Below are positions 1 through 64,000 of a DNA stretch of 64,000 nucleotides, one piece after another. Origin of the DNA: a virus. The notes beneath the pieces are model-generated. The model made no database searches. It had not been told where the DNA came from and saw nothing but the letters and a program-made list of their open reading frames with translations. The stretch lies in IMG/VR virus record IMGVR_UViG_3300042938_002038, positions 1-64,000 of that record. One strand, 5' to 3'. The translations under genes and the position numbers were made by a program. The number at the start of each line of letters is the position of its first letter. Positions within the stretch are counted from its first letter, which is position 1.

Positions 1-9
1 GAAAACCAT

Positions 10-324
10 ATGAAAAAAATTGGTTTTCATAAAGAAGAACTTGAACTAGATGAAGCAAAGCGTGGTCGCCCAAAGAAAAATCCAACACCAGATGATGAAC
101 AAGAAGAACATGAACATGTTATTATGCAGCTTCGTAAAGTTGTCTCAACTCATGGTGCTTTACCAGTCAAGCATCTTGATGGTAAATCCACAAAGATTAC
201 ACCACAACTTGCTCAGCATGCTTTGAATAAACACTCCGCCATGAAGACTGCCGCTGAAAAACAAGACTTCGAATCCAAGATGCACAAGAGTCATGATTCT
301 ATGAAAAGTGCTCTTGGTCAATAA
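10..324 (+). CDS. hypothetical charged protein, possibly 5'-truncated
   Basis: Unrecognised 104-residue, highly charged protein. Residues 17-23 (KRGRPKK) form a basic patch like an AT-hook, followed by an acidic stretch and a Lys/His-rich, probably helical C-terminal half. The window begins nine bases before the ATG and the frame is open to the edge, so no ribosome site can be judged and this could be the tail of a longer protein. It lies just upstream of small virion genes, where T4-type phages keep prohead and capsid genes; a role in head assembly would be a guess. Confidence 0.6.
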   Translation: MKKIGFHKEELELDEAKRGRPKKNPTPDDEQEEHEHVIMQLRKVVSTHGALPVKHLDGKSTKITPQLAQHALNKHSAMKTAAEKQDFESKMHKSHDSMKSALGQ

Positions 325-330
325 TAAATA
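323..330 (+). promoter_or_regulatory. candidate T4-type late promoter (AATAAATA)
   Basis: AATAAATA lies about 26 bases before the endonuclease ATG at 357, the spacing expected if it is a T4-type late -10 box (consensus TATAAATA). The same variant precedes the fibre gene at 63306 at nearly the same distance. The motif is short and AT-rich, so it is weak evidence alone. Confidence 0.35.
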
Positions 331-356
331 AAAGAAACTTTTCAAAGGATATTAAA

Positions 357-986
357 ATGTCAGTGGCATATACATATAGGGTAAAATGGAGTGCTACTGA
401 TATGTCTTATTATGGTATAAGATATGCTAAAGATTGCAGTCCCAGTGAATTATGGAAAACATATTTTACGTCATCAAAATATGTTAATGCATATAGAAAA
501 GAATATGGTGAACCAGATATAATACAAATTAGAAAACAATTTAATTGTATTAAAGAAGCTAGATCCTGGGAGCAAAAGGTGATAACAAAACTAAATGCCC
601 ATAAAAGAAAAGATTATCTTAATAAAACAAATAATATAGCAATTATTAATACAGATGAAACAAATAAAAAAACATCTGAGAGAATGAAAATAATCCGAAA
701 AGGTGTTAAAAATATAAAATTATCTGAATTGAATAAATTAAAGGTTGGTGATTTAAATCCCTCAAGAAAATCTGAAGTAAGAATTAAATTATCAATTGTT
801 AATTCGGGTGCAAATAATGCTATGTATGGTGTTAAGGGTAGTCTTCATCCAAGATATGGTAAAATAGGGGCTTCAATAGGTAAAAAATGGTACCATGACC
901 CTATAAATAATAAAGAATTTTATTTTTTTGAAAATGAAAAACCAAATAATTATCTCCCAGGAAGATTAAAAAAGAGAAAAGGATAA
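357..986 (+). CDS. putative GIY-YIG-type homing endonuclease
   Basis: The N-terminus contains YYGIRYA (residues 18-24), typical of a divergent GIY-YIG-like family common as free-standing nucleases in phages. Around residues 150-180 the segment NAMYGVKGSLHPRYG resembles a NUMOD3 DNA-binding motif. The C-terminus (GKKWYHDP ... LPGRLKKRKG) resembles the W-Y-x-D-G ... G-R units at the end of the endonuclease at 4040-4711. Very AT-rich codons set it apart from the virion gene that follows. It is inserted between two small genes, and the sequence AAAGGATA occurs just before its own start and again before the next gene, as if the element brought a replacement ribosome site. It presumably nicks or cuts related phage DNA to spread; the target is unknown. 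Confidence 0.75.
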   Translation: MSVAYTYRVKWSATDMSYYGIRYAKDCSPSELWKTYFTSSKYVNAYRKEYGEPDIIQIRKQFNCIKEARSWEQKVITKLNAHKRKDYLNKTNNIAIINTDETNKKTSERMKIIRKGVKNIKLSELNKLKVGDLNPSRKSEVRIKLSIVNSGANNAMYGVKGSLHPRYGKIGASIGKKWYHDPINNKEFYFFENEKPNNYLPGRLKKRKG

Positions 987-991
987 ATCAT

Positions 992-1708
992 ATGCTTTGG
1001 GGAAGAAACGATCAATCCGTAACAGCTAATTCCACAACAACAAGGGAGTCCTCAAACGGGGCTCCAATTGGAACTTATGTACTAGTAAAAGGCGACCAAG
1101 TTGGGCGTACTTCTGGTGCCAATGCTCACTTTGGTAATACTTCAGCACAATCACGTGCAAACGTTGATGTAAGAATGTTTAATAATACCACACCTGGCGC
1201 ATTTATAACAGGTCAAGCGGTGGGTATTTTTGGTGCTGATGCTACCGAAGCCGCTTTTACTAAATTAACCCATGCCGGTTGGCTTGTCCGTAGAGCCGGA
1301 ACAGGTTCACTTGCCTCATTCACAATTAATACATCAGTAACAGCTACTGCATATAATAATGCTGACATTATTACCGTTAGATCTCTACAAGCTGGTGGTA
1401 ATGCTACCGTAACCTTTACAACAAATTCAACCGGTGGTAATCTTGTATTTACCGTGTCAAATGTTGGTGCAGGTTTTACTTCGGCTACTATTCCAACTTC
1501 AAATATTTCTGTGACAAATTCAACTGGTGGTACTGCTGCTGGTAATACAACCGTCACAAACTTTATTGCAAGAGCTGGTGGTAGAGCAGGAAGAGTTCAC
1601 TTTGAAACTCTTGTAGCTATGGGAAGCCTTGGTGCACAGACAGCGCCATATGGAACAGCAGCACTTGTTGCTGATGCTTCTGATGACACAATTCTACCTG
1701 ATTCCTAA
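992..1708 (+). CDS. conserved virion structural protein
   Basis: The N-terminus (MLWGRNDQSVTANSTTT ... GAPIGTYVLVKGDQV) matches my recollection of a small structural protein conserved in marine T4-like phages, encoded near the capsid genes. The 238-residue protein is Gly/Thr/Ser/Asn-rich and Cys-free, and appears beta-rich, with an internal repetitive stretch (TFTTNSTGGNLVFTVSNVGAG) that fits a bead- or fibre-like exposed domain. The ribosome site AAGGA precedes the ATG, borrowed from the 3' end of the upstream endonuclease. The next gene follows after 15 bases. The exact position in the virion cannot be told from sequence. Confidence 0.65.
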   Translation: MLWGRNDQSVTANSTTTRESSNGAPIGTYVLVKGDQVGRTSGANAHFGNTSAQSRANVDVRMFNNTTPGAFITGQAVGIFGADATEAAFTKLTHAGWLVRRAGTGSLASFTINTSVTATAYNNADIITVRSLQAGGNATVTFTTNSTGGNLVFTVSNVGAGFTSATIPTSNISVTNSTGGTAAGNTTVTNFIARAGGRAGRVHFETLVAMGSLGAQTAPYGTAALVADASDDTILPDS

Positions 1709-1723
1709 TATTAGGTCAATATA

Positions 1724-2008
1724 ATGGCAAATGACGCTAAGAAAATTTCTGAACTAGCCGTCGCCACCACTCTATCTGCAAATGATAGAGTGGTGGTACT
1801 TGTGAGTCCCTCTACCACAGCAAATGTTAAGACTATTACAACATCAAATTTTGCTAATAGTGTGGCAGCTAAATTTATTTCAAATGTAGTGCCAACTAGT
1901 AATACGTCCAATGGTAGCCCAGGGCAAATTGCTTATAACAACAATTATATCTTCGTTTGTGTAGCCAATAATACGTGGGGAAGAGCATCACTTACTCTTT
2001 CTTGGTAA
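1724..2008 (+). CDS. small conserved virion-associated protein
   Basis: 94 residues. The N-terminal half (KKISELAVATTLSANDRVVV) is a pattern seen in many phage tail and structural proteins, and the C-terminal half (SPGQIAYNNNYIFVCVANNTW) resembles the beta-structured ends of phage fibres and decoration proteins. It lies between the structural protein at 992 and the conserved gene starting in its stop codon (TAATG), indicating one transcription unit and translational coupling. Function is not known; a virion role is inferred from composition and position. Confidence 0.6.
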   Translation: MANDAKKISELAVATTLSANDRVVVLVSPSTTANVKTITTSNFANSVAAKFISNVVPTSNTSNGSPGQIAYNNNYIFVCVANNTWGRASLTLSW

Positions 2009-2409
2009 TGATTCACGAAAAATTAACTGAAGATAATTTTCTAATATATTGTGCTAAGATATATGATAATCCTCAGATGTTAACATCTGAGGAATTTCTT
2101 GAAGATCTTCATAGAATAAAGTATATTAAAAAACTTATAACAAGATATAGTGAATCAAAAGATATTAATGAAAGATTGATTTTAAATCATATCATAACTC
2201 TTCATAATTGTTTTGGTGTTTACTTGGCAAAAATCCTCTATTTAAAAATGAAAAAACAATTTCATTTTGTAAAACCTTTTCTTGTTTTAATTGATGCTTT
2301 ACCAGCTATTATACACAATGTTGGTGATGAAATCATTGTATATACGGACTCAATTCCAATGGATCTAAATATTATAAAAGCACTTAGAAAGATTAACAAT
2401 GAAGGTTAA
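2008..2409 (+). CDS. conserved T4-superfamily hypothetical protein (DUF7207-like)
   Basis: The start at 2008 was chosen because it overlaps the upstream stop (TAATG); the frame is open slightly further upstream. The 133-residue helical protein contains RIKYIKKLITRYSESKDINERLILNHIITLHNCFG, here noted at about residues 34-68, followed by a Lys-rich segment and a C-terminal IKALRKINN. I recognise the pattern (KYIKKLxxRY ... ERLILNHxIxLxNxFG) as a family found near capsid genes of T4-like phages, with no established function. It overlaps the next small gene by 11 bases. Confidence 0.7.
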   Translation: MIHEKLTEDNFLIYCAKIYDNPQMLTSEEFLEDLHRIKYIKKLITRYSESKDINERLILNHIITLHNCFGVYLAKILYLKMKKQFHFVKPFLVLIDALPAIIHNVGDEIIVYTDSIPMDLNIIKALRKINNEG

Positions 2410-2566
2410 AGAACAAGTAGCAGCACCTGCAAATGCAGCTGGATCTGGTGCAGTGGCTGGTATTGGTGTTGGGCCTCAAGGTGAGCCTGGTGTTTATCCT
2501 AAGAAAAAGCTACGTCAAGTTATTTTAACAAAAACACCACTTAAAAGATTAACTCCAATTAAATAG
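2399..2566 (+). CDS. small Gly/Ala-rich hypothetical protein
   Basis: A 55-residue ORF whose ATG overlaps the end of the preceding gene by 11 bases. The first half is a low-complexity Ala/Gly segment (PANAAGSGAVAGIGVGPQGE) and the second half is basic (KKKLRQ, LKRL). Similar Gly/Ala segments occur in short proteins encoded near the head genes of T4-like phages. The tight overlaps on both sides support that it is real. Function unknown. Confidence 0.6.
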   Translation: MKVKEQVAAPANAAGSGAVAGIGVGPQGEPGVYPKKKLRQVILTKTPLKRLTPIK

Positions 2567-2574
2567 GTAAGAAA

Positions 2575-2967
2575 ATGGCACCGTCAGAAGATCAGCGATT
2601 TGATAAAATAGAAGAAGCAATATCAAAGTTATCTTCTGTTGCATCCGACATGTCCAGAATGCTTGCTGTGCATGACCAAAGACTTCAGCAACAAGAAAAA
2701 ATGTCTGATACTATTGGTGCCCAACTTGAAAAAAGAAAAGATGAAGTAGACAAAAAATTTGATTTGGTCTATGAAACTATAAAATCCGGCGATGAATCCA
2801 TAAAGCAAGAAATTAAAAAAATAGTTGATGCCAGAGATAAACAAATAGATGGCGCAAATGAAAAAATTTCAAGACTAGAAAAATGGCAGTGGATGGTCAT
2901 GGGTGGTTCAGCTGTAATTGGATATCTCATTCACTTGGGACTAAATGCAGCAAAAATATTGCAATAA
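2575..2967 (+). CDS. coiled-coil protein with C-terminal membrane segment
   Basis: 130 residues. Residues 5-100 are charged and heptad-like (RFDKIEEAISKLSSVASDM and on), predicting a long coiled coil. Residues 108-126 (WMVMGGSAVIGYLIHLGLN) form one hydrophobic span, so the protein is probably anchored in the inner membrane with the coil in the cytoplasm or periplasm. Single-span coiled-coil proteins of this size are common in T4-like phages and are sometimes linked to lysis or membrane association, but no function is established. It ends the first transcription unit; a strong promoter follows at once. Confidence 0.65.
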   Translation: MAPSEDQRFDKIEEAISKLSSVASDMSRMLAVHDQRLQQQEKMSDTIGAQLEKRKDEVDKKFDLVYETIKSGDESIKQEIKKIVDARDKQIDGANEKISRLEKWQWMVMGGSAVIGYLIHLGLNAAKILQ

Positions 2968-2972
2968 ACCTA

Positions 2973-3000
2973 TTGACATTTTTGCCAACCATGGTATAAT
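2973..3000 (+). promoter_or_regulatory. sigma70-type promoter upstream of primase
   Basis: TTGACA (2973-2978), a 16-base spacer and a perfect TATAAT (2995-3000). It is preceded by CCTA, shared with other early promoters here. TGGTATAAT at the -10 recurs as TGGTAATAAG 29 bases downstream (3021). The promoter at 23783 has the same repeat at the same 29-base offset, which suggests a common operator. Likely read by host RNA polymerase early in infection. Confidence 0.85.
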
Positions 3001-3033
3001 CAGGATTGACACAACAATGATGGTAATAAGATT

Positions 3034-4059
3034 ATGTTATGGCTTGAACAAAAATATATTGGACTTTTGTCAAATCGACTAAGGAACTTCAAAAGGAAGT
3101 CCTCTGGTTTATATAATTTCTCATGCCCAATTTGCAATGACTCTGAGTCCGATAAAAGGAAAGCCAGAGGTTATATCTATGAAAAGCAAAGTAAAACCCT
3201 ATTCCATTGCCATAATTGTAATGCAACAAAAGGGTTTGAAAATTTTTTAAAATTAATTGATGAATCTATTTTCAATGAATATGCACTTGAAAAGTTAAAG
3301 GACAAAAAGTCCCCGCAACAAGTTGATCTAGAAGAATTTGTTGCAAAAATGAAGAAGCCAAACTTTATGAAGACTGAGCCACTCAAGGGTCTTCGGAAAA
3401 TTAGTCAACTAGATCCTGATGATCCTATTAAGCTTCTTGTATCAAAACGAAAAATTCCCAATCCATATCATGCAAAGATGTTTAAAGTACCTAAGTTCTT
3501 TTCATGGGTAAATAGTTTTATCCCTGATAAGTTTGATGATGAGTCTTTACTCTATGACGAGCCACGACTTCTTATCCCTTTCTTAAATAAGAATGGTGAA
3601 ATGCATGCTTTTCAAGGTAGGTCACTAGACTCAAAGTCTAAAACAAAGTATATTACTATTGTTCTTGATGAAAGTCAACCAAAAGTATATGGGCTAGATA
3701 CAGTTGATCCTTCTAAAAAGACTTATGTTACAGAAGGTGTTTTAGATGCAATTTTTCTACCAAATGCTATTGCAACTGCAGGTGGGGATATAGTATCAGG
3801 AATTAAAGATATGACCAAAACCAATATGATTATTGTTTATGACAATGAAAATAGAAACAAGCACACAATTAATAAAATTGAAAAGGCCATATACAATGGT
3901 TATAAAGTATGTATATGGCCTGAGAATTTTACATATAAAGATATTAATGAAGCTATTATAGCAGGGTTAAGTACAGAATTTATTAAACATATTATAGATA
4001 CAAATACTTATCATGATCTTAATGCTAAACTTAAATTAACTATGTGGAAGAAAATTTAA
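3034..4059 (+). CDS. gp61: DNA primase, T4 gp61 type
   Basis: Primase that makes RNA primers for lagging-strand synthesis with the gp41-type helicase. Residues 31-62 hold a zinc ribbon (CPIC ... CHNC). The Toprim core has the catalytic Glu at about residue 234 (VTEG) and the acidic metal site at VYDNEN (about 270). Length (341) is normal for the family. The start is the first ATG after promoter 2973-3000. The last 107 residues (3736-4059) have a diverged second copy at 4796-5125, beyond the oppositely oriented endonuclease, so the present 3' end appears to be a replacement brought in with that element; the join falls right after the catalytic Glu codon, where EGVLDA replaces an apparent ancestral (E)GPIDS. 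Confidence 0.92.
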
Positions 4060-4711
4060 ATTTTCTAGGTACCATACCCTCCTTCCAGAAAATTTTAGCT
4101 TCAGAAGGTAAACATATATAGTTTTTTACGCCGTCATTGTAATATTTTTTACCGATTCTCCCTGAAGGTACACTATTCTTTTTTCTTGACTTTTTTAATC
4201 TACCAAGAAAAGTGCCTTCAGGTAATTTTCTAACAAAATATTCATTTGTGCCATCATTACACCAAAATTTACCTGTTCTATCAACTATCATTTTTAGTTT
4301 AGTTTCTTCGGTAATAATTTGATATGATCTAGCTATTTGAATTTTTTTTAAAGATTCTTTTGAGTGTTTTTTACCATAAAATGGATTTTTTTCACCAAAT
4401 CTGGCTGAACCATACATAGGATTATCTTCCCCAGCAGCCCCTTCTCCACCATCTGTCATATTATGTAATATACCGGTATTTCTATCTTTTCGACCATACC
4501 AACGTATTAGTCTTCTTTCTAATGCCAATGCACCAATATTAGATAAATTATTTTCACAAATAATAATTTTTGACTTATCCTTTGGTGCTGTTATTCTGTG
4601 TTTATCCCATGCTCTATTACCTGTTCCTTTACCTATATAATATGGTGTTCCATTTTTTCTAAGATAAGCATATACATAATATCTAAATTCAGTCTTTAAT
4701 TGTTTTTGCAT
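4040..4711 (-). CDS. GIY-YIG homing endonuclease with NUMOD3 motifs, inserted in the primase gene
   Basis: The N-terminus has the GIY-YIG core ([19 protein letters not shown], residues 11-29), Arg at RAWDKH and the conserved Glu at [16 protein letters not shown]3 repeats follow ([21 protein letters not shown]). The C-terminus has two W/Y-x-N-D-G units (FWCNDG ... GR; YYNDG). It is encoded against the primase and overlaps its last 20 bases. It is flanked by two versions of the primase 3' end, which marks it as a homing element that inserted in the conserved Toprim coding sequence and carries a cleavage-resistant replacement tail. A TATAAATA late box lies upstream on the same strand (4773-4780), as for several T4 homing endonucleases. 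Confidence 0.88.
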
Positions 4712-4772
4712 GCTGTGTTTCCCTTCTTAAGCATAGAGTCCATGGGAATTGCCGTTCCGTGATGGACAATAC

Positions 4773-4780
4773 TATTTATA
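4773..4780 (-). promoter_or_regulatory. T4-type late promoter for the homing endonuclease
   Basis: On the minus strand the sequence reads TATAAATA, the exact T4 late -10 consensus, about 62 bases before the endonuclease start at 4711. It lies in the noncoding junction (4712-4795) between the endonuclease and the relic primase tail. Late expression is known for T4 intron and free-standing endonucleases. Confidence 0.55.
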
Positions 4781-4795
4781 AAATAAATTAATTTA

Positions 4796-5125
4796 GGACC
4801 GATTGACTCCATGTTTATTCCAAATGCTATTGCAACTGCAGGTGGTGATCTTGTTTCTGGCATTCATGGATTTGAAAAGAAAAATTTTGTTATCATTTAT
4901 GACAATGAACCACGTAGTCGTGACACTGTAAAAAAGATTGACAAAGCAATTATGAATGGATATAATGTCTGTATATGGCCATCCAATCTAGATTCAAAAG
5001 ATGTGAACGAGATGATTTTATCTGGCCTTAGTTCTGACTTTGTTAGGTATGTCATTGACACTCACACATTTTGTGATCTAAGGGCAAAGATGGAGTTAAA
5101 TAATTGGAAAAAAATAACCGCTTAA
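4796..5125 (+). pseudogene. displaced original 3' end of the primase gene
   Basis: An in-frame relic of 109 codons ending in a normal stop. From [18 protein letters not shown] on, it aligns along its whole length with primase residues 235-341; I count about 62 identical residues of 107. An in-frame TAA at 4784 closes the frame upstream. The relic starts precisely after the catalytic Toprim Glu codon and has no catalytic site of its own. An internal ATG at 4811 could start a short peptide, but no ribosome site is visible. GPIDS is the usual phage-primase form of this motif, so this copy is probably the ancestral tail displaced by the endonuclease element. Confidence 0.8.
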
Positions 5126-5316
5126 AATGCGATGCATGTAATGATACCAGGGTTCATGCATACGATGAACATCATACTACATGGTGTAAAAAATGTTGTC
5201 TTCATGAGAATGGGTATTATCTGGTGACTACCGATCATTGGGGTGAAGATTTGATCGGGCAATACCTTTGCAAGAAATGTGGTTGGATTAGGAAAGGTTT
5301 AAATTATGGGAATTAA
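5104..5316 (+). CDS. small zinc-ribbon-like protein
   Basis: A 70-residue Cys-rich protein: CDAC (9-12), WCKKCC (27-32) and CKKC near residues 56-59, with His residues between, suggesting one or two zinc sites. The likely start is TTG at 5104, with GGAG eight bases upstream; it overlaps the end of the primase relic by 22 bases. The next gene starts 11 bases before its stop. In the ancestral arrangement it would have been directly coupled to the primase, hinting at a replication- or transcription-related nucleic-acid-binding role. No specific function recognised. Confidence 0.6.
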   Translation: MEKNNRLKCDACNDTRVHAYDEHHTTWCKKCCLHENGYYLVTTDHWGEDLIGQYLCKKCGWIRKGLNYGN

Positions 5317-5653
5317 TACTTATTTTTATACCATTCACGGTGTAAAGACTGAGTGGGATGATGAGTTTCATTCAGAATATTATGAGGCATATGATCATGG
5401 GATTATTGGACTTCCATGGGTTTTAGTAGATGGGATGGGTGGCAAATATATCATCTTCGGAACACCACTATTTACTTCTGGTAATTTACGATGGGGATTT
5501 GAAGAAGGTGACTCCTATAAAGAACTTGATCTTCAAAATTTAAATGAACTTGAGGTAAAATACCGTGAAGAGTTTGGTAAAAAGTTTCAAAAACATGTGC
5601 ATCTTCTAGGCTCCGAACCTTTTAAGCTTATCAGCTTAATCCACTTCTCATAA
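5306..5653 (+). CDS. conserved phage hypothetical protein
   Basis: 115 residues rich in Tyr, Trp, Gly and acidic residues: YFYTIHGVKTEWDDEF, WVLVDGMGGKYIIFG, LRWGFEEGDSYKELDL. I recognise this pattern from small conserved proteins in the early and middle regions of T4-like phages, without an assigned role. It overlaps the preceding zinc-ribbon gene by 11 bases and is followed after 12 bases by a membrane protein gene, so it is cotranscribed. No membrane segment or catalytic motif is visible. Confidence 0.65.
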   Translation: MGINTYFYTIHGVKTEWDDEFHSEYYEAYDHGIIGLPWVLVDGMGGKYIIFGTPLFTSGNLRWGFEEGDSYKELDLQNLNELEVKYREEFGKKFQKHVHLLGSEPFKLISLIHFS

Positions 5654-5665
5654 AGGATTTAAATT

Positions 5666-6097
5666 ATGAATAATCTCAGTCTTCTGATTTATTTTGCTGG
5701 TGCTGTAAATAGTATTGGTTCTTTTTTAGCACTAATTACAGCATTGCTAATAGCAGCAATGATTGGTTCTATTATTTTTTGGTTTGTTTATCATGATGAA
5801 ACAGATTCAGTATGGCGTACATATACAGGTGATGCGCTAGTTGAATGCAGGAAAACACGTGAACTTTGGCGTAAACGAGCTAGTAAGTTTGCTTTGCTTG
5901 CTGTTTTTACAGGTTTAATTTGTAATTTTATTCCTACCCGTCAAACTGTTCTTCTCATTGCTGGGTCTGAAATGGGTGAAAAAGTTCTTAATAGCGAAAA
6001 AGTAACTAATGTTGTGGATCCAGGTATTGAACTTATTACTACTTGGATGAAGAATGAAACCGCTGAAATCAAGAAAAGGATGGAAACAAAACAATGA
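5666..6097 (+). CDS. membrane protein with two or three hydrophobic segments
   Basis: 143 residues. A long hydrophobic stretch at about residues 5-45 (one or two spans, ending in IIFWFVYHDE) and a second at about 71-87 (FALLAVFTGLICNFIP). The C-terminal 45 residues are charged and helical. It is probably an inner-membrane protein. Proteins of this layout occur in marine T4-like phages without known function; a role in membrane takeover or lysis timing would be speculative. Its stop overlaps the next start (ATGA). Confidence 0.65.
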   Translation: MNNLSLLIYFAGAVNSIGSFLALITALLIAAMIGSIIFWFVYHDETDSVWRTYTGDALVECRKTRELWRKRASKFALLAVFTGLICNFIPTRQTVLLIAGSEMGEKVLNSEKVTNVVDPGIELITTWMKNETAEIKKRMETKQ

Positions 6098-6462
6098 TTC
6101 TAGAAGTACTAAACATTGAAGATAATGATGACGGTTCTGCCACTCTTACGGTGGATATGGATCAAGAAACTCTAAAGAAATTTGCTAGCATTGGTATTAT
6201 CAAAGTGCTTAAAGATAATGCTGAAGATATTATTAATAATGTTGATCAATTTATTGAAGATGTTAAAGATAATCCACCTAAACCAATGCATGATGTTGCA
6301 GCTGCATATATTGATGATGCAATTAAAGTTTTAGAAAGTAGAATGACTGAGTTTCCAATATCATATGATGAAAAACTTATTATTGACACGCTATCGGATA
6401 CGTGTCATGATGCACTACAAATTCTTATTGTGGCTAGGTCATTCTTTGATAATAAAACTTGA
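6094..6462 (+). CDS. conserved phage hypothetical protein, acidic
   Basis: An acidic 122-residue protein starting inside the previous stop (ATGA). The N-terminal segment (MILEVLNIEDNDDGSATLTV) followed by DMDQETLKKFASIGIIKVL looks like a small beta hairpin plus helix found at the start of several phage early proteins. The rest is helical and acidic. No catalytic motif seen. Its position between a membrane protein and thyX, within a chain of overlapping genes, implies early or middle expression. Confidence 0.65.
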   Translation: MILEVLNIEDNDDGSATLTVDMDQETLKKFASIGIIKVLKDNAEDIINNVDQFIEDVKDNPPKPMHDVAAAYIDDAIKVLESRMTEFPISYDEKLIIDTLSDTCHDALQILIVARSFFDNKT

Positions 6463-6589
6463 TAAGTTTACACAACTTCCTTGCCATCTTTGGTGTGGTG
6501 ATCTGTGTAATTGTTATCCATATAGGATCGACAATAAAAATAAAGTCAAAAAGACAAAAGAGACATTGAAAAGATTGAATGATGAATAA
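6446..6589 (+). CDS. possible small Cys-containing protein
   Basis: An open frame of 47 codons starting at TTG 6446 (no ATG fits) overlaps the end of the preceding gene and the start of thyX by 11 bases. It reads LPCHLWCGDLCNCYPYR, with four closely spaced Cys suggestive of a metal site, then a Lys-rich tail. Without it 116 bases would be noncoding in an otherwise gapless operon. The weak ribosome site and non-ATG start keep confidence low. Confidence 0.35.
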   Translation: MIIKLDKFTQLPCHLWCGDLCNCYPYRIDNKNKVKKTKETLKRLNDE

Positions 6590-7232
6590 TGCAAAAATTA
6601 TAGCCATAACTAATCCACTCGTCGACGGAGTAAAATCTGCCGACGAGTTTATTGCCTATACTGCCAGAGTTTCAAATCCATCCAATCAGATGAATACTGA
6701 TACGTCAGAAAAACTTTTAAAATACTGTATTCGGAATAAGCATTTCAGCATCTTTGAAATGATAAATGTAGTAATGGAAGTTAGTACAACTAGGGATATT
6801 GCTCGACAAATCCTACGTCATCGTTCGTTTTCATTTCAAGAGTTTTCACAACGATATGCTGATCCTACTAAAGACCTTGGGTTTGTGACCCGTGAAGCAC
6901 GACTTCAAGATAAAAAGAACCGACAAAATAGCATTGAAGTAAATGATGATAGACTAGATTTTGATTGGAAAAGTCGACAAATTTATCTTCTAGAAATTGT
7001 AGAAGAACAATATAAGTGGGCTATTGAGAACGGCATCGCCAAAGAACAAGCACGTGTAGTATTACCAGAAGGTTTGACACTTTCAAAAATGTATATGAAT
7101 GGAACTCTTCGTTCCTGGATTCACTATTGTGAACTAAGAATGTCTAATGGCACTCAGAAAGAACATCAACTAGTTGCAGAATCTGCTTGGGCAGAGATTG
7201 GTAAATACTTCACATTTTTAACAAAAGAATAG
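6579..7232 (+). CDS. thyX: FAD-dependent thymidylate synthase ThyX
   Basis: Makes dTMP from dUMP with methylenetetrahydrofolate, FAD and NADPH. The ThyX signature RHRSFSFQEFSQRY (RHRx7S, about residues 86-99) is intact, as are the N-terminal ARVSNP segment and the substrate-binding RVVLPEGLTLSKMYMNGTLRSW, here noted at about 152-175. Length of 217 is typical. The start is ATGATG, with either codon possible. It is followed after 8 bases by nrdA, so deoxynucleotide synthesis genes are co-expressed; phages use this pair to supply dTTP and other dNTPs for replication. Confidence 0.95.
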   Translation: MMNNAKIIAITNPLVDGVKSADEFIAYTARVSNPSNQMNTDTSEKLLKYCIRNKHFSIFEMINVVMEVSTTRDIARQILRHRSFSFQEFSQRYADPTKDLGFVTREARLQDKKNRQNSIEVNDDRLDFDWKSRQIYLLEIVEEQYKWAIENGIAKEQARVVLPEGLTLSKMYMNGTLRSWIHYCELRMSNGTQKEHQLVAESAWAEIGKYFTFLTKE

Positions 7233-7240
7233 AGGACTAT

Positions 7241-9529
7241 ATGGTAATCAATGTAATAAAAAGAGATGGCACTGTTGAACCACTAAATTTAGAAAAATTT
7301 CATAGGGTGGTGCGCTGGGCATGTGAAGGACTATCAAACGTTTCCGAGTCTGAAGTAGAAATTAAATCACAAATTCAATTCTATAATAATATCAAAACAT
7401 CTGATATTCAGGAAACTCTTATTAAAGCCGCTTCAGAACTAATCACAGAAGCAACCCCAAACTATCAGTATGTTGCTTCACGCCTTATCAACTATCACCT
7501 ACGCAAGCAAGTCTATAATGGTCCAAATCCATGTTCTCTTTTTCAACATGTTGTAAATGTAGTTTCTGATGGATATTATGAACAAAATCTATTATCATGG
7601 TACGATGATGACGAATACAAAATCCTGAATGGATATCTAGTGCATGATAGAGATTTCAATATTCCATATGCAGGAATGGAACAACTTCGTGGTAAGTATC
7701 TAATTAGAAACCGTGCCACAAATAAATATTATGAAACACCACAGATGAGCTATATGCTCATTGCTATGGTTCTGTTTCACAAATATTCAAAGAATGAACG
7801 TCTGAAGTGGGTAAAGGACTTTTATGATGCAACCTCGACTTTCGAAATCTCTCTGCCGACTCCTATCATGGCTGGTCTACGCAGTCCACAAAAGCAATTT
7901 AGTTCTTGTGTGTTGGTGGATTCGGATGATTCTCTAGATTCTATTAATGCAACCACATCATCTATTGTAAAGTATGTTTCACAAAAGGCAGGTATTGGTA
8001 TCAATGCAGGCCGAATTCGTGCTATTGGGTCTCCAATCCGTAATGGTGATGCAACTCACACCGGTGTGATTCCATTCTACAAGATGTTTCAAGCTGCTGT
8101 ACGTTCCTGCTCTCAAGGTGGCGTACGAAACGGTGCCGCAACTCTTTATTATCCGGTCTGGCATTACGAGGTGGAGGATCTTCTAGTTCTAAAGAACAAT
8201 AAAGGTACTGAGGATAATAGAATCAGAAATGTAGATTATGGCGTTCAATTTAATAAGCTTATGTATGAACGTTTACTTTCTGGTGGCAATATTACACTAT
8301 TTTCACCATCTGATGTTCCAGGTCTATATGAGGCATTCTTTGTAAATTATGACAAGTTCAAAGAACTTTATGAAGAAGCTGAACAAAATCCAAATATTCG
8401 TAAAAAGAGTATTTCAGCTTTAACTTTATTTGGTTCATTCATCCAGGAACGTAAAGATACTGGTAGAATTTATCTAATGAATGTCGATCATGCAAATGAT
8501 CATGGAGCATTTATTAAAGAAGTTGCACCTGTTTATCAAAGCAATCTATGTGCAGAAATAGCACTTCCTACAAAACCATTACGAGATGTTTTTGATCCGG
8601 ATGGTGAAATTAGTCTATGTACTCTTGCAGCAATCAACTGGGGTAAAATCCGTGTTACTTCTGACTTTGAGCGTCTTGCTCGACTTATTGTTCGGGCTCT
8701 TGACGAGCTTTTGGATTATCAAGACTATCCTGTACTTGCAGCAAAAAACTCCACTATGGCTAGGCGCCCTCTTGGAGTTGGTATTATTAACTTTGCTTAC
8801 TGGCTTGCTAAAAATGATCTTACTTACTCTAATATTGGGGTAGAAGGTCTAAAGAAAGTCCATGAATTTGCCGAAGCCTGGTCATATTATCTAATTAAGG
8901 CTTCTGCTGATCTGGCAAAAGAAAAAGGTGCTTGTCCTAAGTCAACTGAGACTAAGTACTCTTTGGGTGTTCTGCCGATTGATACTTACAAGAAAAATGT
9001 TGACAATTTGGTGGATCCGGTTTATAAATTGGATTGGAACTCTCTGCGTATTCAACTATCAGAATATGGAATCCGTAATTCCACACTGATGGCGCTGATG
9101 CCTGCCGAGACCTCTGCACAGATTAGTAACTCAACAAATGGTATTGAACCAGTACGATCACTTATTTCTATTAAACAAAGTAAGGATGGAGTGCTCAAGC
9201 AGGTTGTACCAGACATTAAAAGACTTAAAAATAAATATGATCTTCTATGGGATCAGAAGTCTCCGGAAGGTTATCTGCAAATTTGTGCAGTACTACAAAA
9301 GTTTATCGACCAAGCTATCTCGGTAAATACTAGTTATAATCCTAAGCATTATGACAGTGATCAAATTCCAATGTCAGTCCTAATGAAGGATATCATTCAA
9401 TTCTATCAAATGGGTGGTAAAAATCTATATTACTTCAATACATTTGATGGTGCTGGTGAACAAGAAGTACTACCAGAGTTAGAACAATCCAAAATTCAAG
9501 ATGAAACTTGTGATAGTTGTACCATATGA
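7241..9529 (+). CDS. nrdA: ribonucleotide reductase class Ia, large (alpha) subunit
   Basis: Reduces ribonucleoside diphosphates to deoxy forms together with NrdB. A shortened ATP-cone-like N-terminus (VIKRDGTVEPLNLEKFHRVV) precedes the catalytic barrel. Active-site elements seen: SSCVLVDSDDS with the first redox Cys, SNLCAEIALPT (the N-x-C-x-E radical and proton-transfer residues), and LMPAETSAQISNSTNGIEP. The second barrel Cys lies in ISLCTLAAINWG, and the C-terminal redox pair is CDSC in the last residues. 762 residues is normal. A good ribosome site (AGAGGA) precedes the ATG. Its stop overlaps the next gene (ATGA). Confidence 0.96.
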   Translation: MVINVIKRDGTVEPLNLEKFHRVVRWACEGLSNVSESEVEIKSQIQFYNNIKTSDIQETLIKAASELITEATPNYQYVASRLINYHLRKQVYNGPNPCSLFQHVVNVVSDGYYEQNLLSWYDDDEYKILNGYLVHDRDFNIPYAGMEQLRGKYLIRNRATNKYYETPQMSYMLIAMVLFHKYSKNERLKWVKDFYDATSTFEISLPTPIMAGLRSPQKQFSSCVLVDSDDSLDSINATTSSIVKYVSQKAGIGINAGRIRAIGSPIRNGDATHTGVIPFYKMFQAAVRSCSQGGVRNGAATLYYPVWHYEVEDLLVLKNNKGTEDNRIRNVDYGVQFNKLMYERLLSGGNITLFSPSDVPGLYEAFFVNYDKFKELYEEAEQNPNIRKKSISALTLFGSFIQERKDTGRIYLMNVDHANDHGAFIKEVAPVYQSNLCAEIALPTKPLRDVFDPDGEISLCTLAAINWGKIRVTSDFERLARLIVRALDELLDYQDYPVLAAKNSTMARRPLGVGIINFAYWLAKNDLTYSNIGVEGLKKVHEFAEAWSYYLIKASADLAKEKGACPKSTETKYSLGVLPIDTYKKNVDNLVDPVYKLDWNSLRIQLSEYGIRNSTLMALMPAETSAQISNSTNGIEPVRSLISIKQSKDGVLKQVVPDIKRLKNKYDLLWDQKSPEGYLQICAVLQKFIDQAISVNTSYNPKHYDSDQIPMSVLMKDIIQFYQMGGKNLYYFNTFDGAGEQEVLPELEQSKIQDETCDSCTI

Positions 9530-9714
9530 TACTTCAACTTAATCCACCACTTCCCCTTGAAACACCTCAAGGTAAAGCATGGGCACATTTTATGATAGAT
9601 TATGGACTTGAGCATGATCTACTTTGGGTGTGTTTTCAAGATGAAACAAGTGAATGTTGGACTTGGTCTAATAGACAAATAAAGATACAAAAAAACATTA
9701 CTATAGGTAGGTAA
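9526..9714 (+). CDS. small conserved phage protein between nrdA and nrdB
   Basis: 62 residues from the ATG overlapping the nrdA stop (ATGA). The sequence MILQLNPPLPLETPQGKAWA ... HDLLWVCFQDETSECWTW ... QKNITIGR matches a small family widespread in phages of many hosts, usually beside nucleotide-metabolism genes. It is compact with several Trp and likely beta-rich. Function unknown. Being sandwiched between nrdA and nrdB suggests a link to dNTP synthesis, but only by position. Confidence 0.8.
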   Translation: MILQLNPPLPLETPQGKAWAHFMIDYGLEHDLLWVCFQDETSECWTWSNRQIKIQKNITIGR

Positions 9715-9717
9715 AAA

Positions 9718-10818
9718 ATGGCTTATAATGTATTTGATTCTTCAAATAAAAAGAGTCATCTTAAATCTCGACTTTTCTTTGATGAACCTCCTACTATTGC
9801 TAGGTTTGACAAACAAAAGTATCCTTTTCTAGAAAAACTAACTCGACAGCAAATGAGTTTCTTTTGGGTTCCGGAGGAAGTTGATCTTCTAAAGGACTCA
9901 AAAGACTTTCGTGAACTATCAAAGCATGAACAACATATTTTTACCAGTAATCTAAAGCGCCAAATTCTGCTTGATTCTGTGCAAGGTCGAGCACCAACTG
10001 CAGCATTTGGTCCGATCTGTTCTTTACCTGAACTTGAAAACTGGATTGTGGCATGGACATTTAGTGAAACTGTTCATTCACGATCCTATACGCATATCAT
10101 TCGTAATGTATATTCCGATCCATCAAAGATTCTGGATGATATTCTAGATATGCAGGAAATTGTTGATTGTGCCAAAGATATCAGCAAGAACTATAATGCG
10201 CTAATTGAACTCAATAGTACACTTAGCCCACTTTCAAGTTTTTCAATGGATCCTTATGATCATAAGAAAGCCCTCTGGTTGACTCTCATGTCAGTCAATA
10301 TTCTTGAGGGTATCCGTTTTTATGTCAGTTTTGCTTGTTCATGGGCATTTGCTGAGTTGAAGAAGATGGAAGGTAATGCTAAAATTATCAAGCTTATCTG
10401 CCGTGATGAAAATCTACATCTAGCTAGTACACAACAACTTCTAAAAGTACTTCCGCTAGATGATCCTGATTTCAAGAAAATTCAAGAAGAAACAAAAGCA
10501 GAATGCCTTGAAATGTTTAAAGATGCAGCAGAACAAGAAAAAGCATGGGCTGAATATCTATTTAAAGATGGATCAATGATTGGTCTGAATAAGCAACTTC
10601 TAAATGAATATGTAGAGTGGATTACCAACCGTCGTTTGACTGCAGTTGGTCTTCCAAATCTATATAAGACTGGTTCTAATCCATTACCATGGACAAGCAA
10701 ATGGATTTCTGGTGGAGAAGTACAAGTTGCACCTCAGCAAACACAAATAACTTCCTACATTATCGGTGGAGTGAAGAATGATGTTTCAACTGAATCATTA
10801 AAAGATTTTAAACTGTAA
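9718..10818 (+). CDS. nrdB: ribonucleotide reductase class Ia, small (beta) subunit
   Basis: Carries the diiron-tyrosyl radical used by NrdA. ETVHSRSYTHIIRN supplies the Glu, His and radical Tyr in E-x2-H-x3-Y spacing (about residues 119-126), and RDENLHL supplies the second Glu/His pair. The C-terminus (STESLKDFKL) is the tail that docks on NrdA. The last 25 codons plus stop (10741-10818) have a second copy at 12202-12279, beyond the following endonuclease gene. The two copies encode the same peptide but differ at eight codons, so the tail in use looks like a recoded replacement delivered by the homing element. Confidence 0.95.
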   Translation: MAYNVFDSSNKKSHLKSRLFFDEPPTIARFDKQKYPFLEKLTRQQMSFFWVPEEVDLLKDSKDFRELSKHEQHIFTSNLKRQILLDSVQGRAPTAAFGPICSLPELENWIVAWTFSETVHSRSYTHIIRNVYSDPSKILDDILDMQEIVDCAKDISKNYNALIELNSTLSPLSSFSMDPYDHKKALWLTLMSVNILEGIRFYVSFACSWAFAELKKMEGNAKIIKLICRDENLHLASTQQLLKVLPLDDPDFKKIQEETKAECLEMFKDAAEQEKAWAEYLFKDGSMIGLNKQLLNEYVEWITNRRLTAVGLPNLYKTGSNPLPWTSKWISGGEVQVAPQQTQITSYIIGGVKNDVSTESLKDFKL

Positions 10819-12197
10819 TGTTTATAACACCAAAACTAGAAGAGTGTCTTGATTTTGCTAAAAATATGGGTTGTAATGAACTAGTTCAAGTTTCTATTGA
10901 ACCCAGAGAGTTTGATTTACCTTATAGGTGCCACGATAACTGTTCATATAATCCTGTTCTTGGATATTATTTTATCAAAGATTATAATACTAATATATTA
11001 TATGCTTATAAACACAGTGTTTTAAATCTAGGCGAAAAACTTATAGATGTAACACCCACTTTTGATAATAGAACATATAATATATTTGGTTATGGTCCAG
11101 ATTTAAAATATTCTTTTGAGTCTATTATGTATCTTGAAAACCAAGTTTTTATAAATAAAGAAAAACTTGGAGATCAAGATATGTATTACGTTTATGGATT
11201 AATAGACTCTAGAACAAATCTACCTTTTTATATAGGTAAAGGTAAAGGCGATCGTTGGAAATACCATTATAGCAATAAATGTTTTGAAAAAGAAATATCA
11301 ACAAAAAAAGTTGATATGATTAAAGAGCTTAAATCTTTAGGATATGAACCAAGCGTAATATTTTATGCTCAAAATATTGATGATGAACATATAGCATATG
11401 ATATAGAAGCATCACTTATTAAAAAATACGGTAGAAAATATTATGAAGAAAACGGTATACTAACCAATATTACTATAGATTCTAGACCGCCTAACTGGAA
11501 AGATAAAACTTATGAAGAAATATATGGTTACGAAAAAGGTAAGGAAATAAAAGAATATAAAGCCAAACAACAAAGAGCACGTGGCGGATATTTTAAAGGA
11601 CAAAAGCATACAGAAGAAAGTAAAAGAAAAATAGGTGTTGCTTCTGCTGCGCAAGCTTTAACCGAAGAAATAGTTTTAGAATATGGTAAAAACTTTTGTG
11701 ATTTTTTTAATGGCCAAATAAGTAGAACAAAATGGAACTGGTGGACAAAAAATAATAATATACAAACAAATATTTTAAAACAGGGTATTAGATTTTCCGG
11801 AAGATATGCATTAGAAGTTTTTGTAGAGAGGTTCAATGCAAATCTTATAACAAGTCCTTTGTTATGGTTTCATCATCCTGAAACTAAAGAAACATTTAGA
11901 TGTCAAGATTGGGAACTAGAACACAAAGTAAAAATAGTTCCAAAAGGGTTTATTAAGGGGCGAGGAATAAGTACTTTTGGTGATAATAAAGGTTTTATAA
12001 TAGTAAGCGATAAAGAAAAAAATACAACAACAAGAATGAAAAAAGATGATCCAAGATATATCTCTGGTGAATACATATCAGTAAATAAAGATTATGTTAT
12101 TGTAGAAGATAATAATCATAATATTTTTAGGGTAAAAAAGAACGATCCAAGATATATTTCGGGTGAACTTGTATTTAAAAATCCCGCAAAAGGATAA
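10818..12197 (+). CDS. GIY-YIG homing endonuclease with an extra N-terminal domain, inserted at the nrdB 3' end
   Basis: 459 residues, starting within the nrdB stop (TAATG). Residues 1-115 are not part of a GIY-YIG enzyme: YRCHDNCSYNPVLGYYF ... KHSVLN ... LIDVTPTFDN resembles a small stand-alone family with the pattern C-H-x-N ... G-W/Y-Y ... H-x-V ... D-V-T-P. The GIY-YIG domain starts at about 121 (MYYVYGLIDSRTNLPFYIGK) with the conserved Arg (DRWKYH) and Glu (IEASLIKKYGR). A NUMOD3-like motif (GGYFKGQKHTEESKRKI) and two copies of a 15-residue C-terminal unit (KKDDPRYISGEY and KKNDPRYISGEL) follow. Very AT-rich codons. Flanked by two nrdB tails, so it is the mobile part of a tail-replacing homing element. 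Confidence 0.85.
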   Translation: MFITPKLEECLDFAKNMGCNELVQVSIEPREFDLPYRCHDNCSYNPVLGYYFIKDYNTNILYAYKHSVLNLGEKLIDVTPTFDNRTYNIFGYGPDLKYSFESIMYLENQVFINKEKLGDQDMYYVYGLIDSRTNLPFYIGKGKGDRWKYHYSNKCFEKEISTKKVDMIKELKSLGYEPSVIFYAQNIDDEHIAYDIEASLIKKYGRKYYEENGILTNITIDSRPPNWKDKTYEEIYGYEKGKEIKEYKAKQQRARGGYFKGQKHTEESKRKIGVASAAQALTEEIVLEYGKNFCDFFNGQISRTKWNWWTKNNNIQTNILKQGIRFSGRYALEVFVERFNANLITSPLLWFHHPETKETFRCQDWELEHKVKIVPKGFIKGRGISTFGDNKGFIIVSDKEKNTTTRMKKDDPRYISGEYISVNKDYVIVEDNNHNIFRVKKNDPRYISGELVFKNPAKG

Positions 12198-12201
12198 GAA
12201 A

Positions 12202-12279
12202 ACACAGATAACTTCATATATTATCGGTGGTGTAAAAAATGATGTTTCAACTGAATCACTAAAAGATTTTAAATTGTAA
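12202..12279 (+). pseudogene. displaced original 3' end of nrdB
   Basis: 26 codons (TQITSYIIGGVKNDVSTESL to DFKL and stop) identical in protein sequence to the last 25 residues of nrdB but with eight third-position or first-position synonymous changes (for example CAA/CAG, TCC/TCA, TTA/CTA, CTG/TTG). It has no start or ribosome site. A strong Shine-Dalgarno for the next gene (AAGGAG at 12278) lies exactly where nrdB would originally have ended, supporting that this was the ancestral nrdB end. Confidence 0.85.
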
Positions 12280-12289
12280 GGAGAATTAA

Positions 12290-12553
12290 ATGGGTTGGGC
12301 AACAGGAAGTAAATTATTTTCTGAAATAGCAGAAAGTATTGAACGACATGTACATGATGAACAGACTAAAATAAATGTTTATTATGAAATGATATCATCA
12401 TTTGAAGATTTTGATGCTGATACCTTAGATGAATGCTTAGGTATTAGTGATGCTTTAGATGCTGTTCTCAAAGAAGTTTATAATATTGATGACCCGGATG
12501 AAGATCCAGATGAAGAAATTTGGGACGACGGCGGCAGAGAAAACTTTAGATAA
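12290..12553 (+). CDS. conserved small acidic phage protein
   Basis: 87 residues: MGWATGSKLFSEIAESIERH, then a helical middle and an acidic C-terminus (DDPDEDPDEEIWDDGG). The start pattern G-W-A-T-G-S-x-L and the segment FEDFDADTLDECLGISDALD belong to a small family that is common in phages and occasionally bacterial genomes, with no known function. An ideal ribosome site (AAGGAG) precedes the ATG. Originally it directly followed nrdB; it is now separated from it by the homing endonuclease. Confidence 0.75.
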   Translation: MGWATGSKLFSEIAESIERHVHDEQTKINVYYEMISSFEDFDADTLDECLGISDALDAVLKEVYNIDDPDEDPDEEIWDDGGRENFR

Positions 12554-12564
12554 GTAGTATAAGT

Positions 12565-12587
12565 ATGGGGGAAGGAGACTCCCCCAT
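12565..12587 (+). promoter_or_regulatory. hairpin presenting the ribosome site of the next gene in its loop
   Basis: An 8-bp perfect stem, ATGGGGGA (12565-12572) with TCCCCCAT (12580-12587), encloses the loop AGGAGAC containing the Shine-Dalgarno. The 3' arm includes the first two bases of the start codon at 12586. Such a structure would limit translation unless the RNA is made or opened in a particular way; T4 homing endonuclease mRNAs are known to use ribosome-site hairpins. Confidence 0.6.
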
Positions 12588-13008
12588 GAATACTTGGCTT
12601 TATAATGATAAACCTATAGAATTGGAAAATATAGAAAATTATATAGGATTTGTGTATTTAATAACAAATACACTAAATGATAAAAAATATATTGGTAAAA
12701 AGCTTTTAAAATTTAAAAAAACAAAAACACTCAAGGGTAAAAAGAAAAAGATACTTGTTGAGTCTGATTGGCAAACCTATTATGGTTCAAATGATGTTCT
12801 GAAAAAAGAAGTTCAAGAACATGGATCCAAAAATTTTAAACGTGAAATAATCCGATTTTGCAAAAATAAAAGTGAATTAACATACTTTGAGCTTAAAGAG
12901 CAAATTATAAGAGGCGCTTTAGAATCTGATAAGTATTATAATTCTTGGATATATGTTAGAGTCAGAAAAGAACATTTAAAAAGTGTTGACTTTTCTACAT
13001 ACATATGA
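12586..13008 (+). CDS. GIY-YIG nuclease-like protein
   Basis: 140 residues from the ATG at 12586, chosen because AGGAG lies seven bases upstream in the hairpin loop; an in-frame ATG at 12565 lies in the stem and has no ribosome site. The GIY-YIG core is FVYLITNTLNDKKYIGKK, followed by a Lys-rich loop, SDWQTYYGSND and KREIIRFC. The catalytic Glu is probably in TYFELKEQIIRGA. The family is common in T4-like phages as a single-domain protein without NUMOD repeats, so it may be a resident nuclease rather than an active homing enzyme. No flanking gene duplication is visible. Confidence 0.75.
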   Translation: MNTWLYNDKPIELENIENYIGFVYLITNTLNDKKYIGKKLLKFKKTKTLKGKKKKILVESDWQTYYGSNDVLKKEVQEHGSKNFKREIIRFCKNKSELTYFELKEQIIRGALESDKYYNSWIYVRVRKEHLKSVDFSTYI

Positions 13009-13016
13009 TATATAAT
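12986..13016 (+). promoter_or_regulatory. probable sigma70-type promoter
   Basis: TTGACT (12986-12991) and TATAAT (13011-13016) with a long 19-base spacer, inside the end of the GIY-YIG gene. A ribosome site (GGAG) and the 30-codon ORF at 13035 follow at once. The non-optimal spacer lowers confidence. Confidence 0.5.
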
Positions 13017-13034
13017 AGTATAGGAGAAGTGCAC

Positions 13035-13127
13035 ATGCCTTGGGCACATAAATCTAAATCAGGTAAAGGCCGAAGAAAAATCGGTTCAAGTAAACGAAAA
13101 AAACGTCGTTTAAATAGAAAGAGGTAG
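13035..13127 (+). CDS. very small basic peptide
   Basis: A 30-residue peptide, MPWAHKSKSGKGRRKIGSSK followed by RKKRRLNRKR. Sixteen of 30 residues are Lys or Arg, so it should bind nucleic acid or an acidic partner. It has a good ribosome site (GGAG, 9 bases from the ATG), its own candidate promoter, and is followed after 4 bases by the next gene. Tiny basic proteins are used by phages as inhibitors or nucleic-acid binders, but no specific role can be assigned. Confidence 0.6.
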   Translation: MPWAHKSKSGKGRRKIGSSKRKKRRLNRKR

Positions 13128-13131
13128 TGTT

Positions 13132-13602
13132 GTGCAAAAGTTTGACCTTGAAAAAGTGAAGCAATTTATTTCAGATTCTTCACTTGAGTCAAAAATTTAC
13201 ATCGGATCAGACTCCGAACGCTTTAAGCATTTTGGAGTCTGGCATGCTGACTACTGTGTTGCCGTAATCATTCACAAAGACGGCAAACATGGATGTAAAG
13301 TCTTTGGTGAGGTCACTAGACAAAAAGACTTTGATGCAAAAGTCGGTCGACCTGCTATGAGATTGATGAATGAAGTTTATCTAGTACATGACATGTATGA
13401 AAAACTTGTTGATGCTATTGGTTCTAGATATGTAGAACTTCATTTGGATATCAATCCATCAGAAAGATATGGATCCTCATGTGTAGTAAATCAAGCTATA
13501 GGCTATATTAGAGGTGCGTGTAATATTACACCTCGAGTAAAACCTCAGGCATTTGCTGCATCAATATGCGCCGATAGGCTCAAGGAACTTATCGCAGCTT
13601 AA
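13132..13602 (+). CDS. RNase H-like nuclease, YkuK/DUF458 type
   Basis: Starts at GTG four bases after the small basic peptide. IYIGSDSERF (residues 22-31) supplies the first Asp on strand 1 of an RNase H fold. ADYCVAVIIH and GCKVFGEVTRQKDF are the following strands, VELHLDINPSERYGSS holds the conserved Asp, and VNQAIGYIRG the C-terminal helix. This matches the DUF458/YkuK family, predicted RNase H-like nucleases found in Firmicutes and many phages. 156 residues is typical. The substrate is unknown; RNA/DNA hybrids or host RNA are possible. Confidence 0.75.
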   Translation: MQKFDLEKVKQFISDSSLESKIYIGSDSERFKHFGVWHADYCVAVIIHKDGKHGCKVFGEVTRQKDFDAKVGRPAMRLMNEVYLVHDMYEKLVDAIGSRYVELHLDINPSERYGSSCVVNQAIGYIRGACNITPRVKPQAFAASICADRLKELIAA

Positions 13603-13626
13603 AAAAACAATAAAGGAGTATGAACG

Positions 13627-14007
13627 GTGAGAAAACGCATGTTTGGTGTGTTTCTTGCACTAGGGCTATTATCGCCGATGATAGCCAATGCGCACGATCA
13701 ACAACATACTGCGGTCAAAATCGTGAAATCTTATAAAGCTAAAGTTTCATGGTATAAGTACGGTCGTGTGACCGCTAATGGTGAAGAATTTAATCCAAAT
13801 AAATACACAGTAGCTCATCGAACTTTACCGTTCGGAACACTTGTTAGGTTCACTAATCTCGAAACAAATGCTAGATTAATAGCTAGGGTCAATGACCGCG
13901 GTCCTTTTATTAAAGGTAGAGAATTTGATATGACTGTAAAATGTGCTTATGTTCTTGGTGTAAAAAAGAATGGTGTTGCAACTGTTAAAATAGAAATACT
14001 AGGGTAA
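13627..14007 (+). CDS. RlpA-like lytic transglycosylase, secreted
   Basis: A signal peptide at residues 1-22 (basic MRKR, hydrophobic FGVFLALGLLSPMIA, cleavage after ANA) is followed by one double-psi beta-barrel domain: KVSWYKYGRVTANGEEFNP, TVAHRTLPFGTLVRFTN and ARVNDRGPF ... REFDM. Glu in NGEEFN and Asp in NDRGPF match the catalytic pair of RlpA lytic transglycosylases, which cut denuded glycan strands. There is no lipobox Cys and no SPOR domain. Start is GTG with AAAGGAG upstream. It probably acts in the periplasm on the host wall, for lysis or septum interference; unlike the virion hydrolases at 32.6-36 kb it is Sec-exported. Confidence 0.85.
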   Translation: MRKRMFGVFLALGLLSPMIANAHDQQHTAVKIVKSYKAKVSWYKYGRVTANGEEFNPNKYTVAHRTLPFGTLVRFTNLETNARLIARVNDRGPFIKGREFDMTVKCAYVLGVKKNGVATVKIEILG

Positions 14008-14543
14008 TGATTTTAAAATGGTTAAAGGAAAAATTTATGGATGAAGCAACACGAGCCAAGTTAGGCGGTTTTCAGTGGTATACTAATGGAGTTGTAGATA
14101 TTCGTGTCGATAAAGATGAAGTGGAAGAATTTCTGAAGAATAATTCTGATTATCGACGTGGGCGTAGTAATGCAAGACCTAAAAAGAAAGAAAATGTAAT
14201 GGAACAAAAGCCTTATGACTATGAACAGGAACTAGTTGAGCAGGGATTAGGACCAAATTGGATCGAGCCGGGAAAAGAAAATACTATTACAGCTGGACCA
14301 ATGCATGTAATGACTGTTGGATCAGTGGATCAATTCCTGAAGCTCTACTTAGTAGAGGGTGTTGTTCAGATGAGACCAAATCAGCCAGGTAGTGGAATGG
14401 CTCAATCCGATCAACGTAGAATTGTTTGGGCACACAGTGGTAATGAAGCAATTCAAAAGTTTTCAACGTATTTTTCAAGTTTAAATACATCAACTGAAAC
14501 TTATATTGTTGCATATGCATCTGTATCGGAAGAAATTCGATAA
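14007..14543 (+). CDS. hypothetical protein with an endonuclease-type accessory domain
   Basis: 178 residues, starting in the upstream stop (TAATG). Residues 18-55 (GGFQWYTNGVVDIRVDKDEV ... NSDYRRGRS) match the W-Y-T-N-G-V ... G-R units that form the C-terminal targeting part of phage GIY-YIG endonucleases, but there is no nuclease core. After a basic linker (RPKKKE) comes an unrecognised alpha/beta domain (NTITAGPMHVMTVGSVDQFL ... VWAHSGNEAIQKF). A second in-frame ATG at 14199 before MEQKPYDYEQ could start that domain separately. It may be a domesticated endonuclease fragment fused to another protein. Function unknown. Confidence 0.6.
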   Translation: MILKWLKEKFMDEATRAKLGGFQWYTNGVVDIRVDKDEVEEFLKNNSDYRRGRSNARPKKKENVMEQKPYDYEQELVEQGLGPNWIEPGKENTITAGPMHVMTVGSVDQFLKLYLVEGVVQMRPNQPGSGMAQSDQRRIVWAHSGNEAIQKFSTYFSSLNTSTETYIVAYASVSEEIR

Positions 14544-14695
14544 TGAAAAATTTATTTTACGGTAATTTTGAACAAATTATTGTTGATGAAATGTTGAAAG
14601 AAAATCTTAATCCCTTAAATAAGGATGATATCAACTTTTTTTGGGCAAATAAATTACCAGAAGAAATGCAGGACACCTTACTTTATGATAGTTGA
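14543..14695 (+). CDS. small hypothetical protein
   Basis: A 50-residue ORF (MKNLFYGNFEQIIVDEMLKE ... PEEMQDTLLYDS). Its ATG overlaps the previous stop and its end overlaps the glutaredoxin start by 11 bases, so it fills an otherwise noncoding gap in a chain of coupled genes. It is acidic and mostly helical, with no Cys. No function recognised. Confidence 0.55.
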   Translation: MKNLFYGNFEQIIVDEMLKENLNPLNKDDINFFWANKLPEEMQDTLLYDS

Positions 14696-14942
14696 ACTAT
14701 ACACAAAAGCTAATTGCTCATATTGCTCTTTAGCTAAACAAATTCTTCTTAGTAATCAGATTCAATATACAGAAAATATGCTTGATCGGGATTTTACTAA
14801 AGAGATTTTAAAAGAAAAATTTCCAACCGCTGTAACTTTTCCTGTAATAGTCCTTGACGGATATTTCATTGGCGGATATAATCAACTTAAGATTATTATT
14901 GAAGAAAAAAATAATAATTCTCAACAACTATTAAATGAATAG
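14685..14942 (+). CDS. glutaredoxin
   Basis: 85 residues from ATG 14685. The frame is open further upstream, but the preceding gene overlaps there and this Met gives a canonical N-terminus (MIVELYTKANCSYCSLAKQI). The active site is CSYC (11-14), the cis-Pro is in TFPVIVLDG, and GGYNQL is the glutathione-binding Gly-Gly segment. It most likely supplies electrons to the phage ribonucleotide reductase, as T4 NrdC does. The C-terminus is Asn/Gln-rich. It lies downstream of nrdA/nrdB in the same operon direction. Confidence 0.9.
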   Translation: MIVELYTKANCSYCSLAKQILLSNQIQYTENMLDRDFTKEILKEKFPTAVTFPVIVLDGYFIGGYNQLKIIIEEKNNNSQQLLNE

Positions 14943-14956
14943 TAAAAGGATATATA

Positions 14957-15226
14957 ATGTATACTCGTGATACTTTACTAAGAGACCTACGACAGAGTAT
15001 TCTAGATGTAACATTTACAAAGGTAAATGGCGAGGAACGTAAAATGCGTTGCACTCTAGTCCCATCACTACTACCAGAAACCTATCGTGCTAGTCTTGAA
15101 GAACAAACCGCTGAAAAGCAATTTCATCAAGTTAATCAAGATGTGATTGCATGTTGGGATCTAGAAAACAATGGCTGGCGTTCCTTCCGGATTGATTCCG
15201 TCATTTATACACAAGCTATTCAATAG
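14957..15226 (+). CDS. small beta-barrel phage protein (DUF2693-like)
   Basis: 89 residues: LLRDLRQSILDVTFTKVNGEERKMRCTL, here noted at residues 7-34, then LVPSLLP and VIACWDLENNGWRSFRIDSV near the end. This is the recognisable pattern of a small SH3-like beta-barrel family common in T4-like cyanophages and other marine myoviruses, annotated as DUF2693 where named. Function is unknown; the SH3-like fold and the WRSFRIDSV strand suggest nucleic-acid or protein binding. The ribosome site is AAAGGA. Confidence 0.75.
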   Translation: MYTRDTLLRDLRQSILDVTFTKVNGEERKMRCTLVPSLLPETYRASLEEQTAEKQFHQVNQDVIACWDLENNGWRSFRIDSVIYTQAIQ

Positions 15227-15244
15227 TTATTAAGGAATAAAATA

Positions 15245-15607
15245 ATGGGTAAATATTGGGGTTATCATTTTCATCTAGATGCTTCTGGTTGTGATCCAAA
15301 AGCAATTAAAACACGAAAAGTAATTAAGAATTTTATTACAGAACTAGTCCCTGCAATTGATATGATTCCGTATAAGGATCCAAAAATTGTCAAATTTGGT
15401 ACGGATGATAAAGCTGGTTATACACTAGTTCAACTTATTGAAACTTCAAATATCTGCGCTCATTTTGTGGATGAAACAAATGCAGTTTATCTAGATGTAT
15501 TTTCATGCAAGGAATATGATCCGCAAATTGTAGAAGATTTAGTGGTAAAATATTTTGGTGCTCAAAGGTTTAATAAATTCTTTATGCATCGTCAGGCGCC
15601 AGAATAA
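15245..15607 (+). CDS. speD: S-adenosylmethionine decarboxylase proenzyme
   Basis: Makes decarboxylated S-adenosylmethionine, the aminopropyl donor for spermidine. The sequence WGYHFHLDASGC, FGTDDKAGYTLVQLIETSNICAHF, here split at about residues 57-80, and ETNAVYLDVFSCKEYD keep the family order: the self-cleavage Ser in ETSNI, the processing His in AHF and the Cys acid/base in DVFSC. 120 residues is the usual phage and bacterial class 1b length. Known as an accessory metabolic gene of cyanophages. Polyamines neutralise packaged DNA, so the gene probably supports packaging or replication. Confidence 0.85.
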   Translation: MGKYWGYHFHLDASGCDPKAIKTRKVIKNFITELVPAIDMIPYKDPKIVKFGTDDKAGYTLVQLIETSNICAHFVDETNAVYLDVFSCKEYDPQIVEDLVVKYFGAQRFNKFFMHRQAPE

Positions 15608-15617
15608 AGGTTAGTTA

Positions 15618-16622
15618 ATGACAGCTTTTGAAGAGAATGAAGTTTCACTAAAAGCAAATGGTGGGACAGAGATTGCTAAAAGAAAACTGGGATCAATAAT
15701 TGATCCCTCACTTCTAGATCATTTTCAAATTATAAGTTCTCGACCAAGAGAACTAGATGAGTCTAAGATAAGGGTTCTGTGGTTTCATGATCTACCAAAT
15801 GACAATGAAATTGCAAAACTTCGTGAACCAGGATTTAGAGATAAATTCCATAAGTTTGTTTATATTTCAAATTGGCAAATGAGTCAATTTCAACTATTCC
15901 ATGGTATTCCATACGACAATAGATCAATTGTTCTAGAACATGGGATTGAACCAGCAGACCCACTAGCAAGATGGTCACATGGTGATGATAAAATTCGGAT
16001 TGTATATACTTCTACCCCACAAAGAGGTCTAGATATTCTAGTTGATGTTTTTGAACATCTAGCGCAAACTGATCTAGATATTCATTTAGACGTGTTTTCT
16101 AGCTTCAAGATTTATGGATGGGATGAAGCAGATAAACAATTTGAGCCACTATATGATAGAATTAGAAATCATCCTAATATGACCTACCATGGTTTTAAAC
16201 CAAATGATGAATTAAAAAATCATCTAAACTCATGTGATATTTTTGCCTATCCATCTACTTGGATGGAAACTAGTTGTAGAGCAATGCTTGAAGCAATGTC
16301 GGCACAATTAGTATGTGTGCACCCAAATTACGGTGCTCTTCCGGATACATCTGGTTCTTTAAATTTAATGTATCAAGGTTCTTCGAATAGATCAGAGCAT
16401 GCTACAACCTTTGCGGCACATTTAAAAGGCGCCATTCAGTTTGTAAAAGATAAGAAGCACACTGATATTACCAGATTTAATAAAATCTATATTGATAATA
16501 GGTATAATCTAGGTAGAATTAAATTTCAATGGGAAGTCATGCTAAAAGAATTGCTAGAAAAATATCCCACACCAGAAAGTAGAAAACTTATTAAACAGAT
16601 GTTTGTTTATAAAACATCATGA
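15618..16622 (+). CDS. GT-B glycosyltransferase (GT4-like)
   Basis: 334 residues. The N-terminus has GGTEIAKRKL, the Gly-rich loop of GT4 enzymes. RIVYTSTPQRGLDILVDVF (about 130-148) is the start of the second Rossmann domain, and SCDIFAYPSTWMETSCRAMLEAM (split around 208-230) is the nucleotide-sugar E-x7-E motif with Glu in METSC and LEAM. No signal peptide or membrane span, so it is cytoplasmic. Possible targets are phage DNA (hydroxymethylated or other modified bases), virion proteins or host envelope precursors; nothing nearby decides between them. Follows speD by 10 bases. Confidence 0.85.
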   Translation: MTAFEENEVSLKANGGTEIAKRKLGSIIDPSLLDHFQIISSRPRELDESKIRVLWFHDLPNDNEIAKLREPGFRDKFHKFVYISNWQMSQFQLFHGIPYDNRSIVLEHGIEPADPLARWSHGDDKIRIVYTSTPQRGLDILVDVFEHLAQTDLDIHLDVFSSFKIYGWDEADKQFEPLYDRIRNHPNMTYHGFKPNDELKNHLNSCDIFAYPSTWMETSCRAMLEAMSAQLVCVHPNYGALPDTSGSLNLMYQGSSNRSEHATTFAAHLKGAIQFVKDKKHTDITRFNKIYIDNRYNLGRIKFQWEVMLKELLEKYPTPESRKLIKQMFVYKTS

Positions 16623-16631
16623 CTAAAAATG

Positions 16632-16660
16632 TTGACAAACATCCTAATATGTGGTATTAT
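16632..16660 (+). promoter_or_regulatory. sigma70-type promoter abutting a start codon
   Basis: TTGACA (16632-16637), a 17-base spacer and TATTAT (16655-16660). The -10 box ends only five bases before the ATG of the next gene, so a normal start point would give a leaderless or nearly leaderless mRNA. Confidence 0.75.
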
Positions 16661-16665
16661 AAACT

Positions 16666-17043
16666 ATGAATACCTCTAATAATGTTATCCTATTCCCAAC
16701 CAAAAATAACAAATACAATGGTCCGCAAACACTTGAAGAAGTGGATGAGACCATTGATTTGGTGAAACAGTTTCATATTCAAGAGACAATTGAGACTATT
16801 GTGCCGTCATTATTTGACCAACTAAATATTGCAGGGTTTCTTCCTGATGAAGATGATGAAGAAATCCTTAAACATTCGGCAATGGTGGTGGAATCTATTA
16901 GATCACTACTTTGTATGGTTCGAGGGATCAATCATCCTCTCCAATTAATTGCTGATAATTTATTTGTTCAAACCGATGACGGTTTAGCTGTATCCGATAA
17001 AGTTAAAATCATTATAACTCCAAAGGAAGGTAAGGGCGAATAG
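16666..17043 (+). CDS. conserved T4-superfamily hypothetical protein
   Basis: 125 residues: NNVILFPTKNNKYNGPQTLEEVDETIDLV, here noted at residues 5-33, then PSLFDQLNIAGF and HSAMVVESIRSLLCMVRGINHP. The pattern (V-x-F-P-T-K ... G-P-x-T-L-x-x-V, then L-F-x-Q-x-x-I-A-G-F) is a conserved phage family, helical and acidic, with no known role. It sits directly under promoter 16632-16660 and upstream of RNase H. The ATG is nearly at the predicted transcription start; no ribosome site can be present on such an RNA, but read-through from upstream would also express it. Confidence 0.7.
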   Translation: MNTSNNVILFPTKNNKYNGPQTLEEVDETIDLVKQFHIQETIETIVPSLFDQLNIAGFLPDEDDEEILKHSAMVVESIRSLLCMVRGINHPLQLIADNLFVQTDDGLAVSDKVKIIITPKEGKGE

Positions 17044-17054
17044 CCCATTATATC

Positions 17055-17915
17055 ATGATCATCATAGATTTTTCCCAGGTTATGCTATCAAATATTATGG
17101 TTCAGCTGGGCAATCATACAAATGCCCAAGTTGATGAAAACATGTGCCGCCATATGGTATTAAACTCTCTTCGGTTATATAAAACCAAGTTTGGTGCTGA
17201 ATATGGTAAAATTGTAATTGCCTGTGATGCTACAAATTATTGGCGTCGTCAAGTCTTTCCGTATTATAAAGCTAATAGAAAGAAATCACAAGCTGCTTCC
17301 GAACTTGATTGGAAAGCTATCTTTGAGTGCCTGAATAAGATTCGTGATGAACTTTTAGAATATTTTCCATATGCTGTTGTTCGTGTTGATACAGCAGAAG
17401 CGGATGATATTATTGCTACACTTTGTCATGAATATGGAAATACATCAGAAAAGCTTATGATTATTTCTGGTGATAAGGACTTTCAACAACTGCAGCACTA
17501 TATGAACGTTCATCAATATAGTCCAGTTCTTAAAAAGTCAATTGTTTGTAATGATCCGGATAAGTTCCTTAAGGAACATATTATCAAAGGTGATGCTGGT
17601 GATGGCGTGCCTAATTTTCTTTCACCAGATAATTCCTTTGTTCTGAGTATTCGCCAAAAGCCTGTAACACAAAAAAGGCTAGAAGAATATCTAAAAAAGA
17701 CACCACATGAATTTTGTTGCACACTAGAACAACTGCGTAATTATAAGCGCAATGAGCAACTCATTGATCTATCTAAAATTCCTGTAGAAGTCTCTACAAA
17801 GATCATGGAGACCTACCATGATCAAGCGGCTAAAGCCTCATCTTCAAATTTAATGAACTATTTTATTGCTAATCGACTAAAGAATTTAATGGAGCATATT
17901 AATGAATTTATTTAA
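17055..17915 (+). CDS. rnh: T4-type RNase H, 5'-3' flap exonuclease
   Basis: Removes RNA primers from Okazaki fragments. FEN-1/T4 RNase H fold: IIIDFSQVMLS with the first metal Asp (residue 4), KIVIACDATNYWRRQVFPYY (Asp at about 57 and the R-R-x-x-x-P-x-Y-K-A-N-R arch), the A-E-A-D-D-I-I metal cluster at about 118-124, ISGDKDFQQL (about 141-150) and GDAGDGVPNF in the helix-hairpin region. Length 286 is close to T4 RNase H. With primase, gp59 and gp32 it forms the lagging-strand set. Confidence 0.93.
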   Translation: MIIIDFSQVMLSNIMVQLGNHTNAQVDENMCRHMVLNSLRLYKTKFGAEYGKIVIACDATNYWRRQVFPYYKANRKKSQAASELDWKAIFECLNKIRDELLEYFPYAVVRVDTAEADDIIATLCHEYGNTSEKLMIISGDKDFQQLQHYMNVHQYSPVLKKSIVCNDPDKFLKEHIIKGDAGDGVPNFLSPDNSFVLSIRQKPVTQKRLEEYLKKTPHEFCCTLEQLRNYKRNEQLIDLSKIPVEVSTKIMETYHDQAAKASSSNLMNYFIANRLKNLMEHINEFI

Positions 17916-17927
17916 TGGAGACACTAA

Positions 17928-18341
17928 GTGAAACTAGGTGTCTCCGAAGTCCTCGAAGCAGCTTCCCAGATAACTGATAGAAATGAAAGAATCAGATATC
18001 TACAAGTCAACAGTTCAGTTCCTTTGCATACGGTTTTTCAAGGAGCATTTGATCCCAAAATTAAGTGGCTTCTTCCGGAAGGTGCACCACCATATAAACC
18101 AAATGATTTAGTGGATCAACAACATGTATTTTTTTCTGAATGTAGAAAAATGTATCTGTTTATTGAAGGTGGTAATAATGATCTAAAACCACTCCGTCGA
18201 GAAGCATTATTTGTTCAGATGCTTGAACGTCTTGATCCAAAAGATGCTAAACTACTGTTGGCTATAAAAGATAAACATATCCCATATCCCGGGATTACCG
18301 AGGATGTTATTAAGGAGGCTTTTCCAGGTCTACTTCCATGA
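17928..18341 (+). CDS. conserved phage protein (DUF6433-like)
   Basis: Starts at GTG with GGAG upstream. The 137-residue protein has SEVLEAASQITDRNERIRYL, LHTVFQGAFDPKIKWLLPEG and LERLDPKDAKLLLAIKDKHI, then PYPGITEDVIKEAFPGLLP. This matches a family I know as DUF6433 from marine T4-like phages, regularly next to RNase H and in the region where T4 has dsbA and gene 33. No function is established. The stop overlaps the next ATG (ATGA). Confidence 0.75.
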   Translation: MKLGVSEVLEAASQITDRNERIRYLQVNSSVPLHTVFQGAFDPKIKWLLPEGAPPYKPNDLVDQQHVFFSECRKMYLFIEGGNNDLKPLRREALFVQMLERLDPKDAKLLLAIKDKHIPYPGITEDVIKEAFPGLLP

Positions 18342-18511
18342 GTAAAAATAAGAAAAATTATATAGACCAGCTTGATGGTTATGATGAGGATGAATATCGT
18401 AAAAATGTTCTTAGGGATCAGGAACGTAGAAAAAATAAGCGACTTGCTAATGCACTTCGATCTAAAAATATCAAAGATTTAATGTATCTCGAAGAAGACG
18501 AGGAAGACTGA
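18338..18511 (+). CDS. small charged hypothetical protein
   Basis: 57 residues, with ATGA and TGATG overlaps on both sides. Basic middle (RDQERRKNKRLANALRSKNI) and acidic end (DLMYLEEDEED). The short hydrophobic-plus-acidic C-terminus is reminiscent of the sliding-clamp-binding tails of T4 late-transcription proteins, but this is only a resemblance. Position (between a DUF6433-like gene and an FmdB-like gene downstream of RNase H) is conserved in related phages as far as I recall. Confidence 0.6.
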   Translation: MSKNKKNYIDQLDGYDEDEYRKNVLRDQERRKNKRLANALRSKNIKDLMYLEEDEED

Positions 18512-18759
18512 TGCCCACTTATCTTTTTAAAAATATAAATACCGACGAAGAGGTTGAACTCTTCATGTCAATAACAGAGAGGGACAAGTATCTAGAAGAT
18601 AATCCAAATATCACACAACTTGTTCACGGTGCACCAAGTATAGGCGATCCAATTCGTCTGGGACTCCGTAAACCCGATGATGGCTTCAGAGATCGCCTTA
18701 GAGAGATAAAGAAGCACCATAGTCGTGGTATATCCAAGAGTACCGTAAATACTTTTTAA
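18511..18759 (+). CDS. FmdB-like small protein without zinc Cys
   Basis: 82 residues: MPTYLFKNINTDEEVELFMS is the N-terminal hairpin of FmdB-type zinc ribbons (MPxYxFxxxxxGEE), but the Cys pairs are missing. It ends with KPDDGFRDRLREIKKHHSRG and STVNTF, a conserved tail in the phage versions. In T4-like cyanophages the homologue also lies beside phoH and RNase H. Probably a small regulatory or structural-assembly protein; function unknown. A TATAAATA box inside its coding sequence (18534-18541) might be a late promoter for phoH or chance. Confidence 0.75.
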   Translation: MPTYLFKNINTDEEVELFMSITERDKYLEDNPNITQLVHGAPSIGDPIRLGLRKPDDGFRDRLREIKKHHSRGISKSTVNTF

Positions 18760-18789
18760 ATGCTCGTGAACCAAAAAAGGTTTCACTTA

Positions 18790-19533
18790 ATGTCAGCACC
18801 ACCGAAAAAAAGACTATCTCGTAGAGAAAAAAGACAAAATAAAGAGAGCAATGGAGCAGTAGGAGATAAAATAAATTTTAATCTTCAGGAAGTTTTTCCT
18901 TTAACAGAGAATCAAAAACTAACGTTTAATTCTTATGATCAAGGAAAAAATTTAATGCTTCATGGTATTGCAGGTACTGGGAAAAGTTATATTTCTATGT
19001 ACCTAGCACTCAATCAAATACTCAGTGAAGATTCTCCTTATAAAAAATTATATATTGTAAGATCAGTTGTGCCTACAAGAGATATGGGATTTCTTCCTGG
19101 CAACAACAAAGAAAAATCTAAAGTATATGAAGCACCATATTATGCTATATGTTCAGAACTTTTTAAGCGTGGTGATGCTTATGATTATCTAAAACAAAAA
19201 AATATAATTGAATTTATATCAACCTCATTTATTAGAGGCATAACTCTAAACGATTGTATTATTATTTTAGATGAGATGCAAAATGCTTCTCTTCATGAAT
19301 TAGATTCTGTTATTACACGTGTTGGTAAAAATTGTAAAATTATATTCTCTGGTGACTTTACCCAAAGTGATTTCACCAATGAAAAAGAAAGAAATGGTCT
19401 TCCACAATTTATGAAAATCATTCGTGGTATAAAAAGCTTTAAATTTGTTGAATTTAATAAGAATGATATTTTGAGGAGTGATTTAGTTCGTGACTACATC
19501 ATTGAAAAAGACAGACTTGGGATTGCCGCTTAA
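18790..19533 (+). CDS. phoH: PhoH-like ATPase
   Basis: Start chosen at ATG 18790, which has AAAGG nine bases upstream; the frame is open to an ATG at 18760. P-loop ATPase: Walker A GIAGTGKS (about residues 57-64 of this start), Walker B CIIILDEMQNAS, and the PhoH sequence VRSVVPTRDMGFLPG. IIFSGDFTQSDF is the sensor-type motif. It is a very common gene in marine phages. Bacterial PhoH proteins are linked to RNA and phosphate-stress responses and its phage role is unsettled. The 3' end overlaps the next gene by 44 bases. Confidence 0.93.
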   Translation: MSAPPKKRLSRREKRQNKESNGAVGDKINFNLQEVFPLTENQKLTFNSYDQGKNLMLHGIAGTGKSYISMYLALNQILSEDSPYKKLYIVRSVVPTRDMGFLPGNNKEKSKVYEAPYYAICSELFKRGDAYDYLKQKNIIEFISTSFIRGITLNDCIIILDEMQNASLHELDSVITRVGKNCKIIFSGDFTQSDFTNEKERNGLPQFMKIIRGIKSFKFVEFNKNDILRSDLVRDYIIEKDRLGIAA

Positions 19534-19747
19534 TTGGCAATCAATTGAAGATTATAATCCTAAAGAACATGGATTTGTTGTAGTTGCAAATAAGCATAAA
19601 AAATGGATTAGATTTGGTAGATTATATCCTGGGTTAAATCGGTGGTACTATTCAGGTACCACCGAAAACGCTCAATATTCAGAAGGTCATAATGATAGTG
19701 ATAAACCTACACATTGGGCTCCAATGTTTAAAGCACCATGGGATTAA
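19490..19747 (+). CDS. small hypothetical protein with DUF551-like end
   Basis: The frame opens at GTG 19490 inside phoH; a later TTG start (around 19517) is possible, so the N-terminus is uncertain. The C-terminal part (WIRFGRLYPGLNRWYYSGTT ... DKPTHWAPMFKAP) has the P-T-H-W-x-P-x-x-x-P ending typical of DUF551, a small beta-rich family widespread in phages. Located between phoH and the nuclease gene with a 3-base gap downstream. No function known. Confidence 0.6.
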   Translation: MTTSLKKTDLGLPLNWQSIEDYNPKEHGFVVVANKHKKWIRFGRLYPGLNRWYYSGTTENAQYSEGHNDSDKPTHWAPMFKAPWD

Positions 19748-19750
19748 ATA

Positions 19751-20389
19751 ATGTTCATTCATGAATTACTAAATCTAGCTACACTAGAGCGTACTGAAAA
19801 AGACGGAAAGAGATACTACATCACACCAGATGGAGTATTTCCTTCCGTCACTACAGTATTAGGTGAAAAGTTAGATAAATCCGGATTAGAACTCTGGAAA
19901 GCAAAAGTTGGTGTAGAAAAAGCCGAACAGATTTCCAGACAAGCAGCCACAAGAGGTTCTGCCGTACACAAACTTTGTGAAGACTACTTAATGAATGACG
20001 TCATTGATTCTCGTAAAGTCATGCCATTTAATATGATGACCTTTAATACCATTAAGCCAATTCTTGATAAAAATATCAATAAAGTATATGGAGTTGAAGC
20101 GGCATTATATTCAAAGAAACTAAACACAGCTGGTACTTCAGATTTATTAGCAGAATATAATGGCGTAAATTCTATTGTAGATTTTAAGACTTCTAGAAAA
20201 GAGAAGAAAGAAGAGTGGATTCAAAACTATTTTCTACAAGCAACCATTTACTCTATGATGGCTGAAGAGTTGACCAATTTAAAGTTCCCGCAAATAGTCA
20301 TTATTATATCAAATGATGACTATGAAGTTCAAACTTTTATAAAGAATCGAGATGACTATAAGGATAAAGTTCTAGAACTTTTCAACTAA
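19751..20389 (+). CDS. PD-(D/E)XK exonuclease, Cas4/RecB-like
   Basis: 212 residues. RGSAVHKLCEDYL (about 71-83) supplies the His and Glu of the N-terminal helix, GTSDLLAEYN (about 127-136) the Asp, and SIVDFKTSRKEKK (about 140-152) the D-x-K of the PD-(D/E)XK core. QNYFLQATIYSMM is the Q-x3-Y helix typical of Cas4/AddB/MGME1 nucleases. There is no 4Fe-4S Cys cluster, so it resembles MGME1-type ssDNA exonucleases. It probably works in recombination-dependent replication or end processing. Last gene of the long rightward unit. Confidence 0.88.
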   Translation: MFIHELLNLATLERTEKDGKRYYITPDGVFPSVTTVLGEKLDKSGLELWKAKVGVEKAEQISRQAATRGSAVHKLCEDYLMNDVIDSRKVMPFNMMTFNTIKPILDKNINKVYGVEAALYSKKLNTAGTSDLLAEYNGVNSIVDFKTSRKEKKEEWIQNYFLQATIYSMMAEELTNLKFPQIVIIISNDDYEVQTFIKNRDDYKDKVLELFN

Positions 20390-20415
20390 AAAAAGGGGAA
20401 GCATTGCTTCCCCTT
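20388..20415 (-). terminator. intrinsic terminator between convergent genes
   Basis: A 10-bp perfect stem AAGGGGAAGC / GCTTCCCCTT with loop ATT (20393-20415). The plus-strand A-run just left of it gives a U-tract on the minus-strand transcript, so it acts best on leftward transcription. Rightward RNA would have only a weak U-tract (CUUACUUG). Confidence 0.8.
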
Positions 20416-20689
20416 ACTTGTTTAAGTTTCTTTTTAGTACTTCAAGTTCTTCCTTACTAAGTTTACTCATAGCGCTGTTTAACAATGTTTTCTCTGCTTC
20501 TTCTTTAGCTTTTTTAGATGCATTTAAAGTATATGATCCTTCATATAAGTCACGTGATTTGGGTATTTTTACACGTGGTCTTTTTGTATACTCATGATTA
20601 ATCTTACTAGAATTGGATGCAGAAGTAGGCGCTATGCATCCACGATCTCTGCAATCCATTCTATCACAATCTTGACATTCATTGTACAC
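20414..20689 (-). CDS. hypothetical Cys-rich/coiled protein
   Basis: 91 residues. The N-terminus is a compact Cys cluster, MYNECQDCDRMDCRDRGC (C5, C8, C13, C18), compatible with a single zinc site. The middle is basic, and the C-terminal 45 residues are charged and helical (SKKAKEEAEKTLLNSAMSKL). It is the last gene of the leftward operon and directly precedes the terminator. No family recognised. Confidence 0.6.
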   Translation of the reverse strand: MYNECQDCDRMDCRDRGCIAPTSASNSSKINHEYTKRPRVKIPKSRDLYEGSYTLNASKKAKEEAEKTLLNSAMSKLSKEELEVLKRNLNK

Positions 20690-20691
20690 TT

Positions 20692-20988
20692 TTAATTCCT
20701 AATTTGATAATAAACTTCAAGTGAAATTTGATTCAAAAAAAATGGTGAGACATTATTTCGAATCTCAACCCTAAGACGTCTTGAAGAGTGATTTTCAATT
20801 TCATCCCATACTTCATCATATATTTGATCATAGACTTGATTCCTGACTTGATGCCAGATTTGATTCCAGGCTTGATCACTGATTTGATTGTCGACTTGAT
20901 TCCTGACTTGATGCCAGATTTGATTCCAGGCTTGATCACTGATTTGATCTTCGACTTGGCGCAAGACTTGATCCGAGACTCTATTCAT
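20692..20988 (-). CDS. tetrapeptide-repeat protein (x-x-Q-V/I), long member
   Basis: 98 residues made almost entirely of four-residue units, read from Met1: MNRV SDQV LRQV EDQI SDQA, then on for about 24 units. Position 3 is mostly Gln, position 4 Val/Ile, position 2 Asp/Asn/Arg, and position 1 variable with Trp, Tyr, Arg or Glu. The last seven units are degenerate. A 20-residue block is duplicated, and its DNA copies (20833-20888 and 20893-20948) are identical over 56 bases, so repeat number changed recently. At least ten other genes at 21.0-28.4 kb belong to the same family. No known domain, signal peptide or membrane span. Function unknown. Confidence 0.75.
   Translation of the reverse strand: MNRVSDQVLRQVEDQISDQAWNQIWHQVRNQVDNQISDQAWNQIWHQVRNQVYDQIYDEVWDEIENHSSRRLRVEIRNNVSPFFLNQISLEVYYQIRN
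20833..20948 (-). repeat. 56-bp perfect direct repeat at 60-bp offset
   Basis: Bases 20833-20888 are repeated exactly at 20893-20948, inside the tetrapeptide-repeat gene. The 60-bp period equals five tetrapeptide units, so the frame is kept. Perfect identity including silent positions implies a recent tandem duplication. Confidence 0.9.
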
Positions 20989-21040
20989 TTAAATTATCAA
21001 TGGCGTTTGTCATGATGATGCCGACATCATTCTCGTTCAT
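20981..21040 (-). CDS. possible 19-residue coupled peptide
   Basis: ATG at 21040 to TAG at 20981 reads MNENDVGIIMTNAIDNLNE. It overlaps the end of the upstream gene (stop at 21027) by 14 bases and the start of the repeat gene by 8, so it bridges an otherwise noncoding gap in a coupled series. Too short for certainty; it may only be a ribosome-reinitiation bridge. Confidence 0.35.
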   Translation of the reverse strand: MNENDVGIIMTNAIDNLNE

Positions 21041-21209
21041 TTATTTCACCCTTTATAAGATGTGCAATCTGATTTTGGAATATAGACCAAGTTATATCAT
21101 ATGTTTTATCGGCGACATCACGCATACATCGTTGACTTACATTCATATATATTTTATTGCCAGCACTCATTAAAAGTTTAGTTTTAAGATTATATTTAGC
21201 TCCAACCAT
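21027..21209 (-). CDS. degenerate tetrapeptide-repeat protein
   Basis: 60 residues from ATG 21209, four bases after the stop of the AAA+ gene; the frame is open further into that gene. The C-terminal two-thirds keeps the four-residue beat of the family with a hydrophobic or Thr/Cys residue every fourth position (GNKI YMNV SQRC MRDV ADKT, then YDIT WSIF QNQI AHLI). Gln at position 3 is mostly lost, so it looks like an old, diverged member. It lies between the AAA+ ATPase and the long repeat protein, in the same operon. Function unknown. Confidence 0.55.
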   Translation of the reverse strand: MVGAKYNLKTKLLMSAGNKIYMNVSQRCMRDVADKTYDITWSIFQNQIAHLIKGEINERE

Positions 21210-21213
21210 AGGT

Positions 21214-22089
21214 TTAGTTTTTGCAGCAAGTGACAATGGCACGCTTCATCCAATTGGCATCATTCTTACGGCGAAGGATACCAATCTTAAGAGCCACACG
21301 GAGAGAGAGCTCACGGAGTCGGGTTGCATTCTTTTCGATGAAGTTGAGCACATCGGCCTGAGCAGTAGCATCCAGGCCGATATTCTGCAGCAGACCACCA
21401 CGTACCACCTGACGGATACGGATGAGGTAGTCACGCTGATTCTTCATTGCCAGGTCGATATAATGAGCACGAGACACAAGAGCCGAAAGATGCGGCGCAA
21501 GCCGGGACCCACGGTCAATCATGGCGTCAAAATCGTAGTTGGTAATAAAGATCACGGTACCATCGAACTGAAAGCTCTTGGGCATGCGCTCGGCCGACTC
21601 ATCGTCAATCAGCGTACCCTCGGTCATATACGAGATGATGCGCTTGTCGGTAGTGTCCAGAGCGGCCTTGAGCAGACCGATGGCAGTCTCGTCAAGGAAC
21701 ACATCGTCGGCATCGTCAAACACGAGCACCGAACCAGCAGTACGATGCTGATACAGCAGCTTGTAAAGTGCCGGAGCCTTGACGTAGCCCTTCACGATAC
21801 GATGGGAGGTGGCATTGGGATCCCATGCCTCGAGCGCCTTCTCGACGGTGAACGACTTGCCGAGACCGGCAGGACCGGACACGATCAGCGCACGAACGTC
21901 ACCGTCGATGGCTGCATTTGCCATGTCGGAGAGGATTTCAAAACGGTCGTTGAGCTTCTGCTCAATTTCCTCGTCAGTCTCAACGATAACGGGCTCAGAG
22001 GGCTGAACCACGTTCATGATCTTGTCCATCTTGTCCGTCTTAGCGGTGCGGGTCTTACGGTAGCCATTTTTCGGAACGCCACGGGGCAT
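21214..22089 (-). CDS. AAA+ ATPase
   Basis: 291 residues. A basic N-terminus (MPRGVPKNGYRKTRTAKTDK) precedes the ATPase core: Walker A GPAGLGKS (about 71-78), Walker B VLVFDDADDVF (about 120-130), sensor 1 VIFITNYD and an Arg-containing RGSRLAPHLSALVSRAHYI segment. The C-terminal region ends with LRELSLRVALKIG, a sensor-2-like Arg helix. The architecture suggests a DnaC/helicase-loader-like or remodelling ATPase. Codons are clearly GC-richer than in flanking AT-rich genes. It heads a leftward unit with its own promoter (22116-22144), followed by two tetrapeptide-repeat genes. Specific partner unknown. Confidence 0.85.
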   Translation of the reverse strand: MPRGVPKNGYRKTRTAKTDKMDKIMNVVQPSEPVIVETDEEIEQKLNDRFEILSDMANAAIDGDVRALIVSGPAGLGKSFTVEKALEAWDPNATSHRIVKGYVKAPALYKLLYQHRTAGSVLVFDDADDVFLDETAIGLLKAALDTTDKRIISYMTEGTLIDDESAERMPKSFQFDGTVIFITNYDFDAMIDRGSRLAPHLSALVSRAHYIDLAMKNQRDYLIRIRQVVRGGLLQNIGLDATAQADVLNFIEKNATRLRELSLRVALKIGILRRKNDANWMKRAIVTCCKN

Positions 22090-22115
22090 GTCAGTGTCCT
22101 TTTGTGTATAAGCAA

Positions 22116-22144
22116 ACCTTATCCCAGATTGGGATTAAAGTCAA
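22116..22144 (-). promoter_or_regulatory. sigma70-type promoter with dyad spacer, leftward
   Basis: On the minus strand TTGACT (22144-22139), a 17-base spacer and TAAGGT (22121-22116), directly upstream of the AAA+ gene. The spacer holds the inverted repeat ATCCCA-ATC-TGGGAT, a likely repressor site. The start of the spacer (TTTAATCCCA) is shared with the promoters at 23253 and 23548. Confidence 0.7.
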
Positions 22145-22263
22145 CCGTTATTTTCGATGGTGGAGAGGTATTCTTCGTATTCAGCAAGGTCGGCAGCGGT
22201 CGGCTCGTAAGCTTCCTCACAGGAAACCTCGAGGTCAAAATCGTCGGGATAGGATATGTTCAT
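22141..22263 (-). CDS. small acidic hypothetical protein
   Basis: 40 residues from ATG 22263 (GAAAGG just upstream); an alternative ATG at 22278 overlaps the stop of the upstream gene. The sequence MNISYPDDFDLEVSCEEAYE ... AEYEEYLSTIENNG is strongly acidic with many Tyr, in GC-rich codons. Small acidic proteins of this kind are sometimes DNA mimics, but nothing specific is recognised. It lies between the AAA+ promoter and the conserved gene at 22271. Confidence 0.5.
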   Translation of the reverse strand: MNISYPDDFDLEVSCEEAYEPTAADLAEYEEYLSTIENNG

Positions 22264-22270
22264 TAACCTT

Positions 22271-22501
22271 TCAGTCATTCCAGATTGTGAGGGTGATGCA
22301 ACCCATGCTCTGCTGATACAGCATAGCGCCGAGGTCGCCACCAGGTGTCATCTTAGCGCTTATACGGAGAAAGGGCTGCTTGTTACCCAGAGTGGTCCTG
22401 ATGCTGTTGGGCCATTCACCCGGGCGCATGCGCAGCTCAGAGGCTTCAGCGCTGAAGCAGTGCACCTTGTGTTCGGTCACGTCGGAGGCGGTAATGATCA
22501 T
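22271..22501 (-). CDS. conserved phage hypothetical protein
   Basis: 76 residues from ATG 22501, chosen because GAGG lies just upstream; the frame is open to 22519 in the leader. ELRMRPGEWPNSIRTTLGNK ... QQSMGCITLTIWND matches a pattern (L-x-x-x-P-G-x-W-P ... L-G-N-x-Q-P-F ... G-C-x-T-L-x-x-x-N-D) seen in small proteins of diverse phages and alphaproteobacterial prophages. It seems to be a beta-rich single domain. First gene of the leftward operon driven by promoter 22526-22554. Function unknown. Confidence 0.65.
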   Translation of the reverse strand: MIITASDVTEHKVHCFSAEASELRMRPGEWPNSIRTTLGNKQPFLRISAKMTPGGDLGAMLYQQSMGCITLTIWND

Positions 22502-22525
22502 GTCTACCTCATTCATCATAGTCTC

Positions 22526-22554
22526 TTTATACCACCACCCAAGATAAAAGTCAA
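22526..22554 (-). promoter_or_regulatory. sigma70-type promoter, leftward
   Basis: On the minus strand TTGACT (22554-22549), a 17-base spacer and TATAAA (22531-22526). The -10 and leader (TATAAAGAGACTATGATGAA) are repeated exactly at the rightward promoter 22946-22974, so the two divergent operons start with the same promoter-leader module. Confidence 0.8.
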
Positions 22555-22591
22555 TCCTAAGGATATCAATGGGTTAGCCAGGTAGACGCCT

Positions 22592-22713
22592 TAACCTATT
22601 GAAAAGATTATAAAAACTTTTTTCGGTGCACCAAAACTTTTTTCGATCGACCATCGGTCATGGACCTGCTCACCGCACTCAAGATGGTAAAACCTAATCT
22701 TTTCAATAGGTTA
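22592..22713. repeat. 19-bp perfect inverted repeat, structure A
   Basis: Arms TAACCTATTGAAAAGATTA (22592-22610) and its exact reverse complement (22695-22713) flank 84 bases containing two copies of AAAACTTTTTTCG and short dyads (GGTGCACC; GACC-ATC-GGTC). The region 22520-22980 carries no convincing gene. Candidate operator pair, origin element or structured RNA. Confidence 0.8.
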
Positions 22714-22730
22714 GCAGTTTTATAAAAGTC

Positions 22731-22860
22731 AATGATATCAATGGGTTAGGTGCTCACGACGGTTCTCGGCAGTCTAAGCCACTGTGGATGGGTTATCATA
22801 CCGCTAGGACCACCTAGCACGACTAGAGCACGGTTGCCATCCTAACCCATTGATATCATT
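22731..22860. repeat. 20-bp perfect inverted repeat with nested hairpins, structure B
   Basis: Arms AATGATATCAATGGGTTAGG (22731-22750) and its exact reverse complement (22841-22860). The stem can continue inward as GTGCTC / GAGCAC (22750-22755 with 22826-22831, with a bulge on the right), and a further hairpin GCTAGG-ACCA-CCTAGC lies at 22803-22818. Partial copies of the arm (GATATCAATGGGTTAG) occur at about 22562 and (CTAACCCATTGA) at 22923. Confidence 0.8.
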
Positions 22861-22945
22861 AGGACTCAAACTTTTTTCAAAAAAATGCAATTTTTTTCCT
22901 CAATCATATCAATGACTTAAGCCTAACCCATTGACAAAGCAGGGG

Positions 22946-22974
22946 TTTACTTTTATCTCATATGGGGTTATAAA
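22946..22974 (+). promoter_or_regulatory. sigma70-type promoter, rightward
   Basis: TTTACT (22946-22951), a 17-base spacer and TATAAA (22969-22974), followed by the leader GAGACTATGATGAA that is also found after the leftward promoter at 22526. A second TTGACA lies at 22931-22936. Confidence 0.7.
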
Positions 22975-22998
22975 GAGACTATGATGAAGGAAACGAAC

Positions 22999-23244
22999 AT
23001 GACCATCACGGTCTATGACCTCAGAAACAAATCTTTCTCACATGGTAACCTTGACTATAAAGTGTATGTGGTTATGGCCGATGGTAAAGAACCCAAAGTT
23101 TATAGCAGTTACTTTAGAATCAACGCCATTCGTGTGCTTAAAGATCTTGGTCATGATGTAACTGAGATTGATATCTATACCAAGCGTGATGCTAAAAAAG
23201 CTCTCGGCAAAGATCTTTTTGACAAAATTTACAACCCTCGCTAA
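22999..23244 (+). CDS. hypothetical early protein
   Basis: 81 residues from ATG 22999, chosen for AAGGA seven bases upstream; the leader ATGs at 22981/22984 are in frame. MTITVYDLRNKSFSHGNLDY ... YSSYFRINAIRVLKDLGHDV ... KRDAKKALGKDLFDK. It looks like a small alpha/beta protein with a basic C-terminal helix. First gene of the rightward early unit, divergent from the operon at 22501. No family recognised. Confidence 0.6.
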   Translation: MTITVYDLRNKSFSHGNLDYKVYVVMADGKEPKVYSSYFRINAIRVLKDLGHDVTEIDIYTKRDAKKALGKDLFDKIYNPR

Positions 23245-23252
23245 ATTACCTA

Positions 23253-23281
23253 TTGACTTTAATCTCAGATTAAGATATAAG
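23253..23281 (+). promoter_or_regulatory. sigma70-type promoter with palindromic spacer
   Basis: TTGACT (23253-23258), a 17-base spacer and TATAAG (23276-23281). The spacer contains TTAATCTCAGATTAA, a 7+7 palindrome around a central C, well placed for a repressor. It is preceded by CCTA as in the promoters at 2973 and 23783. Confidence 0.8.
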
Positions 23282-23317
23282 TTAAGTCATACCAACAACA
23301 CCAACGAAAGACCTACA

Positions 23318-23542
23318 ATGACCGAATTTTCCGGCGACAAGGCCAAGACCAACGTGACCATGGCATCCGATGGGCGCTACCACACCTCCCGTGACAAGTA
23401 CCGCAAGGGCGATCTGCGGAAGACCAATCTTGAGGAGTACGGCTCCACATCGTTCGGCACCGATGGGTACTACGACGGTGCTCCCGGCCGCAAGAAGCAT
23501 AAGAAGTGGAGCCGGACGGAAAAGCCGTCCTATCTCGACTGA
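23318..23542 (+). CDS. small basic hypothetical protein
   Basis: 74 residues (MTEFSGDKAKTNVTMASDGR ... GRKKHKKWSRTEKPSYLD), polar and basic, with many Gly, Tyr, Lys and Arg and almost no hydrophobic core, so likely disordered or nucleic-acid-associated. GC-rich codons contrast with the AT-rich noncoding flanks. It has its own promoter (23253-23281), and another promoter follows immediately after the stop. Monocistronic early gene of unknown role. Confidence 0.6.
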   Translation: MTEFSGDKAKTNVTMASDGRYHTSRDKYRKGDLRKTNLEEYGSTSFGTDGYYDGAPGRKKHKKWSRTEKPSYLD

Positions 23543-23547
23543 GTGGG

Positions 23548-23576
23548 TTGACTTTAATTCCAGATTAAGATATAAG
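23548..23576 (+). promoter_or_regulatory. sigma70-type promoter with dyad spacer
   Basis: TTGACT (23548-23553), a 17-base spacer and TATAAG (23571-23576). The spacer TTAATTCCAGATTAAGA differs from that of promoter 23253 by only two bases, so both are probably under the same control. Confidence 0.8.
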
Positions 23577-23603
23577 TTAAGTTATAACAAGGAGACTACC
23601 AAC

Positions 23604-23777
23604 ATGGATATCTCGACCGTTCTGTCCCGTATGTACGCCTTCGCCAAGACCACCAAGGACGATGTGGCCTCTAATGAGGTTGCCCGGGCCGCCGACCGTC
23701 TGGCGCACCAAGGGCCGTTTGAGGCTCAGCTGACCTCAGAGGAAGTCTCGGTGATTTCCCGCTTTGTCGGTGCATAA
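23604..23777 (+). CDS. small hypothetical early protein
   Basis: 57 residues (MDISTVLSRMYAFAKTTKDD ... SEEVSVISRFVGA), with a strong ribosome site (AAGGAG) nine bases before the ATG and its own promoter. Helical, GC-rich codons. No recognised domain. One of several short genes here that each have a separate promoter, an arrangement typical of host-takeover genes. Confidence 0.6.
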   Translation: MDISTVLSRMYAFAKTTKDDVASNEVARAADRLAHQGPFEAQLTSEEVSVISRFVGA

Positions 23778-23782
23778 GCCTA

Positions 23783-23810
23783 TTGACTTTTTTCCATAAC
23801 CTGGTATAAT
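23783..23810 (+). promoter_or_regulatory. sigma70-type promoter for a repeat-protein gene
   Basis: TTGACT (23783-23788), a 16-base spacer and a perfect TATAAT (23805-23810). TGGTATAAT at the -10 recurs as TGGTATAAG 29 bases downstream (23831). The primase promoter at 2973 has the same two-copy layout. Confidence 0.85.
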
Positions 23811-23842
23811 GGTTAGTGACCAAATAATGATGGTATAAGGTT

Positions 23843-24016
23843 ATGGAAAAAGTTAAGAATCAAGTCTTGGGTTCAGTCATGGGTCAAGTGGATAAAAAAG
23901 TTTATAATCAAGCCTTGAATCAAGTCCAGGATCAAATCTTTGATCAAGTCTATAATCAAGTCTATAATCAAGTCTGGAATGAAATCTGTTATCAAGTCTT
24001 GATGGAGATAGAATGA
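23843..24016 (+). CDS. tetrapeptide-repeat protein with its own promoter
   Basis: 57 residues that divide exactly into 14 four-residue units plus one residue: MEKV KNQV LGSV MGQV DKKV, then YNQA LNQV QDQI FDQV YNQV and so on. Val, Ile or Ala fills every fourth position without exception, and Gln precedes it in ten units. Expressed from promoter 23783-23810, unlike the clustered relatives at 26.7-28.4 kb. Its end overlaps the next small gene (ATGATG). No Cys pair, signal or membrane span. Function unknown; not similar to any family I recognise. Confidence 0.75.
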   Translation: MEKVKNQVLGSVMGQVDKKVYNQALNQVQDQIFDQVYNQVYNQVWNEICYQVLMEIE

Positions 24017-24189
24017 TGTATCTGGTTAGTTTTACCAACTTTGGTTATACTAAGGACTTTTCCAATAAGGAACAAGCTCTGACTTATATGGAGAGGGCAT
24101 GCCTTGAGGCACTGCTGATGACCGAGAAGGGTGAAGTCCTTGCTGGATTCTCTCCTATCACTGGCTTCAAAACCGAAAAAAGTGGTTGA
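24013..24189 (+). CDS. small hypothetical protein
   Basis: 58 residues (MMYLVSFTNFGYTKDFSNKE ... GFSPITGFKTEKSG) overlapping the stop of the repeat gene by four bases, so coupled to it. It has a beta-strand-like N-terminus followed by a helix (QALTYMERACLEALLMTEKG). Codons are of the GC-richer type. The -35 box of the next promoter overlaps its stop. No function recognised. Confidence 0.55.
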   Translation: MMYLVSFTNFGYTKDFSNKEQALTYMERACLEALLMTEKGEVLAGFSPITGFKTEKSG

Positions 24190-24213
24190 CTTTAAACCTA
24201 GTTAAGATATAAT
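24186..24213 (+). promoter_or_regulatory. sigma70-type promoter of the DUF932 gene
   Basis: TTGACT (24186-24191), a 16-base spacer and TATAAT (24208-24213). Its spacer (TTAAACCTAGTTAAGA) keeps the outer TTAA ... TTAAGA of the 23253 and 23548 promoters. Confidence 0.85.
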
Positions 24214-24245
24214 CCTACTATCAAAACAAACACGGAGACTTAAAA

Positions 24246-25199
24246 ATGGCTCACAACATTGAAATGGTTGACGGCAAGGCTCAGATGGCATATGTGGGTG
24301 AAACCCCGTGGCATGGTCTGGGCCGTGAGGTTCCTGCTGATCTTACTCCAGATCAGATGCTTGAGGCTGCTGGTATCAACTGGGAAGTTGAGAAGATCAA
24401 GGCCTATGCTAAGGTCGGTGGTAAGAACATCGACGTGGGTCGTTCGGCTCTTGTCCGTAAGAGTGACAACAAGATTCTAGACATCGTGTCGAACGACTGG
24501 AATCCGGTGCAGAACGCTGAAGCGTTTGAATTCTTCAACGACTTCATCGCCGAGGGTGACATGGAAATGCACACCGCTGGCTCTCTGGCTGATGGTCAGA
24601 TTGTCTGGGCTCTGGCTAAGGTCAAGGACGGCTTTGACCTGTTCGGTGGTGATGAGGTCGAATCGTATCTGCACTTCACCAACTTCCACAAGTATGGCTT
24701 CTCCACTGACGTTCGGTTCACTCCGATTCGTGTGGTCTGCAATAACACCCTAACGCTTTCTCTTAACACCAAGGTCGAGCGCTTTGTCAAGATTAGTCAT
24801 CGCCGTGAGTTCAACGGTGACAACGTAAAGCTCATGCTTGGTATTGCTCAAGAGAAGCTTGCTAAGTATAAGGAAATGGCTGCTTTCCTCGGCACCAAGC
24901 GCTACACCAACGAGAATATGGTCGACTACTTCAAGCGTGTGTTCCCTGTTGCTGGTGGTCCGGATGCTAAGAAGGAACTTAGCAAGAATGCTAAGGTTGC
25001 TCTGTCCGTGGTCGATACTCAGCCCGGTGCAGACTTTGCTCGTGGATCCTTCTGGCAGCTCTTCAATACGGTGACCTATACTGCTGATCATCTGATGGGT
25101 CGCACTCAAGACTCTCGTCTAACCTCTGCTTGGTACGGCAATGGTCGTAACATGAAGACCCGGGCGCTAGAGACTGCCATCGAAATGGCAAACGCCTAA
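24246..25199 (+). CDS. DUF932 / phage-plasmid-like protein (TIGR03299 type)
   Basis: 317 residues. AYVGETPWHGLGREVP (about 15-30) and LVRKSDNKILDIVSNDWNPV (about 68-87) are the hallmark N-terminal segments of DUF932/TIGR03299 proteins, with RFTPIRVVCNNTLTLSL (about 156-172) and WQLFNTVTYTADH later. Homologues occur on plasmids, phages and integrative elements, often highly expressed or near anti-restriction genes; the function is not settled. Strong promoter, good ribosome site (GGAGA) and GC-rich, host-like codons predict high early expression. Confidence 0.88.
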   Translation: MAHNIEMVDGKAQMAYVGETPWHGLGREVPADLTPDQMLEAAGINWEVEKIKAYAKVGGKNIDVGRSALVRKSDNKILDIVSNDWNPVQNAEAFEFFNDFIAEGDMEMHTAGSLADGQIVWALAKVKDGFDLFGGDEVESYLHFTNFHKYGFSTDVRFTPIRVVCNNTLTLSLNTKVERFVKISHRREFNGDNVKLMLGIAQEKLAKYKEMAAFLGTKRYTNENMVDYFKRVFPVAGGPDAKKELSKNAKVALSVVDTQPGADFARGSFWQLFNTVTYTADHLMGRTQDSRLTSAWYGNGRNMKTRALETAIEMANA

Positions 25200-25207
25200 A
25201 AAAACGG

Positions 25208-25236
25208 TTGACAAAACTTACTACCTGATATATAAG
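25208..25236 (+). promoter_or_regulatory. sigma70-type promoter
   Basis: TTGACA (25208-25213), a 17-base spacer and TATAAG (25231-25236), immediately after the DUF932 gene. It drives the 25-residue membrane peptide and the two genes that follow. Confidence 0.8.
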
Positions 25237-25271
25237 TAACTTATCAAAACATAGAAAAGGACTAAAATAAT

Positions 25272-25349
25272 ATGAGCGAATTTCATTCTGTGCTGTTGGC
25301 ATCACTTCTACTATTTGTGTTGTGTGGTGTTGTGGCATTGGTGAACTAA
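25272..25349 (+). CDS. 25-residue single-span membrane peptide
   Basis: MSEFHSVLLASLLLFVLCGV followed by VALVN: a polar N-terminus and one hydrophobic span of about 18 residues with one Cys. A ribosome-site-like AAGGA lies 9-13 bases before the ATG and a strong promoter 36 bases before it. Tiny membrane peptides of this type may modulate a host membrane protein, but no specific function is recognised. Confidence 0.5.
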   Translation: MSEFHSVLLASLLLFVLCGVVALVN

Positions 25350-25357
25350 TAGACAGC

Positions 25358-25397
25358 GTCATCTCTATACAACTGAAGTCATCTCTATACAACTGAA
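25358..25397 (+). repeat. 20-bp tandem direct repeat
   Basis: GTCATCTCTATACAACTGAA occurs twice back to back (25358-25377 and 25378-25397) in the 68-base leader between the membrane peptide and the gene at 25418. The copies are identical. It could be a protein-binding site or a simple slippage duplication. Confidence 0.85.
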
Positions 25398-25417
25398 AAA
25401 CACAAGGAAAAACAACT

Positions 25418-25771
25418 ATGAAAACTTTTACTCGTATGGCTGCCCAGGGCGATTTCATCATTCTGCGGATTAATGATATTCCCGCAAATGTCGAGCGCCT
25501 CGCACCAAATGACCGTAACCACATTGTGGTTGCACATTCCGAAACCGGTCATGACCACGTGATGGTTGCCGACCGTGTAACCGCCTACAAGACTACTGGT
25601 ACCAAGGACGTTGATCTTTATGAGATGTTCCTCTCCGTTGAGGCTCCTACAGAGATCAATCATCTTCGTACCTTTGATACCCACGAGACTCTTCTGGTTC
25701 CTCCTGGTAACTATACTGTTCGCCGCCAGCGTGAATATGTTGCCGAGGGTTTCCGTCGGGCTCAGGACTAA
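25418..25771 (+). CDS. conserved hypothetical protein paired with DUF6745
   Basis: 117 residues: GDFIILRINDIPANVERLAP, IVVAHSETGHDHVMVADRV and NHLRTFDTHETLLVPPGNYT, ending VRRQREYVAEGFRRAQD. This His-rich, beta-rich pattern (H-S-E-T-G-H-x-H ... F-D-T-H ... P-G-x-Y-x-V-R-R-Q-R-E-Y) is a family seen in phages and alphaproteobacterial genomes, to my recollection commonly next to a DUF6745 gene, as here. The clustered His could bind metal. GC-rich codons. Function unknown. Confidence 0.75.
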   Translation: MKTFTRMAAQGDFIILRINDIPANVERLAPNDRNHIVVAHSETGHDHVMVADRVTAYKTTGTKDVDLYEMFLSVEAPTEINHLRTFDTHETLLVPPGNYTVRRQREYVAEGFRRAQD

Positions 25772-25810
25772 TCTTTCTTACTCTGTGAATCCATAAAAGG
25801 GAATTATATT

Positions 25811-26656
25811 ATGAAGAAGATCGACAAGCTTACTGCAGAACAGACCGCTCAGCTCGAGGTGTATCGTGACAAGTGGATCAAGATCGGTCTTTCCACCGAC
25901 CGAGTTGATCCAGATGCAGCTAAGGCTGCTGTAGAACTTCTGTATAAGTGCGGTGGTCTTAACGCACCTGATGAGATCGTGTTTGCTAACGGTCCTCTGC
26001 ATGCTAAGAAGCTTCTAGGTAGCCGATCGGTTACGGAGAGTTGTGTATACGGCTCTCATGAGGCCGCTTGGCTTTCCTTTTATGACTTCATGCAGAATGA
26101 AGTTGGTATTGATCTTGAGGGTAAGCTTGACGGTCTCTGGGCTGTTGCCAAGACTTGTGGTTGGATTTCCTGCTACGACACTCTTGCAGTAGTGCAGGAT
26201 CGTCCGGTTCATATCAAGATGGATGAGGACAATCGACTCCATTGTGAAACTGGTCCTGCCATTCTATATGCTGACGGTTTTGCTGTCTATGCTTGGCATG
26301 GCGTCCGTATTCCTTCCGAATGGATTGAGGATAAGACTAGTCTGACTGCTCAGAAGGCTCTTACCTGGGAAAACATGGAGCAGCGTCGAGCCGCTTGTGA
26401 AATCCTTGGTTGGGTCAATATCCTTGGTGCACTAAACGCCAAGGTAATTGATGAGGATGAAGATCCCCAGATTGGTACTCTTCTGGAGGTTGATATTCCC
26501 GAGATTGGTCGGGAGAAGTTCCTCAAGGTTCTTTGCGGTACTGGTCGTGAGTTTGCCATTCCGGTTCCACCGGATATGACTACGGCACTTGGTGCTAATG
26601 CATGGACATATGATATTGATCCTGATCTTCTTAAGACACTTGAGGTCCGGACCTAA
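25811..26656 (+). CDS. DUF6745 protein
   Basis: 281 residues. The C-terminal half holds the recognisable DUF6745 sequence: VVQDRPVHIKMDEDNRLHCE, GPAILYADGFAVYAWHGVRI and PSEWI (about 128-180), then ALTWENMEQRRAACEILGWV and a final segment on the target or dose of a beta solenoid-like region. The N-terminal half is helical (LTAEQTAQLEVYRDKWIKIG). The family appears in phages and in many bacteria with no known activity. It directly follows its usual partner at 25418. Codon use is host-like and GC-rich. A GTCCGGAC repeat follows the stop but lacks a U-tract. Confidence 0.8.
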   Translation: MKKIDKLTAEQTAQLEVYRDKWIKIGLSTDRVDPDAAKAAVELLYKCGGLNAPDEIVFANGPLHAKKLLGSRSVTESCVYGSHEAAWLSFYDFMQNEVGIDLEGKLDGLWAVAKTCGWISCYDTLAVVQDRPVHIKMDEDNRLHCETGPAILYADGFAVYAWHGVRIPSEWIEDKTSLTAQKALTWENMEQRRAACEILGWVNILGALNAKVIDEDEDPQIGTLLEVDIPEIGREKFLKVLCGTGREFAIPVPPDMTTALGANAWTYDIDPDLLKTLEVRT

Positions 26657-26674
26657 AAAGTCCGGACTACCTTT

Positions 26675-26848
26675 ATGAATGGGATTATGGATCAAGTTTG
26701 GGATCAAGTCTATGGTCAAATCCGGCGTCAAGTCTATGATCAAGTCTTGCGCCAAGTCGAAGATCAAATCAGACTTCAAGTTTGGAATCAAGTTTGGGAT
26801 CAAGTCTATCGTCAAGTTTATGATCAAGTCATAAATTCAAATGAATAA
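26675..26848 (+). CDS. tetrapeptide-repeat protein
   Basis: 57 residues, the same length as the member at 23843: MNGI MDQV WDQV YGQI RRQV, then YDQV LRQV EDQI RLQV WNQV WDQV YRQV YDQV INSN and E. Twelve of 14 units are a strict x-x-Q-V/I. DNA units of 12 bases around ATCAAGTC are nearly uniform in codon choice (CAA GTC). First gene of the rightward array of eight paralogues interrupted once (27190). Lies 18 bases after the DUF6745 gene. Function unknown. Confidence 0.75.
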   Translation: MNGIMDQVWDQVYGQIRRQVYDQVLRQVEDQIRLQVWNQVWDQVYRQVYDQVINSNE

Positions 26849-26881
26849 AAAAGTTTATAATCAAGTCAAGTTAGAGAACAA

Positions 26882-26998
26882 ATGAAAAAAGATGTATTTA
26901 CTCGATCCATAAACTTGATAAGTTATAGAATTTATGATCAAATTATAGCACAAATAGAAGATCAAATCTATTCTAAAATTTTAGAAGATAATCTGTGA
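26882..26998 (+). CDS. short degenerate tetrapeptide-repeat protein
   Basis: 38 residues (MKKDVFTRSINLISYRIYDQ, then IIAQIEDQIYSKILEDNL). The four-residue beat is visible as YDQI IAQI EDQI YSKI; the N-terminal part is diverged. The bases between 26849 and 26881 contain another fragment (KKVYNQVK) resembling units of the 23843 protein, so this stretch looks like the decayed remains of older members. It may still be translated; its stop overlaps a possible GTG start of the next gene. Confidence 0.5.
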   Translation: MKKDVFTRSINLISYRIYDQIIAQIEDQIYSKILEDNL

Positions 26999-27003
26999 TA
27001 CAA

Positions 27004-27180
27004 ATGCGTAAAGTTTCCACTCAATGTCTTGATAAATTCTATATACAACTCTGGCATCAAGTTTGTATTAAAATTGACAATGAATCCGTAAATTATATTT
27101 GGGAACAATCTAGTATTTTTAGTATAGTCTGGGATCAAGTTCAGATGCCTATCAAGGATCAATTGACTGAATTAAATTAA
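27004..27180 (+). CDS. degenerate tetrapeptide-repeat protein
   Basis: 58 residues from ATG 27004 (GTG at 26995 is an alternative). MRKV STQC LDKF YIQL WHQV at the N-terminus and IVWDQVQMPIKDQLTELN at the C-terminus keep the four-residue rhythm; the middle is diverged and shifts phase. AT-rich compared with the near-perfect members, consistent with an older copy. Similar start (M-R/E-K-V) and length to the member at 23843. Function unknown. Confidence 0.55.
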   Translation: MRKVSTQCLDKFYIQLWHQVCIKIDNESVNYIWEQSSIFSIVWDQVQMPIKDQLTELN

Positions 27181-27189
27181 GGAATAAAA

Positions 27190-27444
27190 ATGGATAATAT
27201 TCAAATCACACTATCTTATAATCGCTTTCCTGAAAATCAAAATCCAAATACTGTAATGGGTGAATCATATCAACATACTTTTACCATTACTGATGAAGCC
27301 ACTTATTTTTCTGTTTTAGAAAAAGTTGAAGTGATGCTTAAGAGTCTAGGTTATGAGTTCAATGGTCATCTAGAATTTAGTGGTCTGGTAACTGATGATG
27401 CCGTTCAGAGTGATAATGTTGTAGTTCTTCGCCCTGAGGAATAA
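27190..27444 (+). CDS. hypothetical protein inside the repeat-gene array
   Basis: 84 residues without the tetrapeptide pattern: IQITLSYNRFPENQNPNTVM, YQHTFTITDEATYFSVLEKV and VMLKSLGYEFNGHLEFSGLV. It looks like a compact alpha/beta protein. Ribosome site AAGGA. It separates the older, degenerate repeat genes from the more regular ones, and 42 bases downstream are noncoding with a fragment of repeat-like sequence (CGTCAAGTCAAAGATCAA). No family recognised. Confidence 0.6.
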   Translation: MDNIQITLSYNRFPENQNPNTVMGESYQHTFTITDEATYFSVLEKVEVMLKSLGYEFNGHLEFSGLVTDDAVQSDNVVVLRPEE

Positions 27445-27486
27445 GTACTATAAACCATATTAGCGTCAAGTCAAAGATCAAAACCT

Positions 27487-27648
27487 ATGAAACAAGTCTG
27501 GGAACAAATTTGTGGTCAAATTTGGGAACATGTCTGGGATCAAGTAGAAAATCAAATCAGTGATCAAGTCAGGAGTCAAGTATGGGGTCAAGTCAGACTT
27601 CAAGTCAGAAGTCAAATCTGGGATCAAGTAGAAGATCAAGCCCTATGA
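27487..27648 (+). CDS. tetrapeptide-repeat protein
   Basis: 53 residues: MKQV WEQI CGQI WEHV WDQV, then ENQI SDQV RSQV WGQV RLQV RSQI WDQV EDQA L. Thirteen units in perfect register from Met1, all with V/I/A at position 4 and twelve with Gln at position 3. It is the first of four consecutive members joined by four-base ATGA overlaps (at 27645, 27821 and 28000), so translation must be coupled. Function unknown. Confidence 0.75.
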   Translation: MKQVWEQICGQIWEHVWDQVENQISDQVRSQVWGQVRLQVRSQIWDQVEDQAL

Positions 27649-27824
27649 ATTATGTTCAAGATCAAGTTGTGAGCTTTGTTAGGGGTCAAGTCTGGACTAA
27701 AATTATGAAACAAGTCATGGTTCAAATCGAGAGACAAACCCGAAATCAGGTCGTGGATCCAGTCTGGGATCAAGTCTCGGATCAAGTCCGCCGTCAAGTC
27801 CGAAGTCAAGTACTGAATCCATGA
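27645..27824 (+). CDS. tetrapeptide-repeat protein
   Basis: 59 residues from ATG 27645, which overlaps the previous stop; the frame is open further upstream but the overlap and the M-x-x-V start fix it. MNYV QDQV VSFV RGQV WTKI, then MKQV MVQI ERQT RNQV VDPV WDQV SDQV RRQV RSQV and LNP. Fourteen units, three with substitutions at Gln. Less acidic than its neighbours, with several Arg-containing units. Function unknown. Confidence 0.75.
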   Translation: MNYVQDQVVSFVRGQVWTKIMKQVMVQIERQTRNQVVDPVWDQVSDQVRRQVRSQVLNP

Positions 27825-28003
27825 ATAGTATTCGAGATAAGATCTTAGCTAATATTTGGCATCAAGTTTATAATAAGGTTTATTATCAAGTTAGTAATCA
27901 AATTTGGGATAAAACTACCGATCAAGTTTTGGATAAAGTTTATTCTGAAGTAACGATTGAAACTAGGATTCAAGTCAAGGATCAAATATGGGACATGTCA
28001 TGA
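27821..28003 (+). CDS. tetrapeptide-repeat protein
   Basis: 60 residues, exactly 15 units: MNSI RDKI LANI WHQV YNKV, then YYQV SNQI WDKT TDQV LDKV YSEV TIET RIQV KDQI WDMS. More diverged than its two neighbours (Lys or Glu for Gln in several units) and AT-richer, so the array mixes young and old copies. ATGA overlaps at both ends. Function unknown. Confidence 0.75.
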   Translation: MNSIRDKILANIWHQVYNKVYYQVSNQIWDKTTDQVLDKVYSEVTIETRIQVKDQIWDMS

Positions 28004-28200
28004 ACCAAGTCAGGGGTCAAGTCTGGAATCAAATCAGATTTCAAGTATGGGATCAAATCTGGGATCAAATAGAAGATCAAGTCCGGAATCAAATCTGGGA
28101 TCAAGTAGAAGATCAAGTCAGATTTCAAGTCTGTGATCAAGTCAGATTTCAAGTCTGTGATCAAGTCTGTGATGAATTCTATGTTCAAACCCGAAATTAA
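28000..28200 (+). CDS. tetrapeptide-repeat protein
   Basis: 66 residues from ATG 28000, which overlaps the preceding stop; an in-frame ATG at 27988 is possible. MNQV RGQV WNQI RFQV WDQI, then WDQI EDQV RNQI WDQV EDQV RFQV CDQV RFQV CDQV CDEF YVQT RN. One of the most regular members; the unit pair RFQV CDQV is repeated exactly, a sign of recent expansion. Three Cys occur at position 1. Last clear member before the degenerate one at 28215. Confidence 0.75.
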   Translation: MNQVRGQVWNQIRFQVWDQIWDQIEDQVRNQIWDQVEDQVRFQVCDQVRFQVCDQVCDEFYVQTRN

Positions 28201-28214
28201 ATTATGGGTAAATT

Positions 28215-28391
28215 ATGAAAACTGTTATTTCAGATATTCGTAGTTGTCAATATTCACACGCTTTTAATAAAGTTCAAGATACTACTTCTGCAGATACCCA
28301 AAATAAAGTTGCAATGCTTATTTGGGATAAAGTTTTCATCTCTACTTTATATAAGTATATTAGCACATTTGACGAAGATTTAGGAAATTAA
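28215..28391 (+). CDS. diverged tetrapeptide-repeat-like protein
   Basis: 58 residues: MKTV ISDI RSCQ YSHA FNKV, then QDTT SADT QNKV AMLI WDKV FIST LYKY ISTF DEDL GN. The M-x-x-V start, the length and several units (FNKV, QNKV, WDKV) tie it to the family, although the repeat is largely eroded. It ends two bases before the conserved gene at 28393, whose ribosome site (AGGA) lies in its last codons. Function unknown. Confidence 0.55.
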   Translation: MKTVISDIRSCQYSHAFNKVQDTTSADTQNKVAMLIWDKVFISTLYKYISTFDEDLGN

Positions 28392-28392
28392 T

Positions 28393-29535
28393 ATGGCACG
28401 TGCTGCAGCAACACCAAAGTCCTTAAAGGTAAAAAAGTCTGTCAAAGTCAAGACGACTAGGACAGAGCAATATCTGATTAATATCAAGTATATGGGTGAA
28501 GAACCAACTTTTTCTACTGATAGGCAATTAACTGACCAAGAGTACAGTTCTGCTTTATCTTGGTATAATTACATGTGTTCTAGATCTGATTCACGTGAAT
28601 ATCTAGAAACCTATCTAAAGAATACCAATCGACTGATTGATCTTAAAAATTTAAAGTCGGTACCGGATAACAAGTTTATTGAGCATGCCGGTTGGATTGC
28701 TCGTATGCTTTCTCGTGGCGTACCGCTTACCAAGCGTTCATATAATCATATGAACCTCAAGCTGGTAGAAATGCTCAAGCACTCTACTGGGAAAGAGGAA
28801 AAGGTTGAGACTAAAAAAGTAATTAATATCCAAGATCGCATCAAAGAAAAAGTGTCAAACTTCATTGGTCTATTTGATGAAGAAATTGATAAGTGTGGAT
28901 ATACAATTTCAATGTATGAAATGCTTGAAAAGCATGAAATTCAACCTACCCTAGCCAATCGAGTAGCAGAATTTTTCAAACCTATTGCTGATGAAGCGCA
29001 GGAACTCCTTAAAAAAGATTGCAATCCTCAACTCAAAGAGGGTTTCAATCATCTAACCAAGGAACAGATCAAGCAAAGGGCTGCTTTTTATAGATCCATT
29101 TTGGATGATTGTGATCGTTATGCAGGCAACGTCAAGAAGCAAAAGCAACAACGCACCCCGAAGCCCATGACAGCAGAAAAGAAATTAAAGCATTTTAAAT
29201 TTATGCGTGAAAGCAAAGAACACAAGCTAGTTTCCATCAATCCAGAAAAAGTCCTTGGTTGTCAAGAACTATGGGCATTCAATATTAAGTATAATACACT
29301 CACAAGGTTTATTGCGCTTGATCGTGGTGGATTAGATGTTGACAGAATGACTATTACCAAGTATAATGGTGATACCAAAACATATAAACTTACATCAAAG
29401 AAAGTCAAGGATACACTTGAAACCATCCTGTCTGGTGGTAAAAGGGTTTTATCCAAAACACTTGCAGAACTCAAAGAGTTTCCTATTCTGCAGGAACGTA
29501 TCAATGAAAATGTAATTCTACTGAAGGTGGTATAA
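28393..29535 (+). CDS. conserved T4-superfamily hypothetical protein
   Basis: 380 residues, basic N-terminus (LKVKKSVKVKTTR), then LTDQEYSSALSWYNYMCSRS ... EYLETYLKN, WIARMLSRGVPLTKRSYNHM, and a C-terminal region GCQELWAFNIKYNTLTRFIA ... ISGGKRVLSKTLAEL (reading around residue 345). I recall proteins with this pattern in marine T4-like phages, always unassigned. The C-terminal W-x-F-N ... L-x-x-Y segment looks beta-rich and the centre helical. No catalytic motif recognised. Followed by an overlapping small gene. Confidence 0.7.
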   Translation: MARAAATPKSLKVKKSVKVKTTRTEQYLINIKYMGEEPTFSTDRQLTDQEYSSALSWYNYMCSRSDSREYLETYLKNTNRLIDLKNLKSVPDNKFIEHAGWIARMLSRGVPLTKRSYNHMNLKLVEMLKHSTGKEEKVETKKVINIQDRIKEKVSNFIGLFDEEIDKCGYTISMYEMLEKHEIQPTLANRVAEFFKPIADEAQELLKKDCNPQLKEGFNHLTKEQIKQRAAFYRSILDDCDRYAGNVKKQKQQRTPKPMTAEKKLKHFKFMRESKEHKLVSINPEKVLGCQELWAFNIKYNTLTRFIALDRGGLDVDRMTITKYNGDTKTYKLTSKKVKDTLETILSGGKRVLSKTLAELKEFPILQERINENVILLKVV

Positions 29536-29729
29536 TGCAAATCGAAGTCAAAAAGCCTCTAGATGCTCCAATCGGAAAAGCAGAGATGGTGAAAACTCCA
29601 TGGGGTACTGAAGAATTGGCTCAAGTATTTAAAGTGATTGATTATATCAGTGGCGATATTAAGTATGCTGTAATTAATAATCCTGTTGGCAACTTTAAAG
29701 TTCGTTGTAGTGCATTTAGAGTCCGATAA
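29535..29729 (+). CDS. small conserved hypothetical protein
   Basis: 64 residues: MQIEVKKPLDAPIGKAEMVK, TPWGTEELAQVFKVIDYI, then YAVINNPVGNFKVRCSAFRVR. A compact beta-rich domain. It shares one base with the preceding stop and ends just past the start of a GATAAATA box. Similar short proteins follow the 380-residue gene in related phages as far as I can recall. Function unknown. Confidence 0.6.
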   Translation: MQIEVKKPLDAPIGKAEMVKTPWGTEELAQVFKVIDYISGDIKYAVINNPVGNFKVRCSAFRVR

Positions 29730-29732
29730 ATA
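29725..29732 (+). promoter_or_regulatory. candidate late promoter (GATAAATA)
   Basis: GATAAATA 31 bases before the ATG at 29763, the expected distance for a T4-type late -10 box with a short leader. A TTGACA with TATATT (29735-29762) also lies here, but its -10 abuts the ATG and would place the start point inside the gene. Confidence 0.5.
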
Positions 29733-29762
29733 TATTGACATTTTTAAGATATAGGATATATT

Positions 29763-30434
29763 ATGAAGGTAAATATCGGACCACATATTGGATACCTTAC
29801 CCCTTTTCATATAGCAGAAAAGATCCTCTTTTGGAAAGATAAGTATAAACCAAACGAAACCAATCCATTAGATGTGCACAAAGATTATGATGATATTCAT
29901 AACTTTGGATTGCTTTTGGAAAAGATTCCAGGGTTATTAAAACTATGTGAATGGTATAGTAATCGAGTTCGTAAAGTCAATGTACGGGTTGATCCATATG
30001 ATACATGGTCAGCCGATAATACTATTGCACTGTTAGTTGTTCCAATTTTAAAGCAGCTAAAAGAAAATAAACACAGTGCAGGTGGCGTTGATGATGTAGA
30101 TGTTCCAGAAGAACTAAAGTCAACCAGTGCTAAACCATTGACTGAAGAAGAAAAGAATTCCGGATCAGTTGACGATAATTACTTCAAGCGATGGGATTGG
30201 GTTCTAGATGAAATGATCTGGGCTTTTGAACAAAGCACTTTTGATTGGGAAGCTGAATATTACTCTGGAAAATCTGATATTCAATTTGAAAAGACGGATG
30301 GTGGGTTATCTAAAATGATCCAGGGGCCTAATCATACATTTAAAGTAAATCGTGAAGGTGTATTGCAACATCAAGAACGAATGTATAAGGGGAGGATGCT
30401 TTTTGCAAAGTATTATGAATCTCTATGGTCATGA
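29763..30434 (+). CDS. conserved T4-superfamily protein of unknown function
   Basis: 223 residues: MKVNIGPHIGYLTPFHIAEK, then VRVDPYDTWSADNTIALLVV (about 75-94), PILKQLKENKHSAGGVDDVD, VPEELKSTSA and FKRWDWVLDEMIWAFEQSTF (about 142-161). I recognise this as a highly conserved protein of T4-like phages and cyanophages (pattern D-x-Y-D-T-W-S-x-D-x-T-L-A ... D-x-x-F-x-R-W-x-W-V-x-D-E-M-I-W-A-F). No function is established. It is preceded by a candidate late promoter, which hints at a late role such as virion assembly. Confidence 0.8.
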   Translation: MKVNIGPHIGYLTPFHIAEKILFWKDKYKPNETNPLDVHKDYDDIHNFGLLLEKIPGLLKLCEWYSNRVRKVNVRVDPYDTWSADNTIALLVVPILKQLKENKHSAGGVDDVDVPEELKSTSAKPLTEEEKNSGSVDDNYFKRWDWVLDEMIWAFEQSTFDWEAEYYSGKSDIQFEKTDGGLSKMIQGPNHTFKVNREGVLQHQERMYKGRMLFAKYYESLWS

Positions 30435-30465
30435 ATTATTCAACGTATAGTGTGGAGTTTTCCAA

Positions 30466-30696
30466 ATGCAAGATGGATCTAGCAACAATGCACAATGGGC
30501 CACACGAAAAAAGCCCAAACGTGACATTACCCTCGGAACACTTTGGTTTGTCATCAGTTTATACTGCATCATTCCACTTATTCAAATCTTATCCGCTCCC
30601 CTTACCGGATTTATGTCATTTGTTTTCTGCATAATGTGTTTTTTAAGTGCTAAATTTTGGATTGATAAGGCTAAGAAATGTTGGTTCCCGACATAG
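30466..30696 (+). CDS. small two-span membrane protein
   Basis: 76 residues from ATG 30466 (GGAG eight bases upstream). The N-terminal 22 residues are polar and basic (RKKPKRDIT), followed by two hydrophobic segments, about 23-45 (LGTLWFVISLYCIIPLIQIL) and 48-66 (TGFMSFVFCIMCFLSAKFW), and a short basic tail. The layout fits an inner-membrane hairpin with both ends inside. No family recognised. Overlaps the next small gene by 19 bases. Confidence 0.65.
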   Translation: MQDGSSNNAQWATRKKPKRDITLGTLWFVISLYCIIPLIQILSAPLTGFMSFVFCIMCFLSAKFWIDKAKKCWFPT

Positions 30697-30848
30697 AAAA
30701 AAAGCTTTTAGAAATTGAAATAGGTATGCTAAGGAGTGCTTTTAGAATAAATTTTCTTAGGCATGGGTATTCAGGCACAGAAATTGATGAGATGCTTGAT
30801 AATATTAATAGAAGAGCCAAGGGAACCTTAGAAAATGATTTTGAATAA
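30678..30848 (+). CDS. small hypothetical protein
   Basis: 56 residues (MLVPDIEKKLLEIEIGMLRS, AFRINFLRHGYSGTEIDEML, DNINRRAKGTLENDFE) overlapping the membrane protein gene by 19 bases and ending one base before the ATG of the gp33-like gene. Helical and charged. The gapless arrangement supports that it is real. No function known. Confidence 0.55.
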   Translation: MLVPDIEKKLLEIEIGMLRSAFRINFLRHGYSGTEIDEMLDNINRRAKGTLENDFE

Positions 30849-30849
30849 A

Positions 30850-31059
30850 ATGAATAACTTTAATATTGAAATTGAAGTTCTTATTAGTGAAAAGAAGATC
30901 AACTACATTGATGCTGTTGTGATGTGGTGCGAAGACAATAATATTGAAGTTGAATATGCAGCAGATTTAATTAAAAAAGATATGGTTTTACATTCCAAAA
31001 TTAAAGCGGATGCTGAGAGTCTTAATATTCTAAAAAGAACAGCGCAACTTCCAGTATGA
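30850..31059 (+). CDS. gp33: gp33-like late transcription accessory protein
   Basis: 69 residues from ATG 30850; an in-frame ATG at 30835 is possible. NIEIEVLISEKKINYIDAVV, MWCEDNNIEVEYAADLIKKD and HSKIKADAESLNILKRTAQL match the short protein found just upstream of gene 59 in T4-like marine phages and annotated there as the gp33 coactivator of late transcription. It is shorter than T4 gp33 (112 residues), and the assignment rests on recalled sequence pattern plus the 33-59-32 gene order. Its stop overlaps the start of gp59 (ATGA). Confidence 0.65.
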   Translation: MNNFNIEIEVLISEKKINYIDAVVMWCEDNNIEVEYAADLIKKDMVLHSKIKADAESLNILKRTAQLPV

Positions 31060-31634
31060 CACCGTATGAGTGCTATGTTGACTATTTAGCGCTTAAAAGA
31101 CATTTTACCACAGAGTCATATGATTATTTTAAATATAATGGTAAAGTTAGTGCTAAAAGAGATACATTTGAAAAGCGAAAAGATAAATTCTTCTTTGAAA
31201 AACTTTCAAAACACCGTGACCCACACGGTGTTATACTTGCTAATCTATTAAAATCCAAAGATATATGGATAAAAGAATTAGTTAGTGATAAGGCACAAGA
31301 AAACTATAACTTATGGATCAAAAAAACACAATCAATAACAAGACTTGTTGAATCTGAGCTTTGGTTGTTGGATGATAATTTTGATTCAAACTTTAAAGTA
31401 GTTTCAGGTAATCATCCTCCATTACTAAAACTATTTTTATCGGATAAACTTTCATTAGAAAGTCTTATTATTTTAACTACAATTTCTGGATGCATTCCAC
31501 ATTGGTGCAAAAAAATGAAGGATGATTTTATCTGGGATGATGTAAACAAAAAGATAATTAAGACCAAACCGTTTATTCATTACGATGTTGAGAAAATAAA
31601 GAAAATATGCCTTGACAGATTCTCTACTTCGTGA
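31056..31634 (+). CDS. gp59: helicase loader, T4 gp59
   Basis: 192 residues. The N-terminal domain carries the gp59 signature: TPYECYVDYLALKRHFTTES, YDYFKYNGKVSAKRDTFEKR, KDKFFFEKLSKH (residues 2-53). The C-terminal domain is helical, ending LDRFSTS. T4 gp59 binds gp32-coated fork DNA and loads the gp41 helicase. Here the gene lies directly upstream of gp32 and downstream of a gp33-like gene, the T4-type cluster. Its stop codon is embedded in a candidate late promoter (31633-31640). Confidence 0.9.
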   Translation: MTPYECYVDYLALKRHFTTESYDYFKYNGKVSAKRDTFEKRKDKFFFEKLSKHRDPHGVILANLLKSKDIWIKELVSDKAQENYNLWIKKTQSITRLVESELWLLDDNFDSNFKVVSGNHPPLLKLFLSDKLSLESLIILTTISGCIPHWCKKMKDDFIWDDVNKKIIKTKPFIHYDVEKIKKICLDRFSTS

Positions 31635-31640
31635 TAAATA
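31633..31640 (+). promoter_or_regulatory. candidate late promoter (GATAAATA) before gp32
   Basis: The 14-base sequence TTCGTGATAAATAA spanning this box is repeated exactly upstream of gp48 (39017-39032 region). gp32 in T4 is transcribed at several times including late. The start point would fall at about 31647. Confidence 0.55.
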
Positions 31641-31645
31641 AGTAT

Positions 31646-31661
31646 AGAGGTAAGACCCTCT
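31646..31661 (+). promoter_or_regulatory. hairpin in the gp32 leader
   Basis: AGAGG (31646-31650), loop UAAGAC, CCTCT (31657-31661), followed by about 49 bases of A/U-rich, Cys-free-of-structure leader (only A, T and few C) up to the ATG at 31711. T4 gp32 represses its own translation by binding from a 5' structure across an unstructured AU-rich leader; the layout here is the same, though a pseudoknot is not evident. Confidence 0.5.
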
Positions 31662-31710
31662 GTAAAAATATACAAATATACTATACATACAAAATATAAG
31701 GAATATATAA

Positions 31711-32622
31711 ATGGACTTTTCTGCACTAAAAAAGACTTCTGGTAAAAGCTCACTAGAAAAGCTTACACAGGAACTTGCTAAGATTTCTACCCAGAGTGAT
31801 TCTAAGGGTGACGCCCGTTTTTGGTATCCGAATGTGGACAAGGCTGGTAATGGTTATGCTGTTATTCGTTTTCTCCCTGCTCCTCCAAATGAAGATGTCC
31901 CATTTGTTCGAATCTTTGAACATGGTTTCAAGGGTCCAACAGGTCTCTGGTATATTGAAAACTCTCTGACTACTATTGGTCAAACAGACCCTGTCGGTGA
32001 AATGAATTCCCGTCTGTGGAATTCCACAACCGATGACGAGTCTCCTGCTCGAAAACAAGCCCGAGCCCAAAAGCGTAAGCTAACTTATGTATCAAATATC
32101 TATGTGATCCAGGATCAACAGAATCCTGAGAATAACGGAAAGGTATTTCTATTCAAGTTTGGTAAGAAGATTTTTGATAAACTTAATGAAGCTATGAACC
32201 CACAGTTTCAGGATGAAGATCCACTAAACCCATTTGATCTCTGGAGTGGTGCAAACTTCAAACTCAAGATCAGAAATGTTGAGGGTTATCGTAATTACGA
32301 TAAGTCTGAATTTGCTTCACCAGGATCACTTGCAGATGATGATTCTGCCATGGAAACTATCTGGAAGCAAGAACATTCTATTCAATCCTTCCTTTCTCCT
32401 TCCAATTTCAAGAGCTATGAAGAGCTTTCCAAGAGGCTTGCAGTTGTTCTTGGTACGGACAAGACTGCGGCTCGAACATCGAAGCCTAAGGTTGAAGATG
32501 ATGCCCCATGGGTTGAACCAAAGGAAGCTAAGTCTGCACCCGCACGTGAGCCAATGATGACTCAGTCTGATGGTGGAGATGATGAAGATCTAGAGTTCTT
32601 CCGAAATCTTGCTAAGAACTAA
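31711..32622 (+). CDS. gp32: single-stranded DNA-binding protein, T4 gp32
   Basis: 303 residues in the T4 gp32 layout. The basic N-terminal 'B' region starts MDFSALKKTSGKSSLEKLTQ. The OB-fold core has FWYPNVDKAGNGYAVIRFLP (about 33-52) and the aromatic DNA-binding residues in FEHGFKGPTGLWYIENSLTT, GKVFLFKFGKKIFDKL and FDLWSGANFKLKI. The acidic C-terminal tail (GGDDEDLEFFRNLAKN) is the protein-interaction arm. The zinc Cys of T4 gp32 are not present. It coats ssDNA and organises replication with gp59 and primase. Ends at a strong terminator. Confidence 0.95.
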   Translation: MDFSALKKTSGKSSLEKLTQELAKISTQSDSKGDARFWYPNVDKAGNGYAVIRFLPAPPNEDVPFVRIFEHGFKGPTGLWYIENSLTTIGQTDPVGEMNSRLWNSTTDDESPARKQARAQKRKLTYVSNIYVIQDQQNPENNGKVFLFKFGKKIFDKLNEAMNPQFQDEDPLNPFDLWSGANFKLKIRNVEGYRNYDKSEFASPGSLADDDSAMETIWKQEHSIQSFLSPSNFKSYEELSKRLAVVLGTDKTAARTSKPKVEDDAPWVEPKEAKSAPAREPMMTQSDGGDDEDLEFFRNLAKN

Positions 32623-32626
32623 TATT

Positions 32627-32657
32627 AAGGGGAGCAATATTGCTCCCCTTTTTTTAT
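32627..32657. terminator. strong bidirectional intrinsic terminator
   Basis: A perfect palindrome AAGGGGAGCAAT / ATTGCTCCCCTT (32627-32650) followed by T6ATT on the plus strand, between the convergent gp32 and the leftward murein hydrolase gene. It ends rightward transcription with a good U-tract; leftward RNA gets only a short one. Confidence 0.9.
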
Positions 32658-34288
32658 TACATTAATTCACTGAAAAATTCTCTCATAGTTGCAGCATCTA
32701 TTCCAACAGGCCCGGGATCATTTGGGTCAATTGGTGTTTGTATAGCACCAATACCTGAGGCAGGTGCTTCTTGACTACCTTGTTCCATACTTACTGATAC
32801 TTGTGGTGGTGCAGATTCCGCTACTATATTTTGGGTTGATGCATCATTAATTACAGAACCCATGCTAGATGCAGATGCACCTAATTCCATTGATGCAGAT
32901 TGCCCTTCACTACCAGACATTTGAGCCTGACCAGATGATGGTTCACCGGGCATTTCATTTGCTCCACCAGGTGTTTGTGCAGCAGAGCCAAGCATTGTCT
33001 TTGGATCAATTGGTGTACCACCTTTTCTTACTTCAAAATGAAGATGTGGTCCGGTTGACAAACCTGTATTGCCAGATTTTGCTATTTCTTGCCCTGCAGT
33101 TACGGCATCGCCTTTTGCTACATTTAATGCACTAAGATGAGCATATCTAGTTTCTATACCATCTGGGCTTTGGATAGTTACCAAATTTCCATAATTACCT
33201 CTTTCTCCTGCATAAACAACAACACCACCAGTTGAAGCCAAAACTGGGGTTCCTACTGGTACTGCAAAATCAATGCCTTCGTGATTACCTCTTGCTCTTT
33301 GACCAAAACCAGATGAAACTCTACCATTAACAGGTGGTACTAATCCTCCACTGGATTGCTCTGATTGTGCACCTGAAACCGATGAAGAGAATTGTGCTGC
33401 AGGTGGTGCTGCCATTGAAGAAGAATCTGTCATCTGAAATGAAACTTTAGACATACCTGTTGCTGATGGAGCACCTGCCGAATCGCCTTGATCAATAACA
33501 AAATTATCAGATGAAAATACTATGCTTCTAGCACTTATTTTTAAATCTTTATTTTGATCTGGTGTTTCATCAGAGTTTGATTGTGACGTTAAAGATGGTG
33601 TTCTTATTCTTTGTGAGTCTACTGGTTTTATTGCTGATCCACTTTGAGTTCTAGAACTTATAGGTTTAGCTAAACCACCAACCGCTGGCGCTCCGGAACT
33701 TACAGGTTTAGCTAAACCACCAACAGATTGTGCACCTTGCTCTGATTCTGAATCTTGTGTGTTTTCTAATTCATTATTTACTGGTTGAATATCTTCTGGT
33801 TCAACGTCTTCTAGTTGTTGTGCTTGATTTGCTTCCTCTGGGGTAACATCCACGGGTTGTTCACTATCACTTGTCGACGTTGATGCCATAGAGAACATGC
33901 CCATAGCACCAAGAGCCATTGCAGCACCAATAAATCCAATTTTATATTTGCCTGGTACCTTTGAAGCAACTTGTTTTAATTTGGCTGGCATCCCTGGTAT
34001 ATCCATGGATTTTGAATCCGAATTGGACATATTATGTAAAATTTTACCAAGTAATTCATTTGATTTTACATTTTGTTCCAGATTATCAAGCATAAATGAA
34101 TTACTTAATTGTAAAATATCACTCATTGAAGTTAAAGATTTAGTATATTTTTCAATGGGTTTTGATGCTAATGGATTGACTGCTTCTGCTTGTTCCTCAG
34201 TTTTTCTCTGACCACGTAAAAGCAAAGGTGAACCAAATGAGGATGATGCTTCATTTGAAGCCATGGATCTAATGTTTAACTGATTCAT
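32657..34288 (-). CDS. virion-associated M23 murein endopeptidase
   Basis: 543 residues. N-terminal helical region, one hydrophobic segment (about 118-137, IGFIGAAMALGAMGMFSMAS), then a long acidic, Ser/Gln-rich linker with the duplicated unit SVGGLAKPVSS / AVGGLAKPISS. The M23 (LytM-like) domain at about 315-425 has the zinc ligands HEGIDF (His about 335, Asp about 339) and HLHFEV (about 413), plus TRYAHLS. It cuts peptide cross-links in peptidoglycan. With no signal peptide, it is probably a baseplate or tail component that opens the wall on infection. Leftward, coupled with the lysozyme-domain gene upstream. Confidence 0.88.
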   Translation of the reverse strand: MNQLNIRSMASNEASSSFGSPLLLRGQRKTEEQAEAVNPLASKPIEKYTKSLTSMSDILQLSNSFMLDNLEQNVKSNELLGKILHNMSNSDSKSMDIPGMPAKLKQVASKVPGKYKIGFIGAAMALGAMGMFSMASTSTSDSEQPVDVTPEEANQAQQLEDVEPEDIQPVNNELENTQDSESEQGAQSVGGLAKPVSSGAPAVGGLAKPISSRTQSGSAIKPVDSQRIRTPSLTSQSNSDETPDQNKDLKISARSIVFSSDNFVIDQGDSAGAPSATGMSKVSFQMTDSSSMAAPPAAQFSSSVSGAQSEQSSGGLVPPVNGRVSSGFGQRARGNHEGIDFAVPVGTPVLASTGGVVVYAGERGNYGNLVTIQSPDGIETRYAHLSALNVAKGDAVTAGQEIAKSGNTGLSTGPHLHFEVRKGGTPIDPKTMLGSAAQTPGGANEMPGEPSSGQAQMSGSEGQSASMELGASASSMGSVINDASTQNIVAESAPPQVSVSMEQGSQEAPASGIGAIQTPIDPNDPGPVGIDAATMREFFSELM

Positions 34289-34295
34289 TGTGCAC

Positions 34296-36155
34296 CTAAG
34301 CTAGAGAAGATATAAGTTGTGATAGAGGAACCTCAGCTGATCTATCATCCTGAGATGCCATGGCTTGATATTGTCTACCACCTTGTGCCGCAGGTTGTGG
34401 AACCGTAATATTCATTGGTGTTCTAGCTGGTCTAGCAGCCAATGATTGTTCATTTAGAGCTTGCCCGCCAGTTCTTTGCTCTTGTTGCATTTGTGGTCCT
34501 GCTGATTGAGCATAACTTAAAGCTAATTGCATTCTACGTGCTGTTGTAGTACCAGATGATCTTTCATAAAACTTATCAAATAGCATTGCTGCTTCGTCTG
34601 GTGTTTTGGCACCCATAAGGGCTTTTCGTGCTCTAGATTCCGGTCCAGATAGTTCCCAATTTATAAATTCTAATTGTTCTTTAAATGTAGATTGTTTTAT
34701 ATCTTTACCAAAAAATTTAGTAAAATTGGCTTGTCTGTCTGGATGCCACTGTGCTAATCCATAAGCTTTGCCACTATCACCAACAGCATCAGTTTTAAAA
34801 TCACTTTCATATTTTATGTTTGCTGCAATACCTGCTGCTTGTTCTCTTGTATATCCTTTTTCAACAAAGAAGCTCATTACTTCTTCAGCAGAACCTGAGC
34901 CAGCAGCACCTGGTGTTCTTGCTCCTGCTATTGGTTCTGATGATGTTTGTTGAGCTGCAGCGGCACCAAAATCATAAGTTTCAACTTGTGTTCCAGGTGT
35001 CATATCACTAATTGCTGTGGAACTACTTGCAGCACCCGATGAACTAGGTGGTGCGGATGATGCACCTGCTGATGTTCTTTGTGCACCAGTTGAAGAAACT
35101 GATCGTACATTTGGTGCATTATTTTGACCTGATAATTCTGCAGGTCCGACAAAATTATCAGTCATAATAGCTATTGTACCAGCATCAAATACAAGTGAAT
35201 TATAATCATATTCACCGGTACTAGTGCTTGGTTTGCTTTCCATTCTTTGTGCAAATGAAACTGAGCGCACCATTGGATTCTGTTGTGGTGATGTTTGTTG
35301 TGAAGCTACTTTAATATATCCACCATCATGAAGTTGTTTTACTACTTCAAAGAATTGATTTTCAGGATATTCAAGTTCATCAACAATTAATTTACGTGCT
35401 GGCATCAAAGTACCAGCCTTGATATCCCCAATGTCTTTTAAAAGTTCTAATTGTGTATCATTGGATATATCTTGAGGGCCTAATCTACGAACACTGGGTC
35501 CAGGGCCATATTTCTCACTTAGTTCAAATGCTGATTTAGCACCAGCAACTACACCCAAAACACCAGTTGCAGTAGTTGATAGACCTATACCAAGAGCACT
35601 CATAGAATCTTGTTTACCGGTAAGTTTTTCCAGAAAAGTGCCTGCAGCAGCTGTTGTTGCAGCACCTTTCAGCATTTGCTTTGGACTTACTAGACTTGCA
35701 GCAGAGCGCCCAATGGATTTAGCTACATCTTTACCTTTTTCTAAAACTTTTCCAAGTGTTCCACTTACACGTTGTTTTAATCTTTGTAGATTTGAAGGTC
35801 TTGCTCTAGCTTGAGCCCTTGTTCTTGGTCTTCTTCTAGGCTTTTCTGGTGTAAAATCAGAAAGATTTGGCATGCCATTATCTTTAGATTCAGAAACATT
35901 TAGTATTTTTCCTAGTGTTTCATTTACTTTAATAAGTTCCTGCTCAGCTTGACCAAGAACATTATTGTTGTTTAATAATGAATTTGTAACATTTTCAACA
36001 CCTAAATCAAGTCTTGTTGTTTGACTTTTATATTCTCTAGTTACATTTTGCTGTTCATTATCATCTTTATTTTGTATACTAGCTATCACAGGCGCTGCTC
36101 TGGAAAGATTAGCGCCTGTTGCTTTAAAGTATTGCTGTGTTTTACTTATCGGCAT
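34296..36155 (-). CDS. virion protein with phage tail lysozyme domain
   Basis: 619 residues. N-terminal half helical with a very basic patch (PRRRPRTRAQARARPSNLQR, about 112-131) and a Gly/Ala hydrophobic region around 205-235. After an Ala/Ser/Pro-rich linker, residues 425-545 form a phage tail lysozyme domain: EEVMSFFVEKGYTREQAAGI, AANIKYESDFKTDAVGDSGK (catalytic Glu about 448), AYGLAQWHPDRQANF. It cleaves glycan strands and complements the M23 enzyme next to it, so the tail carries two wall-degrading activities. Shares DNFV-type segments with the M23 protein, suggesting a common scaffold. Confidence 0.85.
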   Translation of the reverse strand: MPISKTQQYFKATGANLSRAAPVIASIQNKDDNEQQNVTREYKSQTTRLDLGVENVTNSLLNNNNVLGQAEQELIKVNETLGKILNVSESKDNGMPNLSDFTPEKPRRRPRTRAQARARPSNLQRLKQRVSGTLGKVLEKGKDVAKSIGRSAASLVSPKQMLKGAATTAAAGTFLEKLTGKQDSMSALGIGLSTTATGVLGVVAGAKSAFELSEKYGPGPSVRRLGPQDISNDTQLELLKDIGDIKAGTLMPARKLIVDELEYPENQFFEVVKQLHDGGYIKVASQQTSPQQNPMVRSVSFAQRMESKPSTSTGEYDYNSLVFDAGTIAIMTDNFVGPAELSGQNNAPNVRSVSSTGAQRTSAGASSAPPSSSGAASSSTAISDMTPGTQVETYDFGAAAAQQTSSEPIAGARTPGAAGSGSAEEVMSFFVEKGYTREQAAGIAANIKYESDFKTDAVGDSGKAYGLAQWHPDRQANFTKFFGKDIKQSTFKEQLEFINWELSGPESRARKALMGAKTPDEAAMLFDKFYERSSGTTTARRMQLALSYAQSAGPQMQQEQRTGGQALNEQSLAARPARTPMNITVPQPAAQGGRQYQAMASQDDRSAEVPLSQLISSLA

Positions 36156-36429
36156 CTATTTTTGAAATCTTTTCCTGACCTCTAGTCCATGCTGCAATAC
36201 CTAAAATTGCACCAAAAGCTAAATGAACCATCCCACCGTTTTGCAATGTCAAACTTTCCCATGCACTATAGTCTATAGATAGTCCTGCAATTAATTTATA
36301 AAATACAGGCATAATCATGGTAACTGCAGGGAATAAAACAAAGTCGACAAAACATATAATCATGTAGAGATAACCCATGAGAGGTCTCCAATATGACTTT
36401 AGCCAACTTTCATGATTTTGTTTACGCAT
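36142..36429 (-). CDS. holin of the GTA three-span type
   Basis: 95 residues from ATG 36429, which lies inside the end of the gp26 frameshift ORF; an upstream in-frame Met would overlap more. WLKSYWRPLMGYLYMIICFV, DFVLFPAVTMIMPVFYKLIA and GGMVHLAFGAILGIAAWTRG give three hydrophobic segments in the order of the GTA_holin_3TM family, known from alphaproteobacterial gene transfer agents and phages. It would form membrane lesions to release murein hydrolases. Its 3' end overlaps the lysozyme gene by 14 bases. Confidence 0.8.
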   Translation of the reverse strand: MRKQNHESWLKSYWRPLMGYLYMIICFVDFVLFPAVTMIMPVFYKLIAGLSIDYSAWESLTLQNGGMVHLAFGAILGIAAWTRGQEKISKIDADK

Positions 36430-36607
36430 TATTCCTATTCCTTTGCTCTTCAAGTTCTCTAAGATGTTGCAGAAGCATTTCTATATAAAGATCACGCTCA
36501 AAAGGTATAAGATTTTCAATTTCTGCAAGTGAATATTTGTGATGCTGAGCCAAAGAAAATACAGTAGTATAATAATTTTCTAAGGAGTTATGACTCAGCC
36601 CAACGTA
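36422..36607 (-). CDS. -1 frameshift extension of gp26 (tail chaperone-like)
   Basis: An open frame of 61 residues with no usable start codon, in the -1 frame relative to gp26 and beginning at its slippery site: YVGLSHNSLENYYTTVFSLA, QHHKYSLAEIENLIPFERDL, YIEMLLQHLRELEEQRNR. The Y-S-L-x-E-I-E-N-L-I-P-F-E-R-D-x-Y segment is a recognisable pattern of tail-assembly chaperone extensions. It can be expressed only by frameshifting as a gp26 fusion, like lambda gpGT. It overlaps the holin start by 8 bases. Confidence 0.7.
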   Translation of the reverse strand, partial: YVGLSHNSLENYYTTVFSLAQHHKYSLAEIENLIPFERDLYIEMLLQHLRELEEQRNRNNA

Positions 36608-37302
36608 AAAAAATCTGCAAGACTCCTTAGTTCTATTTTTCTTTCCGTGCCGTTTTTATTTTTATATTCTATTTTATAGTATAATTTTGGAGTTGATTCC
36701 ATAAATTTAACTATTTTTTGATATGTAGCAATATCTAGATTATCCAAAAATTCTTCTATTTCTTTTCTAGAAAAAGTTTTCAAATCATAAACATCTTCAT
36801 CTTGATAAACTTGATGCATGGATCTAATAACCAATTCATAGAATGCATTCTCCCCACTATTGAAATATTCTTGATCATCAAATATCTGCGCTCTTGGGTA
36901 TTTCATTACTATACCAGATGCATCATTTATTTTAATAATAGCATCAACTCCTTCTGGGAATTGAACTTCAATAGAATTTAAATCAATATCAAATGTATAG
37001 ATTTCATTATCTTCATTGTCTCGATAGGATACTGAAGCTATATTATTTATAGAAAATGCTCTGATTCGGATAAAGATATACTCAATGTCAAATATTGCTA
37101 TGTCATCTACATCAAACTTTTCATCAAGACAACAATTGTTAACAACTTGTTTTATTGCTCTAAGTATTTCTGATGGATCATCAGATGTTTTTGCCATGAG
37201 AAGAAGCTTTTCCTCTTTTACAAGAAAAGGTCTAAACATGAATTTTTCTTTTGTTGAAGGTATTGTCAATTCATGGATTGGATAAGAAATTTTAGGTAGC
37301 AT
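36595..37302 (-). CDS. gp26: baseplate hub/tail chaperone protein, T4 gp26
   Basis: 235 residues. The N-terminal FMFRPFLVKEEKLLLMAKTS (about 22-41) and the NNCCLDEKFDVDDIAIFDIE, YIFIRIRAFS segments are the core of the T4 gp26 (T4_baseplate) family, involved in baseplate hub and tape-measure assembly. The rest is alpha/beta with SRKEIEEFLDNLDIATYQKI. The gene ends GAT TTT TTT ACG TTG GGC TGA; the T_TTT_TTT heptamer four codons before the stop allows a -1 shift into the 61-residue extension. Length agrees with other members. Confidence 0.85.
   Translation of the reverse strand: MLPKISYPIHELTIPSTKEKFMFRPFLVKEEKLLLMAKTSDDPSEILRAIKQVVNNCCLDEKFDVDDIAIFDIEYIFIRIRAFSINNIASVSYRDNEDNEIYTFDIDLNSIEVQFPEGVDAIIKINDASGIVMKYPRAQIFDDQEYFNSGENAFYELVIRSMHQVYQDEDVYDLKTFSRKEIEEFLDNLDIATYQKIVKFMESTPKLYYKIEYKNKNGTERKIELRSLADFFTLG
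36607..36613 (-). promoter_or_regulatory. programmed -1 frameshift slippery site T_TTT_TTT
   Basis: Seven Ts on the minus strand in the reading-frame phase T_TTT_TTT (Asp-Phe-Phe), the ideal X_XXY_YYZ heptamer. Slippage avoids the TGA at 36595 and continues for 61 codons. Downstream, AACTCCTTAG and the nearby GGAGTC could contribute a stimulator, but no clear stem is seen. Confidence 0.7.
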
Positions 37303-37319
37303 AATTTAAAAGCCTTTAT

Positions 37320-37976
37320 TTAAGTTACAAATTGTGTTGCTAATGGTGAATCTGTATACCAATTTTTAAATGTAAATGTTGTTGTTACTTTGAATAAAGA
37401 ATTGTTATTATCCCAATTTAAACTGTTATAATTTAAAGCAATTGGATATGCTTCATTTAACATTACTTTGCAAACTGGGTTTGCTTCTCTGTATGCATTC
37501 TTTATAAAAGTTTCATTATTTGTTATATCAGCACCTTTATTATTAAAAATGTTTATTTCTATAGAAGTGGAATAATCTTTCATATATTCTAAAGTATACT
37601 TTGGGACGTATCTACCAGCATTTACACCCTGAAAATCAAATATTCCAAAAGACATCCATTCGCTTATCAGATGCCAAATTACCAAATCTTTAGTATCTAT
37701 AAATGAAATTGTAATATCATTAAATGATGCATTAATTGGAAATTTTTGTGATGGGCCAATACCATATCTATTTGTATTCATGGTATCTAAATTTACACCA
37801 GGCCATTGAACAGAGTCTGCTCTGAATGAAATAAGTTCAGAATCTTGTCTGGACGTTAAAGTACTTCTACCATCACGTAGTTTATAAGATCCAATTCTAA
37901 CAAAAAATTTATTACTTTGAATTGTTCCAAAAGTATCTAAATTAGATTTAAATCTATCTATATTGAAACTTGCCAT
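37320..37976 (-). CDS. gp54: tail-tube-fold baseplate protein, gp54-like
   Basis: 218 residues with features of the T4 gp19/gp48/gp54 tail-tube fold: NKFFVRIGSYKLRDG, SELISFRADSVQWPGVNLDT (about 46-65, with the W-P-G typical of the family), RYGIGPSQKFPINASFNDIT and DLVIWHLISEWMSFGIFDFQ. T4 gp54 starts tail-tube polymerisation on the gp48 cap. The location next to gp26, near gp48 but on the other strand, favours gp54; gp19 itself or another tube-like protein cannot be excluded. It is shorter than T4 gp54 (320). Confidence 0.65.
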   Translation of the reverse strand: MASFNIDRFKSNLDTFGTIQSNKFFVRIGSYKLRDGRSTLTSRQDSELISFRADSVQWPGVNLDTMNTNRYGIGPSQKFPINASFNDITISFIDTKDLVIWHLISEWMSFGIFDFQGVNAGRYVPKYTLEYMKDYSTSIEINIFNNKGADITNNETFIKNAYREANPVCKVMLNEAYPIALNYNSLNWDNNNSLFKVTTTFTFKNWYTDSPLATQFVT

Positions 37977-38575
37977 TAAACCGTATTCCTTGATTCTCTA
38001 TAAATTCTTTCTGTCGTGGCTTTTTTGAAGTTTTCTGATGGGAGCATGAGAGCAGCATCCCAATACATTGGCTCTACATTCAAATATCTACTTCTTACAT
38101 GAGCAAAAAGATATCTTTTTACACACGGTTTGAAATATTTAAAGCGTGCTGCACTTTTAAGAATTTTATAAGATATATTTAATTTAGTATTTTCATTATA
38201 TTTGTTATCGGATGAAATTGAATATAATGAATCCATAAGTTTGGCTCTGAGTATCGGAGGCAAGTAATGAAGATTGATCCCAAGGAAACCGTCTGTATAT
38301 GATTCAACTACGAATATAAGTGGAAAAGCATCATAATAAGGAAGTTCATCTTTCCATTTTGGATCATATGAGAACATAAACATTTTGCCGATATCTTCAG
38401 ATGCTATTTTAGTCACGGTGTTCTTTTTATCACGCATCAATCTATTACGATCGACTTGAGTTAAAGATCTTGCTGCTTCTCTGAACCAAGTGCGTGTATC
38501 TCTTTGGCGCACTGATTGGTCAATGCCCTGAGTTTTACCCTGCTTTGAAAGCTGTTGAAATATATAAGCAACCAA
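37976..38575 (-). CDS. conserved T4-superfamily virion or assembly protein
   Basis: 199 residues starting at TTG 38575, immediately after the gp4 stop (TAGTTG), with AGGG ten bases upstream. KMFMFSYDPKWKDELPYYDA, FPLIFVVESYTDGFLGINLH, YLPPILRAKLMDSL (about 64-117) and a basic C-terminal half (FKYFKPCVKRYLFAHVRSRY). The pattern Y-D-P-K ... L-P-Y-Y-D-x-F-P-L ... G-x-x-G-L/I-N-L-H-Y-L-P-P is well conserved in marine T4-like phages. Position beside gp4 recalls T4 gp2, the DNA-end protector, but sequence alone does not prove that. Confidence 0.65.
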   Translation of the reverse strand: MVAYIFQQLSKQGKTQGIDQSVRQRDTRTWFREAARSLTQVDRNRLMRDKKNTVTKIASEDIGKMFMFSYDPKWKDELPYYDAFPLIFVVESYTDGFLGINLHYLPPILRAKLMDSLYSISSDNKYNENTKLNISYKILKSAARFKYFKPCVKRYLFAHVRSRYLNVEPMYWDAALMLPSENFKKATTERIYRESRNTV

Positions 38576-39016
38576 CTATTTTATCCCTAAATGATCTTCT
38601 GTCATGATTTGAAATTTCCATCCACGATCAGCACAATAATTTTCTGCTGCATTCCATTTTGCTTTATTAACGCCCCATGTAAAAACTTCATTGATATATC
38701 TTTTTGAAACTTTTGCTGGTTTTGTAGGCTCTTTTGTTTGTGTTTTTGGTTTTACTTCAATCATCACAGTTTCACGCTTACCTTCACTATTTATTAGACC
38801 AACAATAAAATCAGGAAAATATCGGTGTATTTTATTATCAACTGGTGATCTATAGGGAATGGCAATCTCTTCTGATTTCCACCATAATATGCTAGGTTTG
38901 TGATCCAAATACAACATGAGTTTTAGTTCCCACTGAGATCTATAAACAATCTTGGTGGGATCTCCTTTGTATTTTTCTGGGTTTTTTGGTTTAAAATGAC
39001 CTTGTTTGTATCTCAT
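38576..39016 (-). CDS. gp4: head completion nuclease, T4 gp4
   Basis: 146 residues, TnsA/PD-(D/E)XK-like. VYRSQWELKLMLYLDHKPSI (catalytic Glu in QWELK, about 30), WKSEEIAIPYRSPVDNKIHR, YFPDFIVGL (Asp) and ETVMIEVKPK (E-x-K, about 86-90), then KRYINEVFTWGVNKAKWNAA and GWKFQIMTEDHL. T4 gp4 is needed for head completion and is thought to trim packaged DNA ends before neck joining. The start is at 39016, about 24 bases beyond a minus-strand TATAAATA late box. Confidence 0.93.
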   Translation of the reverse strand: MRYKQGHFKPKNPEKYKGDPTKIVYRSQWELKLMLYLDHKPSILWWKSEEIAIPYRSPVDNKIHRYFPDFIVGLINSEGKRETVMIEVKPKTQTKEPTKPAKVSKRYINEVFTWGVNKAKWNAAENYCADRGWKFQIMTEDHLGIK

Positions 39017-39022
39017 TTTCGT

Positions 39023-39030
39023 GATAAATA
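39023..39030 (+). promoter_or_regulatory. late promoter (GATAAATA), rightward baseplate genes
   Basis: GATAAATA about 33 bases before the gp48 start, embedded in TTCGTGATAAATAA, which also precedes gp32. It should drive the long rightward structural unit. Confidence 0.65.
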
Positions 39031-39045
39031 AAGATGTAATAACTA

Positions 39046-39053
39046 TATTTATA
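39046..39053 (-). promoter_or_regulatory. late promoter (TATAAATA), leftward gp4 unit
   Basis: The exact T4 late consensus on the minus strand, about 30 bases before the gp4 start at 39016. It faces and overlaps the territory of the rightward late promoter, so the two late units start from a 46-base divergent region. Confidence 0.65.
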
Positions 39054-39062
39054 GAGGGAAAG

Positions 39063-40052
39063 ATGGCAGTATTACCACAAATATTAGCGGCACTGTCTGT
39101 AGGTTCTGCTGCTGCTCAATTTGCAGATGCATATGCAGTTCAGAGTGATTATGCACAACAGTATCAAGAATCATTGACTTTTCCAAATGATTTGGTTTTA
39201 ACAAATGAAACACCTTATATTACATTTAAATTTGAGAATTATAAGAAAAGATCCATTTATGAAACAGTTCGAACTGAAACAATTGATCAAAATGGTACAA
39301 TAAGATTACCAGTACCAAGAAATTTACAAGATAGTTTTTCTGTTACGTATAGTCAAGAAAATTTGGGGCCTGGTGTTGGTGCAGCAACAAATGCAATATT
39401 AGAAGGACGAGACGCTGGAGCTGCAGCCGCCGCCGTGGGAGCTGCACAAGTTCCAGGAGGTTTAGCATTACAATTTGGTGAAGCAGTACTTAGACGAGCA
39501 GCAAACCCAGCAGCAAACCCTGGTTTTTTTGGACAAGCAGCTGGGGTTGCTGCTGAGTATGGAGGTTCTGTATTTAATGCAGTTCAAAGTGTATCTGGTG
39601 TAACTCCAAATCCGTTTCAAACAATATTATTTAAAAATCCAAATTTCAAAAAGCATCAGTTTAGTTGGTCATTTATACCAAAAGAACAACAAGAAAGTGA
39701 AAAACTAAGAAAAATTGTTGAAACATTTCAGTATCATATGTTACCTGGTATTTCTAAAACCGCCAGTATATTTTTTACATACCCAGGTATAGTAAGAATA
39801 TTTTTAAATCCTACATCAAAATATCTTTATAAATTTAAACCTTGTGTTGTAGAATCTTTTAGTGTAAATTATGCACCAAATGGACCTGCATTCTATAGGA
39901 AAACGGTTGCTCCAGCTGCACTCAGTGTAAATATAACTTTTCAAGAAGTTGAATTGTGGACCAAGAATGATTTCCTATCAGCACCTATTAGCTCATTGTC
40001 AAGAGTATTACCACCGTCTATAAGTCAACTTTTAGGTATTCCAGGGGCTTAA
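39063..40052 (+). CDS. gp48: baseplate tail-tube cap, T4 gp48
   Basis: 329 residues from ATG 39063 (AGAGGGAAAG upstream; the longer frame from 39006 lies in the promoter region). The N-terminal part is Ala/Gly-rich (GAAAAAVGAAQVPGGLALQF). The signature TPNPFQTILFKNPNFKKHQF (about 178-197) with SWSFIPKEQQESEKLRKIVE matches gp48. The C-terminal YAPNGPAFYRKTVAPAALSV is the tube-like domain. gp48 caps the baseplate hub and receives gp54 and the tail tube. First gene of the rightward late unit. Confidence 0.88.
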   Translation: MAVLPQILAALSVGSAAAQFADAYAVQSDYAQQYQESLTFPNDLVLTNETPYITFKFENYKKRSIYETVRTETIDQNGTIRLPVPRNLQDSFSVTYSQENLGPGVGAATNAILEGRDAGAAAAAVGAAQVPGGLALQFGEAVLRRAANPAANPGFFGQAAGVAAEYGGSVFNAVQSVSGVTPNPFQTILFKNPNFKKHQFSWSFIPKEQQESEKLRKIVETFQYHMLPGISKTASIFFTYPGIVRIFLNPTSKYLYKFKPCVVESFSVNYAPNGPAFYRKTVAPAALSVNITFQEVELWTKNDFLSAPISSLSRVLPPSISQLLGIPGA

Positions 40053-40059
40053 TAATTTA

Positions 40060-40926
40060 ATGACAGAAAAATATTTTGAAAAATTTCCACTTATTCAATA
40101 TGCAAATACCATTGCAGTTGATATCACTAGAAGTGCTAAAGTTTTAGATTCAATCTATAATGATCCACATTTATATTATCTGTATGATATCAAGCAGGGT
40201 GAAAGACCTGACAGCATAGCAAATCGTTATTATGACGATCAGTATTCAGATTGGATTTTACATTTATCAAATAGAATAATAGATCCATACTATCAGTGGT
40301 ATCTTCAGAACGAAGATTTCAATGCCTTTGTTGCTAAAAAATATGGGTCTATTCAACTTGCACAGTTGAAATATAAGTTCTATAGAAACAATTGGTATGA
40401 AAACCAAAATCCAATTCAAGTGTCAACTTTTAATGCATTGACCGCAAGTGCTAAGCAATATTATGAACCGGACTTTGGCACAAGCACACTTTCAATTACT
40501 CCTTTGCAATATAAGAGAAGGAAAGTGGATTGGATTGTGGATACCAATTATCTGGTGAAATATGCAGTAGCAAATGGTGCTAATTTCTCTATCGACAATC
40601 TTGTAAATATAACTTACACCGGTGGGTCAGTAGGATCTGGACAAGTAGCTTCAAGCAATTCTACTGCTGTGATTTTGAGATGCATGGATAGTTTTCAATT
40701 GATAAGTACTGGTACTCTCCTTAATAAGGAAAATGGGTCAAATACCACATTTACAGAACAAACGTTTGTTGCTAATAATATCCCTGCGGATGAAGCATCA
40801 TTTTGGTCACCAGTAAGTTATTTTGACTATGAGGATGAAATTAATGAGAATAACAAATCAATTAGAGTAATGAACAAATCCTATTATAATGTTATAGCCC
40901 AAAATATGAAAGATATTATTGCGTAA
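40060..40926 (+). CDS. gp53: baseplate wedge subunit, T4 gp53
   Basis: 288 residues. The N-terminal region (YLYDIKQGERPDSIANRYYD, DQYSDWILHLSNRIIDPYYQ, WYLQNEDFNAFVAKKYGS) is the LysM-like domain typical of gp53, with D-Q-x-x-D-W-x-x-x-x-S-N-x-I-x-D-P-Y. An insertion of beta-structured sequence (NITYTGGSVGSGQVASSNST) lies at about 185-235, and the C-terminus returns to SVRVMNKSYYNVI-like wedge sequence (IRVMNKSYYNVIAQNMKDII). gp53 joins adjacent wedges around the hub. Overlaps the next gene by one base (TAATG). Confidence 0.88.
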   Translation: MTEKYFEKFPLIQYANTIAVDITRSAKVLDSIYNDPHLYYLYDIKQGERPDSIANRYYDDQYSDWILHLSNRIIDPYYQWYLQNEDFNAFVAKKYGSIQLAQLKYKFYRNNWYENQNPIQVSTFNALTASAKQYYEPDFGTSTLSITPLQYKRRKVDWIVDTNYLVKYAVANGANFSIDNLVNITYTGGSVGSGQVASSNSTAVILRCMDSFQLISTGTLLNKENGSNTTFTEQTFVANNIPADEASFWSPVSYFDYEDEINENNKSIRVMNKSYYNVIAQNMKDIIA

Positions 40927-42143
40927 TGTCAAATACAGTAGGTGATATTTCAGTAGACACTCTTCTTATATCTTCTCCGAGAGGCAATTTGGATCTATCA
41001 TCCAGTTTTGTTGCGGCGTCAATATATGAAAGTGTTTTCACGCCAGGAACAATTTGTGATATTGTTGTTTTAGATTCAACTGATTTTATCAAAACTCTTA
41101 AAATTTCTGGTGATGAAACTGTTAACTTTAAATTTAAATCTTATGGTGGTGAACTAGCATCATTTGTATTTCATCTAAATCAAATTAAAGATGTGCAATC
41201 AGTTGGTGCACAAAAAGCCAAAATGTATGCTTTTCAATGTATTTCCAAAGAAATTATGCACTCAAAGACAAATTTGATTCAGAAGTCTTATAATGTTCTT
41301 TGCTCAGAAATGATCAAGGATATCCACACAAATTATCTTAAAAGTACCAAACCATTATTGGATATTGAACCAACTGCAATCCCACAGAATATTCTAATTC
41401 CAAGTCATACACCATATCAAGCAATAAAAACTATTAAAAGAAGATCCATTTCAAGAGAAAATAAATCTTCCGTTTATGTATATTTTGAGACTAGAGAAAA
41501 TAACCAGCAGGTATTTAAATTTCTGACATTTGAAAAAATGTTTGCAGCAAATACTGTAAAGACATTCCAGCAATCTGATGCCATCAATACTGATATCTTC
41601 AATATAATACCAGATAATAATATTATAGCATATACGGTTCCAAATCAAATATCATCTATCAATAAAATCAGATATGGTGGTCCTAGAGCAGTAGCACAAT
41701 TAAATTTTACTACTCAGGAAGAGAAAAAAAATATTATAGACACTACTGGTAATGATCCAAAGATGACTCAAACATTTTTCAATGAATTTTTTGATGGGGT
41801 TCGTAATCCACCACAATCAGTTATTCCAGTCGATATTTCACAAAGATCTGTTACTAAAATTTCAGAAACGACCCCATCAATTGAATCTTATATGGCTTCT
41901 CTTATACAAAATTCAATGAAACTTAGAGTTCCAGGTGATACTATTCTAGCACCTGGGCAAACCATAGATTGTAAAATTCCATCAAGGACAGCTCTTACGG
42001 CGCCAGTACAAGATGATTCTGAAATGTCTGGTAAGTTTCTCATTACCAGAATCCACCACAGAATTGGTATGCTTGTGGAAAGACCAAGATATACATGTAT
42101 AATAGAGTGCATCAAGGTAAACTATGAAAGTAATGAAGCATGA
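40926..42143 (+). CDS. gp27: baseplate hub protein, T4 gp27-like
   Basis: 405 residues with the tail-hub fold: DISVDTLLISSPRGNLDLSS, SIYESVFTPGTICDIVVLDS (about 32-51), FQCISKEIMHSKTNLIQKSY, NVLCSEMIKDIHTNYLKS, YQAIKTIKRRSISRENKSSV and a C-terminal KLRVPGDTILAPGQTIDCKI barrel domain followed by GKFLITRIHHRIG. This is the pattern of gp27/gpD hub proteins, which form the trimeric base for the gp5 spike, whose gene follows with an ATGA overlap. Length is close to T4 gp27 (391). Confidence 0.85.
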   Translation: MSNTVGDISVDTLLISSPRGNLDLSSSFVAASIYESVFTPGTICDIVVLDSTDFIKTLKISGDETVNFKFKSYGGELASFVFHLNQIKDVQSVGAQKAKMYAFQCISKEIMHSKTNLIQKSYNVLCSEMIKDIHTNYLKSTKPLLDIEPTAIPQNILIPSHTPYQAIKTIKRRSISRENKSSVYVYFETRENNQQVFKFLTFEKMFAANTVKTFQQSDAINTDIFNIIPDNNIIAYTVPNQISSINKIRYGGPRAVAQLNFTTQEEKKNIIDTTGNDPKMTQTFFNEFFDGVRNPPQSVIPVDISQRSVTKISETTPSIESYMASLIQNSMKLRVPGDTILAPGQTIDCKIPSRTALTAPVQDDSEMSGKFLITRIHHRIGMLVERPRYTCIIECIKVNYESNEA

Positions 42144-43768
42144 CAGAACGTAATTTAGGTGAAACAATTTCTTGGTGGGTCGGCACTGTTGTTGACGTTA
42201 TGGATCCACATGAAGCAGGTCGACTAAAAGTTCGAATTTTTGGTCGTCATGATGATGTTGTTAATATTCCGGATTCTGCATTACCATGGGCTCTTGTAGT
42301 GCAATCGGTATCATCTGCTGCAATTGGGAAGATCGGTACAGCACCAGTTGGCGCCGTAAAGGGTACTAAAGTTATCGGATTATGGGCTGATGAAGATCAT
42401 CAATATCCTGTGGTTCTTGGTTCTATTGGTAAGTCGGGTGATCCGATCCCAGGTGAATTTGAGAACGGTGCGCCAAAGATTGATTGGTCATATGGCAGTA
42501 TTCCCTCACCTGCACAGGCATCTACTCCTCACCCTTTTAATCCATATGCACAAGTTGGATCCACTCAACCAAGATATAGAATATCTGATATTGATGCCGG
42601 GCGTCAATCTATTGCAAGCATTAGAAATAATGATGGGATTCGTATTACATATGCAGTCCAGGCTGGGATGCGCCATCAAAGTACACCAAGTATTGGATTT
42701 GCAAATCCAAGAGATAGGAGAGATGTTCTAGATATTTCTAGATCTGTAAACCCACTTTCAATTGGTTCTATATTTCCTTGCTTACTTTTAAATATGATAA
42801 GTCTTAAGGATCTATTGGCATTCACAACAAGTTTAGTTTCTGCAGCAGCATCGGTCATTCGAAATATAATTGTTGCCGCAATACAAAATGCTATTCTAAA
42901 CCTTGCACAGAGATTAGGTGTATTTAAAGTATTACAAACAATTAATGAAGTTGCAGGTCAAATTCAACAAATCCAAGACTTGTTTAATGCATTAAATATT
43001 CAGATCTGTGGTGTCAATCTTATTAATCAAGGTTTATTTGACGTTGGTAATTTAGCATTTTCCCAAGCACTAAATGGTTTAAATAGTATCACAGGTTTTG
43101 TTTTGGGTGGTGTCCAAACTGCTATGCAAGTTTCAAGTCAAGTAGCAGCAAATCTATTTGATAATATTGTTACAAGACCAGCAATTGCGGTATTGACGCC
43201 AGATAGCCCTAGACCCATTGCATCACTGGTAGTTTCTGCACCACCGTCAGATTACGTAAGAAGATATTATGATGGCGTTGCACAACAAAATCCATTTCCA
43301 GGTTATATTACATATGTTGATCCAGTATCGGGAGCAGCTGTTTACGTAAGATCACAGACCCCAGATTACGTGTCGGTATCACAACATATGCAGTTTGCAG
43401 TTGAGGATTATTTTACTTCTGCTATTTCAGCATCACTTTTAAGTGGTAGGTTTGACCCATCTGTATTGGTTCAAGCTCTAATAGGTGCAACTGGCTTTGC
43501 TCAAACATTTGCTGCTGCAGCATATCTTGGGCAAAACGTTCAATCATTAGCTAGAGGTATTTCACCAGTGCTGGCTGGATTGGTCGGTGCAGCACTATTT
43601 GTAAATATTTCACAGAATATAAGACCTGCATTAAGAGGGACCGTTCTTCAAGGTTCACTTGTAGAGAAAGCCCTTGACAATTTTGCACAAGGGCAAGCAT
43701 TGTTAGCAAGTCGACTTAGGGAAATTAGAGTAGGTATTGGTCAAAGAGCAGCACAGGTAGTTTCATAA
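42140..43768 (+). CDS. gp5: baseplate hub spike protein, gp5 OB-fold part without lysozyme
   Basis: 542 residues. The gp5 OB domain is at the N-terminus: ISWWVGTVVDVMDPHEAGRL, KVRIFGRHDD, LPWALVVQSV and KVIGLWADEDHQYPVVLGSI (about 8-95). There is no T4-lysozyme domain. Instead, residues 190-520 are Ala/Ile/Val/Asn-rich and helical, with hydrophobic stretches (LLAFTTSLVSAAASVIRNII; FAQTFAAAAYLGQNVQSLAR). The beta-helix spike is a separate gene immediately downstream (one-base overlap). The missing wall-cutting activity may be supplied by the two virion hydrolases at 32.7-36.2 kb. Confidence 0.82.
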   Translation: MTERNLGETISWWVGTVVDVMDPHEAGRLKVRIFGRHDDVVNIPDSALPWALVVQSVSSAAIGKIGTAPVGAVKGTKVIGLWADEDHQYPVVLGSIGKSGDPIPGEFENGAPKIDWSYGSIPSPAQASTPHPFNPYAQVGSTQPRYRISDIDAGRQSIASIRNNDGIRITYAVQAGMRHQSTPSIGFANPRDRRDVLDISRSVNPLSIGSIFPCLLLNMISLKDLLAFTTSLVSAAASVIRNIIVAAIQNAILNLAQRLGVFKVLQTINEVAGQIQQIQDLFNALNIQICGVNLINQGLFDVGNLAFSQALNGLNSITGFVLGGVQTAMQVSSQVAANLFDNIVTRPAIAVLTPDSPRPIASLVVSAPPSDYVRRYYDGVAQQNPFPGYITYVDPVSGAAVYVRSQTPDYVSVSQHMQFAVEDYFTSAISASLLSGRFDPSVLVQALIGATGFAQTFAAAAYLGQNVQSLARGISPVLAGLVGAALFVNISQNIRPALRGTVLQGSLVEKALDNFAQGQALLASRLREIRVGIGQRAAQVVS

Positions 43769-44466
43769 TGTCAGACGTAAATTATAATACAAGAAATCCG
43801 GATTCTTCGTTTAATACGGAATATCCTTATAACCAAGCAACAATTACTAGATCGGGGCATGAGTTTTATATCAATGATGCACCTGGTATGGAAAGTCTAC
43901 GATTAGCACACACGAAGGGAACATTTATTGAAATAAATGAAACCGGAAAGCTCAATCAAGTAGTTGTTGATAAAGCATATTTTTATTATAAAGATGGCTT
44001 CACCGAAACCATCGACGGGCATAAAGATGTTATTATTGCAGGTGCTCTCAAAACCACAGTTGAAAATTCCATGGAAGAAATAGTTTCAGGGAATAGATAT
44101 AACACCATTGGTGGCGATGGCGTTCTAACAGTTGCACAATCATATCAAGAAACAATTTTAAATGATCATGGTGAAGTTGTTGGTGGTAAAAGAACATCTA
44201 GAATAGAAGGTAGTTTAGAATCTAGCATACTTGGTGACAGAGTAGAAACGGTTGAAGGCGTAAAAGTTGATGGTCTATCCCAAGACTGGTTCACCAAAGC
44301 CGGTGGTGGAATTGAAATGCAAGCAGATGGAACCGTTCGATTTAAGTGTAAAAGATTTGTGGTTGATGCCGAAGAAATAGTTCTTACAACATCCGCTGGT
44401 AATATTACCATAACAGCAGCAGGTATTATCAATGCTAGTGGTCAACAAATCCGTCTTAATGATTAA
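43768..44466 (+). CDS. gp5-like C-terminal beta-helix spike protein
   Basis: 232 residues. After an N-terminal adapter (GHEFYINDAPGMESLRLAHT, KGTFIEINETGKLNQVV), short repeats build a triple-stranded beta helix: GHKDVIIAGALKTTVENSME, EIVSGNRYNTIGGDG, KRTSRIEGSLESSILGDRVE, ending NITITAAGIINASGQQIRLN. This corresponds to gp5C/VgrG-like needle regions and to T4 gp5 residues beyond the lysozyme domain. It follows the OB-fold gene and precedes the PAAR tip gene, so hub base, spike and tip are three adjacent genes. Confidence 0.82.
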   Translation: MSDVNYNTRNPDSSFNTEYPYNQATITRSGHEFYINDAPGMESLRLAHTKGTFIEINETGKLNQVVVDKAYFYYKDGFTETIDGHKDVIIAGALKTTVENSMEEIVSGNRYNTIGGDGVLTVAQSYQETILNDHGEVVGGKRTSRIEGSLESSILGDRVETVEGVKVDGLSQDWFTKAGGGIEMQADGTVRFKCKRFVVDAEEIVLTTSAGNITITAAGIINASGQQIRLND

Positions 44467-44472
44467 ATAAAT

Positions 44473-44730
44473 ATGTCAAACATACTAAGAAAAAATATAG
44501 ATTTTGCTGGTGGATTGATTGTTACAGGTTCGCCAAATGTTTTTGTTAATGGGGCTTCTGTAGTGCGAATTGGTGATACAGTAAATTCTCACGGTGATCA
44601 TGGTGTTTCATATATGATAACCGGTTCTTCCAAAGTATTTGTCAACGGACTTGGGCTTTGTAGAGCAGGTGATATGGCTTCATGTGGTGATTATGGTACT
44701 GGCGGCTCTCCAAACACCTTTGCAGGATAA
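44473..44730 (+). CDS. gp5.4: PAAR-like spike tip protein (T4 gp5.4 type)
   Basis: 85 residues. GLIVTGSPNVFVNGASVVRI, GDTVNSHGDHG, MITGSSKVFVNGLGLCRAGD and MASCGDYGTGGSPNTFAG are the typical PAAR repeats (G-S-x-x-V-F-V-N-G ... R-x-G-D). The His and Cys residues could hold a metal ion at the cone tip. It sharpens the spike for membrane piercing. Directly downstream of the beta-helix gene. Confidence 0.92.
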   Translation: MSNILRKNIDFAGGLIVTGSPNVFVNGASVVRIGDTVNSHGDHGVSYMITGSSKVFVNGLGLCRAGDMASCGDYGTGGSPNTFAG

Positions 44731-44735
44731 GTTAA

Positions 44736-45158
44736 ATGTCATTAAGAGCAGATAATATAACACAAATAACAAAAACCCCTGATATCTTTTCAGACTTTTT
44801 CACAGATTTTTCAAAACATCCTGTCACCAAAGAGTTAGCAAGACTTCGTAATGATCAGTCCATAAAGCAAGCATTACGAAATCTTATATTGACAAATTAT
44901 GGTGAAAGATTGTTTCAACCAAATATTGGATCCAATATTCAGAGATCCTTATTTGAACCAAACGATATTATAGCTGCCGAAGATATTAGATATCACATTG
45001 AAACTACAGTTAGACAAAATGAATCAAGAGTCACTTTGCTTCAGGTCGAAGTATTTTCAGATCAGGCAAATGATTCTGTTATAATAAATGTGGTATTTGC
45101 AATAATAAGCACTAATCAAATTCAATCACTAGATGTGGTTCTTAGAAGAGTAAGATAA
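44736..45158 (+). CDS. gp25: baseplate wedge subunit, T4 gp25
   Basis: 140 residues. DFSKHPVTKELARLRNDQSI, KQALRNLILTNYGERLFQPN, IGSNIQRSLFEPND and EDIRYHIETTVRQNESRVTL contain the gp25/GpW lysozyme-like fold signature (V-K-x-x-L-x-N-L-I-L-T-N-x-G-E-R-x-F-x-P-x-x-G) and the E-P-R-like ESRV motif. It forms the inner wedge core with gp6 and connects to the sheath. Length matches T4 (132). Confidence 0.93.
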   Translation: MSLRADNITQITKTPDIFSDFFTDFSKHPVTKELARLRNDQSIKQALRNLILTNYGERLFQPNIGSNIQRSLFEPNDIIAAEDIRYHIETTVRQNESRVTLLQVEVFSDQANDSVIINVVFAIISTNQIQSLDVVLRRVR

Positions 45159-45162
45159 TCAG

Positions 45163-46983
45163 ATGCAAAACACTTCCATTTCACTTGTATCACTAGACTT
45201 CGACACAATAAAAACATCACTCAAAACATATCTTAAGTCTCAAGATAGATTTAAGGATTATGATTTTGATGGTTCTAATATGTCAGTACTACTTGATATT
45301 CTAGCATATAATACATATAAGAATGCTTTTTATCTAAACATGGTTGCAGCAGAGTCTTTTCTTGATTCTGCACAGATCAGAGATTCAGTTGTTTCAAAAG
45401 CAAAAGAGTTAAACTATACACCAAGATCTAGAAAATCATCCATTGCAAAACTAAATCTACAATTCCCACAGTCAGGATTGCAAACATTTGTTATACCTAC
45501 AGGGACTAGATTCTCTGGGCAGAACTCAAATAGCACATATTCATATGTATCAAATCAAGCAGTCATCCTATATCCAAGTGGTGGATATTTTACCACAACT
45601 GATTATCCGATATATGAAGGTCGCTTTCTCACCGAAGCATATATTATGGACTATTCAGTTGAAAGACAACGATTCCTTCTTTCAAATCCACAGATAGACA
45701 CAGATAGTCTTACTATAACTGTAAGTGAGGATAATGGAATCACTTTCACCGAATATACTTCCGCTGTAAGTCTATTTGATCTGACCGCAAATTCAACTGT
45801 ATTCTTCATTCAAAGTGCCGAAAACAACAAGTATGAAGTAGTATTTGGTGATGGTGTTCTAGGTAAAAGACCTATGGATAGTTCTATTATCAGAGCACAA
45901 TATAGAGTCACAAATGGTACTGATGGTAATGGATCCACAAATTTTGTTTTGGATGATAATTTGGGTGCAGTCAATGGTTTGGGGACTGCGGTTGTTCCAA
46001 CTATAGTATCTTCTGCTGCTTATGGTGGCGCTGAAAGAGAATCAATTGATTCTATTCGCTATAATGCACCAAGACATTATGAAACTCAAGAAAGAGCCAT
46101 TACAACCAATGACTTCAAAGCACTTCTACTAAACCAATTCACAAATATAAAAGCCGTAAACATATATGGCGGTGAAGATGTGAAGGATTCGGTGCGCTAT
46201 GGTAGAGTCTATGTGGTACCTGTTACATATTCTGGTGTTACACTCACCACAAATGAAAAGTCGGACATTGAAAAATATCTTAAGGATAGAACAGTGCTGG
46301 GGATCACTCCATATGTAATTGATCCAGAAACTCTATATCTTGTTATCAATTCAAATGTCAATTATGACAAAAAGTTAACTTCACTCACACCGACTGATAT
46401 TGCTTCAATTGTGAAGTCTGCTATTGAAACTTACAATGTGAATAGTCTGCTTGATTTCAATATTGAATTTCTGCTATCTGATTTTACAACAATGATTGAC
46501 AATTCTTATACTGCAATAAGTTCAAATGAGACCAAGATTCAGTTGAAGAAAATTTCATCAATAGGTATAGACAAGCCAGCTTATATTGCAATTGAATATA
46601 ATAATAAGATTATTCCTGGCACCGTAATCAGCAGTGAATTTTCATCTGGTGACAGAACTTATAGATATACTGACTATAATCCAAATAACAATACACTCTC
46701 AATAGTGCAAAATGCAAATGGAACTACCATAATAAATAGTTCTAAGAACATGTACCTTTGCGACATCACTTCAGTAGGTCAACAAACCTATACTGTGGCT
46801 GGAACAATCGACTACGAAATTGGTCATATTGATTTGAATCTCATAACTATAAATTCATTCAATGGGAATCTTGGAGTTGAATTTTACGCTACACCTATTG
46901 CTGAAAACATAAAAGCTGGTAGAAATGATCTGCTCACTATTGATGTGGAATATGGAATAAATGTTATTGCTAGAGAAGAATAA
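45163..46983 (+). CDS. gp6: baseplate wedge subunit, T4 gp6
   Basis: 606 residues. The N-terminus has the gp6/GpJ signature: SQDRFKDYDFDGSNMSVLLD, ILAYNTYKNAFYLNMVAAES, FLDSAQIRDSVVSKAKELNY and TPRSRKSSIAKL (about 26-100). A central beta-rich region with NKYEVVFGDGVLGKRPMDSS follows, and ESIDSIRYNAPRHYETQERA, ITTNDFKALLLNQF (about 295-330) is the GpJ-type core. gp6 forms the ring that dimerises wedges and drives the hexagon-to-star change. Lies 4 bases after gp25. Confidence 0.93.
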   Translation: MQNTSISLVSLDFDTIKTSLKTYLKSQDRFKDYDFDGSNMSVLLDILAYNTYKNAFYLNMVAAESFLDSAQIRDSVVSKAKELNYTPRSRKSSIAKLNLQFPQSGLQTFVIPTGTRFSGQNSNSTYSYVSNQAVILYPSGGYFTTTDYPIYEGRFLTEAYIMDYSVERQRFLLSNPQIDTDSLTITVSEDNGITFTEYTSAVSLFDLTANSTVFFIQSAENNKYEVVFGDGVLGKRPMDSSIIRAQYRVTNGTDGNGSTNFVLDDNLGAVNGLGTAVVPTIVSSAAYGGAERESIDSIRYNAPRHYETQERAITTNDFKALLLNQFTNIKAVNIYGGEDVKDSVRYGRVYVVPVTYSGVTLTTNEKSDIEKYLKDRTVLGITPYVIDPETLYLVINSNVNYDKKLTSLTPTDIASIVKSAIETYNVNSLLDFNIEFLLSDFTTMIDNSYTAISSNETKIQLKKISSIGIDKPAYIAIEYNNKIIPGTVISSEFSSGDRTYRYTDYNPNNNTLSIVQNANGTTIINSSKNMYLCDITSVGQQTYTVAGTIDYEIGHIDLNLITINSFNGNLGVEFYATPIAENIKAGRNDLLTIDVEYGINVIAREE

Positions 46984-46989
46984 TCAATA

Positions 46990-49900
46990 ATGTATATTGA
47001 CAAATATATATCGCCACTTATTGCTAACCAATTCCCTGCTTTCTATAAAGATCAGGGACCTAATTTTATAGCATTTGTAAAAGCCTATTATGAATGGGCA
47101 GAGCAAAGTGGCAACTTCATAGAACAATCTAGATCTCTATTTGATAATCTAGACATTGACAGCACATCAGCAGAGTTCATAAACCACTTTAAATCCCAAT
47201 ACGTTTCATTGCTCCCTGATTCCATTCTGGGTGATAAGCGTTTACTGATGAAACACATTTTGGATTTGTATAGATCCAAAGGTACACCTAGAGCATATAA
47301 TCTATTATTCAGAATCCTATTCAATGAGGATATTGAGTTCTATATTCCAAATGATTATATTTTTAAAGCATCAGATAATGAATGGTTTGTTCCTAGATAT
47401 ATTGAAGTCACTGGATCCCCATATTTAAAGAATCTTATTGGCAAAAGAATATCATCAGTAGGTGAAACAAACTCTGCTGTTGTGGACAATTTTGCAAACG
47501 TCGTTCGAAACGGCAAAGAAATAAACATTTTGTTTTTAATTGCAATCAATGGTGAATTTAATACCGGATCTAGAATAGTATGTGATGATCTTTACATTGG
47601 AACATCTGGTGCTTTTATTGACAATTATGCATATTCTCAGCTATCAGATGCCGATAAAGCATCCTATTCTCTAGTCTACACAGATACCAATGGACCATTT
47701 ATTACCGGTTCCTTAAGTTCTGTCATTATTGAAGATGGCGGGACTGGTTTTAGTGTTGGTGATACTCTAAGCATTCAAGATGGATCCGGATCAGAAGGTA
47801 AACTAAAAGTACTTAGAATCGGTAATGATACAAGTGGTAAAGTTTCATTTGCTATTATTGATGGTGGTTCTGGTTATACTCTAAATGCAAATGTGGTAGT
47901 GAGTGGTGGCGGTGGTGCTGGTGCCACATTTAAAGTTGGTGGTCTAATAGATAAAGAGCTTATCTATATCAATACCGATCTTATTCCAACATATAGTAAC
48001 ACAAGTCTAGAATCAAATACTGCAGGCATGACGCTTGGCATTTCCGGAAATGCGGCCGCATTCTCTGCCACTGGAAATTTAATCACTTCGAGCTCAAATG
48101 TCATTGTAGCAGATGTTACATCTACAACCCTGAATAAGATTGCCAATGGAACATATGTTTCCAATACCACTTTGGGTATAAATCTCTATGCATATAGATC
48201 TGAAGGATCATTGGTTTGGTTTACTTCCACAACTGATTCAGATTTGAATAATGCAAATATAGTTGCTGGTGCTATTGTCGGCAATGCAGCACAGAATGCA
48301 TTTGTAAGTCTTAATACCGTCTGGCCTAAAACAGCCGTGACTGGTAATGCTGTAATAGTATCCAGTAATTCAACCGCAATTATAGCAAATACAGTCAATG
48401 GATATTTCATCACAACTGGCACTGTGCGAGATGTTTTCACCACAGGTACCACAAATGTAAATGCATCTATTACCTCCGTAACAAGAAATACCGATTGGAC
48501 TTTTGCTAATTCGGTGTCAGCATTGGATAATCTAGATTCTGTTATTGGGCAAGTACTGAACTTTCAAGAAGTTGAAATTGGCACTATTGCATTCCTCTCA
48601 GAACAAAATCCAGGCTCAAACTACGTTGAGAATCCTACAGTCACGGTGACTCAACCTGAAGTTTATGCTTATTTTATTCCAGATGGGAGAGGTGGTTTCA
48701 AAGGTAATAATGCAATCGTTAAAGGTTATACATCATTTGCCAATGGAGTTGTCACCGGAGCCGAAGTTATTTCATCTGGATATGGGTATATTGATGGTGA
48801 AAGTATAACAGCACAAAGTGATACCACAAATAATTCCATTTCAATCATTACCGTTGTCGATTCAACTGGTAAAGGTATGGGCAGATGGAGAAATAGCAAG
48901 AGCTTTATCTCCGATATAAACTATCTTCAAGACAGCAAATTCTATCAGCAATATTCATATCAGATTCTTGCCCCAAGAATGCTTGAGACTTATGATACAT
49001 TTGTTCGTGATATCGTCCATCAATCTGGTCTTGCTCTATACGGTAAATATCAACTCAAGGATTTTCAGTCATCCGAGAGTACCTTTGAATATGCATCAAA
49101 TACCCAAACATTTGTCACAGACAATCCAGTCCTGAATCTAGATTTCACCACACAGACTATCAATTCACTTGCTATTTTCACTAGAACATCCAATGGGTAT
49201 TATCTAGATGCTAATGGTAATATGTCAGTGGCAAGTGCTAATACACCTAGATATGAATATTATTCTAATGGATCATTCCGTGGGCTTCTGATTGAATCTC
49301 AGAGAACTAATTCAATCAGAAATAATAGCATGACTGGCGCAAATACCACCACAAATGCACTTCCAACTAATTGGAGTATATTTGCTTCAAGTGGTTTGGC
49401 AACAAGAGTTGTGGGGACTGGTGTTGTAAACGGTATTGATTACATTGATCTAAGAATAGTTGGAACCTCAACCACCACTTTTTATGTGTTGGCATTTGAC
49501 GGTTCTGTTATTGCTACAACTGCAGCACAGCGTTGGACAGAATCTTTCTGGATTTCATTGCTCTCTGGATCACTCACAAATATAACCAGTTGCAATATCA
49601 ATATAAGATGGTCAGGTGGCACAGATGCAGATGGCGCATTTACTCCTACCTCTACATTTACAAGAATTTCACACACAGGGCTTTCACCAACTGGAACAAC
49701 CGGTGTTTATCCTGCTCTATATTTGAATTTCTCTTCTGGTGTCTATGTTGATCTTACATTGAGAATTGGCATGCCTCAGATGGAGCTAGGTACTTCCATG
49801 AGTAGTGTCATCAGAACCACAACTGCAACTGCAACAAGAGCAGGTGATGTTCTTACAGTCAATTCAACCAGTTTCTCTAGCATATATAATGAGATATCTA

Positions 49901-50319
49901 GAGCTGGTGCAGTCTATATTGATGCAGTATTTCCACCAGTAACATCCTCCAATTTTGGTGTATTTGGCATTAGCAATAATAATGCCTTTGCAAATTCTTC
50001 ATACTTTAGCTATTCAAATGCTTCGACAACATACTTTTGGTCTATTGGTGTTGCCACAGCTGCAGGTAATACCACAACACTTCTACCAGGAAGAAATAAA
50101 ATTGCCGCTGCATGGACTAGCAATACAATTAAAACTGGTTTAAATGGTGTAATTGTTGGCGATGGCACCGGTACAATTGGATCACGATTTAATACATATA
50201 ACCGTATGTACATTGGTGCTCTCTGGGATGGATCAAGTCAGTTTAATGGGCACTTCCGACAAGTAAAATTCTATAATAAAACAAAATCAAATACAGAAAT
50301 TATTGCTTTAACTTCTTAA
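46990..50319 (+). CDS. baseplate wedge protein, gp7-like N-terminus with lectin-like C-terminus
   Basis: 1109 residues. The N-terminal 150 (YISPLIANQFPAFYKDQGPN, FIAFVKAYYEWAEQSGN, LPDSILGDKRLLMKHILDLY, RSKGTPRAYNLLFRILFNED) is the conserved wedge protein that follows gp6 in marine T4-like phages, in the position of T4 gp7. The middle is beta-structured (IIEDGGTGFSVGDTLSIQDG repeats). From about residue 715 there is a distinct module: LDFTTQTINSLAIFTRTSNG, GLLIESQRTNSI, RIGMPQMELGTSMSSVIRTT and a final concanavalin-like unit (IKTGLNGVIVGDGT ... FNGHFRQVKFYNKTKS). That module resembles carbohydrate-binding ends of phage adhesins. Confidence 0.8.
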   Translation: MYIDKYISPLIANQFPAFYKDQGPNFIAFVKAYYEWAEQSGNFIEQSRSLFDNLDIDSTSAEFINHFKSQYVSLLPDSILGDKRLLMKHILDLYRSKGTPRAYNLLFRILFNEDIEFYIPNDYIFKASDNEWFVPRYIEVTGSPYLKNLIGKRISSVGETNSAVVDNFANVVRNGKEINILFLIAINGEFNTGSRIVCDDLYIGTSGAFIDNYAYSQLSDADKASYSLVYTDTNGPFITGSLSSVIIEDGGTGFSVGDTLSIQDGSGSEGKLKVLRIGNDTSGKVSFAIIDGGSGYTLNANVVVSGGGGAGATFKVGGLIDKELIYINTDLIPTYSNTSLESNTAGMTLGISGNAAAFSATGNLITSSSNVIVADVTSTTLNKIANGTYVSNTTLGINLYAYRSEGSLVWFTSTTDSDLNNANIVAGAIVGNAAQNAFVSLNTVWPKTAVTGNAVIVSSNSTAIIANTVNGYFITTGTVRDVFTTGTTNVNASITSVTRNTDWTFANSVSALDNLDSVIGQVLNFQEVEIGTIAFLSEQNPGSNYVENPTVTVTQPEVYAYFIPDGRGGFKGNNAIVKGYTSFANGVVTGAEVISSGYGYIDGESITAQSDTTNNSISIITVVDSTGKGMGRWRNSKSFISDINYLQDSKFYQQYSYQILAPRMLETYDTFVRDIVHQSGLALYGKYQLKDFQSSESTFEYASNTQTFVTDNPVLNLDFTTQTINSLAIFTRTSNGYYLDANGNMSVASANTPRYEYYSNGSFRGLLIESQRTNSIRNNSMTGANTTTNALPTNWSIFASSGLATRVVGTGVVNGIDYIDLRIVGTSTTTFYVLAFDGSVIATTAAQRWTESFWISLLSGSLTNITSCNINIRWSGGTDADGAFTPTSTFTRISHTGLSPTGTTGVYPALYLNFSSGVYVDLTLRIGMPQMELGTSMSSVIRTTTATATRAGDVLTVNSTSFSSIYNEISRAGAVYIDAVFPPVTSSNFGVFGISNNNAFANSSYFSYSNASTTYFWSIGVATAAGNTTTLLPGRNKIAAAWTSNTIKTGLNGVIVGDGTGTIGSRFNTYNRMYIGALWDGSSQFNGHFRQVKFYNKTKSNTEIIALTS

Positions 50320-50332
50320 AATAGGCATAGTA

Positions 50333-53300
50333 ATGGCGATTCTCACCACCAAGCACTCAGTTGATGTAGCAAATTCATTCATCGACGATGTTAAAAACAA
50401 TAAAAATACTTACTATACTTTCATGGGGCATCCCGCACCATGGAGTACTGAACCTACTGCGCCTGCTGCAAACGATTCGGTAAATCAAGTAGAGCAATCA
50501 ATTTATAACGATCTTGTCATTGGTAAGCTCATAGGGAACACAGATGTTTCACATGTAATACCAAGATATGATTGGACAAATAATACTGTCTATGCAAAAT
50601 ATGATAGAAATGATTCTGCGCTATTTGCTAAGCAGTTCTATGTCATGACAGATAGTTATGAGGTTTATAAAGTTATTGATAATTCCTCAAATGGATATTC
50701 AACCGTAAAGCCTTCTCTTATCTCCACATTAGGAACATTCCAGACCGGTGATGGGTATATTTGGAAGTACATGTATAGCGTTGATCCTACCTCAAATACC
50801 AAATTTACATCAGCAGATTATATCCCTGTTGCAACAAATACCTCTGTGTCATCCAATGCCGTCGGTGGCACAATTGATACCATTTTTGTTTCCAATGCAG
50901 GTCTAAATTACAACACGTACCAGAATGGATATATTTTCAATTACGTAAGTTCATCTGAGATTCAATTACCAAATACGGCTACAATTTCCAATACCACAAC
51001 TTCAACTGTAAATGACTTCTATAGTGGTGCTAGCATCTATTTGAAGTCTGGATATGGTGCTGGTCAAATAAGAACCATTAATAGTTACGCAGGTGCTACT
51101 AGACTTGTAACAGTCAGTGAACCATTTGATACCTATGCTAAAATAGATCTTTCCGACACTCAAGGGACAATTCAAGCTACTCAAATAGCAACTCAAACTA
51201 TTGATAGCATAAATCCACTTTATGCCAAGGGATATTTTAGTGTCGGTGATGTTGTTGTGCAGGTGAATAACGGCGTGACAGGCACAGTGGCATCTTATAA
51301 TGGCACCACACTAAGAGTAATTAGAAATAACCTTGCGGTCAACTTCTCTACCGCATTTCCAATTCGCAATACAAATAATGATGGAACATTAAAGCCAAGC
51401 AGAGTCTCCACAACTGCAGGTTCAAATACCGTAACAGCTTTCCAGGCTACTTTTAATGCCAACTCTTCAGTCAATAGCACTGCGGATTCCATTAGTTTAG
51501 GTGCAAATCAATATTTCATTGATGGAGACTATGTCTACTATCAAGTGGCATCGGGTAATACCACAGTATCAGGATTGACTGCCAATACATATTATTTCAT
51601 TGTTGGTTCAAATGCCACTCATATAAAGCTATCCGCAACTGCTGGTGGCACTGCATGTAATATCACTGCTTCTGCCACATCAGAATCTGGTCATATACTA
51701 TATGCACCACTTTCAAGCAGCTATGCTATAAATGATTATATCAGAGTTGGAACAAATGCAAATAATAACGTCAGAAGAATAACATCTGTTGGTACAACAA
51801 CAGCTGCAGCTGAGAGTGGATTTGATACCACAACAATTGCTGATGTGCACTATTCACTCACAAATATTATTATGCCTGCAAATGTTTCACCTACAACTGC
51901 AACTGGTACTGTGAGCAATGTAAATCTAAACTCTGTAAGACTCAATGTAAGCGCTGCTTCACTGCCAGGCAAAACTCTTATTATTGGTGAATCAGTCAAA
52001 ATGGTTGATTCTTCAAATGTTGCTCAAGGTCCAATCGGTGTTGTTGCATATGCAAACTCTTCACAGGTTATTCTTGGTGGCGTTTCAGGGACTTGGGCTC
52101 TAGGCAATTACATCTTTGGTATGTCTTCTCTACAGAGACATTATATTGATCTTGCCGTATCAAGTCCAAATATAGTAATTTCAAATCCAGTAGGTATATT
52201 TGAAGCAGGGCAGAAAATTGTATTCAGTGGTAATGGTTCTGGTAATGCAGTTGCAACTGCTATCTCTGCTATTCCAAATAGTCTTACTGAATTTGTGATT
52301 AGTCCAAGAGTTACTATTACTGGTGACGGCACTGGCGCTCAAGCCTATGCGGTTGTAAACACCGCTTCTGGTAGTGCAAATACTATTCAACGATTTGTAA
52401 TGGTGAATCCAGGTTCCGCCTATACCAATGCTAGTGTAATTGTCACCGATGGATCTGGATCTGGTGGATCCGGTGCACTTGCAACGCCATCCATTGCACC
52501 AGTAAAAGGGCATGGCTTTGATGCGGTTGAAGAACTGGGTGGTAAATATGTTGGTATCTATACTAAATTTGACACACTTGAAAATGATTCATTCTCTTAT
52601 CCTTCCCATGGATCTTACAGAACAGTTGGCATTCTAGTCAATCCAACATTCCAAGATGTTATTGTGGATTTGGATTCATTTGATCGTGTTAAATTTACAA
52701 TTACCGGTGCTTCAGGCTCTTATACTGTAAATGAAGTTGTAATCAATGCAAATGCAAGCATAAGCACTGGTTCTGCCAATCTTTACACAAATGCAACTGG
52801 TGTGGTGGCATATTCTAATAGCACTTATCTTGAATTAAAGAATGTCCGTGGTACTTTCTCCACTACGAGCAATACCGCAAATAGACTCTATGGTATTTCA
52901 TCGGGTGTATTTTCAACTCCAGTGTCATTTGCAAATGCGGCATTTGTTGCTAATTCAACATTTACTCAGGACACAATTACTGGTAATGTAAAAACCGTAA
53001 TTACAAATACTAGACTTAGACTAAATGAAGTTGCTGGTAGACTTTCCACAAATGCAACTATTAGCCAAGCATCATCAAATGCATATGCAAATGTAACGGC
53101 GATATATACCTCAAATGGTCAAAAGAATGCTTCTACAAACTATGGTAGATATTTCAATCAGACTCTTAGATTGACTATTAATTCAAACACTGGAAGCTTT
53201 CAAAGTGGTGAAGTTGTAAGTCAAGGTAATGCAGTTGGTTATCTAATGTCATCCGTTTATGAAAAAGATCTGTTGATCAGTGGAGTTACAGGGTCTTTTG

Positions 53301-53695
53301 CCAATGGACAACAAGTGGTGGATATTACTTCTGGTGCAAATGGTTATGTAGTCTTTGCAAATTCAACTTATCTAAAGCTTACCGGCGTTTCTAATAACCT
53401 TTCATTCGCTGTGGGGAATTATATAAATAATAACTTAGGGGCTAATGCACAAGTCACCGCTGTTTATCCTGTTCTACTTCTTTCAGGTGTTTACGGAACA
53501 AGTGCATTTACCGCAAGTTCAGTTGATATCGTGGGAAGTAATTCTGCAGCACGTGGGCAAGCAACTGATAGTTCATTGATTACATATCCACAACTGGTGA
53601 AAAATAGCGGAGAAGTCATGTATCTTGAAAACGTAGCACCTATTACTAAAACACCAGACTCACAAGAACAATTTAAAATTGTTATAAAGTTCTAG
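50333..53695 (+). CDS. gp8: baseplate wedge protein, gp8-like with long beta extension
   Basis: 1120 residues, much longer than T4 gp8 (334). N-terminal gp8 region: DVANSFIDDVKNNKNTYYTF, MGHPAPWSTEPTAPAANDSV, RYDWTNNTVYAKYDRNDSAL, VYKVIDNSSNGYSTVKPSLI and FQTGDGYIWKYMYSVDPTSN (about 9-165). The rest is Asn/Thr/Ser/Gly-rich repeats of the type GxVxxYxNxTxLxLxxVxGTF (for example VVAYSNSTYLELKNVRGTFS), and the gp8-like end returns at ITYPQLVKNSGEVMYLENVA, PITKTPDSQEQFKIVIKF. The inserted repeats probably form a peripheral extension of the wedge. Confidence 0.85.
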   Translation: MAILTTKHSVDVANSFIDDVKNNKNTYYTFMGHPAPWSTEPTAPAANDSVNQVEQSIYNDLVIGKLIGNTDVSHVIPRYDWTNNTVYAKYDRNDSALFAKQFYVMTDSYEVYKVIDNSSNGYSTVKPSLISTLGTFQTGDGYIWKYMYSVDPTSNTKFTSADYIPVATNTSVSSNAVGGTIDTIFVSNAGLNYNTYQNGYIFNYVSSSEIQLPNTATISNTTTSTVNDFYSGASIYLKSGYGAGQIRTINSYAGATRLVTVSEPFDTYAKIDLSDTQGTIQATQIATQTIDSINPLYAKGYFSVGDVVVQVNNGVTGTVASYNGTTLRVIRNNLAVNFSTAFPIRNTNNDGTLKPSRVSTTAGSNTVTAFQATFNANSSVNSTADSISLGANQYFIDGDYVYYQVASGNTTVSGLTANTYYFIVGSNATHIKLSATAGGTACNITASATSESGHILYAPLSSSYAINDYIRVGTNANNNVRRITSVGTTTAAAESGFDTTTIADVHYSLTNIIMPANVSPTTATGTVSNVNLNSVRLNVSAASLPGKTLIIGESVKMVDSSNVAQGPIGVVAYANSSQVILGGVSGTWALGNYIFGMSSLQRHYIDLAVSSPNIVISNPVGIFEAGQKIVFSGNGSGNAVATAISAIPNSLTEFVISPRVTITGDGTGAQAYAVVNTASGSANTIQRFVMVNPGSAYTNASVIVTDGSGSGGSGALATPSIAPVKGHGFDAVEELGGKYVGIYTKFDTLENDSFSYPSHGSYRTVGILVNPTFQDVIVDLDSFDRVKFTITGASGSYTVNEVVINANASISTGSANLYTNATGVVAYSNSTYLELKNVRGTFSTTSNTANRLYGISSGVFSTPVSFANAAFVANSTFTQDTITGNVKTVITNTRLRLNEVAGRLSTNATISQASSNAYANVTAIYTSNGQKNASTNYGRYFNQTLRLTINSNTGSFQSGEVVSQGNAVGYLMSSVYEKDLLISGVTGSFANGQQVVDITSGANGYVVFANSTYLKLTGVSNNLSFAVGNYINNNLGANAQVTAVYPVLLLSGVYGTSAFTASSVDIVGSNSAARGQATDSSLITYPQLVKNSGEVMYLENVAPITKTPDSQEQFKIVIKF

Positions 53696-53703
53696 AGGAT
53701 TAA

Positions 53704-56700
53704 ATGACACTTCAAATAGATCTTTCCCGTAAGCCATATTTCGATGATTTTGACGAAGAAAAGAATTTTTATAGAGTTCTTTATCGTCCTTCCACTGCTG
53801 TTCAAACCAGAGAACTAAATCAAACACAGAGTATATTACAAGACCAGCTAGATAAATTCGGTCGTTCCATTTATAAAGATGGATCGGTTGTTGAAGGTTG
53901 CTCATTTACATTTGATAATAATTACTTCTATGTAAAGATTCAAGATAGATTTGCAAACGGATCTGTCATTGAATCCATTAGTGATTTAATCGGATCATAT
54001 GTGCGTTCTGGTAATAGCAGTAGCTATCTGGAAGCAATCATAGTAAATACAGCTGCAGGTTTGGAAGCACTTACACCAAACTATAATACACTTTATCTTA
54101 AGTATTTAAACTCATACGTATATTCAAATGGATCCATTAAATCTGAATATTCAAATAATGATGTGCTTGAGATATTTTCCTCTGCAAATGTAGCGATTGC
54201 AAATGCAACCGTAGCAAATACCACCAATTCTACTGGTCGTGGTTATGCTATGACAACATCAGAAGGTGTGATCTTCAAGAATGGATTCTTTGTCAGAGTA
54301 GCACCACAAACTCTTGTTATTTCAAAATACAACAATATCCCTAGTGATGTGTCTGTAGGATTTGATCTAGAACAAGATATTATCACAGCCGAAACAGACC
54401 CAAGTCTTGTTGATAATGCTGCTGGTTCACCAAATGAAGATGCACCTGGCGCCCATCGTCTGAAACTTGTTCCTTATCTTTCCATTAGAGCTGCTTCCGA
54501 TATTTCAAATACCGCAACATTCTTCTCTCTAGTTGACTTCAAGAGTGGTCTACCTGTAACAATTCGTACAGATCCACAATATTCTGCACTAGGTAAGGAA
54601 TTAGCTAGAAGAACATATGAAACAAATGGTGATTATGTTATCAATCCATTTATTCTTACCGTAGAGAATAAAAGTTCTACCGATGCAAATAATACCTCAT
54701 ATCTAAATCTGGTAAGTTCACCAGGTATTGGTTATGTCAAGGGAAATAGAGTAGAATTTCTCAATAAGAATGTCACTGACATTAGAAAGGGGCTAAACAC
54801 CTCAACCATTGCAGCACAACAAATTACTGCAAACTTTGGTTACTATATTAACGTTGATGAATATTGTGGTGATTTCAATAATGATCTGATTGATCAAGTA
54901 GAATTACATTCAATTGCTAAGACCTCAATTTCAAATAGAACATTCCTAAGCACTGGTTATTCTTCTACATCTAAGATTGGTACTGCATCAGTTCGTGGTT
55001 TTGCATATGATGATGGCACTCCCGGAACACCACGTGGTAAGTACAGACTATATCTATTCAATATTTCAATGAACTCAGGCTTCAATTTCTCTGATGTTCG
55101 AAGTGTGATTCGTTATAGTTCTGGTGTCAAAGCCATGGCAGACTTGGTTCTTGATTACAATGGAACCTTGCAAGCCTATACTGCAACCATTCAAGATAAT
55201 GCAAACGAAATCATGATCCATCCTTTTGGTCAAAAGGCCATTAAGTCCGATGGATTTGCTAATGTTCAGTATATCTATAGAAATAGTTCGAATCAACAGT
55301 TCAATACCTCTGGTAGTATGACAATTTCTGTCACTACAGCAGGCACCGGTTCAGAAAGTTTTTACTATCAAGGATCACTATCATCTGTTGCGGAAGAATC
55401 ATTTGTTATAATTCCAACACAGACTAGAATTTCATCTGCAAATCTTTCTGGTACTGTTGCAATATCCTCAACAAGTGCCAACGTTGTGGGCACAAGCACT
55501 ACATTTGCCACAGACTTCGTTGTCGGTGAATATATCAATGCTAATACTGAAACAAGAAGAATTAATTCTATTGTCAATAATACTCTAATTGTTGTTGACT
55601 CTGTATTCTCTGCAACTGGTTCTGGTAAGGCTTACTATAAGGAATTCCCAGCTGGCGTTCCAATTAATTTCGGCACTAGTGGTAGAACTATCTCCATTTC
55701 TGGTAATTCTGCCACTCTTACACTAAATCACAACATTAATGCCACAATGCAATGCACCGTGTATTATGATGTAAAGCGCTCAGAAACCAAACCAATCGGC
55801 AAGGTTATTCAAAGAGATACTCATATTGCTATCTATACAGGTAATAATGCCGGTGGTACTACTGGTCCATGGTGCTTGGGTATCCCAGACGTTTATAAAT
55901 TAAAACATGTTTATGTTGGCACAACAAAAGCAAATACAAATCCAGATATGCTTATTGACTTTGATCTAGACAATGGTCAAAAAGATTCATATTATGGTCT
56001 AGGCTATATTTCATCCAAGAAACCATTGGCAAATAATCAGTGGCTACTTGTTGTTGTTGACAACTTTACACAAGATATCACTCAGGGTAAAGGTTTCTTC
56101 ACAGCAAATTCATACCCAATTGATGATGTCAATACTGCAAATACCCAAACCATCACTACTGCAACAATTCCAGTTTACAATTCTGTTGTGACCGGTAAAA
56201 CATATGATCTCAGAGATTCACTAGATTTCAGACCATATGCTACAAATACTGCCGTTGCAAATGCCATCTCAAATACTGCTGCAACTGTAAATCCTGCCAC
56301 CGCAGCCGCAACTATATTTGCGGTTGATCCTGTGAATGGTTCTTATCTACCTTCACCAGATTTACCTTATCAGTCAACAATTCAATACTATCTACCTAGA
56401 AAAGACAGAGTATCTCTCACCACCGGTGGTGATATTTTAGTGACCGAAGGTATTTCTGCTCAAAGACCTATAGCACCTCTTGAAGTGCCAGATACCATGA
56501 CTATTGGTATTGTAGATGTTCCTGCCTATCCTACATTGACTCCTGCTGATGCTGCAGCTGCTAGTCGTTATGATTATGCCGTGCAGTCGTCTATTCAACA
56601 AATCAAACGCTATACAATGAGTGATATTGGCAAGCTTGCCAATAGAATTGATCGTCTAGAATACTATACTTCACTCTCACTTGTAGAGCAAGGCGCTAGT

Positions 56701-58068
56701 GCACTTCTTGTAAGATCAAGCACAACTGGTCTAAATCGTTTCAAGAACGGTATTCTAGTTGATCCATTCAAAGATCATACTATCGGCAATACCAATAATC
56801 CATTATATCGTATTGCAATTGATTCTACCAGAGGTGAAGCAAGACCGCTATTCTCTCAAGGTTTTGTGAATCTGTATTATGATGATTCGTTGTCAACAAA
56901 TACCACAAAGACTGGTGATATTATTACACTTGAGTACACTTCAGTTGTAAATCAAAGCCAGAATTTTGCTTCAAAACCAGTAAATCCAGCACTCGGCAAT
57001 CAATATCACTTCAGTGGCACTATGACTTTGGATCCTCCTGGTGCTATCAGCGTGGATATTACCAAGGCACCAGATGTTATTGGTGATTTGGATCTTTCTT
57101 CCAATTGGGTAAATATGCAGAGATATATCTCTGCTGTTTATGGATCACAATGGAGCAATTGGACTAATACTCTAACCCCTGCTCAACAATCTGCTCTTAC
57201 CTCTTCATCATTTTCTAATCAAGTGGTGACCACAAATGTTCAGCAGTCTCAGAATTATGGGCGTGATATACAAGTTCAGAATACCCAGAGCTTGGTCACA
57301 AATGGCAATTATGTCACAAATGTAAGCACACTTTCGTACATTCAAGCAATCCCAGTGTTCTTCAAAGCTAGTGGTATGAAGCCACGCACAACGCTCTATG
57401 CATATTTCAACAATATTCCGGTCACACAATATTGCTATCCAATGACCGTATATACCGGAACCGTTACAACCTCTGGTGGTTATAAAAAGACCGATGATGG
57501 GCGCTTTGTATTTACTGATAAGAACTCTGTAAATTATGCTTATAGTAGTCTATTTGGAACAACATATCCTGCAAATCAAGCACTAAAAGCGGATGATTAT
57601 GGCAATGTTTATGGTATATTCTTTATTCCGGATGCTACATTCAGAACTGGTGAACTTGAATTTGTTTTGACTGATGTTTCGGATCTTTCAAATATCATCA
57701 ATTCCTCAACCGTTTCTAGAGATACATTCTTTGCAACAAACTTATTTGTACAGACAACCACAAATAGTCAAATTAGAAACCCAACGATAAATACATCAGA
57801 ACAAACAAATCAAAACTCACTAAATCAAAATACCAATACACCACCATCAAACGATCCGGTTTCCGCTACTGCACCGCCACAATATATCACATCAGAACAA
57901 TACAATGGTGCTGATGGTGGTTGGGTCACAATAGAAACACCAGTTTTGAATGTGAGTGACACTTCACAACAATATACCGGCAGTGGTGGTGGATATGCAA
58001 CATACTCAGTATATGCAAATTATAGTGGTAATCAAGATTTAAGTTCCTATCAGGGTGGTGCTAATTAA
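53704..58068 (+). CDS. DUF4815-containing baseplate/tail fibre protein
   Basis: 1454 residues, the largest gene here. The N-terminus MTLQIDLSRKPYFDDFDEEK, NFYRVLYRPSTAVQTRELNQ, TQSILQDQLDKFGRSIYKDG is a clear DUF4815 start, conserved in T4-like marine phages downstream of gp8 in the place of T4 gp9/gp10. Following parts include DLRDSLDFRPYATNT, RYTMSDIGKLANRIDRLEYY (a helical neck at about 980) and a C-terminal SGMKPRTTLYAYFNNIPVTQ, a domain I recall as typical of these proteins. The last 80 residues are Asn/Gln/Ser/Gly-rich. Probably the wedge-periphery protein to which fibres attach. Confidence 0.85.
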   Translation: MTLQIDLSRKPYFDDFDEEKNFYRVLYRPSTAVQTRELNQTQSILQDQLDKFGRSIYKDGSVVEGCSFTFDNNYFYVKIQDRFANGSVIESISDLIGSYVRSGNSSSYLEAIIVNTAAGLEALTPNYNTLYLKYLNSYVYSNGSIKSEYSNNDVLEIFSSANVAIANATVANTTNSTGRGYAMTTSEGVIFKNGFFVRVAPQTLVISKYNNIPSDVSVGFDLEQDIITAETDPSLVDNAAGSPNEDAPGAHRLKLVPYLSIRAASDISNTATFFSLVDFKSGLPVTIRTDPQYSALGKELARRTYETNGDYVINPFILTVENKSSTDANNTSYLNLVSSPGIGYVKGNRVEFLNKNVTDIRKGLNTSTIAAQQITANFGYYINVDEYCGDFNNDLIDQVELHSIAKTSISNRTFLSTGYSSTSKIGTASVRGFAYDDGTPGTPRGKYRLYLFNISMNSGFNFSDVRSVIRYSSGVKAMADLVLDYNGTLQAYTATIQDNANEIMIHPFGQKAIKSDGFANVQYIYRNSSNQQFNTSGSMTISVTTAGTGSESFYYQGSLSSVAEESFVIIPTQTRISSANLSGTVAISSTSANVVGTSTTFATDFVVGEYINANTETRRINSIVNNTLIVVDSVFSATGSGKAYYKEFPAGVPINFGTSGRTISISGNSATLTLNHNINATMQCTVYYDVKRSETKPIGKVIQRDTHIAIYTGNNAGGTTGPWCLGIPDVYKLKHVYVGTTKANTNPDMLIDFDLDNGQKDSYYGLGYISSKKPLANNQWLLVVVDNFTQDITQGKGFFTANSYPIDDVNTANTQTITTATIPVYNSVVTGKTYDLRDSLDFRPYATNTAVANAISNTAATVNPATAAATIFAVDPVNGSYLPSPDLPYQSTIQYYLPRKDRVSLTTGGDILVTEGISAQRPIAPLEVPDTMTIGIVDVPAYPTLTPADAAAASRYDYAVQSSIQQIKRYTMSDIGKLANRIDRLEYYTSLSLVEQGASALLVRSSTTGLNRFKNGILVDPFKDHTIGNTNNPLYRIAIDSTRGEARPLFSQGFVNLYYDDSLSTNTTKTGDIITLEYTSVVNQSQNFASKPVNPALGNQYHFSGTMTLDPPGAISVDITKAPDVIGDLDLSSNWVNMQRYISAVYGSQWSNWTNTLTPAQQSALTSSSFSNQVVTTNVQQSQNYGRDIQVQNTQSLVTNGNYVTNVSTLSYIQAIPVFFKASGMKPRTTLYAYFNNIPVTQYCYPMTVYTGTVTTSGGYKKTDDGRFVFTDKNSVNYAYSSLFGTTYPANQALKADDYGNVYGIFFIPDATFRTGELEFVLTDVSDLSNIINSSTVSRDTFFATNLFVQTTTNSQIRNPTINTSEQTNQNSLNQNTNTPPSNDPVSATAPPQYITSEQYNGADGGWVTIETPVLNVSDTSQQYTGSGGGYATYSVYANYSGNQDLSSYQGGAN

Positions 58069-58096
58069 TGAAAAACAATAAGGGTCTATAAACTAA

Positions 58097-60883
58097 ATGA
58101 ATCCTATAGCTCAAACTTTTATAGTCTCCGAGCCGGAAAATGGCGTTGATGCAGTATTTGTCACAGCTGTTGATCTATTCTTCAGAAAAAAGTCATCAAA
58201 TTATGGCATAGAATTGCAGATCAGAGAAACACAGAATGGGGTGCCTACCAAAAGAGTCATCCCATATGCCTCAAAGGTATTGCAACCAAGTCAGATCAAT
58301 ATTTCTGGAACTGCTGCAACCGCTACCAAGTTTACATTTGATACTCCTGTAGTACTAAGAACAAATGTGCAATATGCAATTACAGTTTCACCAGTAGGTG
58401 GCGATCCAAATTATGATATATGGATCGCTGAACTTGGTGCAAATGACGTTGCCAATCCAACTGTTCCAATTTACAAGAATAATCAGCTTGGTTCTTTGTT
58501 TGTTTCTTCAAATGATTTAAACTTTATCCAAAGACCTACGGAAAATATAAAGTATACCTTATACACAGCTCAATTTAGCCAGACTAGTGGTAATGCTGTA
58601 TTCCGAAATGCAAATAATGATTTCTTCCGTGTTCGTGATATCATTGGAACATTTAGACCTGGTGAACAAATCATGGTCTCAAATGGATGGCTAGAACTTG
58701 CTGCATTGAATCTATCCGGTGCAAACGTATTTACAATCGGTGAAACCCTTTATCAAACTTCAAGTGGTTCTTCACCAAACACAGCCACCGGTAAAGTTTA
58801 TTTTGCTAATACAACTGTTGTAAAAGTTTCAAATCTAGATGGTGCATTTGTCTCCACTGGTAATACCACTGTGGTCGGTGCCACTTCTAGCAAAACTTCT
58901 GTAATTACAGCAGCATACCAAAATGTCATCACGACATCTGCAACAAATGTGATTACAGTTCCGGATCCAAGTTACTCTGAGTTTGCAAATGGCAACTACA
59001 TTGCCGTATTTACCGCTTCAACTGCAAATGCTCAAATTTTACAAATCACAGCAAACAGCACCGTATCTAGAACTTTGACATTATCTGCTAATGTAAACTT
59101 TACAGATTCAGCAGCCAGAATCACTGCGGTTTATGCAAATGCTAATTTGCATGGATATCTGGCTTCTCAGACTCGTTCTTATCCTGAATCTACATTTGTA
59201 ATCGGTGGTGTAAACTCAAATACGACTGTAAACTTTGCAAATACATCTGGTAAACAACTTATCGGTAGAGATTCTGGTGCTTCCGCATATATTATTTCTC
59301 TAGTGGATATGTATTTTGATTCCGTAACTTCACAATTCACGGAAGCAAAACCAAGATTCACTGATACAAATTGGGCTTTCCAAGGTATTTCAAATACTAA
59401 AAGTGTGGATGCATCATATAACACAGTGCGCCAAGATGTGCCATATGAATTTAATGATCAACAAAGAATGCTTATGTCCAGAAGTAATGAGCTTAAGGCA
59501 TCACTTGCCGTTGGTGGCACCAGTGGTGCAAGTTCATTTAAGATTAGATCTGATTTGACTACAGCAAACAATAAAAGCTCACCTTATATTGATACAATTA
59601 GAAATCAAGCTGTATTTACACACAACATGATTTTCCCTGAAGTATTCCTAAATGGTACAGCGCTTAATATTGCCAATCTGACTGGTTATTTTGCATTAGG
59701 TGATACCGTTTGGCAGGCAAATGCCACAACAAATACCACTGGCACAGTTGTTATGTCTAATAGCACATTCATTGCGGTAAGTAATTTGGCAAGTAGCAAT
59801 ACAATGCACATTGCAGGATTTAATGTTGGTTCAAATATAACCTCTACAAATATCACAGCAAATGGTGTTGCAAATGTCTCAGCAATTAGAGTTTATAATG
59901 AGGCTTCATTTCCTGCAGCGGATCAATCCCGCTATATTTCCAAGAATGTAGTACTTGCAGATAAGCAAGACTCTGAAGATCTTATTTGCTATCTCACTGC
60001 ATATAGACCACAAGAGACAAATCTATTAGTTTACGGGCAATTTAGTTCTGCGGATGATGCGGAATCACTTGGATCCAAGCATTGGTCTAGACTTCAAGAG
60101 AATACTATTTCAGTTGGTTTGTACAGCAGTCTAGTAAATAGAGATGATTATGTTGAATTAGCATATGATTTACCTACTTCTATTCAACTTCAAAATAACA
60201 ATGTCTCCACAAATACCACTTCTGCAACTGTAAATTTTGTCGGCACAGCAGATAATTCCGGAATCAAACCAGGTAATTTTGTCTACATTAGAGATTTGAG
60301 TTATGGTGTAACAGGCGTAAGTATTGCAGCCGCAGGTTCTGGATATGCAACTGGTGATCAAGTAAGAATAGATGGTGGTGTTCCCGGCATTCTAAACGCC
60401 AATGCAGTTCTAAGTGTTGTTGCAAATCCAACTGGCAATGTGGTTGGATTGTCTGTAATCTCCAAGGGTAGTTATCCAAATAACCAGGTGCTATCTGCAA
60501 ATGCCACAGCAAATGTAACTGGTTCTGGAACAGGACTTACCCTAGGTGTGAGTGCACTTCAATTTGAACAATCAACAAAATTCAATGTGCGTAGAGTTAT
60601 TGCAACTCCAAATACATCTTCAATTGTGCTAAATTCAAATAATTCTTTCATAACTGGTAATTCAACTGTTGGCGCTGGAGCCATTGGTTTAATTCCAGAT
60701 TTAGAAACTCAATATGGTGCATTTAAATATGCAAATAATGAAGGTATTATTAGATATACAACCTCAACTGATCAGGTGTTTGATAGCTACAAAACCTTTG
60801 CTGTAAAGATTGTTCTTGTTTCTAATAATTCTTACATCGTACCAAGACTCAATGATATGAGAGCAATAGCACTGCAGGTATAA
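58097..60883 (+). CDS. large virion structural protein downstream of DUF4815 protein
   Basis: 928 residues. The start MNPIAQTFIVSEPENGVDAV, FVTAVDLFFRKKSSNYGIEL, QIRETQNGVPTKRVIPYASK (1-65) looks like the second half of the DUF4815-type protein of other phages, where the P-x-A-Q-T-F segment continues in the same polypeptide. Here it is a separate gene 28 bases downstream. The middle is repetitive beta sequence; the C-terminus has CYLTAYRPQETNLLVYGQFS, LDLETQYGAFKYANNEGIIR-like segments and VPRLNDMRAIALQV. Likely wedge or fibre-attachment protein. Overlaps the next gene by one base. Confidence 0.75.
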   Translation: MNPIAQTFIVSEPENGVDAVFVTAVDLFFRKKSSNYGIELQIRETQNGVPTKRVIPYASKVLQPSQINISGTAATATKFTFDTPVVLRTNVQYAITVSPVGGDPNYDIWIAELGANDVANPTVPIYKNNQLGSLFVSSNDLNFIQRPTENIKYTLYTAQFSQTSGNAVFRNANNDFFRVRDIIGTFRPGEQIMVSNGWLELAALNLSGANVFTIGETLYQTSSGSSPNTATGKVYFANTTVVKVSNLDGAFVSTGNTTVVGATSSKTSVITAAYQNVITTSATNVITVPDPSYSEFANGNYIAVFTASTANAQILQITANSTVSRTLTLSANVNFTDSAARITAVYANANLHGYLASQTRSYPESTFVIGGVNSNTTVNFANTSGKQLIGRDSGASAYIISLVDMYFDSVTSQFTEAKPRFTDTNWAFQGISNTKSVDASYNTVRQDVPYEFNDQQRMLMSRSNELKASLAVGGTSGASSFKIRSDLTTANNKSSPYIDTIRNQAVFTHNMIFPEVFLNGTALNIANLTGYFALGDTVWQANATTNTTGTVVMSNSTFIAVSNLASSNTMHIAGFNVGSNITSTNITANGVANVSAIRVYNEASFPAADQSRYISKNVVLADKQDSEDLICYLTAYRPQETNLLVYGQFSSADDAESLGSKHWSRLQENTISVGLYSSLVNRDDYVELAYDLPTSIQLQNNNVSTNTTSATVNFVGTADNSGIKPGNFVYIRDLSYGVTGVSIAAAGSGYATGDQVRIDGGVPGILNANAVLSVVANPTGNVVGLSVISKGSYPNNQVLSANATANVTGSGTGLTLGVSALQFEQSTKFNVRRVIATPNTSSIVLNSNNSFITGNSTVGAGAIGLIPDLETQYGAFKYANNEGIIRYTTSTDQVFDSYKTFAVKIVLVSNNSYIVPRLNDMRAIALQV

Positions 60884-61092
60884 TGGAAAATTTAAAAGTA
60901 AAAGATAATAGAAGTCTAGTACGACAAAAAGCTTCTAGTGCAATATTGACGGTTGATAATCAAAGCCTCCTGCGCTATAGGGAGGAAAGATCCAGAGCCA
61001 ATAAATTAAATAATGTGCACGAAGAAAATATTAAACTTAAGAATGAATTAGATGAGATTAAATCTCTAATCCAAGGATTATTAACTAGATGA
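60883..61092 (+). CDS. small coiled-coil protein
   Basis: 69 residues: RSLVRQKASSAILTVDNQSL, LRYREERSRANKLNNVHEEN and IKLKNELDEIKSLIQGLLTR. The second half is a heptad-like coiled coil. Similar small proteins (A-x-L-N/T-x-D ... L-x-x-Y-x-x-x-R ... coil) lie beside tail fibre genes in T4-like cyanophages. One- and four-base overlaps with its neighbours indicate coupling. Possibly a fibre assembly or trimerisation factor, by position only. Confidence 0.7.
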   Translation: MENLKVKDNRSLVRQKASSAILTVDNQSLLRYREERSRANKLNNVHEENIKLKNELDEIKSLIQGLLTR

Positions 61093-62930
61093 TAACTGTT
61101 TCACAGGTAATTAATACTCAGAGCTTTGGTGTTTGGCTTGAAAGAACAAATCAAGTCATCAGCATCATTTCGCAAAATACTGTCACAACAGATTCAAGTA
61201 CCGGTGGTTCACTTACCACTGGTAATTCTTATGTCAATGGCTACTTTGGTGCAAATTATGTTACCGTAAATACCGCCATTCGAGGTGGTAATCTTACTAC
61301 CAGCGCCACACTTTCTATTAGTTCAAATGCAACTTTTAGTGGTGCAGTCAATACTGCAGGTCTTGTAAGTGCACTTAGTGGGATCAACATAACCGGATCC
61401 GCAAACGTAAGCTCAGTACTAAATGTTGGTTCAAATGTTTCGGTGAATACCACACAAATAGGCATAGGTAATTCTACGGTAAATTCTGCTATCACAGCTG
61501 CTCAAATGGTGGTGGCAAACTCTACCAATACCGCAACATTGAATCCAATAAGTTTGACCATTGGTACCACCGTAGTAAACACCTCTACTGTGGCTGTTGG
61601 AACATCAACTGTAAATTCTAGCTTGGTAAATACGGCCGCTATCAATATTACGGGTCAAGTAAATGCTGCAACTTTGTTTGTTTCCACATCAGCAAATGTA
61701 GGATCAAATGTTCAGCTCACTACAAGTCAATTGGCAATTGGTAATTCAACCGTAAATGCTATAGCAAATTCTACCACAATAAGATTAGCAAATTCTACAA
61801 ATACCGTTACCTTAACCCCTGTCAGCATTACATTAGGCACAACTGTTGTAAACACAACCGCACTTGCTTTGGGATCATCATTCACAGCAAATAGTACTAG
61901 AGTTGTTCTTGCCACTACTGCTGGTTTACAGGTGAACGGATCAATCGGTACCGCTGGGCAATTCTTGCTCTCTAATGGCACAACTGCTTATTGGTCTACG
62001 GTCACCACAGGATCTGTTACTTCTGTCGCCTCTGGTTCTGGTTTGACTGGTGGTCCAATCACATCAACTGGCACAATTTCAGTCCTTGCAAATTCTGGTA
62101 TAATTGCAAATACCACTGGTATATTTGTAAATCCAAATACTGGTATAGTAGTAAATACCGCTGGTGTTTTTGTAAATGCAACTTATATTGGCACTCTCTC
62201 TGCTAATAATGCAACTTATCTGAATGGTCAATTAGCATCTTACTATACAAATGCCACAAATATTACCACAGGCACATTAAATACCGCTAGACTTCCTGCG
62301 ACTGTAAATGTTGCAACTCTTCTGAATGTCGGTGCAAATGTAAATATCAATACATCCACCATATTTGTCGGCAATTCTTCCACAAATGTTATTGCTAATT
62401 CTTCCGCTCTTACTATTGGCGCAACATCTGTCAATAGCACAATGGTTAATTCCGGATCCGTAAATACCAATCTGCTTGCCGTATCAGGGAATGCCACATT
62501 TGCTAGCAATGTCAGTCTGACTTCTGGTTTACTTGTCGTTACAAATAATGCTACATTCTCTTCAAATGTTTCGGTTGCAAAAGTCCTTCTGGTTAATAAT
62601 TCGCACTATTCTTCAAATGCTTATACTTTCAATAATTCAACTGCACGTGCTGTAGTTGATGTATTTGATACCGCAACTTATAGATCAGCTGAATATTTGA
62701 TCCAGGTCACAGATTCTACAACAACCCCAAGGTCTTATCAGATAACTAAAATGACAGTTGTTCATGATAATACCACACCTTACTCAACCGAATATAGCAA
62801 TATCTACACAAATATTCCAATGGGAAATTTTGATGTAAATATTGACACCGCAAATAATTTTCAATTGAGATTTACACCTACAACTGCAAATTCTGTGGTC
62901 AAACTTTCTAGAAATTCAATTGTGGTTTAA
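61089..62930 (+). CDS. tail fibre-like protein
   Basis: 613 residues. N-terminal adapter VSQVINTQSFGVWLERTNQV (3-22), typical of fibres that attach to a T4-like baseplate. A long series of beta repeats rich in Asn/Thr/Ser/Val follows (VGSNVSVNTTQIGIGNSTVN and variants at about 35-residue spacing). SVTSVASGSGLTGGPITSTG (about 310) is a common hinge in phage fibres. The C-terminal 110 residues (ARAVVDVFDTATYRSAEYLI, QVTDSTTTPRSYQITKMTVV ...) form a distinct beta domain. Likely a trimeric fibre; receptor unknown. Confidence 0.8.
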   Translation: MITVSQVINTQSFGVWLERTNQVISIISQNTVTTDSSTGGSLTTGNSYVNGYFGANYVTVNTAIRGGNLTTSATLSISSNATFSGAVNTAGLVSALSGINITGSANVSSVLNVGSNVSVNTTQIGIGNSTVNSAITAAQMVVANSTNTATLNPISLTIGTTVVNTSTVAVGTSTVNSSLVNTAAINITGQVNAATLFVSTSANVGSNVQLTTSQLAIGNSTVNAIANSTTIRLANSTNTVTLTPVSITLGTTVVNTTALALGSSFTANSTRVVLATTAGLQVNGSIGTAGQFLLSNGTTAYWSTVTTGSVTSVASGSGLTGGPITSTGTISVLANSGIIANTTGIFVNPNTGIVVNTAGVFVNATYIGTLSANNATYLNGQLASYYTNATNITTGTLNTARLPATVNVATLLNVGANVNINTSTIFVGNSSTNVIANSSALTIGATSVNSTMVNSGSVNTNLLAVSGNATFASNVSLTSGLLVVTNNATFSSNVSVAKVLLVNNSHYSSNAYTFNNSTARAVVDVFDTATYRSAEYLIQVTDSTTTPRSYQITKMTVVHDNTTPYSTEYSNIYTNIPMGNFDVNIDTANNFQLRFTPTTANSVVKLSRNSIVV

Positions 62931-62942
62931 TGGAGAAAAACA

Positions 62943-63266
62943 ATGGCTGTAAAAACTAATATAGTCATAGATCAGGGCACTGATTTCAACTCATCATTTA
63001 CTTTTACCGATGAATCGGATGAGCCCATTGATTTTTCTATATACACCGCAAACTCACAATTAAGAAAAACCTATACATCTAGCATTTCTTATACCTTTCA
63101 AACTAGTTTAACTAATAATGGCATTATAATTTTATCGATGAATGCAGCCACAACATCCAATCTTTCTCCAGGAAGATATGTCTATGATTTAGAAGTTGAA
63201 GCCGCAGGTGTCAGATCCAGATTAGTAGAAGGTGTTGTAACGGTGACACCACAAGTCACTAGATGA
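62943..63266 (+). CDS. conserved small tail-associated protein, Ig/BppU-like
   Basis: 107 residues: NIVIDQGTDFNSSFTFTDES, DEPIDFSIYTANSQLRKTYT, SSISYTFQT and GRYVYDLEVEAAGVRSRLVE ending GVVTVTPQVTR. The order (I-D-Q-G-x-x-F ... P-x-D-F/L-x-x-Y-x-A-x-x-Q-x-R-K ... L-x-x-G-x-Y-x-Y-D-x-E ... R-x-x-E-G-x-x-x-V-x-P-x-V-T-R) is a small all-beta family common in phage tail clusters, similar to the N-terminal domain of baseplate BppU proteins. Ribosome site GGAG. Probably links or decorates fibres. Confidence 0.8.
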   Translation: MAVKTNIVIDQGTDFNSSFTFTDESDEPIDFSIYTANSQLRKTYTSSISYTFQTSLTNNGIIILSMNAATTSNLSPGRYVYDLEVEAAGVRSRLVEGVVTVTPQVTR

Positions 63267-63278
63267 TTTTGTTTTTTT

Positions 63279-63286
63279 AATAAATA
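63279..63286 (+). promoter_or_regulatory. candidate late promoter (AATAAATA)
   Basis: AATAAATA 20 bases before the fibre gene ATG at 63306, in the 39-base gap after the gene at 62943. Same variant and spacing as before the endonuclease at 357. Confidence 0.4.
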
Positions 63287-63305
63287 AAAATAAAAGGGTT
63301 TTTAA

Positions 63306-64000
63306 ATGACTGAATATAATTTCATCGTAAAGAATGGGATAGTGGTAAATACTGCATTTACCGCTAATTCCACAGTGCTGACAGCAAATGGTGTGACTAT
63401 TAATTCTACCGCTGCTACATTTTCTGGTAATGTCAGTGGCACGCTTATTACAGCTTCACAACCATATATCACAGCTAATAATGCAAATTTTGTTGGAAGC
63501 ACATCAGCCGCAAATGTTGTATCCAATTCTCAACTACAATCCAATCTAGCAAATTATGCACAGCTAGCAGGTGGCACATTTACCGGACCAACCAATTTCA
63601 ATGCCAATGTAACAATTACCGGTAATCTAATTGTCACCGGCACCACTATATCCGCAAATGTCACAAACCTAGATGTAAAAGATCTTAATATTACAGTCGC
63701 TAAAGGTGTCGCCACCGCAGCTGCAGCTGATGGTGCAGGTCTTACCGTTGACACAGCAAATGTTACTTGGAATTATAATAATGCTACAAACAGCTGGCAA
63801 TCAAATGTCAATATAACTCCATCAAGCAATAATAATTTAAATCTTGGTACTAGTGCTCTTATATTTGCAAATGTCTATGCAAATAATGTCATGGGCACAA
63901 ATCTTTATGGTACATTACAAACCACTTCTCAACCAAATATCACAGCTAATAATGCAAATTTTGTAAAAGCAAATAACGGTATCACATCAAATTCTTTCGG
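63306..64000 (+). CDS. tail fibre protein, 3' end outside the window
   Basis: At least 231 residues, open to the window end. MTEYNFIVKNGIVVNTAFTA is a typical fibre start. Then come beta repeats (VTITGNLIVTGTTISANVTN, LDVKDLNITVAKGVATAAAA, DGAGLTVDTANVTWNYNNAT) matching the knob-adjacent repeats of T4-like cyanophage fibres (D-K-x-I-x-L-A-x-G ... D-G-A-G-x-x-V). The segment SQPYITANNANFVGS is repeated as SQPNITANNANFVKA, so long repeat units begin here. It probably continues to a receptor-binding or chaperone domain beyond the window. Confidence 0.8.
   Translation, partial: MTEYNFIVKNGIVVNTAFTANSTVLTANGVTINSTAATFSGNVSGTLITASQPYITANNANFVGSTSAANVVSNSQLQSNLANYAQLAGGTFTGPTNFNANVTITGNLIVTGTTISANVTNLDVKDLNITVAKGVATAAAADGAGLTVDTANVTWNYNNATNSWQSNVNITPSSNNNLNLGTSALIFANVYANNVMGTNLYGTLQTTSQPNITANNANFVKANNGITSNSF

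Follow-up and report, generated by a model that had tools for sequence, protein, structure and literature searches.

Modular repeat proteins such as TAL effectors and PPR proteins are built from tandem units of 33–35 residues, in which a few variable residues set specificity within an invariant frame and the units are reshuffled rapidly. The tetrapeptide repeat described here shares with them the tandem units, the invariant frame, the few variable residues and the fast reshuffling, but its unit is only four residues long, and sequence similarity was neither found nor expected. The targets of diversity-generating retroelements (DGRs) also resemble the repeat, in that a few variable sites lie in a constant frame and the choice of residue is enriched at set codons. 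Unlike DGR targets, however, the repeat gains, loses and reorders whole units in addition to changing at nucleotides 1, 2 and 5 of its 12-nt unit, and no reverse transcriptase (PF00078) was detected in 24 viral records (which may be incomplete), including that of the window (the 64,000-nt stretch of DNA analyzed here), while positive controls were detected. A retroelement is therefore not likely to be the engine of variation. Pentapeptide-repeat proteins (Rfr fold) are likewise made of a short repeat with a small, a polar and a hydrophobic residue in order, but their A(D/N)LXX motif has a period of 5, and we rejected this family because the period here is exactly 4 and no Pfam match was found. 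Heptad coiled coils, with a hydrophobic spacing of 3.5 residues, were also rejected, as the hydrophobic residue here falls at every fourth position; a period of 4 fits no standard coiled coil. DUF6745, the domain to which we connect the repeat below, is a known domain of unknown function, but as far as could be tested, the split, hypervariable tetrapeptide system is undescribed: in the literature searched (without subscription papers and preprints), no paper named DUF6745, held the repeat strings used as queries or otherwise fitted.

The window comprises bases 1–64000 of an 81,774-bp IMG/VR virus record and derives from a tailed phage, with ORFs recognizable as those of a T4-type baseplate set, ribonucleotide reductase and PhoH-type proteins. 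The identity of NrdA was checked against cultured phages, and the nearest cultured relatives of the baseplate wedge were found in Sinorhizobium phage phiN3 and Pelagibacter phage HTVC008M, at 36–37% identity. A search with the 18–33 kb stretch revealed no near DNA match among cultured phages, and Rfam and tRNA searches gave no match. The phage carries about 10 small proteins of the form xxQ(V/I), listed here with the fraction of tetrads that have Gln at position 3 and Val/Ile at position 4:

26675–26848, (+) strand: tetrapeptide-repeat protein 1, 57 aa; Gln 12/14, Val/Ile 13/14
26882–26998, (+) strand: eroded member, 38 aa; Gln 3/9, Val/Ile 7/9
26995–27180, (+) strand: badly eroded member, with a GTG start or an ATG at 27004; Gln 5/14, Val/Ile 4/14
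27487–27648, (+) strand: tetrapeptide-repeat protein, 53 aa, opening an overlapping run; Gln 12/13, Val/Ile 12/13
27645–27824, (+) strand: tetrapeptide-repeat protein, 59 aa; Gln 10/15, Val/Ile 13/15
27821–28003, (+) strand: partly eroded tetrapeptide-repeat protein, 60 aa; Gln 6/15, Val/Ile 12/15
27988–28200, (+) strand: tetrapeptide-repeat protein, 70 aa; Gln 15/17, Val/Ile 15/17
28215–28391, (+) strand: badly eroded member, 58 aa, assigned by position and N-terminus only; Gln 0/14, Val/Ile 6/14
23843–24016, (+) strand: tetrapeptide-repeat protein, 57 aa, apart from the main array; Gln 9/14, Val/Ile 13/14
20692–20988, (−) strand: longest tetrapeptide-repeat protein, 98 aa, with an eroded C-terminal half and a 60-nt higher-order repeat; Gln 15/24, Val/Ile 19/24
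21027–21209, (−) strand: doubtful, extremely eroded member; Gln 1/17

At the DNA level, the arrays are 12-nt tandem repeats. Across the 81,774 bp of the record, there are 41 matches to (xxQ[VI])x3, of which the one at 59847 is unrelated, and none to the same pattern read backward as a control. The ORFs named in the initial annotation exist and most of them run in period-4 register from Met1, but four (those at 26882, 26995, 28215 and 21027 on the (−) strand) are too eroded for recognition alone, and their membership follows from position only. Its description of the 27487–28200 run as joined by ATGA overlaps applies to two of the three junctions (at 27645 and 27821), the third being a 16-nt overlap of 27988 into 28003, and the claimed cluster of lengths at 53–66 residues is better given as a range of 38–98 aa, mostly 53–70 aa. 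We agree with its view that this is a single, real paralogue family whose members expand and erode and whose translation keeps an exact period of 4, which is neither heptad nor pentapeptide, and the array is still the best candidate for an undescribed system in the window; what it missed is the anchor of the family, an insert-less DUF6745 gene directly upstream. Searches of Pfam, PHROGs and NCBIfam with the small proteins returned weak, sub-threshold matches only. The similarity of the 98-aa protein to DUF4816 (PF16086) is weak and was set aside, with a score of 22.2 bits that falls below the curated cut-off of 29.4 and is probably compositional.

Two conserved genes precede the array:

25418–25771, (+) strand: conserved partner gene, 117 aa, with the pattern AQGD...HSETGHxHVM...DTHE...VRRQREY...RxxxD; PHROG 27831, E = 4e-7
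25811–26656, (+) strand: insert-less DUF6745 protein, 281 aa; Pfam PF20530, E = 3.8e-35, 121.5 bits against a cut-off of 27

Between the DUF6745 stop codon and the start of the first array gene lie 18 nt. Most viral members of the family contain a tract of 5–68 tetrapeptide units, which always enters at the same point, after the "SP..." helix region and ahead of the "(Y)G...WLSFY" helix, and alignment with such insert-bearing relatives revealed that in the window's protein KKLLGS runs straight into RSVTES at this point. The Pfam model covers the constant core and not the repeat, so that the insert, though common, lies outside the Pfam definition. The repeat is an insert of phage DUF6745 members, whereas the small proteins have no DUF6745 domain (no PF20530 match in the ten small ORFs scanned) and adjoin a member that has no insert. 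AlphaFold2 modeled the window's DUF6745 protein with a mean pLDDT of 89.7. Neither a sequence search of the PDB nor a Foldseek search of this confident model against the PDB (E ≤ 0.001) gave a match, and Foldseek against BFVD retrieved phage proteins only, two of them named DUF6745, with the best match in Microcystis phage LMM01.

To survey how the repeat is arranged elsewhere, we scanned viral contigs with the pattern (xxQ[VI])5, which returned simple repeats and two kinds of locus, namely small xxQV arrays and long DUF6745 proteins with an internal tract. Two homology scans of viral contigs, together with the pattern loci, gave 192 loci with DUF6745, which fall into 128 clusters when cores are grouped at 90% identity. 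We scored every repeat flavor for inserts and arrays and corrected four clusters, one by direct reading (L323, where an apparent co-occurrence of insert and array proved a stop-to-stop artefact) and three as short or truncated inserts (L326, L347 and L359). Among the 128 clusters, 84 had an insert only, 34 (the window's phage and 33 others) had a small-gene array only, 10 had neither within about 10 kb or the DNA examined, and none had both (Fisher P = 2e-22, a nominal value only, as clusters share ancestry). The searched flanks were similar in length, with a median of 10.1 kb around insert loci and 12.1 kb around array loci. Sampling does not account for the empty cell, because any of the scans would find loci with both; the sizes of the other three cells are shaped by sampling. 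With regard to distance, at least one array gene lay within 300 nt of DUF6745 in 28 of the 34 array clusters, while in several (L313, L264, L310 and L368) none lay within 600 nt. In the record of L300, the array is at least about 10 kb from DUF6745, beyond the locus DNA first examined, and the record of L244 (represented by L010) contains several arrays, though its locus was scored without one nearby. DUF6745 was present in 9 of 18 viral records with small arrays, compared with none of 33 control records that contain simple repeats; the array records without it are mostly short fragments, and one of 102 kb has an end inside repeats. In bacterial genomes, a scan with the tetrad pattern yielded, by eye, mostly simple repeats, and none of the 16 genomes then tested had DUF6745.

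Mapped on the DUF6745 tree, the cis or trans state of the repeat changed at least nine times (eight without long branches). A tree-corrected test yielded five well-supported independent pairs, none of which contradicted exclusion, though the test is underpowered (median P = 0.25). Inserts came in the flavors xxQV, xxQL, xxSV, xxAV, xxNL, xxSL and xxAT, as a rule one per protein, while arrays were mostly QV, with QL in L314, AT in L404 (YNATWDATWNAT...) and RV in L315 and L323; DUF6745 has no insert in any of these four. The apparent "DL" and "RL" array flavors were other-frame readings of QV arrays and were discarded. The xxAT array of L404 is nested in a well-supported clade with xxAT inserts, which indicates a change of arrangement without a change of repeat type. 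In L293, QV and RV small genes lie between two DUF6745 genes, neither of which has an insert.

The number and order of the units proved hypervariable, as illustrated by the following feature:

28048–28059, (+) strand: 12-nt unit that marks unit turnover, present in the window and missing from the otherwise identical contig L253

In a pairwise alignment, L253 matched the window over the compared array region with 0 mismatches apart from this one unit, and the inserts of L344 and L345 also differ by one unit. Other strings differ altogether: L377 and L380, with flanks 95.7–96.7% identical, have no unit order in common, and in an AT family with conserved cores every distinct contig has a different unit string. 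L256 has a different 62-aa repeat protein at the position of 26675 and a 60-aa repeat protein with another unit order at that of 23843, and its small genes and those of the window are too divergent in unit order for codon alignment.

Within the unit, change is concentrated in codons 1–2. In many inserts, variation is limited to nucleotide 1 (or 1 and 2) and nucleotide 5, with synonymous sites fixed; for example, the insert of L044 varies at nucleotide 1 (0.59) and nucleotide 5 (0.41) and nowhere else. We counted new unit types that differ by a single substitution from a commoner type and expressed them per opportunity for each class of change. In inserts, this gave 0.29 for nonsynonymous change in codons 1–2, 0.062 for synonymous change and 0.039 for nonsynonymous change in codons 3–4. 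Codon 1–2 change therefore runs at about 4.7-fold the synonymous rate, a ratio that is indicative only, as unit types within one array are not independent. For trans arrays, the corresponding values were 0.18, 0.096 and 0.05, and the ratio fell to 1.9, with the trans opportunities counted approximately. The residues at position 1 are also restricted: G, R, W and E make up 90% of units in the nnG context and D, R, Y and G make up 76% in the nnC/T context, so that the same four chemical classes are reached through different codons.

The small ORFs themselves are protein-coding, judging from sequence. A collection of 190 complete small QV genes from 40 loci has a median length of 63 aa, with 88% falling within 50–80 aa; their commonest start is M-[KN]-S-V-K-x-Q-V, an in-register Met is found in 131 of the 190, and neighboring genes overlap by 4 nt in 39 pairs. 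The Gln of the repeat is encoded by CAA or by CAG, depending on the phage. The array Val codon GTC is skewed relative to the genome background and dominates even in AT-rich phages, which is expected after recent unit amplification and may also reflect a DNA-level constraint. The initial annotation had proposed frame breaks in homologous arrays as a sign of noncoding repeats, and a partial check along these lines came out in favor of coding, with the 190 genes in register and the one clean polymorphism consisting of exactly one in-frame unit.

On balance, the small proteins are more likely than not to be stand-alone (trans) copies of the hypervariable repeat domain that other phages carry in cis inside DUF6745. 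The relation between the two forms, their exclusion, the switching, the unit turnover and the selection pattern are established as features of the sequences compared. Most likely, the system would have two parts, with the repeats supplying variable recognition and the array being the detached form of the repeats. The constant part (DUF6745 and the partner at 25418–25771) would use the repeats as its variable surface for binding. Positions 3–4 (Gln/Ser/Ala/Asn and Val/Leu/Thr) may hold the fold, while position 1 (mostly Trp/Tyr, Gly, Arg and Glu/Asp) and position 2 (mostly Asp, Ser, Ala and Asn) may set the bound target, and dividing the repeats among several proteins could allow one DUF6745 to pair with many variants. 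Hypervariable loci of phages usually mark a contact point with the host or a rival, and an intracellular arms race of the phage against its host or rival phages is a likely setting. We predict that the small proteins and the insert-less DUF6745 act together and that unit order matters. On this reading, tiny phage ORFs that lacked an explanation would belong to a system that is widespread, evolves fast and has a clear genetic partner, and, if true, this would be an unusually clear case of a domain moving repeatedly between within-protein and separate-protein form. More tentatively, and with the odds against so specific a version, the constant DUF6745/partner module may read targets via the string of four-residue units, with the position-1 residue (aromatic, glycine, arginine or acidic) acting as a letter. 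The strings would be rewritten by unit shuffling, and some lineages would have split the string into separate small proteins, giving many strings per module in an undescribed phage recognition system.

A rather unlikely alternative, though the strongest of the rivals, is that the repeat is a length-variable structural element (a stalk, spacer, polymer or condensate scaffold) whose unit number and order drift by slippage and in which only positions 3–4 matter. The variable unit number, the low-complexity sequence and the strong period agree with this reading, and a pure scaffold could equally well consist of one near-perfect array with few types of unit. AlphaFold2 modeled the insert-bearing protein of L044 with a confident core and the repeat as two long helices; these helices fit a structural element too, but their pLDDT is about 41–58, so that the model lends no structural support to a binding surface, and we draw no structural conclusion from it. 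Neutral drift, however, leaves unexplained the excess of amino acid change over synonymous change in codons 1–2, the recurrence of the same residue classes through different codons and the narrow lengths of the trans proteins.

It is improbable that the locus is instead a nursery of new small genes, in which a slippage-prone repeat escaped from DUF6745, re-expands and decays into small proteins with unrelated roles. Near-perfect and badly eroded copies do lie side by side, at one site the repeat is fresh in L256 and eroded in the window, and the eroded xxAT members of L404 have kept a common C-terminus; but escaped repeats predict neither the strict exclusion of insert and array nor adjacency to DUF6745. 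The possibility that the small proteins are trans-acting inhibitors or decoys directed against the DUF6745 repeat of a rival phage, and not partners of their own phage's protein, has still less to recommend it: the shared repeat type, the separate small proteins and the many variants are compatible with it, but the absence of arrays in phages with full inserts is left unexplained. Least probable, and akin to the DNA-level repeat array suggested in the initial annotation, is a noncoding minisatellite or DNA/RNA-level function (binding sites or a recombination hot spot) with frames open by accident of the 12-nt unit, which draws on the tandem repeats, the other open frames and the atypical codon use (likewise predicted by recent unit amplification) but conflicts with unequal synonymous and nonsynonymous change (in trans arrays, nonsynonymous change in codons 3–4 at about half the synonymous rate), with Gln kept through either codon, with the conserved length and N-terminal start, and with a cis repeat that sits within an unquestioned protein gene.

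A relative of the partner protein, about 115 aa long with the pattern QGD...TGHxH...HE...QREY, is encoded within 1.5 kb of DUF6745 in 74 of 84 insert clusters, 28 of 34 array clusters and 8 of the 10 others. The partner is directly upstream of DUF6745 in Microcystis phage LMM01, a Mycobacterium prophage (whose DUF6745 has an xxQL insert), a Streptomyces plasmid and a Deinococcus plasmid. On both plasmids, the pair adjoins an STM4011/4012 radical-SAM to STM4015 cluster, on which the literature yielded nothing of use. The DUF6745 protein of the Deinococcus plasmid has leucine-rich-type repeats in place of the tetrads found elsewhere, and DUF6745 therefore looks like a constant module joined to different variable repeats.

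Many of the contigs compared with the window start within the tract of four-residue units inserted in DUF6745 (L337-L341, L346, L347, L351 and others), which indicates that short-read assemblies break at this repeat insert and, therefore, that databases under-record the DUF6745 repeat system. Among the loci with small-gene arrays, L293 (1157-4046) contains two tandem insert-less DUF6745 genes with QV and RV small genes in between, and L404 (9166-13661) contains an array of xxAT small proteins. Even badly eroded members of the latter share the C-terminus ..I.RELEHVE; thus, the protein ends outlast the repeat.

In Deinococcus and Streptomyces plasmids (L408 and L409), the pair formed by DUF6745 and its conserved partner gene adjoins an STM4011-STM4015 cluster, comprising radical-SAM proteins, a hydrolase, STM4014, and STM4015. 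The N-terminal half of the Deinococcus plasmid DUF6745 has leucine-rich-type repeats.

In the window, a gene for a DUF932/TIGR03299 phage-plasmid protein (24246-25199; E = 1.4e-60) lies one gene upstream of the pair, and the 20-nt sequence GTCATCTCTATACAACTGAA is perfectly duplicated at 25358-25397, shortly 5′ of the partner gene. A promoter-like block, (G)GTTGACTTTAAT...AGATTAAGATATAA, recurs on both strands at about 22100-24220 ahead of several small genes and may represent a phage early promoter family:

near 22136, (−) strand, promoter-like block
near 23252, promoter-like block
near 23550, promoter-like block
near 24187, promoter-like block

Between divergent genes, noncoding 22560-22900 carries repeated and inverted motifs (CCTAACCCATTGATATCAT / AACCTATTGAAAAGATT) and is a possible origin or regulatory region.

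Elsewhere in the window, four ORFs look like GIY-YIG homing endonucleases when the sequence is read by eye, with an nrdB-like gene directly 5′ of one of them:

357-986, GIY-YIG-like ORF
4040-4711, (−) strand, GIY-YIG-like ORF
10818-12197, GIY-YIG-like ORF
12565-13008, GIY-YIG-like ORF

A tandem repeat (62089-62181; 2.1 copies of a 45-nt unit) is located inside a structural-type ORF.
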